A model generated the notes under the pieces. It was not told the DNA's origin. It did not search any database and saw only the letters and a list, made by a program, of their open reading frames with translations. The position numbers and the translations under genes were made by a program. A stretch of DNA of 64,000 nt from Malania oleifera. Taxonomy: Eukaryota > Streptophyta > Magnoliopsida > Santalales > Ximeniaceae. The stretch covers positions 97,460,397 to 97,524,396 of the forward strand of contig NC_080423.1 in NCBI RefSeq assembly GCF_029873635.1, in the 5' to 3' direction. Shown here piece after piece: positions 1 through 64,000 of this stretch (its first letter is position 1; each line of letters starts with the position of its first letter).

Positions 1-2224
1 ATATGTCTAAGGTTCGTCAAAATCTGCAAGTGTAGTGAAGAAAAATTCAGAATGTAGTGATAAAGATATGCTATGTGTTTCATCGGGTTCGGAGTGCCTC
101 ATGGGTGATTCTTAGATCTTAGACACCCGATGCTTTTATCCTAGAAAATGATTTGACACCTACAGGTCAGTTTATGCTGGTTGTTTTTTTTTTTTATGGA
201 AAATGATATTTCATGCAAAAGATTTGTTATTGGAAATGTCAAAATCAGAATGTATGATGGTGTTGTAAGAACCATATGTGATGTAAAGCATAAACCGGGT
301 CTAATGAAGAATGTTATTTTATTGGGTACTTTAGACTATAATGGATATTGTTATAAGTCTTAAAGTGGAGAAATGAAAGTGTGTGAAGGCAACTTGATAG
401 TGATGAAAAGAAAAAAAGTAGCGGGAAATATCTATGCACCGTAGGATGTTACGGTTGTAGGTGGAGTTGCAACTGTTGAATCTGAGTCAGATATCTTGTG
501 ACATATGCGGTTAAAGCATATGGGTGACTACATGTTTTTAGATGTTTGGAAATCGATGATGATAGCATCAGGGGATAGACATATGTATTTCGTGAATTTA
601 TCACAAAGGGTCTTGGTGTACTTCATGCAGTGGTTGAGGCGGATAACCAGACCGGGAGAGAGATTCTCAAGTCAAACATTGGGGTTGAGTACGCTGGTTT
701 TGTTCAAGGAGTTTTGTGAGCAGGGCATATCATATGCAGGACTTGCAAGGTACTTCATGGTGAAGTCAGTGAGTATGACGCGTTTCTCGTGTAACCGATT
801 GTCAAAGGTATCACTATATGGAAAAGTTGCAAGTAAATTGTGAACAGATTTTGCGGTAGACTACTCGGTTGTGAGTGGATGTCCACTGGTGCACTATTAT
901 AGTGATGGAGGATCTAGGCTTGATGTTATGTTTGGACAGTACACTTTTCTGGGGTATAAGAAATGTGGGTTCAAGCTGGGTGATCCTATGGCAAATAAAG
1001 GGGTGATCGAGGACATGGATTTTTTTGATGATGTCATGGATCAGCGTACTCAGGTTAAGGAAGAGAAACAAATGCCGCTGCAACAGCAAAAATCATGTTA
1101 AGGTGGAGTTAAGGAATCAGGGCAGAAATGTGCGGAGTTCTATCTCGGGCCAACAGTATCACGGTATGAAGGGGCATGTGATGCAGGTGGAGCAACAAAC
1201 TCAGGGCAGGAATGACATACTTCATATTGCAGGGAGTTTTAGCTCGGGAGACTAGCAGAATCATGGTGGGCCCATGTGCCCTATCAAACCACCACTCAGG
1301 TATAAATTTAACATTCTGGTGTTTCATGCATCCATTACTATCAGCAGCAAGGTCTCTACTATTTTTAAAGTTATAATACATGACAAAGGGAAAAATAGAA
1401 GGCTAAGTGTTATGGTAGAGAAAATGGATGTATTACATATGTACCAGGTGTGTGAGTTGATGAGACTTCCAGTGTGGAAGAGGGTGATAGTATGCAGTCG
1501 AGTGATGTATCTGTTGTGTGTGAATGACATGTTATTGGCTAGAAATGCTTTAACTGAGGCTATAAGTTGGGAACTCCGTTGAAAGTTTTTGACATGAATG
1601 TGTTTGGTACGGTCGAGATGGGTCTTGGTTTGTTGATTCGCATGGACAAAATTGTAGGGAGATTAGTGTTATCTCAAGATGGTTTTGTGAACAGAGCTAT
1701 AGGGAGATTAGAATTATCTCAGGGTGGCTTTATGGATGGAACCGCAAGGAGACTTTGTTTACTGTCTCAAGGGGGTTCTGTGAAGAATCATTATGGAATG
1801 TCTACCACTCGGTACCTAAGGATGGATTGTGATGTCCGAGATATGTCAAAGGTCCCCCATGATTGTGCAATAGGGTGTTTCAGCAGGCAACATAGTGAAC
1901 CGTTAGTTGTCAGTTTTGTTGAATACTATACAGGGGGCTTTGGTGATATAAGGCTTGCAGCAATTTTTGTGTTTACTGTTGTGGGAAGGTCTTGTTGGAA
2001 TCCTAGGGTGAAGTCTTCGGGTGATGCATCTACAAATATATCGGGGTTGATGGTAGAAGCTAAAACTACCATTGGTAAGTTCAAGCAGCGTTGCTTGGAC
2101 TTGGTGCATGTCTCCAAGTGTTAGAAAGAAGACGGTCCCAACTGAACGTTCTAAGGTCAAGGTGGAGCAATCAGATATGTTTTTCAGGTTCTCCTAAGGG
2201 GCATACAATCCCCAAGGTGGAGAT
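1..2224 (+). mobile_element. Copia LTR retrotransposon, internal region (decayed, 5' end off window)
   Basis: Fragments in several frames read like a Ty1/copia polyprotein in the usual order. Near 181-363 is a GAG-pre-integrase-like stretch (KHKPGLMKNVILLGTLD). Integrase-like remnants follow at about 500-1080. RT-end and RNase H-like remnants lie near 1567-2120. The region ends at a purine tract (CCAAGGTGGAGA), which is the classic Copia polypurine tract, directly before an LTR that begins TGTTAT. This order fixes the + orientation. The element is a fossil with many breaks. Its 5' LTR and gag lie left of the window. Clade (Tork/SIRE-like) is a guess. Confidence 0.75.
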
Positions 2225-2847
2225 TGTTATATTTGTGTGTGGCTCTTATACTTAGTGGAGTTCATAAACAAAGGAAGAAAAGCATATGGTTGAAATTATT
2301 GGTGCTCTGTAGAAGGGACTCGTCGACGAGTGTGCCTCACTCGTCGACGAGGAGATACCGAGAGCTAGAAAATCTCAGAAATTCAAAGACTCGTTGACGA
2401 GTGCCCTACTCTAGTCGACAAGTGGACTTCTCTCTCTCGTCAACGAGTGCCCTACTCGTCGACGAGTGCTCTCGGGGCTGCGAGGAAATTTTCAAATTTT
2501 GAATATGAACGTTGTAACGGTTGGGGATTAGGAGGGAAGCATTCGTGGGGTTGTTAAATATACTACTCTTAGTATATTGTAGTGAGAGAGAGGGTGAGAG
2601 AAAGAGAGAAAATCATTGTATACCATTGTAGTGTGTATCTTTGATTTTCATAGTGAAACTCTTTCCTTATTACTCCCGTGAATGTAGGCCTTGCCGAACC
2701 ACATATTCCTGGTGTCGTTACTCTTATCTTTACTTTCTTTATATTGCTATGGTTGTGGAATGATTCTGGATTCATCATTTAGATTGTTGCAAGTGTATGT
2801 TTGATCCTTTACAACAACATTATTATTCTGCTATGCATTGTTTAACA
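2225..2847 (+). mobile_element. Copia 3' LTR
   Basis: It starts TGTTAT immediately after the polypurine tract and ends TTTAACA, giving the inverted TGTTA...TAACA ends typical of plant Copia LTRs (about 623 bp). The U3 holds a cluster of CTCGTCGACGAG-like palindromes, followed further on by an AG-rich stretch. The sequence to its right (2848 onward) belongs to a different Copia element on the opposite strand, so this LTR marks an insertion point. The left target-site duplication is off window. Confidence 0.75.
2319..2466. promoter_or_regulatory. Palindrome cluster CTCGTCGACGAG in Copia U3
   Basis: About six exact or near copies of CTCGTCGACGAG occur within about 150 bp, two of them at 2319-2330 and 2340-2351. 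A GGAGATACCGAGAG spacer follows the second copy. The same palindrome and spacer recur in the U3 of the Tekay-type LTRs elsewhere in the window. The cluster lies upstream of the presumed Copia promoter, so a role as a repeated protein-binding or enhancer element is inferred, not shown. Confidence 0.6.
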
Positions 2848-3144
2848 GGCATCAATGAATGGTGTTATGGTGGTGGTCGTTGATGTCTTATCCAATGAGT
2901 TCTTTGAAGGATGGAAGTGGAGATATCAGTGGAGTTGGGACAAGGTTTATCACTAGTAACATACTCAAGTAGATTATACCCAATTAGGAGGGCTTCAAAT
3001 TGGGCATGCATTGAGGGAAGGTTGAAGGTGTGAGTTTTTCGTTTATTTGGGTAGTGATATTGAGAGCAATAAGAGGGATCTCTGTTGGAGAGGGTGGAGT
3101 TGTGATCAGGTTCTCGTGGGAGAAAGGCTCTCTTGATACCATAA
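2848..3144 (-). mobile_element. Second Copia element: PBS and gag N-terminus (relic)
   Basis: On the minus strand an ATGGTATCAAGAGAGCC sequence resembles the initiator-Met tRNA primer-binding region (TGGTATCAGAGC). It is followed by a reading that matches the start of plant Copia gag (NITTQINEKLTPSTFPQ, then LIGYNLLEYVT, then HWIR). The gag is cut off at 2847/2848 by the + strand Copia LTR, so this is the older element. It is broken. Confidence 0.7.
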
Positions 3145-3420
3145 TGAAGTTTGAAAATATTGACAGTAAAGTTCTTATTACTCTTGTGAAGAATATTTCA
3201 CCCTCATTACAAATGTTTGTATGGAAATATATACAAGTATACAAAATCTATTCTAGGAATGAAAGTTAAAAATAAGCCTCACTGTTACAAAACTTTAACT
3301 CATGATTTGTCTAACTGTTACAAAGCTTTAACTCGTGATTTGTTAAACTATTACAAAGTTTTAACTTGTGATTTGCCTAATTGTTACAAAAAGTTTCTGG
3401 CTATTACAACCATATTTTCA
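3145..3420 (-). mobile_element. 5' LTR of the second Copia element (probable)
   Basis: It lies directly before the minus-strand primer-binding site. In minus sense it would run TGAAAATATGG...AAACTTCA, with matching TGAA/TTCA ends. The outer boundary at 3420 is chosen only from that end symmetry. It contains the 33-bp tandem repeat at 3281-3391. Confidence 0.45.
3281..3391. repeat. 33-bp tandem repeat, about 3.4 copies
   Basis: Three full units (3281-3313, 3314-3346, 3347-3379) and a partial fourth share the pattern ACTGTTACAAAGCTTTAACT plus a short AT-rich tail. The period is a multiple of three, so the + strand reads as an 11-residue repeat, but this is most likely LTR sequence and not a coding region. 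Confidence 0.85.
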
Positions 3421-5142
3421 ACCTAATAATCAGGTTGTATGATCTTGTGCTTGATTTGAGGAGTCATCTTTTATAAGTTTCACCATATGAACAAATTATC
3501 AACCATTGAATACAAAATAAAGCACAAGTAGTAAACAAGTATGAAAGTAGACAAGAGTCACGTCGTAAACGTTAGCAAGGGAGGCAAGTAGGCTAAACAC
3601 ATTTACAAAATCTAGTGATTTTTACAATGACTCATGAACGTTCATCCTCTCCTAAAGAGCTTTATACGCTATTCTAGCTTTGATACTAGGAAACATGAAA
3701 CTAACCGAAGAGTCATACACCTACGTCTATGGCATTATCCTACTCAAGGAATAAAACCTATACTACTTTTTACTTGATGGTTACCCATCCCAATGTACAC
3801 AAGACAATTGATCACAAGCATGGATAATGCCCTCAACAAGCTTGGCTCGTGACATGTAGGCTCTCCTCCCCTTTCAAAAATCCACTTACAAGAATTAACC
3901 ACCCAACGAAATCCTCCTATTCGTGAAACATGACACTAATTTATGTATCTAATAACTACGAATATTTAATAGACAAAGTACACCAAAAAGAAAAAATTTG
4001 GAGCATCTTTATGGATAGCATCACTATATCCATAAATGTAAAAACCACTAACATGAGTGATATGCACAAATAATATTTAACAAGTGTCTATTTTTGCACA
4101 ATGCCATCTATAGAATAGTCATAAGGCAATTAGATTTAATCATAGAGATGTCCTAACCCCACCATTCACGTGATAGGAAAAACCTTAGGCACGTTACATA
4201 ATTTGATACATGTAGTTCCAAAACAGCAGAGGCTTTGCATGGAAAGGAAGGATTTGCAAATTGCATCACTTATAGTTCTCATTTTTTGTAAATTCAGTGC
4301 TTGGTATGCAAGGAAATAGAATTATCTTGAATCATAATCCTGAAAAGAGTACATTTTTTGGGTCACAAAACTAACCAAATTACTCAAATTTGGTGAGAAT
4401 TTGTGAGAATTGAGAATGACATACCCCACCCTCCTTCAAATGTTCCTTTGAACAAGGGATAAAATAAGGAGGAAAGGGAAACAAGTCAACAATTTTTTTT
4501 CCATTTGTCATACCAAAGAAAAGAATTCAATAAAAGTCATTTATAATTCTATCCATTGTATTTCTAAATTAATTGCGAGCTTGTGTTTACGAGTGTAGAC
4601 TACATGCGTTGGGTTCCAATTTGTATGAATTCAGCCAGACCCAAGGTTTGAGCTCTAATGTTATATTTGGGAGCTTGGAATGTGAACCTAGATTCACATT
4701 TATATATATATATTTGGACAAAATATAATTCAAAATTTTAGTCACTCGAGGCCTACAATGATACAATCTACTTAAGGTTGTATACGGGAGTAAGACTTTT
4801 AGACCGCAGTGTTGGATTTGTATAGATCCATCTTAACAAAATTCAATATAATTTTGTGTTTCGTTGTTCTCAAATTCACGCAAACTCAAATCTAATGCCC
4901 AAATTTCTAGCTCCCAAACACCGGGTAGGCTCCCAAAAGCGGTGTGAGTTGAATTCAATTTAACCGAGTTGAATTAAATTCTATTTGAACATGATCCCCA
5001 CAGTGACACCATAATCAACCATACTAAATTTAATGAGGCCCACAAAATCAGGTATGGTAAGAAAGAAAATTCCAAATGCCTACATTTCTAAGACTAATGA
5101 AATTTGCTCAAGCGAGAACAAGCGTTAACCACATATAAGTGT
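3421..5142. other. Intergenic, no gene recognised
   Basis: AT-rich unique-looking sequence. Neither strand shows an open frame with recognisable similarity. If the methyltransferase-like exon at 5151-5508 belongs to a living gene, this stretch would be part of its first intron. No second exon of that family was found here. Confidence 0.5.
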
Positions 5143-5150
5143 TCAGGTAC

Positions 5151-5508
5151 CCGAAAGGCCGGCGAATCGGAGCGCTTCCTCGACCATGCGAATCTGCGCG
5201 AGCCGGTGATCGGTGACGTAGGCCTGCACGTGCGTGTCGTAGAAGCCGTGGTGCATGTGCTCGCCCCATATCTCTTCCCATATCCCCGACGACCCGTCGT
5301 AAAACTCAGCAATCCCCTTCTGCAACTCTCCATCCGCAGCACGCGCCGCCGATGAAGCCACCGCGCGCACCGCCGCCCCCCGCCAACGGAGGGGAGAAAC
5401 CCAGTCGCACTTGCGGGGCCGGCCCAATCTGTCACACGTGGGAAGAACGCGGCGGCGCAGCCGGGGAGAGGCCCAATCGCACGTGCGGGAGAAGGTGACG
5501 CCAGACAT
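5151..5508 (-). CDS. Gamma-tocopherol methyltransferase-like, exon 1 (partial gene)
   Basis: The minus-strand reading carries ELQKGIAEFYDGSSGIWEE, then IWGEHMHHGFYD, then DHRLAQIRMVEEALRFAGLS. This matches the segment just before the SAM-binding domain in plant gamma-tocopherol methyltransferases (VTE4) and related N-methyltransferases. VTE4 methylates gamma- to alpha-tocopherol in plastids. The first in-frame ATG is at 5508, giving about 119 codons. The first 60 or so residues are Arg/Ser/Ala-rich and transit-peptide-like, with an internal near-repeat (TCDWASPRLRR / KCDWVSPLRWR). The reading is open further upstream without an ATG. It ends at CGG|GTACCT, a plausible phase-1 donor at 5150. 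The SAM-binding motif (VDVGCGIGG) and the remaining exons are not in the window, so the gene either continues left past a long intron or is a severed fragment. The exon is much more GC-rich than its surroundings. Confidence 0.7.
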
Positions 5509-5622
5509 TCTGGCCACGGCTGGACCCAATGTTCTGTTTCTGTTTTTGGTATTGTTCAGAGCTGGAGCCTTGAAGGGGAGCCACCGACCCTCACCCTGTT
5601 CAGCTAAAACCTTCGTTTTCAA

Positions 5623-8229
5623 TCATTAGGAAAAAAATAAATAAATAAATTCCTTCTTAATCATTTTGATCCTGTGCAGAGAATATGAAATTTTTCGTTT
5701 TGCGTGCATAACAAAATACGGTAGATAAGAAAAACTAAAAAATCAAATCATATCACAAAACTGAACCAATCTGAATCCACAAATTGGTTCATCATTTTTT
5801 CCATTGGGTTTCGCATCAAAATTTTTAATTTTTTCATTTATGGATTCAGTTAGATTTAACTCGGCCCATTTAATAATGATGATTAACCGAATCAAATCGA
5901 TTATATGTTATATATAATTTTAATAGTTTGAATTAAAAAGACAATTATATATTGATGCTTAAATTTTGATAATGAATAAAACAAAATTGCAACAATGTAC
6001 CATTTTAGCATGAAATTAAACAATACATTGAAACACATAAAATAGGAACAATATTTAAATATAATTTTTTCTATGTTTTTAGCACAATTAATTGCTAATT
6101 AAATTACTTAAAAATAGATTGATTCAATCAACAATTTTAATAGTACAAAGGAATTTTTTTTAAAAAAAATTAAATCTGCTTACTCAAAGGCGAAAATTTT
6201 TACCATCCTGAAGGGAGGTTAGTAGTAGGACTCTTTTCTAATGGAGATCCAGCTATCAAGTATTAAAAGAAAAATGGATGAAAAGAAAATAGGGAAGAAA
6301 AGAGGGAGAAGAAGATGAGTCCTAATACAAATAATAGGTATAACTTGTTTTTAGTGAGATTAATTGTCATATATATGTATTTCGATGATTAGTTTTTACA
6401 ATGATATCATAATTTAATTTAGCACATTATGATAAATTCATATGAATAATATAATATGTATGTAGTACGTAAAACTTTACAAAATATTATGGGCATATAT
6501 ATGTAATATAAATTTATTTGCGCCGAATCAATTTAAATGTAAAATTATTGAGAAAAATAAAATACATATATAAATCATAAGAATATTGAATGAGAATTTA
6601 AAATGTAAAATTTGAGCAAAATTTAAATATTTTATTTTATAACACATGGAAAGTTTGTAAAGACCTGAACCCGAGTGAGTTCCTACATATAAATTTTTCA
6701 GCGAACGCAATAAATTTCATTTATTTTTATTACTAAAACACTAATTAGTTCCATTACAAATATATGTCTCAAATATTAAAATTAAATTTTTTAAAATTTT
6801 AAAATACACAAACATATTCTAAATTGTATTATGTTAATTTTTTTTTTTATTCTACTCTACTCTTTGTACTCCCACTCATGCACCTGCTACTCCTGATTTC
6901 TTATATGCTCTTCCTAGTTATCTGAAATGTAAAATAATGATTGGAGTGAAATGACGCTCAGTAAGTAAATAAAATTATTATTAGTGTGTGACCAAAATGA
7001 ACTTTCTTAATATTATAATTTAGTAAAATAACATTTAATATTAAAAATTCAAGATTGCATTTAAAATAAGTGTAAATTCAAAAATTTTTATATAAAACTT
7101 TTACCATAAATTATAGCAATAAAATTTTTATAACTATACACTGCAACTATTAAACTGAACTTGTTAACTTTAAAAACTGTAATTATGGTATTTAATTATA
7201 TACATATATACTTTTCCTTATACGTTTTCTTTAGATAATCATTTAGGCACAAAAATAGTCATCTCCACATAAACATATATTTTTCCTTCAAATCTTTAAT
7301 AACTATGTTCACATAATTATGTACATATACATATACTGTAAAAATTTTATTTAAGTATGTTAATCGTAAGTCATGTTTACCCATATTACTGAATTGTGCG
7401 GTTCGAAAACTGGAGTTAGACGGCTAGCTGGCCGGTCAAACTAAATCAACGTATATCATCATTAAGAGAGATTTTTCCTACTAATTATTGGTTCGACTCA
7501 GCTGTGTAAAACTACTCTATAAACAGTGTGAGTGCACTCTGATTTATTTAAACTTTAAGTTAAGGTACGGAGTATTCATAATTTTTTGTATCTTCAGAAC
7601 CATAAAGGGGTTTAGAAAATATCTTATTATATAATTTATATAATTAAAATAATATCATGAAGATATTATTTTTACTCATATTTTCATAAAATACGGAGCG
7701 TAAAAATAAACTCATGTTATCTTTACTCATATTTTCGTGAAATATGTAACGCAAAAATAAATTCATGCCACATGATTTTCGTATTAAAAATATTTTTTTA
7801 AATAAAAATTAATGTTATAAAATACTCGAGAGGTTTAGAATATTTTTTAACTCAATAATAAATACAAGTATATTAAAAATAAAATTGATATAATTAAATA
7901 TACATAAAAATAAATTCAAAAAAATTATAAAAAATAATTAAGATAATCAAAATTTACTTACCCTGACTTATTCCTGTGAAACAATCACACTCAACTTTTA
8001 ACTCTTATAAGAGTGAAATTGAAAAGAGGGAAAAAAATAAAAATTTTAAGTATAATAAAAATTCTTCAAATGCCACTCAATTTTTTTCTCACTCTTCTTT
8101 TCTTTTTTCCGTTTCTTTCTCATTTCTCTTCAGTTTTTTATTCTTCACAACTCCTTATATAGCTCATTTATTTATTTGTTCTTTCATTATCAACGAGCAT
8201 AAAAGAGGAAGCATGGGAGTAAATGGGAG
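5623..8229. other. AT-rich intergenic DNA upstream of the methyltransferase-like exon
   Basis: Very AT-rich. The part next to 5623 would hold the promoter and 5' UTR of the minus-strand exon, but no convincing TATA box stands out among the many AT runs. No coding similarity was seen on either strand; the short open frames here are low-complexity. Confidence 0.5.
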
Positions 8230-8325
8230 ACATTAATTATGGGGATAAGGGAGACGTGATGAGTGAGTGATGGGTTGACATTAATTATGGGAATAAGGGA
8301 GACGTGATGAGTGAGTGATGGGTGA
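8230..8325. repeat. 48-bp tandem duplication
   Basis: Two nearly identical adjacent units (8230-8277 and 8278-8325), each running ACATTAATTATGGGGATAAG, then GGAGACGTGATGAGTGAGTG, then ATGGGT. They differ at only a few positions, so the duplication is recent. Confidence 0.9.
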
Positions 8326-8410
8326 GTATATATGTACATTATCCGCAAGTGCTTGTTGTGTTGCTTTTATTGTGTATAACAATTCATGCAAATGTATACA
8401 TAATCACCTA

Positions 8411-8411
<1 letters not shown>

Positions 8412-8450
<39 letters not shown>

Positions 8451-8453
8451 TTA
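8412..8453. repeat. (ATT)n microsatellite
   Basis: An uninterrupted run of about 13 ATT units. Confidence 0.95.
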
Positions 8454-8539
8454 TCATATATTTTCATAATATATGTCAATTAAAAAAATATTATTTTATA
8501 TATATATATATACCTATATATATACACTAATTGTGTTTA

Positions 8540-10486
8540 CTTTATTTATCTTATAAAATTTCACATTAATCAAATCGATCTCTAGGGAGTGATGGAGTCG
8601 CAATGGTTTCTGAACACTTGTTTAAACAAAATCTTTTTTAAACATCAATAATGGAATCAAGGATCCTAACAAAGAAACAATTTCATATTATTATTAACTT
8701 AATGACCATTTATATTTTATTATTATCATTATTATGTTTTAATCATATATATATTTTTGGGGTCATTACAAAGTTAAACATTTATTAAATTATATGTGTT
8801 TATGTATTTATATATAAATATATATTTATATATAACTATAATTTTTTAATATTAAATATTTTTTATGGAAGGCAAGTGAGAAAACAATCGCTTATTCTAA
8901 TTTTAATATATATGTTATATGTAAATAGAAATATAACATGGTATATATATTTCTATATATTTTTAATAATATTAATTAAAATTAACTCTATAATTTTAGT
9001 GGAGAAAAATTATATTATATTGTATATATTATATTGAATATTTTAAAAATATTTCTAATTATTTATACTAATTTTAATGTATATAGGGTATGCAAACAAA
9101 AATAGTAATATGATATACATACTTTTATATTTTCAAACAATATAAATTAAAAATAATTCTATGCTTAGTAGATGTATATATAAACAAATAATGAAGAAAG
9201 TAGAAACTATTAATCTGAATTAATTTTATAATATAAAAGTATTGAAAAAGAAAGTAATGGAAAGTTATTGAGTTGGGATTATTTTTTAAAAAATTATTTA
9301 GTGAAATTCATTAATGTTTGAATATTTAAATTTTTTCAAATAAAAAAATTTTCTAAAAATAAGTTTTTAAAAAATTAATGAAATCAATATGAAAGGAGGA
9401 ATTTAGTGGGCCTGTGCAGACCAAAGAAAAGTAAACTAGTTTAAAAATAAATTAAAAATTATTAAAAAATTAGTGAAGCCCGTGCAGGCCCATGCTAAAA
9501 GAGAAATGAGGGAAAAAGACATAGGAAGGGTAAAAAAAAATTATGGAGCCTGCATGGGCCCTGCATATGTTAAAAGTTTTTTGAAAAAATAGTGGGGCTC
9601 ACATGGGATCCTGTCTAATGTAAAAGGAATATTCAAAAATAAAAAAATCGACGCCCATTAAAACTTTGGATTCAAATATATATATATATATAGTGAAATA
9701 TGATTTTGGCTTAGAGATGAAAAGCTAAGTGATTGTTTAGTTTTGAAAATAATTTTTATTTTTATCTTTAATTTTCTAGAGAAGTACAAAAATATTAGCA
9801 TTTATTTTTTTTAAAAGATTTGCAGGATTTGTAATTATAACATTCATTTGTGGAAAATAGTTTTATTTTCTATTTTCAAATTTTCAAATAATTAGAAAGC
9901 TCCCACCCTATTTTTCAAATTTCTAAAGTTGTATATATGGAAAAGTTGGAAGACACCATTTTATTGTTTTAAAATTTATACTTTTTACATAATTTTTAGA
10001 AAATTGAAAAGGAAAGTGTGATTATTAATTGATGGAAATATCTATAAATAAAAAATAAAAATTTATTTTTCATAAATAAAAAAATATTTTTATGTCCTTT
10101 TAAACATAAATAATTTAATATATTATTATAAATTAATAATAAACTGAGAAAAAACTCAATTATATTATATGGATGTCACATTGATGACATAAAGACTAAA
10201 GACAAAACATAGAGTTTAATTTGATTATATGCGTGCCACTTGACATAAAGTCCAAAAGCGAAATAAGAGTTTTGGAGGAGTGGGCCTAGCTGGAACCATT
10301 AATGTTGTTTGACATATATATTTCATTTACTTTTTTAAATTTAAATTTCATTGAGCTACAATCATACTAAAATTTTGTTTTAATAATTGTTACTAATAAA
10401 GTTTGGATTGCTAAATTTTGAAATGAAATTTGTTGGTTTGATCACAACCTTGACTACTTGAAAGAAGAAGTAAAGAAAATTTAGAG
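8540..10486. other. AT-rich intergenic DNA, no gene recognised
   Basis: Long AT-rich stretch with no similarity seen. It contains a diverged GC-containing repeat family at 9404-9640. Near 9730-10100 a start like GTTTAGTTTTGAAAATAATT and a later AAAATAAAAATTTATTTTTC are weakly complementary and could be a worn MITE, but the ends are not convincing. Confidence 0.4.
9404..9640. repeat. Four diverged copies of a GGGCCTGTGCAG-type unit
   Basis: About every 60-75 bp a short GC-rich word recurs in otherwise AT-rich DNA: GTGGGCCTGTGCAGACC, GAAGCCCGTGCAGGCCCATG, GGAGCCTGCATGGGCCCTGC and GGGGCTCACATGGGATCC. Each is followed by an A-rich tract such as TAAAAG. Whether this is an old tandem array or part of a transposon is unclear. 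Confidence 0.5.
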
Positions 10487-10724
10487 TGTTAGTCTTAATT
10501 ATAGGAGTAATTGTGTAGATTTGATTAGCCTTAATTATAGAAATGATTGTAGAGATTTCATTAGATTGGGGATTTGATTATCTTTAATTATAGGAATGAT
10601 TTTGGGGATTTAATTAGATTGTACAGTGATTCTTTATTTCTTTATATAGTCTTCTTATGTATAAGTATCCATTCTATAGTGATAATATATTATCTAATTC
10701 TCTTACATTCTTCTTGATCTAACA
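10487..10724 (+). mobile_element. Copia-type LTR with primer-binding-site start
   Basis: About 238 bp with inverted ends TGTTAG...CTAACA, followed at once by TGGCAT, resembling the TGGTATC primer-binding start. It contains three diverged copies of a CTTAATTATAGGAATGATTG unit. The element is cut off at 10732 by the start of a Tekay-type LTR. No matching target-site duplication was seen, so it is probably the 5' LTR of a truncated element and not a solo LTR. Confidence 0.55.
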
Positions 10725-10731
10725 TGGCATA

Positions 10732-11763
10732 TGTAGCGCCCCAAACCCGGTGGGACCCGGAGTGCTATTCTTACATGCATAATTCCTTGTAATAGTCTTT
10801 GATACCATAAATTACACAACCCACCCCTAAAAGGGGATCCCGGGTGTCACGCCCCGAACCCGCCCAGTGGGGCCCGGAGTGTGATGTGATCCAATCACTT
10901 ATGTCTGATACCATAACCTTAATCACTTAGCAAAAAAATAAATAAAAATCCTCAATAATATACCAGAATACTATATAAACATCCCAAAACAGTATTTCTG
11001 AACATCCAATATCTATTTATACATCTTAGAAAACTAATAACATAAACCAAAAATGCAGCCAAAATATGTACCATCTCACAAAAATATTATGCCAACAAAC
11101 CCAGCCCGAGTTTGCTAAGTTCGATCACGTGGAGGTCTTGAAAAAGATGAAATTCATATCGGGTGAGACACATCTCAGTAAGACGGAATAAATTAATATC
11201 GATGTGTGGCTATCATGAGATTTGTGTACAAAATATAATCATCATTTACAAATTAATCTATAATTATGAAATCATTCTTTGTCCTTACTCACACACATGC
11301 AGCGTATTTTATTAACGAGAGTTTTCCAAGGATTTGGGTGATTACCCTCCCATACAAGTAGTACCTCTCTACTCTGATACCTTATGCAACCGAGTATAAT
11401 TACAACTGATGCTCATCAGCGCACTTACCTTACTTAGTAAGCCCTCAGGTGGATAGTTTGTCTCGTATTCATACACATTCACACAATTATTTATCAGTGA
11501 AGGTTCCCGAGAATAGGGAAGATTACCTGCCCATACAAGTAGCTTCCCTCTTCTCTAATACGTTATGCAGCCCGACATAACTACATCTGATACCTATTAG
11601 GGCACTCGCATTTCTCAGCAAGCCCTCGGGCAGAGAGTTTATCTCGCCCCAAATACATATAATACTACAATATGTAATATATTTATTTTTTACTCTATAT
11701 TTGTTATCTCAATAATACTCATCTCTTCATGATCTCAGTTGTCACATTTCACATCACATAATT
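10732..11763 (-). mobile_element. Tekay-type LTR Q (partial)
   Basis: It begins TGTAGCGCCCC, the antisense end of the long LTR family in this window. It carries family blocks in antisense: GGTGAGACACATCTCAGTAAG near 11161-11181 and repeated TACAAGTAG / AAGCCCTC motifs. A second internal head (TGTCACGCCCCGAACCCGCC, from 10845) resembles its own terminus, as in LTR H and LTR S. It is interrupted at 11764 by LTR S. The promoter-bearing half is not found in the window. Confidence 0.65.
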
Positions 11764-11871
11764 TGTAACGCCCAAACCTGAAACTAGGGTCCGGAGTGTT
11801 ATTTAAAGTATATCTCTGATACCACCTTGTGACGCCCTGAACCCGCCAAATGGAGCCTCAGTGCCACGTGT

Positions 11872-14422
11872 TGTAATGACCCGAACCCTTAAACTCGGGT
11901 CTGGCGCGTTATACCTGATAAAACCCTGATAATCCATCAATCAATATATATGCAGCGGAAAACATAAACATAATCTCCATATAACATAATACCAGAGTTT
12001 ACTAATTCTAACTATAAGTCATAATAAATCATCCATCACCTGCATTTCCATAAATCTACATAACTCCCAAAATATTTCAGTATTTTCACAATCATTCCTT
12101 ACTCAACAGCCTTAAATATAAAGACATAAAACATAAATATTTACGTTACCTAAAATTAACATCGAAATATACCATTTTCTTTTTCTATTTCCCAATAATG
12201 CTATAAAAACCTCAAGCTCTAGGAAATCCTGAAAAAAAGATAAATTCATATTCAGGTGAGACACATTTTAGTAAGGGAAGAAACAATATATTAAACACAA
12301 CATGTGGCTAACATAAGGTATATAAATATCATTTTAAATACATTTGCAAATCATTATCATAACATTAAAACCATTTTTTTAACCTAAACAATCACATGCA
12401 GATATTTACCCACGAGATTACCCAAGGATAGGGATGATTATCCGCCCATACAAGTAGCACCCCTCTGCTCTGATGCTTAGGTAATCCTAAGGTCACAATT
12501 AAAACATACTAGTGCACTCACCTTACTCAATAAGCTCTCAAGTGTAAGATTAATCTCGTACTCACACAGTTTAACAATAGTTTACCGACAAAGGCCCTAA
12601 GGATAGGGAAATCTTTCCACCCATACAAGTAGGTTCCCTTTGCTCTAGTACGTTATGTGACTACTGCCACATCTGTAGCTACTAGTGCACTCACCTTACT
12701 CAACAAGTCCTCAGGTGAAAGATACAACCGCCCAATCGTAACATGTTTTACGTACATACATACTCTAATATCATAATACATCATTATTTCTATCATTATT
12801 CAATCATACACATTTTGTTCATATTGATAACTTAACATTGCATTGCATTTAACTTTAAGTGACTCTTTTCCATTTACATCTTTCACATTTATCATTTCAT
12901 TCCATGGTCATTCCATTGTCATTTCATTGCATAAACTTTTCATTTTATTCCTTCGTACTACAGTTGGTCTTTATCCATCATCAGTTAGTCCACATAGAAA
13001 TGCACTAGAATCTGCTAACACAGCTCCTTTTAGCTGTCATCAGTTAGTCCATATAGAAATGAGTTAGATCTACTAACATGACTGTCTTTTAGTTGTCTTA
13101 CATTTACATGGCTGCATTTAACATACACAGGCAACATTGTCCATATCATATTTTATTCATAATATCTTACTTACTTAACCTGCATTTCATACATTTAACA
13201 TATATTTGCACAGAATCTTATGTCATACAATTTAACAATAAAAATTCATACATTGCCTGAAAATAAGCCAACCCACATTTAACATTCATATACTAGAAAA
13301 ATATCTTTAATTTCTTACATAATTATCCTGAAAATTTTTTTTCACTTTCATTAGTTCATTTTGGCATATACGTATCTAATAAACAACCCTAAACTCGGAA
13401 AAACATAATTTAAATGGTTGGCATTTTAAACCCATACCGAAACATATACATGTATATATAACACAATTTATTTTCCATTAAATTCATAAAAATTTTCGTT
13501 TAATATATATTTTTCCCCTTATCTGGTTTCTTGAACTATGCCAACAGGGACCCCAAAAAGATGCCTGCGACACTCATCCGAACCCTAAAATTAAAAATTC
13601 TAATTCCATGTAATTAATTCTAAATAAAATATTATTTTAATATTTCCTAAACCCATAAATTCTAAATAAATAAATATACCCTTAAATATAACCAAATTAC
13701 CAATTTTTTTAAATCCCACTCTCGCTTTGGAGTGGGGCTTAGAAAACCCAATTGAAACTTTACTTATGTCAAAATGACGACGATCACGACTAGGACCCCA
13801 TGGTAGTGCCTGATCGTTGATTCAACATCAAATTTAATGAGAAATTGAGAAATTAGGAAAAAGTTACCTTACCCCAGGAAAGATGTCTACACCGCTCCCA
13901 TGACAAATCCGCTCCAATAGAAATGTCGGTGGCGAAGTTAGGAAGCCAATGGCACCTTCCGTTTCTCGATCGGCGCTCGTTAGACCGACGAACTTGAGGA
14001 GAGAGAGAGAGAGAGAGAGACGGAGACGACGGAGAGTGAGATGGCCTAAAAGAAGGAGAGAGCGTGAGGCTTCTGCTTCTGCACGTCAAATTTTAAAATT
14101 GGATCCAGCTTCTTTAGGAAGCTTTAAGGTAATATGTTATATATATCTTAAGGTAATATGTTATATATATCCACAAGCTTATATATATAATATAATAAAC
14201 TTACATATATATATATATATATATATAATTTATATTATATTAATCTTATATATATATATATATATACATATATCTTTATTCCAATTAGTTTTTTTTTTTC
14301 ATACTATTCCTTTTATTTGTTTATTTTTTTAATTAATTTAATAATAATTAATTAATTAATTGATTAATAATAATATTTATTATTATTATTATTATTATAT
14401 TTTTTTTTTCCGGGTTATTACA
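11872..14422 (-). mobile_element. Tekay-type solo LTR C with target-site duplication CGTGT
   Basis: 2,551 bp, starting TGTAATGACCCG and ending GGTTATTACA. It is flanked by an exact CGTGT duplication (11867-11871 and 14423-14427), and no internal region lies beside it, so it is a solo LTR. The orientation is antisense. The conserved leader (ACAAATCCGCTCCAATAGAA near 13905) and an AG-rich tract are present, but the TCGTCGACGA cluster is absent. It resembles LTR M in reverse. Confidence 0.85.
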
Positions 14423-15137
14423 CGTGTTCTATTACCTGTATATGATATTCTCACATCAATTACGCAACAGAAATAATAACTCCTCAATAATATACTAGAG
14501 TTTCTACATATCTATAATCTCAAAAGGTATTCTCCAACATCCAGTATTCACAAACATATATACATCTCATAAAATTTAAATATAATACAACCCCAAAAAT
14601 ATTATACATCCAAGAGTCTATACCCTCTCGCTCTCAAAAATGCTACGCCAAGCCCTATGCTCACTGAGGTCGATCACGTGAAGGTCTTGAAAAAGATAAA
14701 ATTCCATATTGGGTGAGACACATTTCAGTAAGTCGGAATAGATTAACACCAATGTGTGGCTATCATGAGGTTTGTGTACAAATATATAATCATCATTTAT
14801 AAAGTGATCATAGTTATGAAAACATTCTCTATCCCTACTCACATACATGTAACGTATTTTAATAAAATGAGAGTTCCTAAGGATTTGGGTGATTACTCGC
14901 CCATACAAGTAGCACCCCTCTACTTTGATACCTTATGCAACCCATAGCCACAATTGAAGCATATCAGGGCACTTACCTTACTCAGTAAGCTTTCAGGTGG
15001 ATAGTTTATCTTGTACTCACACACACATTCAAACAAAAGTTTACTAGCAGAAGTTCCCGAGAATAAGAAAGATTATCCGCCCATACAAGTAGTTTCCCTC
15101 TGCCCTAATATGTTATGTAGCCCAATATGACTACATC

Positions 15138-17608
15138 TATAACAACCTACTATTTAACTTGGGTTTTTTTTTATATATACTATAACATTTATAATGCTCT
15201 GATACCAAACTGAATTAAACTCAACCATCAACCTAAGCAACGAGAAGCGAAAATCAAATGAACATAACTATATATAATTATATATAATACTAGAGTGCTA
15301 AAAGGTTTCTCAAAATATACATATATGTCTGCTTCCCAAAAATACCCTCAACTGGGTTAGGGCTATACAAAAATACTCCCAAAAATACTCACTCTATTAT
15401 CAGGGCAATACTGAGGCCCTTCTATCTGCGAGCCTGATCTGCTCGCCTATCTGGATCACTTGAAAAATGTTAAAGTAATGGGATGAGCCAACGCTCAGTA
15501 AGACGAAATATGTTATTGCTAGTGTGTGGTAAATGAGTTACAATACTATGAAAATCTGTTACTATATAATCATGTATCACTGAATCTGTAAATACAATAC
15601 CAGTAATATAACCATCACCTTTTCCCTATTGCTTAACATATCTATACTTTAGGTTTCTACTCAAAATACTCTAATATGTATATATATATTTTCTGTCTCT
15701 ATAAATCTATATATATATAATAATAATAATAATAACTGAAAACTTCCCTGTGGATAACTGTGTGTCATGATTTAATCCCTCATGATAGGGTTGTGCAGCC
15801 TGTAGGTGGGATCTATCATAGCTGGCCGATCAGGATAAACCACTATACTCCATCGGTCTGATCAGTCCTCCTCAACTCATATCTGATGAGGAGCCTGTCC
15901 ACTCGTGGGCTCCATACGATCGACCTTTATACCACGTATTATCTGAATATGTGGTTGCACTCTATATACTGTATGTAGTACTCTGTAAACTGTATGGTCC
16001 AACAGGGTCTGATACTATATAATACATCTCTATATACAACTATCTGTTTTACCATGATTCTGTAATAAGTATATAAACCATGACGCTGTGATAAACTGTA
16101 TTTTCTGAAATAAATTGTAAAACTGTATGTCATGGTACTGTAATCTGTATCTGTATCAACTATATAATCATGGTATTCTGTAATTACTATAAAACATATC
16201 CACTGTCTGTATATTCTGTAAAACATAACTCAGGAAAATACTGTAAAACATATTTCTGTACTATATCTATATTCTCAAGCCACACAATAATTTTAAAACA
16301 TATTTAACATACTTGATAAACTGTGTAAATTTCTACTGTGAACAATAATCTGGTAAAAATGTATAATTTATACTGAAACATACTAGAATCACCTAGCATA
16401 GCATATTTCCCTTACCTGATATCTACTAAAATCCCCCCTACTATAGCAGGTCCTACACCCACAAGGTTTTTCACTCAACATCCTGAAAATCATAAATCTC
16501 AGAACAAAACATCATTATTTCTACGTCTACTACATTTCCTACAACTACTACTAAACCAAATTTTGCTTAAAAGACCTTACCCTGAATTTGGGATGAAATC
16601 CAATTTCGTCCCACTGACAATCCGCTCCAGCAGACTTGGAGAGAACTTGCCCAGGAGTGTCGTAGTGGCCTCAGATCGTCGATCCAGCGACTGACGGGGC
16701 CGAAATAGAAGAAAAATGGGAGAGGAACCGTAGAGAGAGGAGAGAGAGTGTAACGACCTCAAAATTCTTATCATTTTATATATATATACAATAACTAGTC
16801 CTACGCAGTGGAAACATATATCATGAAACAATTTATACATAAACTGTACAATACCAGATTCTAGAATATACAGACCATACACAAAAGTGCCACTCCAGTA
16901 TTATCTATCCCAAAAACATACACATCTCTGCCAAAGACTCACCCTATAACTAGGGTGACCAAACACTCTCTCTATCCGCGAGCCTGATCTGCTCACCTAT
17001 CTGGTTCACCTGAAAAATGTGAGAATAAAGGGGTGAGTCGACGCTCAGTAAGTGGAAATATTCTATCACTAGTGTGTGACAACTAAGTTAAGGATACTTT
17101 TAAAATAATGACTGAACTGTAATACAATAAATCATCTATAAATCATATCTTTCAAGCATATCTTTCTTTCTTTATTTAAAACATATTGTATCATTTATTT
17201 TCTACTTTTCATATTGGTAATATCATACTATACTGTAAAACTGTAAACATATAAATATCTGTACTTTATCCCTAGGACTCTGTACGTCATGATTTAACCC
17301 CTCATGACAGGGTTGTGCAGCCCGTAGGTGGGACTCTATCTGGTCGGCCCTCCAGATAGGTCATCATACTCTACACTACCTCAGCCCGGCCAAACTGCAT
17401 CCTCTTCTAAGCTCGGGATTGGCTACTACCTCGTCAAACCGGCCCCCTCAACCCAGTGTACTGGGGAGTTGCATACTCTTCGAGCACGGCTAACGGTACC
17501 CACATACTATTTGAGCTATGTGGTTGCACTCTATTTGTATCTAGCAACGGTACCGTGCTCTGTAATCTGTATCTATCTGTGTAGCTTTCCTCAGCGATCT
17601 GATACTAT

Positions 17609-17664
<56 letters not shown>

Positions 17665-19342
17665 TCTTTTATTGTTTTCATCGTGTTCCCAAAATTACCA
17701 TGACTCTGTCTTTCTGTACTGTAAACACTGTATCTGTAGCATCTTGATGCTACCTATGTATATCTATTTGTGTATTCTGTATATATATACTCTGTCTGTG
17801 TTCTGTATGTTATGGTAAAAGGAAAAACATGGCATGTTATAACACTGTATATATGTTTATACCGTTATGTAATAAATTGTAATATAAAATACTGATTTGA
17901 GTATCTGTATACATGTATTTGGATATATGTATATAACCGTTTCATGAACTATTCATATAAAACTGTATATGCATGTATATTTCTCTGTGAATATAAATCT
18001 ATCTCTGTATCATCTCATATGTTGGAAAACCATATCAAATGTATATACTATCTATATCTTTATATTTAGTATAGTGTGATGTTTCATAACAACTGTATAA
18101 GTTCATTCTTCACATGAAAAGTCTACTTAGGCCACATAAACATTTATGCTCATTTTCTTTAAAAACAGTATAATAAACTGACATAAAAATATGTTTATGA
18201 AATCTCTATTAACTCTATTAAAACTCCTAGCATAGCATATTTCCCTTACCTCAACTTTGAAAAGCCCCTATAAAAATCTGGCTCTATATCCGCATGATTC
18301 CTAGATCAACCTCCTGAAAGCACAATATCCCAGAACAAAATATTATTATTTTTTCGCCTACGTCATTTCTTATAACTACCATAAAGTCAAAAACTCAATA
18401 AAAGACCTTACCGATAATTTGGGATGAAACTCAATTGCGTTTTCTCGACAATCCGCTCCGGCAGATTTGTGGAGAATTCCTCCAGGAGCGTCGTGGTAGC
18501 TTCAGATTGTCGATCCGATGACCAGTGGGGCCGAAAACGAAGAGAGAAGGGAGAGAAAGTCGTAGGGAGAGAGAGAGGAGAGAGAGAGATTTCGTAAAAA
18601 TGAAAATTTTCCCCAGATTCCGTATATATAAACAGGGGATTTCGTCGATGAGACCCTATGCTCGTCGACGAGTCCTTCACAAATTTCGTCGATGAGACCC
18701 TGTATTCGTCGAAGAAATTCAGGCTGCCTCAGAACCCCTCTTGGTATTTTCTTGTCGACGAAATTCTGAAGGCCTTCATCGACGAGACCCTGTGTTCGTC
18801 GACGAAGTTTGGCAATTTTTCTGAGATTATTTTTATTTAATATTATCTCCAAAATGCAATGTCGTCGACGAACGCGAAGTCTACGGCCTCCTTTTGTTTC
18901 TGTATCTATTTTCCTCTCTCTTTAATATTTGAATATGGATATTTTCTAGGTCATTACAGAGAGAGTTTTCGCTGAAATTTCTGTGTAAAACTGAGTTTAA
19001 ACAATATTTATACTGCGGGATTCATCGACGAGCCACGTCACCTCGTCGACCAGTCTTGCAGAAAGTTCGTTGACGAACCTACACCCTTGTTGACGAATTT
19101 CAGACTTCCAAAAATCCACTCTTGGTATCTTCTCATTGAAGAAACTTGTGTTCGTCGATGAGACCCTATGTTATCCTCGTCAACGATTGCCTTGTGTTCA
19201 TCGACGAGGCCATTAGAAAATTCCTGAATTATTATACCCCAAAGAGCAACGTCGTCGATGAAGTCGGCTTCCTCCTTCTGTTCCTGTTTCCATTTCTCTC
19301 CCTCTTTATTATTTAAATACCATTATTCTTCAGGTCACTACA
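15138..19342 (-). mobile_element. Tekay-type solo LTR D (about 2.0 kb plus nested LTR E), TSD ACATC
   Basis: The boundaries are set by the exact duplication ACATC at 15133-15137 and 19343-19347. Own sequence is 15138-16748 and 18964-19342. In antisense it shows the GTGTGTGG / TTGTGCAGCC conserved blocks, the leader (CAATCCGCTCCAGCAGACTT, 16617-16636), a TATA box (TATAAATA on minus, 19005-19012), a bZIP-type TGACGTGG (19033-19040) and a cluster of GTCGAC-type palindromes at 19020-19260. Confidence 0.85.
16749..18958 (-). mobile_element. Tekay-type solo LTR E, TSD GAGAG
   Basis: 2,210 bp, TGTAACGACCTC...GGTCATTACA, flanked by GAGAG at 16744-16748 and 18959-18963. It sits in the AG-rich leader tract of LTR D, so E is younger than D. 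It carries about eight TCGTCGACGA variants at 18635-18880, a TATATATA box at 18623-18630, the conserved leader at about 18430-18520 and an (AT)n run near 17620-17662. Confidence 0.9.
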
Positions 19343-19466
19343 ACATCAGATACTAATCAGGGCACTCACATTTCTCAACAAGCCCTCGGGCGGCGTGTAT
19401 ATTTCACCCCAAATAAATATAATATTACAATATATAATACATATTTATTTTACTCTGTATCTATTA

Positions 19467-20428
19467 TGTAACGCCTTGATTTTAGAACCATTTTTTTTAC
19501 ATAAAATATTATTACTCTGATAATACTCTAATACCATAGTATATAGTCAAAGTTAAAGTCAACTTGTTTATACATACATATCACCTAAGCATTGGAACCA
19601 AAATACACTTTACATATATACAATAGCCAGAGTTTCACTATTTCTACATATAAACGTATAAACCCCAAAATCCATCTTGTCCCCTACTCATCTACTTACC
19701 CTGCTACTGGGTAAAACCAACGAACTCCTCAGTCACGGGGCTCACTCCACTCGTTTGTTGGGATTTCCTGAAATATTTGTAATGTTAGGGTGAGACATCT
19801 CTCAGTAAGGGAAATAGACTAATACCAGTGTGTGACAACATGAGTTTGTCATATTATACACATATACTGCAAATAATTTAATTGTAGCATAACTTATGTT
19901 ATAGCCAATAATACACGGAAAATCTGTGTTTATAAACATAATCATAATGAATTTACATAACATTGAAATTATCTGCTAAATCTGTATATTAATGAAATTA
20001 TACCCTAGATGTCTATGTATCATAAATCCACCCCTCATGATCTAGATTGTGCAGCCCGAAAGCTGAACCTAACCTGACTGGCCTACCAGGTTAAGTCAAA
20101 CATAACATATTATGCACGATTGCCCACCTAACTTGGCTTGCCCATCCTACTACACCGCACGCACTTCTAGCGAATCAGTAACACAGTGGGCATCCTACTA
20201 CACCGACTCACTTCTGGGCTAATCGGCCACCGACCCACACTTCCTGAATAGTGTGGTTGCACTGTTGGCTATACCCAATCTGGTCCATCTAACCTACTAC
20301 ACTGTCAAAACCACTGGGGTCGGCACTCAGTGGGTATACCTACTACACCGATCTGACTAGCTAGCTACGGTATCGTGCTCTTAACGTAAGTAACCATTTG
20401 GGTTTTGATACTATATAATACATTTCAC

Positions 20429-20470
<42 letters not shown>

Positions 20471-21741
20471 CATAAATAACATTTTCATATTCCTGAAATA
20501 AAATTTGACTTTTACGCAACTTTGAATAAAGCCGTTATTTCATAATTTCTGAATCATATCATCATAATAAAACTAATCTCGACATCTGCATCTGCTAACA
20601 TATCTCAGCATCTGCGCCGACTATCATATCATAATATGTTGGAAAATATCTTAATTTCTATACTAATCATTAACTTTAAAACTATTGTCACATTATGCTT
20701 ATTCCGTAAAAATATAAAATATTATGACATATTACAAATCTATAGTAAAACCATTTATACTCACGCCACACAAGTTAGTATTACTATTTCGTATTATCTG
20801 TATTAAAAATAACATATTTTACTGACGAAATAATATTAAATATGAAATCATGTTTTACTCAGTTCAACACCAGTATTTTCCCAAACTAATTAATTCATAA
20901 ATAAATTTTAGAAATTAAATACTATATATTCAATAAATGAATTTCTAAAAATAACTGACTTAATCTATTCCCTTACCTGGTATCCTGAACTACGCCGGTA
21001 GGGATCCCAAAATTATACTCGTGGCGCTCACCCGAATCCTAAATTCAATAACCCTAATTCAATCAATTTAATCTAAAATAAAATACTATTTTAAAATTTC
21101 CCAGGTCCTTAAACTCCAATAAACAATTAAACTCTCAAAAATAACCAATTTACTTAATTCCCTAAATCTCACTCTCGCTTTGGAATAGTACCTAAGACCC
21201 TCAAATTGAAAATTTGCTCTGGCTAAAATGACAACGATTGAGACCAGGACCCCATGGTGGTGCCTGATCGTTGATTTAACTGAAGATTTAAGGAAAAATT
21301 GAAGAAGGGGGGAGAGGTTACCTTACCCCAGGAGTAGTGCCTACGTCGCTTCTACGACAAATCCGCTCCGGTAGAAATGTCAGTGGCAGAGAATGGAGCC
21401 TAACGATATTTTTCAATTTCCGATCAATACTTGTTAGGCCGACGAAATCGAGGAGAGTGCGAGAGAGAACGAGGAGAGAGAGTGACGAAAGGGGAGAACT
21501 GAGAGGCACAGGGGGGGACGTGAGTTCCAGAAGGATCAAATTTCTAATTGAAATCTGATCTTCACAATCCAATCTCAATTTAATATTATTATATTAGTAT
21601 TATATATATCATATTACTTATTTAATGAATTCAATTTAACAATGTTTAATTAATTAATCCATTTTAATAATTAATTAATTAATTAATATTTTTTTTAAAA
21701 AATTTTAACCTTCCATGCATATTATTTTCTAGAGCATTACA
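19467..21741 (-). mobile_element. 3' LTR of Tekay-type element F
   Basis: 2,275 bp, TGTAACGCCTTG...AGAGCATTACA. On its right is the mirror image of the Tekay 3' end: on the minus strand AAATTTCGAGGACGAAATTT, then a purine tract AAGGAGAGAA, then TGTAATGC. This makes it a true 3' LTR of a minus-strand element, not a solo LTR. It contains a (TA)n run near 20430-20464 and lacks the TCGTCGACGA cluster. Confidence 0.8.
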
Positions 21742-22654
21742 TTCTCTCCTTATAAAAATTTCGTCCTCGAAATTTGTTGAATACAACTTCAAGTAAAATT
21801 TCAACGTTAATCTAACAAGTTTTGAATTAATCTTTTAAACAAGTCCATTAGAACTGATAACTAACATAAATTGATGGATTATACATCCTATTCTAATGCA
21901 TTTTACTTTAGCACTAACACTCAACAACTTCAATTTTCATCTCCAGTCTTCCAAAGATCTAATACTGACATAACCTCAAGGCCACATTATGTTTTTTAGT
22001 GAATAGCACCAGTGCAACCTATGATGATGTGTACTAGATCGAACAAATTCTTTGTCGAGGAAATCTTCTAGTTACACCCTAGGTTGCCTTAGTTCAATTA
22101 GTATCATTCTATATGAAGCAGTTGACATAGGTTCTGTTCCTAGCACCAAATTTATATTAAATTCAATTTCCTCTTGAAGGTAGCCCTTGATAAATCATTT
22201 GGGAAGAATATCTAAAAATTCATCACCTATGGATAAAGAAGTTTAGAATTCGTTAACTTGTATATTTCCTTCATTGTTGTTACAACCCTAGACATGTGCC
22301 CAAATTCTATCATTTCACAAGCACTCAAGATGTCAAATATGAGAGCTTGTTAGTTAGAAAGAAAATCCTCACTCCATTTGGATTTCTGAATTCAATTTTC
22401 TTTAAAAAAAAAAAACAACTAGGTGAATGATCAATAGATAACCGCCAATGGTTAGCCTCATCTTTAAATAGAGAACTTGCGATAGTGACTCATACTCATC
22501 AAGAACCATATCTACTGGGGCATCCCAGATCAGGATGTGTAATCATTTGCTTGTTAGAAAAAAATGTATAAAAGTCACCTCAAACCTCTCATCGTAACTT
22601 TGTAATTCGTTCGAGTAAAAATTATATGAACTCCCAAACATTCCATGGATTTCT
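21742..22654 (-). mobile_element. Internal remnant of Tekay-type element F (RT N-terminal region)
   Basis: After the polypurine tract, the minus strand at about 21950-22250 reads like the start of a chromovirus reverse transcriptase (GYLQEEIEFNINLVLGTEPM, then SYRMILIEL). It corresponds to the same region near 57900-58000 in the larger Tekay element. RNase H, integrase and chromodomain, which should lie between this and the LTR, are missing, so the element is internally shortened and broken. Its 5' LTR is not seen. Confidence 0.6.
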
Positions 22655-24021
22655 TGTAATGATCCGACCCTTTAAAAGGACCCAGGTTGCCAACCTACAT
22701 ACATAATAACCTGTACCTGATAGATATACATGAACAACCCGCCCTAAACAGGGACATACAAGTGTAAATCATACAAAACTGGGATATAAATGTCGTGGAA
22801 TAACATAAATATCCATCGGGATTTATACTAAGTATATACTAGAGTCTACCAACTGTATTCTTAAATTCTCAAACATCCAACTTAATACATAAATCAGTGT
22901 TTACAACCTCCAAAAAGATGCTTCTAACTAAGTTTATTATATAACCGAATACTTACACAACTAAACCAAAAACCACCCTCCCAGTCGCTCTAGCAACTAG
23001 GACCAACGTCTTGAAGGACTTGAAAATAGAGGTTGTATAACGAGGTAAGACACTTCTCAGTAAGGAAGAAAGTATTACAATCAGTATGTGACCACATGTG
23101 AGTATTTCAATTTAAAACATATATCCATATATATAAAACAAAGGTTTTCAATACTAAATCACAACACATATATCAATATAAATAATACTGTTTTTTCATA
23201 TCAGCTTTTAAATCATGTATATGAATATAGAACGACCAACAACTTAATATCACAAATAATGCCTATTTTACCCCGTGGCACGGGTTGTGCACTGATATCT
23301 CTAACAATGCCCTGTTAGTGCAGGCACTGTCATGTATCTCATATATAGTCCGACTGCCTCCCCTGGTCCATTATTCACCAGTTATTACAAACTTCCGCAA
23401 GCCGACCATCTCTGTAGCCACACCGCTTAGCGAGTGTGGTTGCACTGTACTCACTGGCAACGGAATCCAAGCCTTTTGGTATTGAGACTATAAACCCCTT
23501 TACCCTGAAGTATTTCAACTCCAGTTCGGTAGTATCTTTCAACTCCTTAGTCGGTAGTATCTTTCAACCCCTTAGGTGGTAGTATCTTTCAACTCTAATA
23601 ATCGCAAGTTGTGGTTCCACTTATCATATATACAATTTATAACAAAACATGATAACCTGTGCAATTCCAGTATTTTTACAAACTCATATATCCATATCTG
23701 GTATAAATCGGTACATACCCTCTCGGTTTACCCATGATTGATGTTACTACCCATATTAATAAGGTGCACCTTTCTTTTTGGGAGCCTTCCCATAAGAATT
23801 CAATGATTAAGTGTGTTTGACTTGGAGTAATCTTGGGATGGACAACCTTCGAGGAAGTTTTCTCAGGAAGTGTGTGAGTGAGGACAAAACACACTGAAAA
23901 GGACACGTGTTGGCTTGTGGGGCCAGTCATTAGTTCGATAAGGCCCGCCCCCCTATTGTCTGGTCTAGGTGGAAGAGGAGATATGCAGTGCTCCCTGATC
24001 GATCCAGGTTAGGGCGGTACA
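22655..24021 (-). mobile_element. LTR-like block G, distant relative of the Tekay LTRs
   Basis: It begins TGTAATGATCCGACCC and ends near GGGCGGTACA. It holds the antisense family blocks GACACTTCTCAGTAAGG (23048-23064) and CACGGGTTGTGCAC (23279-23292). The leader and promoter half of the other LTRs is not recognisable and no target-site duplication was found, so the right boundary is uncertain. Confidence 0.45.
23527..23601. repeat. 25-bp tandem repeat, three copies
   Basis: Units CGGTAGTATCTTTCAACTCC plus TTAGT at 23527, 23552 and 23577, with few differences. They lie in LTR-like block G. Confidence 0.9.
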
Positions 24022-24479
24022 AAAACAAAATCTTTGATTGTTAAAAAATGAGCATAACTTAAACCATTTCATTTAGACACTTTATCCAGAATTATTCTAG
24101 AAGAATGACCTATAAAGAATAGTTCCTCCAGAAAGAATTTGAAAACTACAAATTGTTGGATGTCATGTTAGTGCTTGAACTCTATGAGTGAAAGATTTGA
24201 TTTGGTATGTGTCCTATAGATATGAGCCCTATAACACTTTATTGGCTCCAAATATTAATGTAACATTTTGGAATTAGTGGATTTCGAATCCAATTTGGAA
24301 AAAACACTGTTTCTAATCCTTGCATTTGAGGGTACTTATTTCAAGCTTAAATTTGAATTTATGTCAGATAACTAAGGCCAACTTTTGCCCCTACTCGACG
24401 GGTGGGTCTTGTAGTCAAGCTCTCTTATGCCTTTGCACTCGAGGGTCAATCTTTGTCCGGCCTGAGGAAACCTTTGTAC
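24022..24479. other. Unassigned sequence between LTR-like block G and a LINE relic
   Basis: No recognisable coding similarity. It may be leftover internal sequence of element F or the distal end of the LINE. Confidence 0.35.
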
Positions 24480-26390
24480 GCCTCAGTTACCTTTTGGGAG
24501 GCCTACGGCCCATAGAAATTGTCTACTTGAGATTGTCACTTGGCCCGTAGGTCCTGATACAAGGGTAGAATAAACGCAGAATAAAATTGTGCCAATCAAT
24601 TTTTTTTTCACATAATTCAAGTCCCAAAGTTTATGCTCCAAACACTGCCTATAAGTATTTGCAAGTATTTCTAGTAGCTTATTATGATGACCATCCAACA
24701 AAGAATAGCTTGATGTGGCCATGATACTTGAATATTTTCTAATTCTTAAATTCTGCCAAAGCTGTATTGAGTGAGAAGATACCAGGAGGATGATCCCAAA
24801 TCACTCCTCTGAATCTGCATCAGGAAGAAGGTTCCCAAATTTTGATCTCCATTAGGTTCCTCGACATATCTTGGGTCAGTGATTCCCAGTTTACAGCTTC
24901 TGGCATGATATTGCCAATTGGCATTTGAAGCTGCTGCTTCCTAAAAGCGGATTGTTTTGATTAGGCCAATTCAATAGAAAGAACTCTCATTTTATGTTTA
25001 CTTTTTGTTGGGTGTCCCTCCTTGTGGGGCCCTTGGCTTGAAAGTTGTACCATTATTTATTGTTGTTGTTGGCTTCCCATAAAGGAAAACAGTGCAGCAT
25101 GTTTTTTTTTTGTTTTTGGGCTCCAAGGCCTCACGCACAGTAAGAGTTGCTGCCCCTTCATCTCCTTTTTTTGTTTCATCTGCATTTTCCTGCTTGCTGC
25201 CATTGGACTCTCGGTTTTTCATCACTAGCTCCCAACGCCTGCAGCAGCCAATACCTGCAGCCAGCACCTGCTGCACGCCCACCCACCAGCGCTGGTCATC
25301 TTCTCCAGTGCAGCTACCTGCTACTGCTTCTTCTTCGTGTGTCTCCAGCTACATAGTAGTTACAGCATATTGGGATTTTTTTTATTGTGGTCTTTTGGTT
25401 GATTCTTTGGAGCTTTGTTCAGAATATTTGGTGAGACATTTCTATCTTGTTACATTTATTTATACACTCTTGTGTATTTGTAAGGCTTGTGCCTTTTGTA
25501 TCCACTTTATACAACATATTTGGTGATAGTAGATTTGGACCGCCGTACCCTGTGGACGTACCTCAACATTTGAGGGAACCACGTTAAATTTCTTGTGTCT
25601 CAATTTTTATTGTTTGCATTACTCCATTGTGGGAATTAGTTCATATAAAATATTTTCCCAACACTTTTTTCCTATGTTATCTCCCACATGATATAATTCT
25701 CATACAAGAATACCAATTACGAAATTCCAGTCAACTGAATCAAATGATTCCCTTACAAGTTACATCCACTTCCAGAGTAAATTTAGGAGGAAATTATCTG
25801 TATGACAGGCCAATTGCACATTGTCTTGGGACTTGAATACACCTTGCTCTGATAAAAAGCTCTCAGATTATTACTAATAAAGGAATCCAAACAACACTCA
25901 ACCTATTTGCCATAGGACAAAAATCTGATCCATAGGTAGGATTTTTGATTTTAGGAACCAGACGAAGCAGTAGCATTCACCTGTTTGAGCAGTTTAGCCT
26001 CCGAACAAAAAGAAAGAACTATAAAATCTGACTCAATGAGTGACCAATATTATTTGAAAATTTGAGCATCAAAATCATCGGCCAGGAGATATGTTGAGAA
26101 GGAAAAAAAAGCTTCTTTAAATTCCATCCTTTTCCACAACTCTATGAAGAAGAAGTTTCTCATCATCAGACCAAGAAAAATTCAGAACCTCGGTAAAATG
26201 TCACCATTGCATGGAAGAACATTTGGATGAGCAATACCAAGTAAATGAGTAATGTAATTTAGCAGTTCACATTTACCCTCTTCCCCTTTTCTTCATAAAG
26301 AGTTCTGAATACATTACCCTTCCTGACTATAAATAATGAGGCATAAAATTTCTGCTCACCAGAATTATCGTTACATCTTCTTTTTTTTTT
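24480..26390 (-). mobile_element. L1-type LINE relic (reverse transcriptase region)
   Basis: The minus strand, from right to left, reads in the order of a plant L1 ORF2. It has a linker-like EQKFYASLFIVRKGNVFRTL (about 26290-26350), ITHLLGIAHPNVLPC (about 26200-26250), DDFDAQIFK...KLLKQVNATA (about 25970-26080), then IKNPTYGSDFCPM and AFDSVDW (about 25720-25750). Beyond the Copia LTR insertion at 25006-25663, weaker matches such as LAEFK continue to about 24480. Several frameshifts and stops interrupt it, so it is dead. The limits, especially the left one, are approximate. Confidence 0.6.
25006..25663 (+). mobile_element. Copia-type solo LTR, TSD CTTTT
   Basis: 658 bp with inverted ends TGTTGGG...CCCAACA and an exact CTTTT duplication at 25001-25005 and 25664-25668. 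The + orientation is supported by the 3' part (GTGGACGTACCTCAACATTT, then GAACCACGTTAAATTTCTTG), which is typical of plant Copia LTR ends. It splits the LINE relic. Open frames on both strands here are incidental. Confidence 0.9.
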
Positions 26391-27777
26391 TTTTCCAAAG
26401 GCTGGGATTTTAATAAATTACTACTTGTAAAATCAGTTTTTGGTGGTCCATAGGGATAATCAAGCATATTTTCTTCTGCAGTTTGATGTGAGGACCAACT
26501 TTCTAGAGAATTATCAAGCTTCCCAATTATTCCTTTCCCCCCTAATGAGCACTGCTTTCCTTCTCTCTAAAGTTGGTCTTATCCATGGGCCTATTGTTGC
26601 TGAATCTATTGATTCACCTTGTGAATCTAATGAATTACACTGAATCTATCGATTCTTAGCCTACTGTATCCTGACAGACCCAAGTAGTTTAACCCCCCCA
26701 CCCCCCCTCCCTTTTACACGATTACCTTCCATTCCTTGTCTAGGTTAATTTTATGCTAAAAAAGAGGAGAAAATAGAACTTTAGGTCTTATGCCTTCACA
26801 AAACCATTCATCATTCTTGGAGTATAGCAGTTTGCCATTGATAAGAAAGGGCCAGGACACATGTGAGTTAAGGTGGTACTCATGTTACGTTGTGTTAAGA
26901 TTCAAAAGTTGTTCTTCATTAAGTAATTTGTTCGATTATTATCATTTCTAAGGTTAATTATTTTTTATTTTTAATTCAAGAAAGAATATGCATGACATAT
27001 TTTTTTTAATTGTCGATAAACGCCAAAGTTCAGTTTTTTATTATTTTTCTTGATTCATTCCCTCAAACAGCATAAGGTTATATATATATATTTCTTGACT
27101 CATTCCTTACTTTTCATTTGTTTAGGGAAAGCATACACATGAAAATGACTCTTTTTTTTTTTTTTAATTTTATAATTTTTTGTCAAAATGTTAATGTATT
27201 GTACCATTTTGCTTCTTGTTCGTTCATCAATATATGCATGGGAAATCTGTACCAAATTTTATCATTCAGTGTGATTCTTGATTCTGAATTCCCAAAATTA
27301 GAAGTTTGATTCACGATTCAAATCTTGATTTGACAGCTACGCTTCAAAGCCAACACATTACTTTCAGGCTTAAGGTGAGCTACAAAATAAGTTCTATATC
27401 AAAAAATGCAGCCAAAAGCACCACAATTTACATGTCATGTGAAGAAATTCATATATTATTAACCAGTTATGAGCTCCTGAAAAAGCTAGCCAGCTAAGGC
27501 AACAGAGCAGCCAACTTACAGAACATATCCTTCTTGTCAGGGATGTGATGTCTATCCAATGCCTTGATCCAAAGTTGTCAGCCCTTGAATCAGTTGCATT
27601 CCTTCAAGCTGTAAAGGAATATAGCAGCTACGGTAGAGGAAGATCAGGATGATCAACATGCCAGAATTTTGAAATAATGTGGGGGGGATGATACATATAC
27701 ACCACGCCTTCTTCATCCTGAGACCATTAAGTATAAATTGATAATAAGCAAAATAAAATTTGAGCGACACTGTCTCT
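26391..27777. other. Intergenic, no gene recognised
   Basis: A mix of AT-rich and moderately complex sequence with a C-rich run near 26694-26712. Small open frames show no recognisable similarity. Confidence 0.45.
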
Positions 27778-28228
27778 AATCAGTATCAACATCTACTCTT
27801 AGGTTTCACCACCAAAATTGCCACTCTGTCCAAAGCATGTGTAAAGCAGCCAACACTTTTCTATTGGGGAAGTGATAATCCCATTGTGGGTAGATAGGCC
27901 GACGCCCCAAAAAGAAAGCAAGAGGGACCAAACATATTATCAACAAGAATACAACAAAGGAAAAACAGAAATAGCTTCCAATAAAATCAAAATCTCTCAT
28001 AGCAAGGTAGAAATATACACTCGATGATATATAACTACACAACAATATCGTTGCAGATATAAGATATGCGCCAGCAAGGCTGCATATCCGTGAACAATAA
28101 TTACTGCAAGGAGAAATCTGTTCTCCCAAAAAGTATCAGATCTGAAAGTTCAAGATGTGCAACAAAAGAATAGGGAGAGAACAATAACACTTGCGAATAT
28201 ACTAAAGTAATATCACAAGCTGCTTCTC
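27778..28228 (-). repeat. Duplicate (copy 1) of the CDI-like gene's 3' flank
   Basis: It aligns by eye over about 450 bp with 28855-29372. Shared words include AGAAAGCAAGAGGGA, TATCAACAAGAAT, GGAGAAATCTGTTCT, GGAGAGAACAAT and GCTGCTTCTCA / TCTGCTTCTCA. Copy 2 is the 3' UTR and downstream flank of the gene; copy 1 has no coding sequence after it. A 107-codon minus-strand open frame (27806-28129) with several hydrophobic stretches lies within copy 1. It is probably incidental, because copy 2 does not keep it. Confidence 0.8.
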
Positions 28229-28478
28229 AATAATGTATCTATCTTCCTCCTTTTATTTTCTTTCACAACCTCTCAACTCTTTTTTCCCCAAAATTTTCCG
28301 GAAATCAGCCAAACAAATAGTTTCCTAATCTTTGGTCAAGGATATTTGCAAGATCATGCATCAACCATCTTTTGGGGGAAAATAAAATACACCATTTTAA
28401 AGGTACTCATCATAACATTATGCTAATACTCAACCTACAAAGTCAATTTCTCTCAAGAGATTAAACAACATCAGCAAC

Positions 28479-28739
28479 CAATGGCAGATGGAGGTTCTAG
28501 GGTGAACATGCTCCCACTTTAAAAAGTCTCATGTAGGACCCTTAATTCTTTAAAGTTCATAATTCTTTAAAGTTCATAACGTAATATTTATCCCCCTCCC
28601 CCCCTCCAAAAAGAAAACAGGGAAGAAAGTAGAAGATATTTTACCATACCCCTTCAAAAAAGTACCCTTAGCCTAATTATATATGTGTGTAAGGACTTTC
28701 ACTGTGCCCTCAAAACAAAAGTTTCTGGCTCTGCCACTG
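28479..28739. mobile_element. hAT-like MITE
   Basis: 261 bp with inverted ends CAATGGCAGA... and ...TCTGCCACTG (CAGTGGCAGAG read inward), matching the CAGTGGCGGAGCC ends of plant hAT-type MITEs. The 8-bp flanks TCAGCAAC (28471-28478) and ATTGCAAC (28740-28747) agree at five of eight positions, consistent with an old target-site duplication. It sits between the two copies of the duplicated 3' flank. Confidence 0.6.
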
Positions 28740-28854
28740 ATTGCAACAGCAATAATGTTATAATTATTTTTTGGTACATCAGCAATAATGTTACTCTGTT
28801 ATTTATTGAAAAGCATTCTACTAGTGTAACAGGCAGTATCTAGACATCTATAAA

Positions 28855-29372
28855 TCAGTATCAAAATCTACACTAGGTCATCATCAAAGGCAGCCCAAAC
28901 TATGAAAAAAAGAAAAAAAGAAACACGTGTGACACATTTGTCCATCTGTCCAAAGTGAGCGTAAAGCACCCGACAATTTTGTATCTGGTAAGTAATCGTT
29001 CTATTATAAGAGGTAGAACATCTGATGCCCCGCCAAAAAGAAAGCAAGAGGGATCAAATTATCAACAAGAATTCAACGAAGGAGAAAGCAAAATAGCTTT
29101 TATTACAATCAATAGACTTTCATAACAAGCTAGAAGGTGTACACTAAATGATTTATAAGCAAACAATAAATCATTACAGATATAAGGCATAAATGGCTGC
29201 AATGCCTACTTAATTATAACTACTTTAAGGAGAAATCTGTTCTTCCATAAAACATTAGATATCTAAGAGTACAAATAACAAATAGGATACTCAACAATAC
29301 TACAAGGAGAGAACAATTGTCCTTGCTACTACATCTAAAATTCAGAATAATATGCCATGATCTGCTTCTCAC
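28855..29372 (-). repeat. 3' UTR and downstream flank of the CDI-like gene (copy 2)
   Basis: It begins directly after the stop codon of the gene and is repeated, diverged, at 27778-28228. A minus-strand AATAAA (29099-29104) about 270 nt after the stop is the best polyadenylation signal. Confidence 0.7.
29099..29104 (-). terminator. Candidate polyadenylation signal AATAAA
   Basis: AATAAA on the minus strand about 270 nt downstream of the stop codon of the CDI-like gene. It is a single hexamer match in AT-rich DNA, so support is modest. Confidence 0.35.
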
Positions 29373-30149
29373 TTATCTCTTGAGTGTCTCGTCAGCTTCC
29401 TTCATGTACTCTTCCATTTCATTCAGCCACAGGTCTGCAAACTCACAATTCTTCCAAGATTCAAACCATGGGCCTCCTAGAGTGTAATGTATTGCTTTTG
29501 GGAATGTTGCAGGATCATTCTTATCGACCTTGTTGTGTCCCACAAGAAAATTCCACACAAATGGTACCGACCCGATTTCATGATCATCGAGCCATTGAAA
29601 CCTATGAAGGAAGGCACCGGTTTGCGAGTTCACAACCTCAGGCGTCAATGCCCGGTTCTTCGGGTGGCCACAATTATACAAAACCATGGAAGACCAATTC
29701 TTCCTCGGGTAAACAGTTTGCACAACCCCATCCATCTTGGTGGTCTCTTTTGGGGTGTAGTCATGCTGAACACACATAATGGCGTAGTTTTCATCAACCA
29801 GGTCTCTCAATTCCTTAATGTCAGCTAAGTATAGAAAGTCACAGTCCACAAACATTGCCCAGCCTTCAAAATTGGCCAAGTGTGGAGTCAAGAACCGAGA
29901 AAATGAGAACTCAGTGCTCTCAAATTGGCCTCGGTCACGCCAGTACAGGCCGCTCTTCCTCAGATCTGCTTGTTTGATGGGTATAACCTCAACAGGAATT
30001 GAAGATCGCTTCAAGACGGAGTACCGACACACCTCGAAGGCAAGGTCTTCGCGGGGATCATACCCCACAAAGATTTTTAAAGGCTTATCCATGGCTGTTT
30101 CATTGCAAACACTGTCTGCGTGAACCTCACCATTTCTACTAGAATTCAT
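29373..30149 (-). CDS. CDI: CDI-like protein, nucleotide-diphospho-sugar transferase fold
   Basis: A complete, uninterrupted single-exon reading frame of 258 residues from ATG (30149) to TAA. It resembles the plant protein annotated as CDI (Arabidopsis At1g64980-type), in the nucleotide-diphospho-sugar transferase superfamily. Visible features are a beta-strand start LKIFVGYDPREDLAFEV (residues 24-40), a DxD-type metal/nucleotide-sugar motif VDCD (101-104) within WAMFVDCDFLYLADI, and the C-terminal HYTLGGPW block (221-228), which in GT-A folds often lies by the active site. There is no signal peptide or membrane segment, suggesting a cytosolic or loosely attached protein. Substrate is not known from sequence. 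An alternative start at Met20 would begin just before the conserved domain. Upstream, a 5' UTR intron is predicted (30166-30524). It is the only intact host coding gene in the window, and the clean frame argues it is active. Confidence 0.9.
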   Translation of the reverse strand: MNSSRNGEVHADSVCNETAMDKPLKIFVGYDPREDLAFEVCRYSVLKRSSIPVEVIPIKQADLRKSGLYWRDRGQFESTEFSFSRFLTPHLANFEGWAMFVDCDFLYLADIKELRDLVDENYAIMCVQHDYTPKETTKMDGVVQTVYPRKNWSSMVLYNCGHPKNRALTPEVVNSQTGAFLHRFQWLDDHEIGSVPFVWNFLVGHNKVDKNDPATFPKAIHYTLGGPWFESWKNCEFADLWLNEMEEYMKEADETLKR

Positions 30150-30165
30150 CTTGTTGTACCAGCCT

Positions 30166-30524
30166 CTGCTTTTACAGAAAGATAGACCTGTAAATTTACA
30201 GGCGATTCAGCCCAAGACCTATAACCAACAGAAAAGAAACAGAAAAAGGGTTTTTGAGAATTAATCTACGAAGGCAAAAGGATGTCAAGTACATTGAGAA
30301 AAAATTGATAATTCGTGAAAAAAAACAACAGCAAAGAAACAAAAATGGAAAAGGGTTTTTGAGAAAAATTCTCAGGGGGCTAAAGGGTGTCAAAGACATA
30401 AAAAAAAAAATCTGAGAATTCGTGAAGAAATAATCCAACAGTTCTGCTAGAGAAACAGGGAAATAAAATGCATCAAGCTGGGGTAAAGATAATCCATAAA
30501 GGGATTTTCAAAGAAATGCCATAC
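30166..30524 (-). other. Predicted 5' UTR intron of the CDI-like gene
   Basis: On the minus strand a donor CTCCAG|GTATGG lies at 30525/30524 and an acceptor AAGCAG|AGGCTGG at 30166/30165, 16 nt before the ATG. The 359-bp interval is T-rich in sense, as plant introns are. Other nearby AG dinucleotides could be used; transcript data would decide. Confidence 0.55.
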
Positions 30525-30780
30525 CTGGAGATCGCAATTGAAAGCTCTGAAGAGGACGATATGAATCACCGAAAACGATACATAGCTTCCTCGGCAACAA
30601 TGCAGGGAAGAACTTGCTGTAATTGGCGACTTCTTGGACTTTCCTTGAGAGTACAAGAAACTTGGAAGAAAAACAGTTGAAAAATGTCAATGGAAACGAG
30701 AGAGAGAAGGGGAGGAATTGATGAAGAAGCGGGATTTAAGCTGTGTTGCAGAGTGAGTCTGCGGCATTTATGTATGTGTT
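30525..30780 (-). promoter_or_regulatory. 5' UTR exon and core promoter of the CDI-like gene
   Basis: Upstream of the predicted donor the minus strand has a CT-rich leader (complement of GGAAACGAGAGAGAGAAGGG) and, further up, TACATAAATG (about 30764-30773) as a TATA-like box. A start near 30735 would give a 5' exon of about 210 nt. That exon contains one very short upstream frame, ATG TAT CGT TTT CGG TGA (30583-30566), which could dampen translation. The promoter call is inference. Confidence 0.4.
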
Positions 30781-31145
30781 TGCAGATTTTTTTGTTTCTT
30801 TTTAAAATATTGATTTTCCGTTAATAGAATGGAAATGAAAGGGAATTGAGGAACGGTTGATTTACCGCGTCCAGCCAAAGTCAAGGTCATACGGAAGTCG
30901 CACGACAGCACAGGCAAGGAGTGAGCAGGCTGCGTGGACATTGCTGACTTGCTGACTCCTCATTTCCACCGGCCATTCTCCATTCTCTCTTTTAATTATT
31001 ATTATTATTATTTTTGCTTATACTATTATTTTTTATGATTCAAAATTCTTACATACACAAATTCTTCCCATCTACCAAAATAGCACCAAATCAAAAAATA
31101 AATACATTATCTATCGACCTGTCTATTGTCGTGACTTTGTCGTTA
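30781..31145. other. Promoter-proximal intergenic DNA
   Basis: Region upstream of the CDI-like gene; no further gene is seen. It includes a short ATT-rich run near 30995-31013. Confidence 0.4.
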
Positions 31146-32016
31146 TTTTTATTTCACAAGAATAAAAGTCGATTCTTCACAATATGGGGCCCTAGGCGAG
31201 ATTTAACTAGGGACCCTTAATATTTTGTTTAATATTTTTTTTTCTTTTTTCGTTTTTCATATCCGGATTCATATTTTCTCCTTAACATAATTAAATTTTA
31301 AAATTAATACTAATTATAAATTGACAAATTATATAAACAAATAAAAATAAATTTAATAAATTTATAAAAATAGTATATTGAAACAATATAACCTGATTAT
31401 TATTATTATTGCAAATCGATCGATGAACGAGGCTTTAAAGATATTGGATTCTTACCAGATACAACGTTCTAACATCAAAACTTCCAAAATATAAGAAAAA
31501 ATAGAAGAAAAAAAATTTAGAATGAATATAATAGAAATAATGCATAAACATTGAAATCAAAATTAGGGTTGATGAAAATTATAGAGAATCGGAGGCCCGA
31601 AGATGATAAATACAAGAGCCGGATCAAAAATCATAGAGAGACTAGAGATGAGAGTGAGAGAGAGTGAGAGATGGAAAGATTTTTTTAGAGAGGTTAATAA
31701 AGTTGAGAGTAATAGTTAGACTAGAGAGAGATGAGAGTAATAGTTAGTAATATAATAAAGTTGTTAGTTGGGAAGTCAATGAGACTTGAAAAAAAAAAGG
31801 AATTAAATTGCATTTATTTTATATTTTAAAATATAATTTCATTTATTTGTTAGTTAGGAAGTCAATGTATGGGAAGAGAGCATAATAAATAATATTAACA
31901 TTATTTAATTAAAAAAAATTTGGGATTCCAAAAATATATTATTATATTAAAAAAAAATTTGGGGCCCCAAAAATAAGCGAGCACCTCAGCCACCTAAAGG
32001 AAGAGTCGGCCCTGTT
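31146..32016. mobile_element. Probable non-autonomous hAT-like element (worn)
   Basis: The right end, read inward, is CAGGGCCGACTCTTCC, followed by GGCCCC near 31970. The left end near 31146 has GTCGATTCTTCACAATATGG, then GGGCCCTAGGCGAG. The two ends resemble each other in inverted orientation, as in plant hAT-type elements with CAGGGCCG ends. The interior is AT-rich with GAGA-rich segments and no transposase. The left boundary and target duplication are not certain. Confidence 0.4.
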
Positions 32017-32674
32017 CATCTTCCAAGGAACTATGTAAATTATTTATCTATTTATTAGCTAAAGGGTTCAAAAAAATCAATTTATTGAGAGCTAGTTTTT
32101 TTAAATCTCATTTTCTTATATCTTCTTGCTAAATATTTTCAATGTAGAAATATTTATTTGATTTGATTTTTTTTTTTTTTTTGTGAAACCCCCTTAATAT
32201 TCAACCAATTTGTACAATAACTCCCACAAAGAGCATGCACCTCTCTCCTCTCGTTTAGAGGATTATCCTCTCCTTTAGTTATATAATAGAATAAAAAAAA
32301 AATCTTTAGTTCCTCAAAAAAATTTAAAAGAGACAAGATGCAGTAAATAAAAATAAAAATATTCACACGTGTGTATGTTCAAACTATTTTTATCAAAAAT
32401 GCATCATAAAAATCCTACATACATCTGAGTAAGGATAAGTGCCCTCAATAAAATTTCGAAAATAAGTAGATGTTCTGGGTAATTGAGGAGATGCACAAAC
32501 CAAAAGTACTCATTTGCCCTATTTTCAAAGGTAATAAATATTAAAATTAGGATTTTTGATAAATAATATTATTTGAAACAACTATTACTAGTGTTAAATG
32601 TGACTTTGTGTGTTTTTTAATTACTCATCTAAGAAAATAAGAAAAATATCTCTATGAAAAATATATCTATTCTT

Positions 32675-32715
<41 letters not shown>

Positions 32716-32969
32716 TGTTGAGAATTCTACTTGTGAGTTTGTCTCACATTAAAAAAATTATGTGCATGATATGTACTTATATACATGGTTGGACTAAAAA
32801 CCCAATAGACTTAACCTTTTAGGCAAAGTTATTGCTCACTCATGTGTATTGTTTCGACTTAATCAATTTCATGCAAGTCTTAGTACTTTCGCAAGACAAC
32901 GATGATGTGAAGTTTCAAAAAATGTTCGTAACTAAAAAATTTGTTGAATTTAAAGTCAACGTGGAGATT
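32017..32969. other. AT-rich DNA, its right end probably internal remnant of a Copia element
   Basis: Mostly low-complexity AT-rich sequence with a (TA)n run near 32680-32707. The last bases, AACGTGGAGATT just before 32970, look like a Copia polypurine tract. Near 32714 a TGTTGAGAATTC start with GTTTGTCTCACATT resembles the LTR at 32970 and could be a first, truncated LTR. Confidence 0.4.
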
Positions 32970-33300
32970 TGTTATTTTTTTGTCTCACATTGGTAAAAAG
33001 TTTTTATTTTTAAACTTTTAGCTTAAAACTATATAAAGAGGTTCCTCACCATTTGTAATCACATCTCTCATTTGTAGAGTTGCAAATAGCATATGTATTT
33101 TAGGGTATTTTTAATTTACCCAAGTTGTAATTTTTTAAAAGTAGTGGATTGATCATCGGCGCCTCAGAACGTAAGTAATTCTGTACCGAATCTCGTAAAT
33201 TCTTGTGTTGTTCTTTATTGTTATATTTTATTATTAGTTTTGTATTTCTTTAGTTTCGTTATATATTTAATAGCAATAATTGTTATATTAATGCTTGACA
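32970..33300 (+). mobile_element. Small Copia-type LTR
   Basis: It starts TGTTATTTTTTTGTCTCACA after a polypurine-like GTGGAGAT. It continues with ACTATATAAAGAGG (a TATA box near 33030), CATCGGCGCCTCAGAACG and CCGAATCTCGTAAATTCTTG, the usual order of plant Copia LTRs. The end at 33300 (TTGACA) is approximate. Confidence 0.55.
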
Positions 33301-33488
33301 CAAGTGGGTGCCTGTAGTTACAAGATAAGTAAAAGGGAGATTACAGAAAAACCCTAAAAAAAAAAAAACAATAGCAACAACCAACCAAATTAGGACAACA
33401 AATTTAAATATAACTAACAAAGAAGATAAAAAACATAAATACAGCCAAAATCAAATCAAAATACACCAAACAAAATTTTAGAGTTAAA
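33301..33488. other. A-rich linker
   Basis: A-rich sequence between a Copia LTR and an RNase H fragment; nothing recognised. Confidence 0.4.
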
Positions 33489-33870
33489 CTAACGACGAAC
33501 GGAAATGAGACCCCACCTATCCATCCTAAGAATAGCTTTTAGATAACGTGGTAAAAGATATTATTTTTCGTAAATTATATTATTTCTCATTTCTCCTTCT
33601 TTAGTAAGAAAATCAGTCACACTATTACTTTCCCTATATTGATGCATCATCATGAAGTTCACTCCTAACTCTACTACGAGCTCCTCCCAAAAATTCCAAA
33701 GATATCACAAAGTACATTTACCTTTCTAAAATCAATCAATTACAATTCGCGAGTCATTTTCAATAATTACATTAAAATAATGCAAATTTTCAATAATTAC
33801 ATTAAAATAATGCAAACGTTTGCACAAACGAATTCTTTCCTTGATTGCTTTTAATTTCGCACTATTAATA
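33489..33870 (-). pseudogene. RNase H-like domain fragment (plant LINE/RVT_3 type), disrupted
   Basis: The minus strand reads LKAIKERIRLCKRLHYFNVI, then IENDSRIVID, GKCTL, FWEELVVELG, MMMHQYRESNSVTDFLTKEG, and ends LRMDRWGLISVRR before a stop at 33491-33489. This matches the RNase H-like domain found at the 3' end of plant LINE-derived proteins. A direct 30-bp duplication (33757-33786 and 33787-33816) repeats ten residues in frame, and stops and frame changes break the reading. It is probably the tail of a dead LINE; a decayed host copy of the domain is the alternative. Confidence 0.6.
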
Positions 33871-33883
33871 TCCCAACCTGCCA

Positions 33884-33921
<38 letters not shown>

Positions 33922-33922
33922 A
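33884..33922. repeat. (AT)n(GT)n microsatellite
   Basis: An AT run changing into a GT run of about 13 units. Confidence 0.9.
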
Positions 33923-33930
33923 TCTCTGGT

Positions 33931-35877
33931 GAGTTAAATTTCTATTCATGGATGCATTTTATAAAAATCAATCATCATGAATATAGCATTTGAGTTCGCT
34001 TTTACTCTAGCATAACGGCTAATTGGAAACATAATGTAGATGTATTAACATTAAAGTGAGTAAGTCTATCCTATGTCAATTGTGAGGTTCATGCAAACAA
34101 AATAAAAGAAATCCAATTTTATTAATAAAAAATGGTGTAGATGATTGGGTTTCTTAGAGGTTATGTTTATTTCCAAACCATAAAATATTCAATGACTTTC
34201 CAAATAGTATGAAAAATTCAGAAAAGCCACAAGGGAGCATATAGCACATGTAATTAGTCATATAATGGTCAACTTATTTTCTTTTTCTCCAAAGCATATG
34301 AACTTACAATTACAAAAAATTTCGTTTCCTCCAAATAATATGAACTTACTATTACAAAAGCTCAGAAAAAGAAAAAAAAGGAAAAGGTCTCATATAAAAT
34401 TCCTTATAATATGTGTGTGAGCAGGCTAAAATGACAAGATTTTTTTTTTTGAGACTATAACCACTCAATTAGCTATTGTATAGAGTCTAAGTCTAAATGA
34501 ATTAAACTTTAAAGGGGTGTTTTAATATTTTTTTTAAAAAAAATAAAGGAAATGCTATTGAGGAGCTAGAATGAGAAGCCCACTCCTCGACAAGTGACTC
34601 TCTTTGCCTTGCCCTCTCCGTTATTACAACATAGTTTTCTATTGCTTTAGATGCTATGCTACAACTGCATGAACGAGGCTTTTTAGATTTCAATAATAGA
34701 TCAAATTGATAAGATAACAACTCCGCAAGTCTTCTCTATTGAAATCTCTTTTCGAATTTGATTTCAATCTCTCAAGTCTCATTTCTCAAGTAAAAATGCT
34801 ATTTTTTTGCCATATTTATAACTAAACTCCTCAATTGAAATTAAATTCCTTGACTTATTTCAATATTTTTTGAAAATTTAAAATTTTGAGAGCCTTCAAT
34901 TATTTCATTATGAGCCTTAATTTGGGATAAACCCTAATTGTTATTTTGTGACATTAGTTTAATATTTTTATGGATAAACTCTTCTTTTGTAACTAGATTC
35001 CTATATTTTTTTTCAATATCCTCTAAAATTTCAAAAAAATTGAGCCCTTAGTTATCAAATTAAGAGCCCTAATTTGAGATAAATCCTAAATTTCAATTCC
35101 ATTTTGATTTGATATTTTGTATGGCTGAACTCCTTACTTGAAATTAGATTCCTAGATTCTTAAATTATAAGACGCATCATTTTTATTTTTATTTTTTTGG
35201 AATGAAATGTAATGAAGATTTGACTTTTTTTTTCCTTTTATTTTTGAATAGTACTCGAATGATATGTCTAAATTGATGTGATCTTAAAATCTAAAAACTA
35301 AATCTCATAAAATAAAAATGCATTAAAACTTAATCTTATATAAAAAAAAAATGCCTTATGAATGAAAGGCTCAATTGCCATTGAATGTAGGTCTTAGACT
35401 TGCTATTAGACTTATGACCTGTTAGCAATTGGTGCACTTTCACGATGATTAAAATTAAGGTTTCTTTAAATAATATTACGAATGAATTCTTGAGTATTTT
35501 CATGTATTTGAATGAATAGAGGTTAAATAAAACTTCCTTATATACTTATAATGATTGCATAGAAGTAGTTGCTAGGGGAATGGACTGTAGATTAAGGCTC
35601 CCTTTAGAACTCAAAAAATATTAGAAAATAAAAAGAAAATATCAAGAAGTCTTCATTTTCTTGTTTGGTCATCAAAGAAAACGAGAAAGAAAATAAAAAA
35701 TACATCAAATTTATAAATAAAAATTTGATTTTATATATCATTAATATTTAATCTTTTCTAATATTTAACCATATTAAAATCATCTCTTATAGCATGAGTG
35801 CAGCTCGATGCACAAAGCTGCTTTGTATACAGGCCCTCCTAAAAAAAAGTAATTTTTTGGGGCATGAGATTATTGGG
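33931..35877. other. AT-rich intergenic DNA, no gene recognised
   Basis: No coding similarity seen. A 72-codon minus-strand frame at 34502-34720 is not recognisable and probably incidental. Confidence 0.45.
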
Positions 35878-36130
35878 AGTTTTTTTCTTAATTTATCCTT
35901 TTTTTTTTAAAAATATATTAAATAATACGGGAAAATAATTTTTGGAATAATCCTGACGTAATCTTGCCACTTGGAGTAGCGAGATTTAAGCAAATTTTGC
36001 TACTTCAAATATCGAGATTTACCATGTGTCACTTCGGGAATTATTTTTCTAAAAAAAATTATTTAATATATATAATTTAAAAAATGATAAATCAGGAAAT
36101 AAATTATTTTGCGTAATAAATCGAGAAATA
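35878..36130. mobile_element. Foldback MITE, copy 1
   Basis: The two halves are imperfect inverted repeats (TTTATCC...TATTAAATAAT against ATTATTTAATATA...GATAAAT). The loop holds CCTGACGTAATCTTGCCACT, then GGAGTAGCGAGATT and CATGTGTCACTTCGGGAATT. A second copy in opposite orientation is at 37499-37752, which shows the unit is mobile. Boundaries are approximate. Confidence 0.6.
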
Positions 36131-36574
36131 AAGCAAAATTTAATTCTTTCCCTTAATACTTTTGGAACAATAAATTTTTGAAAAAAAGAAAATTCCTATA
36201 TAATTATATCTATTTTTTTTATTTAAAATATTTTTTAATTTTTTTTTACTTAAAAGTATTGTTTTGTTCACTAGATTTAAAGATTCTTTATTTAGTCCAT
36301 CTTATATCAATATAAAAAATGTATAGACGATACTCATTTCTTTATTTGGTTCATAATAAAAATAAAATTTCTACATAAAATTCTCATGAGTTGCATGAAA
36401 TTAAAATTTTCATATTTTGTAAACATTGTCATATGTGAGCATAAAAATAAGAGTGTCACATTTTTTAAAATCTTATATTCCTCAAAATATAAAAATTGCC
36501 ATCATATATGACTTTCTAATCACCAGTTAATTGTAAAAATAAATATCATGAAAACTTTAAAAAAAATGAAGGAT
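36131..36574. other. AT-rich spacer
   Basis: Nothing recognised. Confidence 0.4.
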
Positions 36575-37116
36575 CTATTTAGTTGTGGAAAATATTTTTA
36601 ATTTTTCTTTTTAGTTTAAAAAAATATTTAAAAAATAGCTAATTTTTCATTTTTTTTAGAAATTTTTTCTAAAATAAATCAACAATATAAAAAATTTGAC
36701 ACTATTTTCTTATAGAAATAGTTTTTTTTTTTAAATAATTAAAAATAACGTTCTTTATTTTTTAAAATTCATATAGAAAATGTAACAAATATTTTTTATT
36801 ATTTTTTAGATTTCTAACTCTTATTTTGTTAATTAAGACTTGAGAGCATGCACTTATATATTAAATTTTGATTTGTGAATTCAAATCCAAAATTAGTGAT
36901 AAAAAATATTAACTTATATAATTTAATTTTTTAAAAAAATTAATTTAATAATTATTTAAAAATTTAAAAATTACAAATAAAAAATTATTTTGACTTTTTA
37001 AATAAAATATTTATTTTCTAACTATTTAATATGAATCTTAAAAACTAGAAAATCAATTAAATTTTTTTATAATTTTTAAAAAATAAAAAATAAAAATATT
37101 TTCCACAACTAAACTA
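36575..37116. mobile_element. MITE with TTTAGTTGTGGAAAATATTT terminal inverted repeats
   Basis: The left end TTTAGTTGTGGAAAATATTT (about 36578) is the reverse complement of AAATATTTTCCACAACTAAA near 37094-37113. About 540 bp, AT-rich, with no coding content. The superfamily (Mutator or hAT type) cannot be fixed because the target duplication is unclear. Confidence 0.65.
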
Positions 37117-37498
37117 GGATGGTGGTTGATAATTGGCACTATAGAAATTGAAATTGAAATAATTGATTCTCGTTTCCAATGTTTGCTTATTAGAAATCTC
37201 ATTCTAATTCCGTATGCAAAATGAGATTTTTCCTTTTGTCTATATTTTGATTCCTACCTCTTACTCTGGAATCAAATCGTGATTCTTGGAAACACAATAT
37301 TTAATATAATATGACAATTTATATATAATATATATTACATAAATTTTAAAAATAATATTAATATTATGATATCATTATTAATATTTTTATTATATATAAT
37401 AATATTATAGCACATACAAATTTACAGAAAGAATTAATTTTCCAATTCATTACGCAGAAGAATTTATTACACAGAAGATTTATTTCCCAATTTATCAT
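37117..37498. other. AT-rich spacer
   Basis: Nothing recognised. Confidence 0.4.
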
Positions 37499-37752
37499 TT
37501 AAAATAAATATATATATTAAAAGAATTTATTTTACTATTTATTACGTAGAAAAATTTATTTCCTGATTTATTATTTTTTTTAAAAAATATTAAATAATAT
37601 CTTTTTTGTGAAAATAATTCTCGAAATGACACGTGGCAAATCTTACTATTCCAAGTAGTGAGATTACGTAGGGTTATTCCTGAAATTATTTTTTCAGTAT
37701 TATTTAATATATTTTTTTTTAAAAAAATGGATAAATTGGGAAAAAAACTCAG
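37499..37752. mobile_element. Foldback MITE, copy 2 (inverted relative to copy 1)
   Basis: On the minus strand it reads CAGGAATAACCCTACGTAAT, then CTACTTGGAATAGTAAGATT and GCCACGTGTCATTTCGAGAA, matching copy 1 at 35878-36130 with moderate divergence. The two copies flank a 1.4-kb interval in inverted orientation. Confidence 0.6.
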
Positions 37753-38038
37753 CTTATTGTACTGCCCATTGAAAGCTAAACAAAAATCATCTGGTGCCGA
37801 CAAAGACAAATAAGTACGAAGGTACGGTGATATATTTGTCGGTGGCAAAAGGGCTCTAGATTTGCATCTGCCAAAGGCCATGCGTCGTGTTGGCTAAGAG
37901 AATCCAGAGTGGCGCAAACACTGGCATTTCGTTTTTGCCCGTTGCCCCTTCCCCCACCGACACCAATGTTTCAACCTCTTGACGCAGCGTTCTGGTCTTT
38001 CCTTTCAACAAAGCATTCACTTCCCAGCATAGCTTTTT

Positions 38039-38069
<31 letters not shown>

Positions 38070-38219
38070 TACTTAGAAAATAGCTGGAACTGATTTTTTT
38101 TTTTCAAATTGATAATTGAGTTGAGAATTTTAATAATTGAAGGTAGAAATTGCTGTATTGTGTTTTGAATTTTTTGGTATTGAAGTCAATTTGTTGATTT
38201 GAATCATTATTCGTGGAAT
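37753..38219. other. Possible host promoter / 5' leader with (CT)n
   Basis: A local rise in complexity and GC at about 37880-38030, followed by a TC run (38046-38070), looks like a plant promoter and leader on the + strand. The AT-rich repeats with TTAGGGTTT words that follow would suit a first intron. No coding exon follows in the window, so this is only a suggestion. Confidence 0.25.
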
Positions 38220-38564
38220 GCTAAAATTGAGGTTTGAGTTTTTATTTCATGTCATATTTGTTTTCAATATTTAAATGATGAATGTGTAATTTTTATTTTC
38301 AATTTGCATGACTATTAAATTTAGTTTTACTTTTGAAATCATATGCTTCGAATTTGAAATTTTTATGTTAGGGTTTATATTTAGTTATATGATTATTTAA
38401 ATATTTAATCAATTAATGTGTAAATTTTTTAGATTAGGGTTTTATTCCATCTTATGTTTATTTGAATATACAAATGATGAATGTGTAAATTTTACTATCA
38501 ATTTGCATGACTATTAAATTTAGTTTTAAATTTGAAATCATATACTTCGAATTGAAAATTTTTA
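38220..38564. repeat. 198-bp satellite array, left segment
   Basis: Tandem units containing GAATGTGTAAATTTTATTAT, CAATTTGCATGATTATTAAA, CATATGCTTCGAATT, TTAGGGTTTTTATTTA and CATCTTATGTTTATTTGAAT. The ATATGCTTCG words at 38341 and 38540 are 199 bp apart. The array is interrupted at 38565 by LTR H. Confidence 0.85.
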
Positions 38565-38679
38565 TGTAGAGACCCGAAAAATTATTATTATTAAAATAAT
38601 TAGGAAGATATAATAAATAGAATAGATAAATCAATAATAAGGGAAAAAAAGGGAAACTTTGAAAGAAAGAACAATCGAG

Positions 38680-38897
38680 CTCGTCGATGAATCTCCTGTC
38701 TTCATCGACGAGTGTTCTTCTGGGGATTGTCGATGAAGTTTAGTCCCTCGTCGATGAAGATATCCCGAGAGAGTGAATTTCATATTTTAAGTTTCGTCGA
38801 CGAATGCACCCTCTCGTCGATGAATTCCCTTATGTGGTTCGTCGACAAATCCTGTCTTCTAGTCGACGAAATCACGTGGCAACATTGTGTATAAATA
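38680..38897 (+). promoter_or_regulatory. U3 palindrome cluster, G-box and TATA box of LTR H
   Basis: About eight TCGTCGACGA variants (many as GTCGATGAA), a spacer ATATCCCGAGAG at 38760, a CACGTG at 38873 and TATAAATA at 38890. The spacing resembles a plant RNA polymerase II promoter. Activity is inferred. Confidence 0.6.
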
Positions 38898-40437
38898 GAT
38901 TTGAGGAAGCTTCTCCGCGAAGAAATCACTTTTTCTTCATTTTTCTCTCTCTAAAAACGTTCTCTCTACCTTCACTATAAGATTTCAGCCCGGATTTAGT
39001 CCGAATCAACAAACAGAGACCGCTACGGTGTTCTAGAGGAGATTCTCTACACATTTAGCGGAGCAGATTTCTAAACTAGGCTTTCCAGAAACCGCTCCAA
39101 AGTTGAGGTAAGGGTTTGGATTCCTAGTTTTTGGAGTTTTTAACGTTTATAGGTTGAGAAAATGTTGAAATAGTAGGTTATTTGGGATTTAACTGATTAA
39201 ACTAGGGTTTTTGATTCAGGATTCGGGTGAGCGCCGCAGATATCATTTTGGGGTCCCTATTGGCATAGTTCAGGAAATCAGGTAAGAAAAATATATTAAA
39301 TCAGGATTTTTAAGAAAATAATTGGTGAAAAATAGAAATAATATGTATATATGTATATGATTTTCATGTGTGGGTTTTGAAAAACCAACCGTTTGAATTG
39401 TAAATTTATGAGCCTAGGGTTGTGCTACTAGATATTATTTGTGAAAATGAAAAGTTAAAATGGTAGATTTTTTGGTTAATTGTGTAAGGAATTAAAGGTA
39501 TATTTTCAGTATATGAACGATGATTATGAGTTGGCTTATTTTCAGTAAACATATGAATATATGTTGTTAAATTGTGTGGCATGAGTAAAATAAAGTTTCT
39601 GTGTTGAACTATGATATATGTATGTGATGCATGAAATACTGGAAATGCATTGAGAATTAAAATGTGATATGATTTATTTTGCATGTGTTTGGTAATGTTA
39701 AATTACAATGTATGGTTTGAGAACTCCGGTGGACCAGAAAAATGGCACAGTATTGTTGCGGATATGTTTGGTAGCGCTAGTGCACCCACACATCTTAGAT
39801 GAGTGTGAAAACGGGATGGTCGATTGTATTGGGAAGGGTTGTGACAACCTGCTTATTTTTCACATTTTTTATTATTATAATAAAATCAACATCATACATT
39901 CCAGCTTAGTAGGTCACAATCCACCTGGATTCATGGGTACCAAGGATACATTAGAACACAAAACAGAAGCCTAAGCAGAACATACAATCATATCATACAT
40001 CACAATACCAGAGTTACTACAACCACTATATCTTAGTATATACATCCCAAAATCAGATTTAGGGACATTCCCCACAAAATCTAATTGTCCATACAAAACT
40101 TACCCTTCAAAAAGGGCAGATAAACCGTGACAACCCGAATAATAATGGGATTTAAGCAATAAGAGGAGGGGAATTGGAAACAGTAACAGAAAGAGGAAGT
40201 CGGTTTCGCGTTCGTCGACGACATTGCATTTTAGAAGGAAAAACAAAAAGGGGATCATCAGGACTTCGTCGACGAATCCCCTGTATTCGTCGACAAAGAC
40301 TGAATTTCGTCGATGAAGACTGAATTTCGTCTATGAAATTAGTGAGAATTCATTGACAAAGGATGCGGCTCGTCGACGAAATCCCCTGCCTATATATATG
40401 AAAAATCCAATTTTTAACTTCATTTCTAAGCTTCCTC

Positions 40438-40441
<4 letters not shown>

Positions 40442-40502
<61 letters not shown>
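40442..40502. repeat. (CT)n microsatellite in LTR J leader
   Basis: About 30 uninterrupted CT units directly after the TATA box region. The other LTRs have a shorter CT/AG-rich tract at the same place. Confidence 0.95.
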
Positions 40503-40507
<5 letters not shown>

Positions 40508-41169
40508 TTTTGGGCCAGTTTTACACCGGATCGACGATCCGAAGTCATCATGACGCTCTTGGAGAAGTTCTCTCCAAATTTGCCGGAGCAGATCATTGGT
40601 GAAAGCTAGTTGGAAATCATCCATGAGTTGAGGTAAGACTTTTTAAGCCTAATTTGGTCTTGTGGTAGTTATAAGAAATGATGTACGCATGAAAATAGTG
40701 AGATTTAATACTGGGAATTTTCAGTTTCAGGGTATTGATAAGGAAATCCTGCGGGGGTTAGGTTAGGATATTTTAGGGGCTTTCTCAGTAGCCAGGTAAG
40801 AGAATAAACTAAAACAGTTATTTTCCATGCAAGTTATTATTAATTATGAGTAAATTTGTTTTCTAGAAAAATATATGCTATCTTTGTATATCACATATGA
40901 AATGTATGTTTGGAAAATACTGCTATTATGATTAAAAAGTATATGTATGTATAAGATGCTAGAAATGATGATTTTAGAATATGAAGTATGATTTTAAACG
41001 GCACATGTGTGGCATGAACATTATTCTTATATGAAGTAAATCATGATATGAATTATTTTACAAGCAAAGCATATTTTCAGGTATCTCGAAAAGACGAGTT
41101 ATGCTATATTGAGTTTGATGAATATATGATAAATGAGTTATTTTCAGAATGTAAATACCTGAAACGATT

Positions 41170-41345
41170 TTGGCGCGAGGCCACATATATGTTATCGGCG
41201 CGAGGCTATATTTATGTTATCGGCACGAGGCCGTATTTATGTTATAGGTGTGAGGCCATATTTACGATTTTTGGCACGAGACCTTATTTACTATGATTTC
41301 GGCACGAGGCCATATGTATGATTTTGGCACGAGGCCGTATTTATG
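41170..41345. repeat. Minisatellite, CGGCACGAGGCC unit, in LTR J
   Basis: About six copies of a roughly 30-bp unit: GGCACGAGGCCGTATTTATG plus a short variable tail. A shorter version occurs in LTR L (55795-55910) and, antisense, in LTR N (62110-62240). Confidence 0.85.
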
Positions 41346-42898
41346 AAATTATGTACTATATGTTATCAGAATTCGGATGTCAGTTTAGTTCAGTTCAGGA
41401 GCTCGATACCGTAGCTATATCAGATATCTACGTCAAATTAGTGCTAACTATCCCACGAGGAGATGAGAGATAGATAGTCGATGTGACTTTCAGTAGAGTG
41501 TAGACGTCCACCTGGCAGTCCGGACCAGGGTGCGGCGGGCCCATCATACTTACAGACATATTTGATTCGACAGTAGTTTACCAGCCATTGTCGGGTCCTG
41601 CTTTCGGGCTGCACAACCCGTCATGGGGGGTAATATATGACATTAGCTAACTATTCATCCTGGGTATGTTTTCAGTATTATTAGTATACCAGATGCATTA
41701 CTTATGATATGATTTACTAGTAAATATGAAGGTATATGATGATTTATTATATGACGATGAATGTTTACAGAAATATGAAATGTACTGTATATGTATAATT
41801 GCATTAAATGTTCATGTTACCACACAACTGTATTTAGTTTATTTTCCTTTACTGAGAAGTGTCTCACCCCCAAACTTAATTAATTTTTCAGGAGCCCCTG
41901 AGAGACCGGCGGGTCAAGGCTGCCGTTGAGCTAGTGAGATTACCCTGTGAGGAGGGTAAGATTTTGTAATAGGGACATAGTCATTTTGTGAATGACCCTA
42001 GAGATATTTTGATGTATATGAGGATGTATAGAAGTACAGTTTTATAATGTTATAGAAAGCTTTGGTATTATGTTTTATGGATGGATGTTTGGATTTTATG
42101 TTTACTGCTGTGTAGATTCCGTTGTGTTGACAGGTATCCCCATTACCCACGGGTTCGGGTTGATCTTTGATTTATTATGTTATATTTTATTGAGGGTCGT
42201 TACATAAACAGCACTATATTGGCGGGGCTTTTCCCGCTCTCCTATCTGGGGTTCTTGAAAAGTTTATAAGATTTAGGGGTGAGACACCTTTCAGTAAGGG
42301 AAATAAACTAATACCAGTGTGTGACAACATGAGTATCCCGTATTATACATATACCATACATAAAATATTCAGTAACTGTTTTATCAAATTTGGGAAAACA
42401 CATATATCATCAAATCATGGTAGAACATACTGCATTTTCATAAACATATATCATTTCATATAATAATAATAACACAAAAACATTCCTGGTAGGTTAGCTG
42501 GCTATTGTCATGTATTACCCCCATATGACTGGGTTGTGTGGCCCGAAGGCGGGTCCTGACAATGGTTGGCCAACTACTGCCAAGTCAACAGTATAGTCTT
42601 TAAGTCCGATAGGTCTGCCTGACTTGATCCGTACACCAGGGGCGATCACACACACTTATTTAAAAACCACATCGACCATCCAATCTCACACCACTCCGTA
42701 CAGCGGCGTTAACACAAATATCATGATCACGAAGATCATGGACACATAGCAACGGTACCGTGCAAGTGCTAGCTGAGACCAAGTCAACCAGGTTCTGATA
42801 TCATATAACATATACTAAAACCATGATACATGGATATCTCATATCATTAATTATCAGATCAATCATATCATTTTGCATATATACGTATATCGTGAAAA

Positions 42899-43140
42899 TC
42901 ATCGGCTCGTACGCCGGCATTACACATTTTACCATAACTCGGCCCGTACGCTGGCAAATCATTGCACAGCCCGTATGCTGGCATATCACATCCATAGCTC
43001 GGCCCATACGCCGGCAAATCATATCATAGCATAGCCCGTACGCTGGAAAAATACATCCATAGCACGACCCATACGCCGGCAAACATATCATAGCACAGCC
43101 CGTACGCTGGCAAATATATCAAAATCACGGTCCGTACGCC
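42899..43140. repeat. Minisatellite, CCCGTACGCCGGCA unit, in LTR I
   Basis: About seven or eight copies of a unit like AGCTCGGCCCGTACGCCGGC plus AAATCATATC. It occupies the same relative place in the LTR as the CGGCACGAGGCC repeat of LTR J. Confidence 0.85.
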
Positions 43141-45357
43141 GATTTTCAGTATCATAATCACATTTCCAAAAAACAGTACTTCAGAACAATTTATACTCAT
43201 GCCACACTAATAGGTTTTCCACATATTCAACATATCATCATTTTCAACAGGGTTTTCTAAAATATAAATCATATATATATAAACATATTTACTTTCCTGA
43301 AATCAAATGCTACATATACATGTATTTTTTAAAAAGAACTAACTTAGTTTATCCCTTTACCTGATTCTTGAAAAGTTCCTAAGAAAATCTACCCCACACC
43401 CGTAGGGTTCCCAACTCAACACCCTGAAAATGAAAACTCTCAGTATTAAACTTCAATATTTCTACGTGTATAACACTTTCCTCAACTGTCAAAAATTCAA
43501 ATACTGAGTAGAAAGCCTTACCCTGGATTTGGGATGGTTTCCACCTTGATTTCACCAATGATCCGCTGCGGCAGATTTGGAGAGAATTTCTCCAGGAGCG
43601 TCGTGGTGACTTCGGATTGTCGATCGGGCGTAAATCTGGCCTGAAATTGACGAAAGAGAAAGAGGAGAGAGATTTCTTAATTGTTAAGTAAAAATCTGCA
43701 TTTTTTGTATTTATAGAACAGGGGATTTCATCGACGAGCCACATCATTCGTCGACGAAGCCTTCAATAATTTTGTTGACGAAATTTAGTCCTTCGTCGAC
43801 GAAATTCAGTCTGCTCAAACCTCTCTCGGTATTTCTTCATCGAAGAAATCCAGCCTTTGTCGACGAATTCTCTTAAGCCTTTGTCGACAAATCCCCTGTA
43901 TTCGTCAATGAATCCCTGATGATTTTCCCTCGGCTAATCCTTCCAAAATTCAATGTTGCCGACAAAAGCGACTGCCTCCTTCTGTTTCCGATTTCCATTT
44001 CCCTTTCTTTTATCATTTAATTCCCATCATCCTTCGGGTCGTTACAAGGGTAGTATCCCCCTAGAGTCTAGACTAGTGTGGGAACAACCAATCGTACCTA
44101 GGAACTGTAGAATGTGGTTAGTTTAACTCTGGTGGGCTGACTAGGGTTAAGTCCAGCCTTCGGGCTGCACAACCCGTCATGGGACGGAAGCATGACTATG
44201 ATTTCATCACCAGTATAAAGGGTTCTAAACGCATAATTATAAGTTTAACCATGGATAATATAAGAATAACAGATATGGAAATAGTAGATATGAGAACAAC
44301 AGATATAAGAACAGCAGACAGAAATGATATGAAAACGTAATAGGTGAAAGCATACATGAATATAGAAATGAGAAATATAGAATATGAATGTGAATGTAAT
44401 GAATGATACAGAGATAACAGTATAAAGAGTAATGTAGTAAAGTATTATCAGTATTAAATATATTATTACATGTATTTGGGATGGGGTATACTCTTCGCCC
44501 GAGGGCTTCCTGAGAAAGGCGAGTGCTCTGATAGGTATCAGATGTGGCTATATTAGGCTGCATAACGGATTAAGGCAGAGGAAAACTACTTGTATGGGTG
44601 GGTAATCTTCCTTATTCTTGAAAACTTTTGCCAGGAAACCTTTGTGTGAATGTGTGAGTACGAGATAAAGTAATCAGTTGAGGGCTTATTGAGTAAGGTA
44701 AGTGCCATAATATGCTTCAGTTACGACCGTAGATTACTTAAGGTATTAGAGTAGAGGGGTGCTACTTGTCTAGGCGGGTAATCACCCCTATCCTTGGGAA
44801 CTCTTGTTGGTAAAATACCTTACATGTGTTTGAGTAGGAACAGAGAATGATTTCATAATTGTGGTTTCTTTTGAAATTAAATATACATATATGTTGTACT
44901 TAAACCTTATGATTATCACACGCTGATTTAATGTATTCCATCCTAACTGAGATGTGTTTTTAACCTAATAATTGAATTTCATCTTTTCAGGACCTCCGCG
45001 GGTTCGAGCTTAGAGAGCTTGGGGCTGTTATAGTATTTTTAAGATAGAGGGTATAGACTTGTGGATGTGTATATTCTTTTTGGGTTTGTTTATGTTTTCA
45101 GAGATGTATATATATGTTTGTGAATACTGGCTATTTAGAGGTTATTTTTTTGAGATTGTATACAGAAGTAGAAACTCTGGTATATTTTTGAGGAATTGTT
45201 ATTTTCACTGCGTGATTAAGATTATGATATTAGATACAGGTAAAATGAACACGTGGCACCTGACTCCCACTTGGCGGGTTCGGGGCATCACGAAGTGGTA
45301 TCAGAGGTGTCTTTCAAATAACACTCTGGACCCTAGTTTCGGGTTCGGGGCATTACA

Positions 45358-45979
45358 TTTTATGTTAGGGTTTTTATTTAGTTTCATGATTATTTGAATG
45401 TTTAATCAATTAATATGCAAATTTTTAGGGTTAGGATTTTATTTCATCTTATGTTTATTTGAATATATGAACGATTAATGTGTAAAATTTATTATCAATT
45501 TGCATGATTATTAAATTTAGTTTTAATTTTGAAATCATATGCTTCAAGTTGGAATATTTTTATATTACGGTTTTTTTTTTTAATTTCATGATGATTTGAA
45601 TGTTTAATTAATTAATGTGTGAATTTTTTAGGGCAGGGTTTTATTTCATCTTATGTTTATTTGAATATATAAATGACGAATGTGTAAATTTTATTATCAA
45701 TTTACTCTTAAGTTTGTTTTTAATTTTGAAGTTATATGCTTCGAATTGGAAATTTTTAATATTAGGGTTTTTATTTAAATTCATGGTTATTTGAATGTTT
45801 AATCAATTAATATGTAAATTTTTGAGGTTAGAGTTTTATTTCATTTTATATTTATTTGAATATATAAATAATGGAAGTGTAAATTTTATTTGAGTTTGCA
45901 AGATTATAAATTTCATCTTATGTTTATTTGAATACATAAATAATGAATGCGTGAATTTTATTTCAATTTGCATGATTAT
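45358..45979. repeat. 198-bp satellite array, middle segment
   Basis: Continues the unit broken by LTR H, then further units with ATATGCTTC words at 45537 and 45734 (197 bp apart), and a shortened unit near 45870-45941. It is interrupted at 45980 by LTR K. Confidence 0.85.
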
Positions 45980-48132
45980 TGTAACAACCTGCTTAATTTT
46001 CACACATTTCTTTTCCTTAAATAATACAAATCAGTATAATAAATCCAGCAGATGATGATCAACCTGAACCAATGGGTACCAGGGATAAAACAGAAACACA
46101 TAACGGAAACCTAAAACAGGAAACATAAAACCATAATATCATAATCACAAGATCATCCATCTTATCTCTAAAGTTACTACATCTATTGTATTTAAGCATA
46201 TACGCAATACACAACCCAAAAGATGCCCTAGGGTCACTTCTCAAAAGTCCATCAAACTCTATCAAAACTTACCCTTTAGAGAGGACAAATCAACAGTACT
46301 ATCTCAGCAGAACTTTATCCGCTTTCCTATCAAGGCTCCTGAAAATGTTTATGAAATTTTGGGGTGAGACACCTCTTAGTAAGGGAAATAAACTAATACT
46401 AGTGTGTGGCAACATAAGTACTTCCGTGTTCTATAAATAATCATATATAAATATATCGGTATAATTGTCTGTATCATATCTGGGAAACATATATTCTCAT
46501 ATCATGGCAGAATATACAGGATTTTCATAAACATAATTCATCTCATATAATAATAATACGAAAACAACCCCGGTAGGTTAGCTGGTTGTTGTCATGTATT
46601 ACCCTCACATGACTAGGTTGTGTGGCCCGAAGGCGAGAGTTGACAATGGTTGGCGTACCACTGCCAAATCAAAAGTATAGTCTGTAAGTCTTATGGGACT
46701 GCCAGACCTGGTTTGTACACCAGTGGCGCTCACACTTCTTAAAACCATATCGACTATCCGTTCTCACGCTACTCCGTATAGCAGCGTTAACACAATATCG
46801 TAATGATCACGAACACATAGCATCAGTATCGTGCAAGTGCTAGCCTAAACCAAGCCAACCAGTTTCCGATAATATATAACATATAATGAAACTGTAATAC
46901 ATGAATATTTCATACCATTAATTACCAAATCAATATCATTATATCATTTTGCATATATACGTATATCATGAAAATCCCGTACGCCGGTATTTCATATTTT
47001 ACCATAGCTCGGCTCGTACGCCGGCAAATCATATCCAAAGCTCGACCCGTACGCCGGCAAACATATCTATAACTCGGCCCGTACACCGGCAAACATATCC
47101 ATAGCTCAGGCCGTATGCCGGCAAATATATCCATAGGTCGCCTCGTATGCTGGCAAATCATATCCATAGCATAGCCCGTGCGCCGGCAAATCATATTCAT
47201 AGCATGGCTCGTACGCCAACAATATATGTAAAACTTCTTAGATCGCACGCTAATTTTATTATAAAAATCCACATCATTATCATATTCCCAGAAAAACAGT
47301 ATTTCATTATTAATTCTACTCATGCTACACGAAACAGGTTTTATATATATTTAAACATATAATCTTTTACAGCAGTATTTCCCAAACATAAAGCATATAT
47401 AAATATATATTTATTTTCCTAAAATCAGATGTTGTAATAATATACATACATTTTCATAAAATAACTAATTTAGTTTATCCCCTTACCTGATTCCTGAAAA
47501 AGTCCCTGAAATAGCTAGTCCTGCACCTGCAGGGTTCCCCATTCAACACCCTGAAAACAACATTTTTTAGAATTAAACTTCAGTATTTCTATATGTACTA
47601 TGCTTTCTACAACTACAGGGAAAGCCAAATATCGAGTAAAAGTCTTATTCTGAGTTTGGGATGAATTTCAAATTCGTCCTACTGACGATCCATTTCAGCA
47701 GATATGTAGAGAACTTCTCTAGGAGTGTTGTAGTGACTTCAGATCGTCGATCCGGCGAAAAATAAGCCTAGAAATTTAGAGAGAAGGGTGGAGGGAGAGA
47801 GAGTTTGGGAGTCGAATTTTAGCTTAAAAATGAAGTTTGACCTATTTATACACTGGTCTTCGTCAATGAGCCACGTCACCTCGTTGACGAGGTCAATAGG
47901 AAATTCGTTGACAAACCCTTCACTCGTCGACGAAATTCAGAGATGCCCAAAACATCCTCCAAATATTTTCTCATCGATGAAATGCTCCCTCGTCATTTTG
48001 TCGATGAGCCCCTCATGCTCTCTCGTCGATGAACCCCCTGAATTCGTTGACAAGGCTCTGTTTTCTTTTTCCCTTTTCCCCTTTTCCCCTTTCTTTATTA
48101 TTTAAATATTATAATTTCTATGGGTCACTACA
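45980..48132 (-). mobile_element. Tekay-type solo LTR K, TSD ATTAT
   Basis: 2,153 bp, TGTAACAACCTG...GGTCACTACA, with exact ATTAT flanks at 45975-45979 and 48133-48137. It is antisense, close in sequence to LTR I, with a GTACGCCGGCA minisatellite (46975-47230), a minus TATAAATA (47843-47850), TGACGTGG (47871-47878) and palindromes (47855-48050). Confidence 0.9.
46975..47230. repeat. Minisatellite, CCCGTACGCCGGCA unit, in LTR K
   Basis: About seven or eight diverged copies of the same unit as in LTR I. Confidence 0.85.
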
Positions 48133-48255
48133 ATTATAAATTTAGTTTTAATTTTGAAGTCATATGTTTGGAATAGTAAATTTTTTATGCTAGGGTTTCT
48201 ATTTAATTGCATGATTATTTGAATATTTAATCAATTAATGTGTAAATTTTCTTGT
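48133..48255. repeat. 198-bp satellite array, right end
   Basis: Completes the unit broken by LTR K (ATAAATTTAGTTTTAATTTT ... TTAATCAATTAATGTGTAAA) and then ends. In all about 5.5 units are present over the three segments. Confidence 0.8.
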
Positions 48256-49952
48256 GGTCTAACTTCTCATATTGTATACTCTTGATAATATAAGTTTAGG
48301 TTTGCTTATTGTAATTGGTAGTACAAATTGAAATTGAAATTGAAAATTAGTTTAATTGGAAACTGATGAAACAAAATTCTAGAAGGTTGAACTAATTTTT
48401 TATTACCATAAAATATCAATTTAGAATTTTATGAGTTCATGCTAACTGACAGATTTAGTTGAGTTATTTGAAAACATAATTCAACTAATTAAAACACTTA
48501 TTTAAAGTTTAGAAATAATAAATGAATAATTTAATTGGATTACAGTTCACTAAAATAAAATTCTACAAAGTTAAACAATTTTTTTACGGCAAACCATAAA
48601 TTTAGTCTATAATCTGTTAGCCAACTAGAAAAAATTCTCATGACATACTAATTATATATGAATATAGATAAAAATTTACAAAGTAAAGAATAAAGATTGG
48701 AAATTACATAAGAATTACTAATTCATATGACATATTAAAGTTCACAATGCAAATCTTCGAACTTACATAAGAATTACAGAATAAAGATTTTGATGAGTAT
48801 AAATACACATCAATATTTACTCCATACAAAATTCATTATAGTGCTTAAGAAAATGAGAAGAAACATACATAACCACATCCCATTCGTAGGTAAAAGTTGT
48901 AGAAATTCAAATATATGCAATATATGGACTGAATGTTTATCAGAACCTAGGTTGATAGAGTGTTGGTCATTAAAATGTTGTAAACACAATTCTCATAATA
49001 ATTAGTAAGCTATGTCGAAGTGAGTACAATTTGATTCATTAGTTGAATTATTATATCATCATAAAAAAGCTAAAGAACATGAAGCAATATAGGAGAGGAA
49101 TATGATTAGAACAAATAACAATGAAAAATTGAACAAGACTGACATCATTATCTAAATTGGTAGAAATTGAAGGGGTAGCCAAACCCTTGACATGTCCAAA
49201 TTTGACAGGAGAAACATAAGGTCATGTTGTTGGCATTGAACATATTTTGGAGGAGGTTGAATTTATAGCTTTAACACTCTCTGACATACGTAGTCATTGG
49301 GAGTTTTAATTCGACTATAGTACCATATTTTAGTTAAAGATAGGCAGTATATAGGTATCAACATTGTGTTAATTGCGTAGTAATTGAGAGTCTAATTGGT
49401 GAAGTTGACTGATTTTTACTTCTATTTGATGGCTACAAACTGAATGGTTTAGCTTGAAGTGTTAAACTTTGTGCGGACTCAAGTTATAATACTAGAGTAG
49501 TTGATGAGAAGAACGAAATTTTGAGGTAAAAATTAGAAGTTTTAACCTTAAATAGGCAAAAAAATTGTCTTGCAATGACATTGTAGTTGAGAACTATTGT
49601 AGAAAATTAAGAGAAAAAAATAGTGCTAAAGGTGGAATTTATGGGCTCTTAAGGGATAAATTAAAGTATCATGTATGTATAGACTGTAAATACGATTATC
49701 TTAATATATAAGATAATTGATTATAATGAAGAAATTTCTAAAAGTTAGGGTTATATGTTTCTCATAGGTACTTCTTTTCATTTCAAGAGTATAGCTCCAA
49801 ATGATAGGAAGCTCAAGTAGCATGTTGGGGTTGGGGGGGGGGGGGGAGTGGATGGAGTTGATTATAGTACTCAGAGAGTCAGAGCAATTCGAACTAGGAA
49901 GAGGACAAAATTAAGCAAATCATATGATAAGAAATATAAATATTTGCATATT
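48256..49952. other. Intergenic, no gene recognised
   Basis: AT-rich sequence without recognisable coding similarity. A run of about 15 G lies near 49831-49846. Confidence 0.45.
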
Positions 49953-50407
49953 TGTGAAATCCTGAATTTTTCTACCATATATATATGATACCGTTCTAAT
50001 AATAAGAATAATAAAGTCAACCTAGACCCAAGGTGGGGTACCGAGGGATACACCTGTCTATATAAATATACTGTCCATGCAGTGGAAAAACATAATACAT
50101 CTAATCCTTATGTACAATACCAAAGTTCTAGAGTCTCCATACAAGTACATATAACTCCCAAAAAATCCAACTGATATCCCAAAGATTATACAACATATCT
50201 CCACTCCCAAAAATAAATACACATACCCTGAACTATAGGAACTACATCACCTCTATCTCGGAGCTCGCCCCACCTGGCTGCCTGAATTTCTTGAAATATT
50301 TAAAATCTTTGGGGTGAGACACCTTTTAGTAAGTGGGAATAAATTATAATCAATGTATGACAAATGAGTTTTAGTTTATCATAACACACCCTTATAAACA
50401 TTAATTT
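49953..50407 (-). mobile_element. Tekay-type LTR P (partial)
   Basis: It starts TGTGAAATCCTGAATTTTTC and carries the antisense family block GGTGAGACACCTTTTAGTAA (50313-50332). It is interrupted at 50408 by the 3' LTR of the large Tekay element; the rest lies beyond the right edge or is lost. Confidence 0.6.
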
Positions 50408-52918
50408 TGTGATGCCCTAATTTTCATACCATTTTTTTTATTAAATAATAATATTCAAATCACACATCGGCCACGTCAAAATCATTGATACCATAATAGC
50501 ATCACCCCATCTGAAGTGGGATACCGGGTAATCAGTCAAACTTATATAATAATCCTATCAGCAGAAGTCAATATACAAATCATCCAGAATATAAATAACC
50601 AGAGTACTAAACATCCACACACATATACATATCTAACATACTCCCAAAATCAATCAAAACTCTAGGGGATGACATACATCCCTAGGTTAAACACTCACCT
50701 TGGCTATCAGGGTACCAGCCCCCCTCTATCTCGGAGCTCTATCACTTGGTCTTTCTCGGTTTCCTAAAATATTTAAATGATTGGGTGAGACACATCTCAG
50801 TAAGATGGAATAAATTATTTACAATGTGTGACAGTATGAGTTTCATAATATCATAACATATATTCATTTCAGTAATAATACCTTCTGAGAAAAATATACC
50901 CATTCCGCATTTATATTCATATAGATATACAATACAAACTTTTAAAAGCTTTAATTCCCTTTCTCAATCTCATTCACATGCAACCTATGTTTATCAGTGA
51001 AAGTTCCCAAGGATAGGGGAGATTATACGCTCATACATAGAGCTCCCCTCTGCTCTGATATCGTTTGTAACCTTACCCGATTAACTCGAGTTCGGCTACA
51101 ACTGATACTTATCAGAGCACTCACCTTACTCAGTAAGCACTCAGGCGGAGAGTTTTACTTCGCTCTAAATATTTATGTTATTAAACTCACATTCTTTCTT
51201 TTCACTTTCACTTTTATTTCATCATCTAGCACATGAGTGTCCTCAGTGAATAGTACATCATCGTTTGTAACTCATAGCTGCCCTAAGGATATTCTCCATG
51301 CCATGCTTCCCCCCATGGTCGAGGTTGTGCGGCTCAAAGGCTAGATCTAACCTCAGTTAGCCTACTTGGTTAGATAAAAAATAAACAATCCATATACTCG
51401 TTTGTAGTACGAATGACCTACCATAAACCCTAGTCCGGACCCAGGAGGCAAAACTACCCTTCTCACTGGCTCATTCGACTATCACGCCACACACTCCACG
51501 AGTCTGTATGGTTGCACAAATCACCACAAGAAACAATACCATGCTCAATATCAACAATCGTCCATCAGGGTCCTCATTTTCACATTTCATCATTCACAAT
51601 TCTTATTCATATTTCAGTATCCATAATTGTAGTATTCTTATTACAATTTTTTGACATTTCTATATTCACCATTCCAGTATTCACATTTCATATTCATATT
51701 GCAGTATTCACGATGCAATATTCACATTCTCATATTTGCATTTCAGTATTCTCATTTCACATTCATATTACAGTATTCACGTTGCAATATTCACATTCTC
51801 ATATTCGCATTTCAGTATTCCCATTTCAACATTTTCATTGTAGTATTCACATTACAATATTTACATTTTCATATTCACATTTCTAGCAATCATATTTCAA
51901 TAATCACATTACAGTATTTACATTGCAATATTCACATTTCAGTATACATATCTCATCATAATGGTATATATCACATTTCACTATTCACATCATTTTTTGT
52001 TTTTTTTTAATCTTTTCAATACTCATTCCAATCTCATAATAGTATATATATCTCATTCCGGGAATTTCCACATTTCTCAATAATACATATCATATTCTCA
52101 TATTTCCTCATTCATTATAGAAAACATTTCATGTCACGAAACATCACATTTTAGTATTACTCATATGTCACACAATTTATCTGATATTTGTATCATAATA
52201 ATTTCAGACAAAATATTATATTCTCATTTTCACATATTAATTTACCTAGTAAATCTCAAAGTACTCCTATAATTTATTCCTTTTACTTGACTTACTGAGT
52301 TCTCGCTAAAATACCCAAATTCTTACGCTCCACGGCGTTCGCAGCTCAAAAGCCAGAAATTCATTTTTTCCCAAATCAATCAACTCGACCTCTAGAATAT
52401 TATCATTTAATATTCGTTAGGCCCCAAATACTCTACTTTAACAATTAAAACTAATATTTAACACCCTTACCTCGGTTTTGGAATGATTCCCCGAAACCCC
52501 AAATTTAAAATATGTTCCTCCTAAGTTGTAGAGAATCGTTTCTAGATCCTCATGGTGGTTTTTGATCGTTGATTCGGGCTAAAATGAAGTCGGAATCAAA
52601 GAGAGAAGGGAGAGAGAGTCATAGGGTTCCAAGAGAGAGAAAGAGGAAATTTTGTTTGTTAAAAGAAATGAGGCTCGCGGGACTTTCCTATAACTCTCAC
52701 TGCAGAGAAAATCATCGACGATTTTTTGCACTTCTCACAAAAACCGTCGACGGTTTAGGCTTTAACCCACCCCTTTTTACCGTTTTACCTGCTACCGACC
52801 CGCGGTAAAAAGAAAACTGTCGATGATTTTCTGCGCCCCTCACCAAGTCGAATTTCCTCTTCTTCTTTTTTTTTTTTAAAAAATTATTTTTATTATTATA
52901 TTTTCCCAGGTCTTTACA
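50408..52918 (-). mobile_element. 3' LTR (O) of the Tekay/Del element
   Basis: About 2,511 bp, TGTGATGCCC...GGTCTTTACA. On its right the minus strand gives AAATTTCGTGGACAAAATTT and a purine tract AAGAAAGGGAGTG just before TGTAAAGACC, the standard chromovirus 3' end. Unlike the solo LTRs its palindromes have different arms (AAACCGTCGACGGTTTA at 52740-52756; AAAATCATCGACGATTTTTT at 52709-52728), and its internal minisatellite is a TTCACATTTCAGT type (51590-51960). Confidence 0.85.
51590..51960. repeat. Minisatellite, TATTCACATTTCAGT-type, in LTR O
   Basis: Many short diverged units like GTATTCACATTTCA and GCAATATTCACATT. The long + strand open frames here come from this low-complexity repeat and are not genes. 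Confidence 0.8.
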
Positions 52919-53156
52919 CACTCCCTTTCTTATAAAATTTTGTCCACGAAATTTGCCATCTATCACATTCCATACTTAAGGAGAAACATCACCATTTTAT
53001 TAATTACCCTAATTTATAGCGGAGGAATACCGTGGTTACAAGGGAGGGTTCTGGAAGATTACAATAACCCAAATAAAATTCTCCCAAAACCATTCATAAA
53101 CAAAATCAAAACACTTCCTATCCTACACTACACTATACAAATCAAAATACATACCT

Positions 53157-53564
53157 TCAACCCTGAGTCTCACTGAACATGTGTGGGTAACTTTGACGCA
53201 TATGTTCCTCCAATTCCCAAGAAGCTTCCTTTATTGCATGATTGCACCATAATATTTTTACCAATGGAATGCTTTTCATGCGTAGCTCATGCTCTTTCCG
53301 GTCCAAAATCTGCACTAACACTTCTTCATAAAACAAGACATCACCAAGCTCCAGCGCCTCATAACTGCTCATATGGGAGGGATTTGAAACGTATTTCCTC
53401 AACATAGAAACATGAAATACGTCGTGAATTTTAATCAAAATTGGCGGTATCGCCAACCTATAGGCAACTGGACCCACTCTTTCTAGAATTTCAAATGGTC
53501 CAATATACCCAGGGCTTAGCTTACCCTTCATCTCAAACCTCATAACTCCTTTCAGCGGTGCCAC
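53157..53564 (-). mobile_element. Tekay element: end of integrase and chromodomain
   Basis: The reading contains GKLSPGYIGPFEILERVGPV and YRLAIPPILIKIHDVFHVSM (the integrase C-terminal GPF/Y-type module), then ILDRKEHELRMKSIPLVKIL and EASWELEEHMRQSYPHMF (chromodomain). In this family the chromodomain is thought to guide integration to particular chromatin. Confidence 0.9.
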
Positions 53565-54720
53565 CTTAAAAAATACATGATCTCCAGCGTCAAACTCTAA
53601 CTCTCGTCGGCGAGTATCTGCATGACTCTTCTGCCGACTCCGTGCTATTCTAATCCTATCTCTGATGAATATGACTTTATCTTAAGTCTACTGTATCAAC
53701 TCTGGCCCCAAAATCTGTCACTCCCCAATGTCATCCTAGTATAACGGGGATTGGCAGCTCCTACCATATAATGCCTTATATGGTGTCATCCCAGTGCTGG
53801 TATGATAGTTGTTATTATATGCAAATTCAACCAATGGAAAAAACTTTATCCAACTACCTCCAAAGTCTAGCACACAAGCTTGCAGCATATCCTTCAGTAT
53901 TTGTATCGTCCTCTCCGTCTTCCCATCTGTCTGAGGATGAAATGTTGTTATGAACAACAACTAAAAACCCATGGCCTTCTGCAAACCCTCCAAAACTGAG
54001 ACATAAACCGTGGGTCTCGGTCCGATACTATTGATACTGGAACGTCATGCATTTTAACTATCTCTTGTATATACAACTCTACCAGTCCGTTTAAGGAGTA
54101 ATTAACTATGATAGGCAGGAAATGGATAGTCTTTGTCAGTCGATCCACAACTACCCAAATGGCGTCCTGTCCATGTAATTTCAGCGATAACCTTATGACA
54201 AAATCCATCGCTATATGCTCTCACTTCCACTCAAGAATATAAAGCGGTTGTAGTGATCCCGCCGATCTTTGATGCTCAGCTTTCACTTGCTAGCATGTCA
54301 AATACTGCGCTACGAACTTGGTGATATCTCTTTTCATACTACTCCACCAAAAAGACTCTCGGAGATCCCTATATATTTTAGTGCTACTAGGGTGTACAGT
54401 ATATAGGGATCGGTGCACTTCTTCCAAAATAACTTTCTTAATTTCAAGGTTAGTAGGTACACACAGCCTGGCGTGGAGCCTCAAGACTCCATCATTTAAA
54501 ATACTGAAATCTTCCTCCAAACCATCCTGTACTTTTCCTATAATCTCTACTAACTCAGCATCACTGCTCTAAGTCACTTTAATTCTTTCCTGTAGAGTCA
54601 GCTGCAGCACCAGATTGACATTAAATGCCCGGTGATCGCCTTTTACGAGTTCTATCCCAAGTCTCTCCAAATCCATCTAGATCGGATGCTGAATCACCAC
54701 TGCAGATACTGATGAACCCA
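53565..54720 (-). mobile_element. Tekay element: integrase zinc-binding and catalytic core region
   Basis: Segments read HRSLYTVHPSSTKIYRDLRE (HHCC zinc-binding region, about 54290-54520), then MDFVIRLSLKLHGQDAIWVV and VDRLTKTIHFLP (start of the catalytic core, 53948-54208), then FHPQTDGKTERTIQILKDML (53736-53960). The order and wording are those of Gypsy integrases. Broken. Confidence 0.88.
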
Positions 54721-54751
54721 CTAATTTCCGGCTCAAAGCATCAGCTACCAC

Positions 54752-56789
54752 TGTGACAACCAGAATAATAATGGGATTTAAATAATAAGAGAAAGGGAAA
54801 TAGAAACCGGAAACAGTAGGAGGCAGTCGACAACATTGCATTTTGGAAGGAACAATCGAGATAAATTATTAGAGAACTCGTTGATAAACACAAGGGATTC
54901 GTCGACGAGGGCACAAGAGGGTCTCGTCGATGAAGCCAAATTTCGTCGATGAGGAAATACCGAGAGAGGTTTTTGAGTCGAATGAATTTCGTCGATGAGG
55001 AGTGGGTTTCGTCGACGAGATGACGTGACTCGTCGATGAATCCAATCCTATAAATACTAAAAATCCAGATTTTAACTTTACAATTAAGCAAACACTCACC
55101 CTCTTTTTCTCCCTTCGGCTCCCTCTCCTTCTTTCTTCGATTTCGAGCCAAATTTACACCGAATCGACAATCTGAAGCCACCACGACGCTCCTAGGAAAG
55201 TTCTCTGCAAATCTGTCAGAGCGGATCGTTAGTGAAAGTAAGTTGGAAATCATCCTTGAGTTGAGGTAAGACTTTTTAAGCCAAATTTGGTCTTGGGACA
55301 GTTATAGGGAATGATATACACGCGAAAATACTGAAGTTTAATACTGGGAGTTTTATTTTTAGGGTATTAATCAGGAAATCCTACGGGTGTTAAACCAAAA
55401 TATTTTAGGAGGCTTTCTCAGTAACCAGATAAGGGAATAAACTAAAGCAGTTATTTTTCACGCAAATTACTATTATTTATGAGCAAATAGGTTTTCTGAA
55501 AAATTATATACGATAATTGAATATTATGGAATAAATGCATATTTGTGAAAATACTGCTATTATGTTGAAATGTGTATATATGTACGAGATGCTAGAAACG
55601 ATGATTTTAAAATACAATATATGGTTTTATACAGCAAATGTGTGACATGAATATTATTTTACGTGAAAAAATATCATGATATGACAATGATATGAATGAA
55701 ATATGTTCAGAGAAATTATGAAAGAATACAATACATTATGATGTTGAAAATATATGATAATTGATATATTTTCAGAATGTTACTTATGAAATGATTGGCG
55801 TGAAACCGTTTTTATGTATGATTTCGGCGCGAGGCCGTATTTATGAAACGATCGGCACGAGACCGTATTTATGAAATGTTTGGTGCGAGGCCATATTTAT
55901 GAAATTATGAAATATGTTATATTATTACGTATTATATGTTATCAAAACCCAGGTGTTAGTTTAGTTTAACTCAGGAGTTCGGTACCGTAACTTATAGACA
56001 AGATATTTATGATCATATTGGTACTAACCACCCCACGAGGGGGTGGGAGATGGATAGTCGATATGGATTTCAGTAGAGTGTGGACGTCCACCTGGCAGTC
56101 CGGACCAGGGTGTGGCTGGCCCATCGTACTTACAGACATTTTTGACTCGACAGTGGTCGGCTAGCCATTGTCAAGTCCCGCATTCGAGCTACACAACCCG
56201 TCATGAGGGGGTAATACATGACATCAACTAGTTATTCATCTTGAGTATGTTTTCAGTATTATCAGTTATAATAGATGTTTTATGTACGATATGATTTATG
56301 AGCAAATATGAAAATATATGATGATTCAGTATTTTATGATGAATGTTTACAGATATATGAAATGTACTGTATATGTATAATTGTAATAAATATTCATGTT
56401 GCCACATAGCTGTATTTAGTTTATTTTCCCTTACTGAAATGTGTCTCACCCCCGAACTTAATTAATTTTTCAGGAGACCTTGAGAGACTGGCGGGTCGTG
56501 GCCGCTTTTGAGTAAGTTGAGCTTCCCTGCTAGAAGGGTAAGCTTTGATCTAAGATCAAGAGATTTTTGTTGTAGATCCTAGGTCTATTTTTATGTTTTG
56601 GAAATTGTATTTAAATACTGTATTTTAGGAATGTAGTAAATTCTTATATTATGTAATTAATGGTTGATGGATGTAAATTTATATTTACTGCTGCTTAGGT
56701 TTCCGCTGTTTATGTTAGGCTATCCCCGCTACCCATAGGTTTGAGTTGATATTATTATTATTTATGTTTATTATTTTGAGGACGTTACA
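54752..56789 (+). mobile_element. Tekay-type solo LTR L, TSD ACCAC
   Basis: 2,038 bp, TGTGACAACCAG...GGACGTTACA, with exact ACCAC flanks at 54747-54751 and 56790-56794. Sense orientation: palindromes (54884-55040), spacer GGAAATACCGAGAGAGG (54952-54968), TGACGTG (55021-55027), TATAAATA (55049-55056), conserved leader (55160-55235), donor-like GAG|GTAAG (55266), a GGCGCGAGGCC minisatellite (55795-55910) and acceptor-like TTTTTCAG (56473). It lies inside the pol region of the minus-strand Tekay element. Confidence 0.92.
54884..55056 (+). promoter_or_regulatory. U3 palindromes, TGACGTG and TATA box of LTR L
   Basis: Palindrome variants TCGTCGACGAGG, CTCGTCGATGAAG, TTCGTCGATGAGG and TTCGTCGACGAGA, a bZIP-type TGACGTG at 55021 and TATAAATA at 55049. 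This is the clearest example of the shared promoter layout. Confidence 0.6.
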
Positions 56790-56794
56790 ACCAC

Positions 56795-58006
56795 ATTAGC
56801 CTTTCCCGAATGGTAACTGATGGTGCAGTCATAATCTTTTATCAGCTCCAGTCATCTCCTTTACTTCATGTTTAATTCTTTCAGCGTGAAGAAGTATTTC
56901 AAGCTCTTGTGATCGGTAAAAATCCCACACTTACTCCCATAGAGATAATGTCTCCAAATTTTCAGAGCAAAAACCACCGTTGTTAACTCCAAATCACAGG
57001 TAGGGTAATTCTTCTCATATTTTTTAAATTGTCGTGAGACATATGCTATAACTCTCACATGCTGCACCAGAACACAATCGAGTCCTTTATGTAACGCATC
57101 ACTATAAATTATGAAACTCTCTTCTCCTAAAGAAATCGTTAACACTGGTGCAGTGATGAACCGCTGCTTCAACTCTTGGAAGCTCTGCTCACATTCGTCA
57201 GTCCACTCAAATTTCACCCTTTTCCTAGTCAATCTAGTCAACGAACTCGATAATTTAGAAAAACTATCAACAAATCTGCGAGAGTACCCAGCCAATCCTA
57301 GGAAACTTCTAATTTCCTGCACATTCTTCGGTTGTACCAAGTCTACTACCTCTTCAATCTTACTCGGATCTATTGAAATGCCACCCTTGGCTACCATGTG
57401 TCCAAGGAAGGTAACTTGCTCCAATCAAAATTCGCACTAATTAAATTTCACATGTAGTCTTCTTTCCCTTAACACCCGAAGCACTATCCTCAGATGTTCC
57501 TCGCTTCCCTCTGAGCTCCTTGAATACACCAGTATGTCATCAATGCATACCACCACCAACTGATCTAAATACTGGTGGAATACCCATTTTATCAAATCCA
57601 TAAACACTACAGGAGCATTGGTTAGTTCAAACGGCATAACTAAGAATTCATAATGTCGTCTTTAAAACATTCTCTGCTCTAACTTTTACTTGATGATACC
57701 CAGAATGTAGATCTATCTTTGAGAAAATCTGTGTTCCCTAAAGCGGGTATTTATTCTTGATAGTCACTTTATTAATTTCTCAGTAGTCGATGCACAATCT
57801 CATCGAGCCATTTTTTTTTTCACAAACAATATCGGTGCTTCTCAGGATGACATGCTAGACCAAATAAACCCCCTATTTAACAGTTCCTGCAACTATTCCT
57901 TCAATTCTTTCAATTCTATCAGTGCTATTCTGTACGACGCTTTTGAAATCGGTGCTGTCCCTAGAACTAAATCAATAGCAAACTTTACCTCTAGATCAAG
58001 AGATAG
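56795..58006 (-). mobile_element. Tekay element: reverse transcriptase and RNase H region
   Basis: The minus strand shows the RT start (LELKEQLQELLNRGFI-like, near 57870-57920), the catalytic-motif region [14 protein letters not shown] (57437-57637), a thumb/connection part [20 protein letters not shown] and the RNase H start [15 protein letters not shown] through [12 protein letters not shown] (56861-57424). These are standard Gypsy RT/RNase H blocks. Broken. Confidence 0.9.
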
Positions 58007-60497
58007 TGTAAAGACCCGAAAATTTAAAAGGATTAAAATAATTTATAAAAATAATAATAATAAATAAAATAACAGATAAATAAATAAAAGGAATGGCGTG
58101 GGAAAAAGAAGAAAAAAATTAAAAATAAAGAAATTAAATTAAATTAAGATAAATTAAATAATTAAATAATTAGTTATTAAATTAAACATTATTACATTGG
58201 ATTTAAAAGAAAAAACTAATTGAAATAAGATATGTATATATAAAATAAGTATAAGTTAAAGATATACATATATAAAGTAAAATTTAAAGAAAGAAGAAAG
58301 AAGAAGAAGAAGTCAGAGGCGCAGACACGCCCCCCCAGCCTGAATATATTTTCCTGCGTCCAACCACCTCCGTCTCTCTCCTTCTCTCAATTTCTCGACG
58401 AGTTTGCGGCGAATCGGGAAACGGAAGGTGTCGTTGGATTCTTGGTTTCGTTGCTGACATTTCTACTGTAACAGATTTGTCGTGAGAACGACTTAGGCCA
58501 TACTCTTGGGGAAAGGTAATTTTTTCCCTTTTTCTCAATTTCGCTGTTAATATGTGGTTAAATCAACGATCGGGTACCACCACGTGATCCTAATCACGGT
58601 TGTTGTCATTTTGGCACAGTTAAACTTTCAATTGAGGTTTTCTAGGCTCTACTCCAAAGCGAGAATAGGATTTGGAAAATTTGGCAATTTGTGTATATTT
58701 GTGAGTATTACTATTTATTTAGGAATTATGACCCTATGAAATATTTAAATAATATTTTATTCAGAAATAATTTATTAGAGTTAGGAATTTTTTATTCAGG
58801 GTCCGGGTGAGCGCCGCAGGTATTTTTCGGAGTCCCTGCTGGCGTAGTTCAAGAAACCAGGTAAGGAAAAAAATATATATTAAATCAAATTTTTTATGAA
58901 TTTAATAAAAAAATAAATTGTGTTATATGTACGTGTATATGTTTCGATATGGGTAAAATGCCAACTTTTTAAATTGTATTTTTTTTTTCGAGTTTAGGAT
59001 TGTTCATTAGATATGTATATGCGAAAATATACGGATGAAAGTGAAAAAATATTTTCGGTGTAATTATGTAAGGAATGAAAGGTATTTTCAGTATATAAAC
59101 GTTAAATGTTGGTTGGCTTATTTTACAGGCAATGTATGAATTTTACTGCTGAACTGTGTGGCATGAGTTTCTGTGCAAATATATGTTAAATGTACGAGAT
59201 ACAGGTTAAGTAAGTAAAGCAATGAGAATAAAATGTGATATGGACAATGTTGCCTGTGTATGTTAAATGTAACCATGTAAATGTAAGACAGCTGAAAGAT
59301 GGCCATGTTAGTAGATCTAATTCATTTCTATGTGAACTAATTGATGACAGCTAAAAGGAACTGTGTTAGATTCTAGCGCATTTCTATGTGGACTAACTGA
59401 TGATGACTAAAGAGCAGTTGTAGTACAAAGGAATGAAATGACAATGTAATGAAATGAAATGTGAAACGTGAATGATACGAATGGGAAAGAGTCACTTAAA
59501 GTGAAATACAATGCAATGTTAAGTTATGAATATAAACAGATGTGTATGATTGAATAATGATAGAAATAATGATGTATTATGATATTAGAAGTATGTATGT
59601 ACGTAGAACATGCTACGATTGGGTGAGGCGTACCTTTTATCTGAGGACGTGCTGAGTAAGGCGAGTGCACTAGTAGCTACAGATGTGGCAGTAGCCGCAT
59701 AACATACTAGGGTTAAGGGAACTTACTTGTATGGGTGGGTAGATTTCCCTATCCTTAGGGCCTTTACCGATAAACTTTGGTATGAACTGTGTGAGTACGA
59801 GATCAATTTATCACTTGAGGGCTTACTGAGTAAGGTGAGTGTCTTGGTATGCTTTAGCTACAACCTTTGGGTTGCCTAAATATCAAAGCAGAGGGGTGCT
59901 ACTTGTATGAGCAGGTAATCACCCATATCCTCGAGTAATCTCGTGGGTTAAACATTTACATGTATTTAATTAAGTTTAGGGAATGATTTCAGAAATTATG
60001 TTAACGAATTTCAAATATTAAATAATGTCATATATAAACTTATGTTGATCACACACTGTTTTAATATATTGTTTCTTCCCTTACTAAAATGTGTCTCACC
60101 CAAATACGATTTTATCTTTTTTTAGATTTTCTCGAGATCGAACTTTGAGAGCTCGAGATTTTTATAGCATTATTGGGAAATAGAAAAAGAAAAGGATATA
60201 TTTCTATGTTAATTTTGAGAAATGTAAATATTTATGTTTTATGCCTTTATGTTTTAAGGCTATTGAGTAATGAATGATTGTGAAAATACTGAATTGTTGT
60301 AGAAGTTATGTAGATTTATGGAAATGCAAGTGATTGATGATTTAATATAGATTATAGTTAGAATTAGTAAACTCTGGTGTTATGTTATATAGAGATTATG
60401 ATTATGTTTTCCACTGCGTATGTTATGGATTATAATTTATTAGGATATGATCAGATATAATGCACCGAACCCGAATTTAAGGATTCAGGGCGCTATA
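58007..60497 (+). mobile_element. Tekay-type solo LTR M, flanks GATAG / GATAA
   Basis: About 2,491 bp from TGTAAAGACCCG to GGGCGCTATA. The flanks GATAG (58002-58006) and GATAA (60498-60502) differ at one base, suggesting an older insertion than L and N. It lacks the TCGTCGACGA cluster and resembles LTR C in reverse (shared CTTACTTGTATGGGTGGGTA block near 59723). Confidence 0.8.
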
Positions 60498-61170
60498 GAT
60501 AATCCCAACAAATCCTCTGGAAAAATATCAGGAAAATCCTTCACTATCGAGATGTCCTCTAACTTCAACTCCCCCTTCTGATATCTCCTTCACACAGGTC
60601 ACATATTCCTGACAACCCTCTAACAATAACCACCTCACCTGAATGGCGGATAACAACCGTGGTGGGGTGCGCACACATGACTCCACAAATCTGTACTCCT
60701 CTCCTTCTGGAGGTCAAAACACTACATTTCTCTGATTGCAGTCAATACTAGCATAATGGGCAGCTAGTCAGACCATCCCCTAAATTTTCTCAAACCCATG
60801 CATCTCTAAAACCACCAAATAAACTGGTAAATACCTCCCCTGAACATAGACTAGACAATTCCTGAGTACCTTCTTACATATCCCTACAGCCCCTGTCGGC
60901 GTAGCCACTGACAAACTGACATCTAATTGCTGAGTTTCTAACCCACAAAATTTAACAAACTCTTGGTAGATAAAAGAATGAGTCGCTCCTGAATCAAACA
61001 AAGTAGTAGTTGTATATGATAGTATTGAAACAGTACCTGTCACCACAACTCCTACTACCTCAGCGTCCCCCGGTGTCAATGCATAAACTCATGCCGGGGC
61101 GATATTCCTCTGTTGTCTGCCTCGGGGTTCCTGGCAACCTCCTTAGAATTGTTTAGGAATAGGCACAATA
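60498..61170 (-). mobile_element. Tekay element: protease region
   Basis: The minus-strand reading at 60780-61079 has TTTLFDSGATHSFIYQEF, the DSGA aspartic-protease motif of retrotransposons, followed by QQLDVSLSVATPTGA. To its left lies the protease-RT linker. Broken at several points. Confidence 0.85.
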
Positions 61171-61350
61171 TGTAACGACCTCAAAATCTTAATTTAAAAT
61201 GAAACATAATAAATAGAAAATTCAACTCGAACACGTGGGTAACAGGTACACCTATCATTCACAGTGAAAACCTACGCAACAGTAAATATAAAATTACAAT
61301 CATCAAATCATAAAATATAATACCAGAGTCTACTTACTCCAAAATGACGT

Positions 61351-61390
<40 letters not shown>

Positions 61391-63203
61391 TTTCAATCTC
61401 CCATAACATTCCAAATATATCTAGGATCCACAACAAAATAATCCTGATCCTAGTACAAAATCTTACCCTCCTAGTGGGGTAACTAAATAAATTCAACGGC
61501 GGCCATGACCCGCCAATCTCTCAGGGTCTCCTGAAAAATTAATTAGGTTCGAGGGTGAGACACTTCTCAGTAAGGGAAAATAAACTAAATACAGTTATAT
61601 AGCAACATGAACATTCAAGGCAATTTTACATATACAGTACATTTCATATATCTGTAAACATTCATCATAATATACTGAATGATCATATACTTTCATATTT
61701 GCTAATAAATCATATCGTTCATAAAACATCTGTTATAACTGATAATACTGAAAACATACCCAAGATGAATAGCTAGCTGATGTCATATATTACCCCCTAT
61801 GACAGGTTATGCAGCCCGAAGGCGGGACCTGACAATGGCTGGTCGACCACTGCCGAGTCAAAAATGTCTGTAAGTACGATGGGCCCGTCACACCCTGGTC
61901 CGGACTGCCAGGTGGACGTCCACACTCTACTGAAGCCACATCGACTATCCATCTCTCACCTCCTCGTGAGGTGGTTAGCACAAGTCTAAACATAGATATC
62001 TGATCTATATAACAATGGTACCGAGCTCCTGAACTAAATTAAACTAACATCCGGATTCTGATAACATATAATACATTATATTATAGCATTTTTCATCGTT
62101 TCATAAATACAGTCTCGCACCAAACATTTCATAAATACGACCTCGTGCCAATCATTTCATAAATACGGCATCGCGCTGAACATTTCATAATTACGGTCTC
62201 GTGATGAAATCATACATAAATACGGCCTCATGTTGAATTCATTCCATATATGTATATCATTCTGAAAATAATCAATTGATCATGTATTTTTAACATCATA
62301 ATGTACTACATTCTTTCATAATTTCTCAAAACATACTTCATTCATATCATTGTCATATCATGATATTTTTTCATGTAAAATAATATTCATGCGACACATT
62401 TGCTGTATAAAATCATACATTGTATTTTAAAATCATAGTTTCTGACATCTCATACATATATATACATTTCAACATACTAGAAGTATTTTCCCAAACGTGC
62501 ATTTTCTTTGTAATATACAGATATAATACATGTTTTCTTGAAAATAAATTTATCCATACATAATAATAATTTGCATGGAAAATAACTGGTTTAGTTTATT
62601 CCCTTACTTGACTACTGAGAAAGCCCCTATAAATTCTGGACTCACACCTGTAGGATTTTCTGCTCAATACCCTGAAAATGAAAACTCTCAGTACTAAACT
62701 TCAGTATTTTCACGTGTATATCATTTCCTATAACTACCGTAAGACCAAATTTGGCTTAAAAAACCTTACCTCAACTTATGGATGATTTCGAACTTGCTTT
62801 CACCAACGATCTGCTCTGACAGATTTGGAGAAAACTTCCCTAGGAGCGTCGTAGTGGCTTCAGATCATCGAATTGGCGGAAATCCGACCGAAAATCGAAG
62901 AGAGAAGAGAGAGAAACCGTAGGGAGAGAGAGAGAGAGAGTGAAAGATTTCTTAATTATGAAGTTTCAATACGAGTTTTTGATATTTATAGGACTGAATT
63001 CGTCGATGAGCCACGTCATCTCGTCGACAAGTCCTTTAATAATTTTGTCGACAAAACCCACTCCTTGTCGACAAAATTCAGACGGCTCAAAACCTCTCTC
63101 GGTATTTTCTCGTCGACGAGCCCTACTGCCTCCTTCTCTTCTTGTTTCCATTTTCCACCCTCTTAATCATTATTTAAATATTATTACTCTTCAGGTCATT
63201 ACA
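61171..63203 (-). mobile_element. Tekay-type solo LTR N, TSD CAATA
   Basis: 2,033 bp, TGTAACGACCTC...GGTCATTACA, with exact CAATA flanks at 61166-61170 and 63204-63208. It is antisense, with a CGAGGCCGTATTTATG-type minisatellite (62110-62240), the conserved leader (62800-62875), minus TATAAATA (62983-62990), TGACGTGG (63011-63018) and palindromes (62998-63122). A CCTCTCTCGGTATTTTCTCG spacer lies at 63092-63111. It separates gag from protease. Confidence 0.92.
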
Positions 63204-64000
63204 CAATAGCCGGCTGTACTCGGTAGTCTCTCACCATATGCCCAAATTGATGACATTGATAGCAAACAATCTCCCTGACCCGACACTCTCCTGAGTGTCT
63301 TCTGTAGCATTTGGGACAAGGAGGGGGCACCTGTCTTCCCTGTACTGCCCGATCTCCCACTATTTGTCTCTGTCCTCCTCTATAATCATGTCTCCTCTAA
63401 GGCCTTTAGCTGGACCCTGCCTGAAAATATGGAGGCACAAGCCCCTTTCCCTGGCCCGACACTACAATACCTTTCTGAAGGTTATTCTCAATCACTGCAG
63501 CCCTATCCACTACTTTTGCAAAGGTCTGGGTCCGAAAGCCTATGACTTACTCAAACAAGCTCTGTCTCAGGCCCTCCTTGAACTTCCTCTCCTCATTCGG
63601 CACCAAATATAGGGCAAACTGGGACAACTCGATGAATCTAGCTACATACTGTTGTACCGTTATCGGCCCCTGCGTCAAGTGCAAAAACTCTACTGCCTTC
63701 GCACTCTTAATAGTAGAGGGGAAGTATCTTTGGAAAAAGATCTCCCTGAAGCGGCTCTATGTCAATGCTACAGGATCAGGTCTCTGCTCCTCTAATAGTC
63801 TCGCTAATCTCCATCAACGCTCTGCCTCCTCTGTCAGCTTAAATGTCACAAACAGTACTTTCTGCTCATCTATACATGATAGAACTGCCAACATATCCTC
63901 CATATCCTAAACCCAGTTCTCAGCTACTAGTGGGTTAGCCCCTCCAAAGAAAGACAGGCGTCTCACATGCATGAACTACTTAATTGTGCAGCTCCATTCC
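63204..64000 (-). mobile_element. Tekay element: gag with zinc knuckle (5' part off window)
   Basis: The minus strand shows a retrotransposon gag core (about 63600-63910: SCIDEQKVLFVTFKLTEEAE, then FLHLTQGPITVQQYVARFIE) and, nearer the left end, a CCHC zinc knuckle of the form CYQCHQFGHMVRD (about 63215-63260). The knuckle type and position are those of Gypsy gag. Broken. Confidence 0.85.

Follow-up and report, generated by a model that had tools for sequence, protein, structure and literature searches.

A strictly phased array of 12-bp palindromes recurs in the U3 region of LTR retrotransposons belonging to two superfamilies, one Copia family and Ty3/Gypsy elements of the Tekay type, in the 64,000-nucleotide stretch of Malania oleifera DNA analysed here (the window). 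The array is best read as a promoter/enhancer module. From sequence features it seems rather likely that it is a U3 enhancer array which the Copia family took up, probably from a Tekay-type LTR, and which would serve a putative dimeric regulator. Palindrome clusters had been noticed in a previous, sequence-only reading of the window; new are the strict phasing of the palindromes and, in Tekay-type LTRs, a TATA box at a short fixed distance beyond them.

Palindrome arrays in the window and across the genome

Fifty TCGTCGACGA sites with at most one mismatch are found in the window, vs. a mean of 0.28 and a maximum of 2 in 100 dinucleotide shuffles. Forty-eight reside in one Copia LTR and eight Tekay-type LTRs, and just two, at 52712 and 53604, lie outside clusters. 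At up to two mismatches the sites number 77, vs. 3-13 in five Markov simulations, and form nine clusters of at least three sites, of which the Copia LTR has one and Tekay-type LTRs the other eight (Table 1). The sequence-only reading had reported about six palindromes and a spacer in the Copia U3, and palindrome clusters in at least eight Tekay-type LTRs, several with the same spacer. All three statements are borne out, the Copia LTR holding six palindromes, three of them perfect, together with the core GAGATACCGAGAG, the number of Tekay-type clusters agreeing, and the core adjoining a palindrome in six of the eight (18-base anchor, at most five mismatches); at this setting the 40212 and 47860 clusters yielded no core.

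Table 1. Features of the window, with positions, strand and structural details
Feature	Position	Strand	Details
3' LTR of decayed Copia element	2225..2850	+	paired with a 5' LTR, 87% identical
Palindrome module in Copia LTR U3	2319..2466	+	six 12-bp palindromes at 2320, 2341, 2391, 2412, 2437, 2456; starts 21/50/21/25/19 apart
Core GAGATACCGAGAG	2352..2364	+	in central gap, immediately after second palindrome
Putative TATA-like TTAAATATA of Copia LTR	2554..2562	+	about 90 bp beyond module; read from the sequence
Tekay-type cluster	18642..18871	-	spacings 20,24,20,46,24,20,66; reverse TATA 18623; core 18738
Second Tekay-type cluster, adjoining the 18642 cluster	19022..19261	-	reverse TATA 19005; core 19119
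Tekay-type octet	38681..38869	+	spacings 21,25,21,46,20,25,21; TATA 38890; core GATATCCCGAGAG (11/13); weaker family link
Tekay-type cluster	40212..40379	+	spacings 54,21,20,20,43; TATA 40391; core not found
Tekay-type octet	43728..43911	-	spacings 20,24,21,44,20,24,21; reverse TATA 43708; core 43823
Tekay-type octet	47860..48053	-	spacings 21,24,19,47,27,25,21; reverse TATA 47843; core not found
Integrase C-terminus, Ty3/Gypsy (Tekay-type) element	53157..53681	-	Pfam SH3_Tf2-1, E=2.4e-25
Tekay-type cluster	54899..55039	+	spacings 25,19,46,20,21; core GAAATACCGAGAG 54954-54966; TATA 55049
Ty3/Gypsy RT/RNase H fragment	56861..57424	-	Pfam RT_RNaseH_2, E=8e-27
Tekay-type cluster	63000..63119	-	spacings 21,24,20,45; core on minus strand near 63096-63108; reverse TATA 62983

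Motifs were counted in 1,494,336,490 bases on 510 contigs; in the accessible text of PMC10199050 the M. oleifera assembly is described as 1495.1 Mb in 514 scaffolds, with an N50 of 112.6 Mb and 13 pseudo-chromosomes. Exact copies of TCGTCGACGAG total 115,922 (57,806 + 58,116), vs. 595 (296 + 299) for the reversed control. Exact palindromes form 25,387 pairs 14-44 bp apart, vs. 0 in the control. Among the first 97 distinct pairs listed, which are the first places on one chromosome rather than a genome-wide sample, 58 are spaced 19-21 bp, 25 are spaced 24-26 bp, 14 are spaced 43-44 bp, and none has any other distance within the 14-44 bp range. The individual start-to-start distances are 19 (8 pairs), 20 (30), 21 (20), 24 (18), 25 (6), 26 (1), 43 (1) and 44 bp (13). 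The core is likewise abundant, GAGATACCGAGAG occurring exactly 1,501 times, vs. 33 for its control, and the 18-mer ACGAGGAGATACCGAGAG, which spans the palindrome-core junction, 18,287 times within two mismatches, vs. 78.

The palindrome is followed by TATAAATA within 6-30 bp at 17,066 places (9,079 + 7,987), vs. 3 (1 + 2) in the control. Gaps among the first 100 places listed are 9 bp (40 places), 30 bp, equal to 9+21 (30), 19-22 bp (14), 11-12 bp (11) and 27-29 bp (5). Such TATA-linked spacing gives the module a set place with respect to the core promoter, in the direction in which the LTR is transcribed. A motif common across the genome outside these LTRs at random spacing would have undermined the sequence-only reading; the palindrome is indeed very common throughout the genome, but it is spaced in a markedly non-random way and tied to the TATA box.

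Module anatomy and the elements that carry it

The full module, as found in Tekay-type LTRs, consists of eight copies of the 12-bp palindrome YTCGTCGACGAR, with starts about 21, 25, 21, 46, 21, 25 and 21 bp apart. The central gap, of 44-51 bp, opens with the 13-bp core GAGATACCGAGAG or a near variant, and the last palindrome is commonly followed, at 9-12 or 19-22 bp, by a TATAAATA box. Sixty-two modules were parsed, the next palindrome being sought 17-29 bp further on, or 40-54 bp across the centre. Twenty-eight are Copia and 34 Tekay-type, the latter including one GA-repeat false match (L031_1306) which is kept in the gap counts and excluded from the identity, residue and ACGTG counts. Automatic labelling had assigned 32 modules to Copia, probably through GA-rich matches, and was replaced by the list of 28 LTR matches.

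Successive gaps in Copia modules measure 21 (20/20), 47-51 (50 in 15/24), 20-21 (22/24), 25 (14/20) and 21 bp (12/17), those in Tekay-type modules mostly 21, 25, 19-21, 44-51, 20-21, 24-25 and 20-21 bp. Both outermost upstream palindromes are missing in all 28 Copia modules (at most three mismatches), hence the Copia module corresponds to the Tekay octet's inner and downstream portion, with the same order, polarity and core. The last spacer carries ACGTG in 11 of 28 Tekay modules (17 if decayed forms are included) and in none of 20 Copia modules. The core, or a near form of it, is present twice in the central gap of three Copia LTRs (L023, L051 and L057).

Thirty loci, 3 kb each, were fetched by the exact core, and are for this reason uninformative on the share of core-less clusters. 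They comprise nine Copia LTRs (eight recognized by matches of at least 250 bp, L023 by a 156-bp match), 20 loci joined to a window Tekay-type LTR, and L031, which the match test linked to no other locus and which is counted as Tekay-type by its module. Clusters picked in other ways also contain the core: it resides in all four of the L001, L002, L005 and L007 clusters at 9-10/13 identity (anchor with at most four mismatches), and ten Tekay-type modules not picked by the exact core (18-base anchor, at most 4-5 mismatches) match it at 11-12 of 13 positions in five instances and at 9-10 in the other five.

Seven of the eight Tekay-type window LTRs have alignments of at least 200 bp to one another or to Tekay-type loci among those fetched; the 38681 LTR aligns with L034 only, over 209 bp, and its filing as Tekay-type therefore rests on the module and on this match. 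Of the 30 loci, the nine Copia ones alone match the Copia LTR of the window. Gypsy integrase or RT (RT/RNase H) adjoins the module LTR, upstream and on the same strand, in 6 of the 21 Tekay-type loci and in none of the nine Copia loci, about 1.5 kb upstream of the module being in view. The integrase fragment of the window (Table 1) gave no Pfam match to a chromodomain at 0.001. The Gypsy elements are presumably Tekay/Del, a name taken from the sequence-only reading. Del is reported as the most prevalent Gypsy clade in M. oleifera in a 2019 paper (PMC6377399), in whose accessible main text neither 'palindrom' nor 'Tekay' occurs. Elsewhere in the window, a 277-aa open frame (29373-30206, minus strand) looks by eye like a host glycosyltransferase-type sequence, with no Pfam match at 0.001.

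On the Copia side, the window element has its 5' LTR outside the window, 237-845 bases upstream of it (L009:7153-7763), and the element (-845 to 2850) features two LTRs around an internal region. The same module is found at the same place in the 5' LTR, minus one 21-bp unit. The gag remnant has its best Pfam match in PF14223 (copia-type gag; E=5e-4, below the curated cut-off); Pfam scans of the other pol remnants gave no match, and by eye these resemble Copia integrase and RT. In tblastn, five remnant peptides gave at most one weak match (E=0.87) to other Copia loci. The surroundings of the element are repeated as well. A 59-bp flank is duplicated at 95% identity on both sides (window 2854-2912, L009 ~7097-7155), far exceeding the usual 5-bp target duplication, and 332 bp of the window (3144-3475) recur at 93% identity some 4.7-5.1 kb before the window begins.

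A search with the Copia LTR returned 43 scored matches (40 scored among 3,117 first-look candidates), including five pairs about 3 kb apart, a spacing which points to a short, decayed and probably non-autonomous family. All 20 loci fetched, two of which are the window element's own LTRs, carry at least one palindrome (at most two mismatches) and 18 at least three, a set which cannot reveal module-free members since the loci were ranked by whole-LTR similarity, module included. The LTR alignments of the two palindrome-poor loci are partial. The core anchor (at most four mismatches) is present in 19 of the 20, the exception being L046, and a stricter Copia-type string of core and spacer has 577 genome matches within three mismatches, vs. 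0 in the control. A Copia LTR turned into a chimera by one insertion of Tekay U3, raised earlier as a possible objection, is excluded, as the module sits in both LTRs of the element and palindromes are found at this place in all 20 copies fetched.

LTR-pair distances are 0.105 in the window element, 0.099 for L055/L056 and 0.150 for L045/L046, the last two being 5 kb apart and perhaps parts of two different elements. At a rate of 1.3e-8, as quoted in the accessible part of PMC6377399, these pairs are about 4-6 million years old, ages which CpG decay inflates.

Many relatives lack the module. Ten other Copia elements were examined at the 3' end, and none has the palindrome at up to one mismatch; two have one site with two mismatches. 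The ten belong by eye to about five families, and the LTR start is in view in eight; L077 and L078 have another open frame after pol, and their LTR may be situated outside the fetched 2.2 kb. The LTRs of L080 and L081, two of the ten, adjoin Copia RT (PF07727), are devoid of the module, and match the window Copia LTR in R/U5 (scores 54.5 and 47.5 vs. shuffled 22.1, sd 3.4, and 18.9, sd 3.0), part of the match being GA-rich. No match to its U3 was found (16.5 and 17.5 vs. 16.3 and 17.1). On the simplest account, the U3 of the window Copia family would have been replaced or enlarged. U3 regions change fast in any LTR lineage, so other Copia U3 regions that lack the module give no date for when it was gained.

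Ten 3' ends were also inspected beside integrases of the clade represented at 53157-53681 of the window, and eight have no cluster. L091, of the same clade, has a cluster with spacings of 47, 21 and 25 bp, then a TATA box. In the last of the ten, a Tekay-type LTR (L090:385-489), a variant palindrome features AATCGTCGACGATT flanks and other spacings, which suggests that CGTCGACG may be the invariant core of the palindrome. With the module absent in 8/10 of these Tekay 3' ends, donor and direction are matters that we infer, and the gaps on the Copia and Tekay sides speak for a patchy history in both superfamilies.

Origin of the shared module

Copia-Tekay identity amounts to 0.735 in palindromes, 0.886 in the core and 0.419 in short spacers, vs. 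0.422 for shuffled spacers, in a comparison in which most modules had been chosen via the core or the Copia LTR. When the window Copia module is set against ten Tekay-type modules not picked by the exact core, the figures are 76.9% for palindromes, 80.8% for the core and 37.4% for short spacers (shuffled, 38.9%). Palindromes, core and spacing have thus outlasted the sequence around them. CpG transitions (C-to-T or G-to-A) account for 384 of 462 palindrome mismatches, and the perfect palindrome is therefore probably the ancestral state; methylated CpGs are expected to decay after insertion, and the pattern of mismatches fits.

LTR-wide homology between Copia and Tekay was not found outside the palindromes in window LTRs: with palindromes masked (the mask also covers the initial bases of the core), not one of eight window comparisons beats shuffles. 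Two Tekay groups are similar to the residue of the Copia central spacer (per-group p 0.0016 and 0.0092), a likeness only suggestive because the best raw score over 10 groups has p=0.14. It was discarded as proof of origin from one Tekay subfamily, the strong impression given by mean scores not being upheld with one representative per group and a test over the 10 groups.

Two accounts had been offered in the sequence-only reading, exchange of a U3 module between superfamilies or convergence on the same host factor. The data fit this pair and favour the first, exchange or another form of common descent being quite probable, because both superfamilies have the 13-bp core in one slot and one polarity and follow one spacing ladder, and because the other Copia elements examined have no module. 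Convergence, in which Copia and Tekay LTRs would have built array and core independently under one host regulator, is unlikely; it keeps some weight because both the masked-palindrome and the short-spacer comparisons are at chance, the short spacers showing no homology across superfamilies. The distance to the TATA or TATA-like box, about 90 bp in Copia vs. about 10 bp in Tekay-type LTRs, and the confinement of ACGTG to Tekay modules also agree with convergence, as does the recurrent gain of heat elements by Copia LTRs of Brassicaceae (accessible part of PMC5059998). Yet a non-palindromic 13-bp core found in the same slot, abutting a palindrome, with the same polarity, is much to ask of independent events, and the 21/~48/21/25/21 ladder is the same in both superfamilies. 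A fixed-slot match of at least 11/13 has p=1.1e-5 at equal base use, and is reached by five of the ten Tekay-type modules not picked by the exact core. Also, U3 likeness is lost among Copia elements with common R/U5.

If the module was exchanged, the ancestor of the short, probably non-autonomous Copia family would have gained the inner module, six palindromes and core, most likely from a Tekay-type LTR. Either nested insertion followed by amplification, or template switching, may have been the route, and the family would then have amplified with the module by about 4 million years ago.

A third source, host promoter or other transposon, could have given the module to both superfamilies, which would suit its patchy distribution, one Copia family and some Tekay families having it and others lacking it; this is quite improbable, as no such source was seen among the nine window clusters and the L001, L002, L005 and L007 clusters, all of which fit LTR promoters. 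Neutral, satellite-like tandem duplication inside LTRs, functionless and spread by copying and recombination, would agree with the tandem units, the 21-bp unit missing in the 5' LTR and the second core of three Copia LTRs, but is very improbable, because palindromes and core are conserved across superfamilies with spacers at chance, CpG decay should have left the palindromes the least conserved part, and the spacing to the TATA box is fixed.

Putative regulator and related systems

A dimeric DNA-binding protein may bind each palindrome, and palindromes 21 bp apart, i.e. two helical turns, would place two such dimers on one face of the DNA, driving transcription. ACGTG is a bZIP motif, and its presence in the last spacer hints at a possible bZIP partner in Tekay modules only. 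The HSF heat element consists of adjacent nTTCnnGAAn units; YTCGTCGACGAR contains neither TTCnnGAA nor GAAnnTTC, and heat-shock identity was rejected. The CRT/DRE element bound by CBF/DREB has the core RCCGAC, and strict identity was rejected also in this case, the palindrome carrying GTCGAC. A looser site, (G/a)(C/t)CGAC, has also been reported for CBF/DREB proteins, and the palindrome would fit it; a link to cold or drought is no more than a lead. The accessible CBF/GTCGAC and cold/DRE/LTR literature of the open PMC library contained nothing decisive.

The palindromes may be thought of in broader terms, the two superfamilies sharing one trans-acting system, with the CpG-dense ladder as the address tag of a putative factor, host or transposon-encoded, that would activate or un-silence any LTR bearing it, and Copia having acquired the tag from Tekay. 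This seems improbable.

Tandem U3 cis-elements which vary among subfamilies, and LTR recombination, are reportedly known from the U3 repeat boxes of tobacco Tnt1 and the mosaic LTRs of barley BARE-1. Those changes occurred within one family or between close families, whereas here Copia and Gypsy are involved. Clustered, spaced host-factor sites are likewise found in the LTRs of ONSEN/COPIA78 and other Brassicaceae Copia elements, where heat elements were gained repeatedly, in correlation with expression (PMC5059998, accessible part). ONSEN-type arrays are made up of nGAAn/HSF sites and belong to Copia families; the array described here is made up of a CpG-rich palindrome, with more than 100,000 exact sites, and is found in two superfamilies. 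The VANC-target arrays of VANDAL transposons (PMC5735166, accessible part) are similar in being dense, tandemly evolving short motifs in non-coding transposon parts. They differ in motif, YAGTATTAY, and in being read by a transposon-encoded anti-silencing protein; the palindromes reside in LTR elements and their factor is only putative.

No description of a U3 palindrome module shared by Copia and Gypsy was found among the titles and abstract starts inspected in the open PMC library, and no paper in this library, whose coverage is distinct from subscription journals and preprints, contains CGTCGACGAG together with 'retrotransposon'. Papers containing TCGTCGACGA, among the matches listed, appear to deal with primers or unrelated work, judging from titles and the start of abstracts. 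In the accessible part of PMC3601003 LTRs are modelled clade by clade, on the assumption that LTRs and coding genes co-evolve. If Copia and Gypsy do trade promoter modules, modular exchange across two superfamilies that separated long ago would shape the evolution of LTR control regions, and element families could pass transcriptional niches to one another. The tight grammar of palindrome, 21/25/46 spacing, core and TATA box, kept in many copies, should make the regulator findable, the module serving as a direct bait, and the module links some of the growth of a large tree genome to a single cis-element.

Tekay LTRs without the cluster have a feature of their own. A hairpin (CTGAAGCT...CTTCAGG or a near form) is found in the U3 of six of the eight cluster-less 3' LTRs (L083:571, L084:520, L086:635, L088:592, L089:492 and L092:547; unmatched in L085 and L087), and is perhaps another regulatory device.
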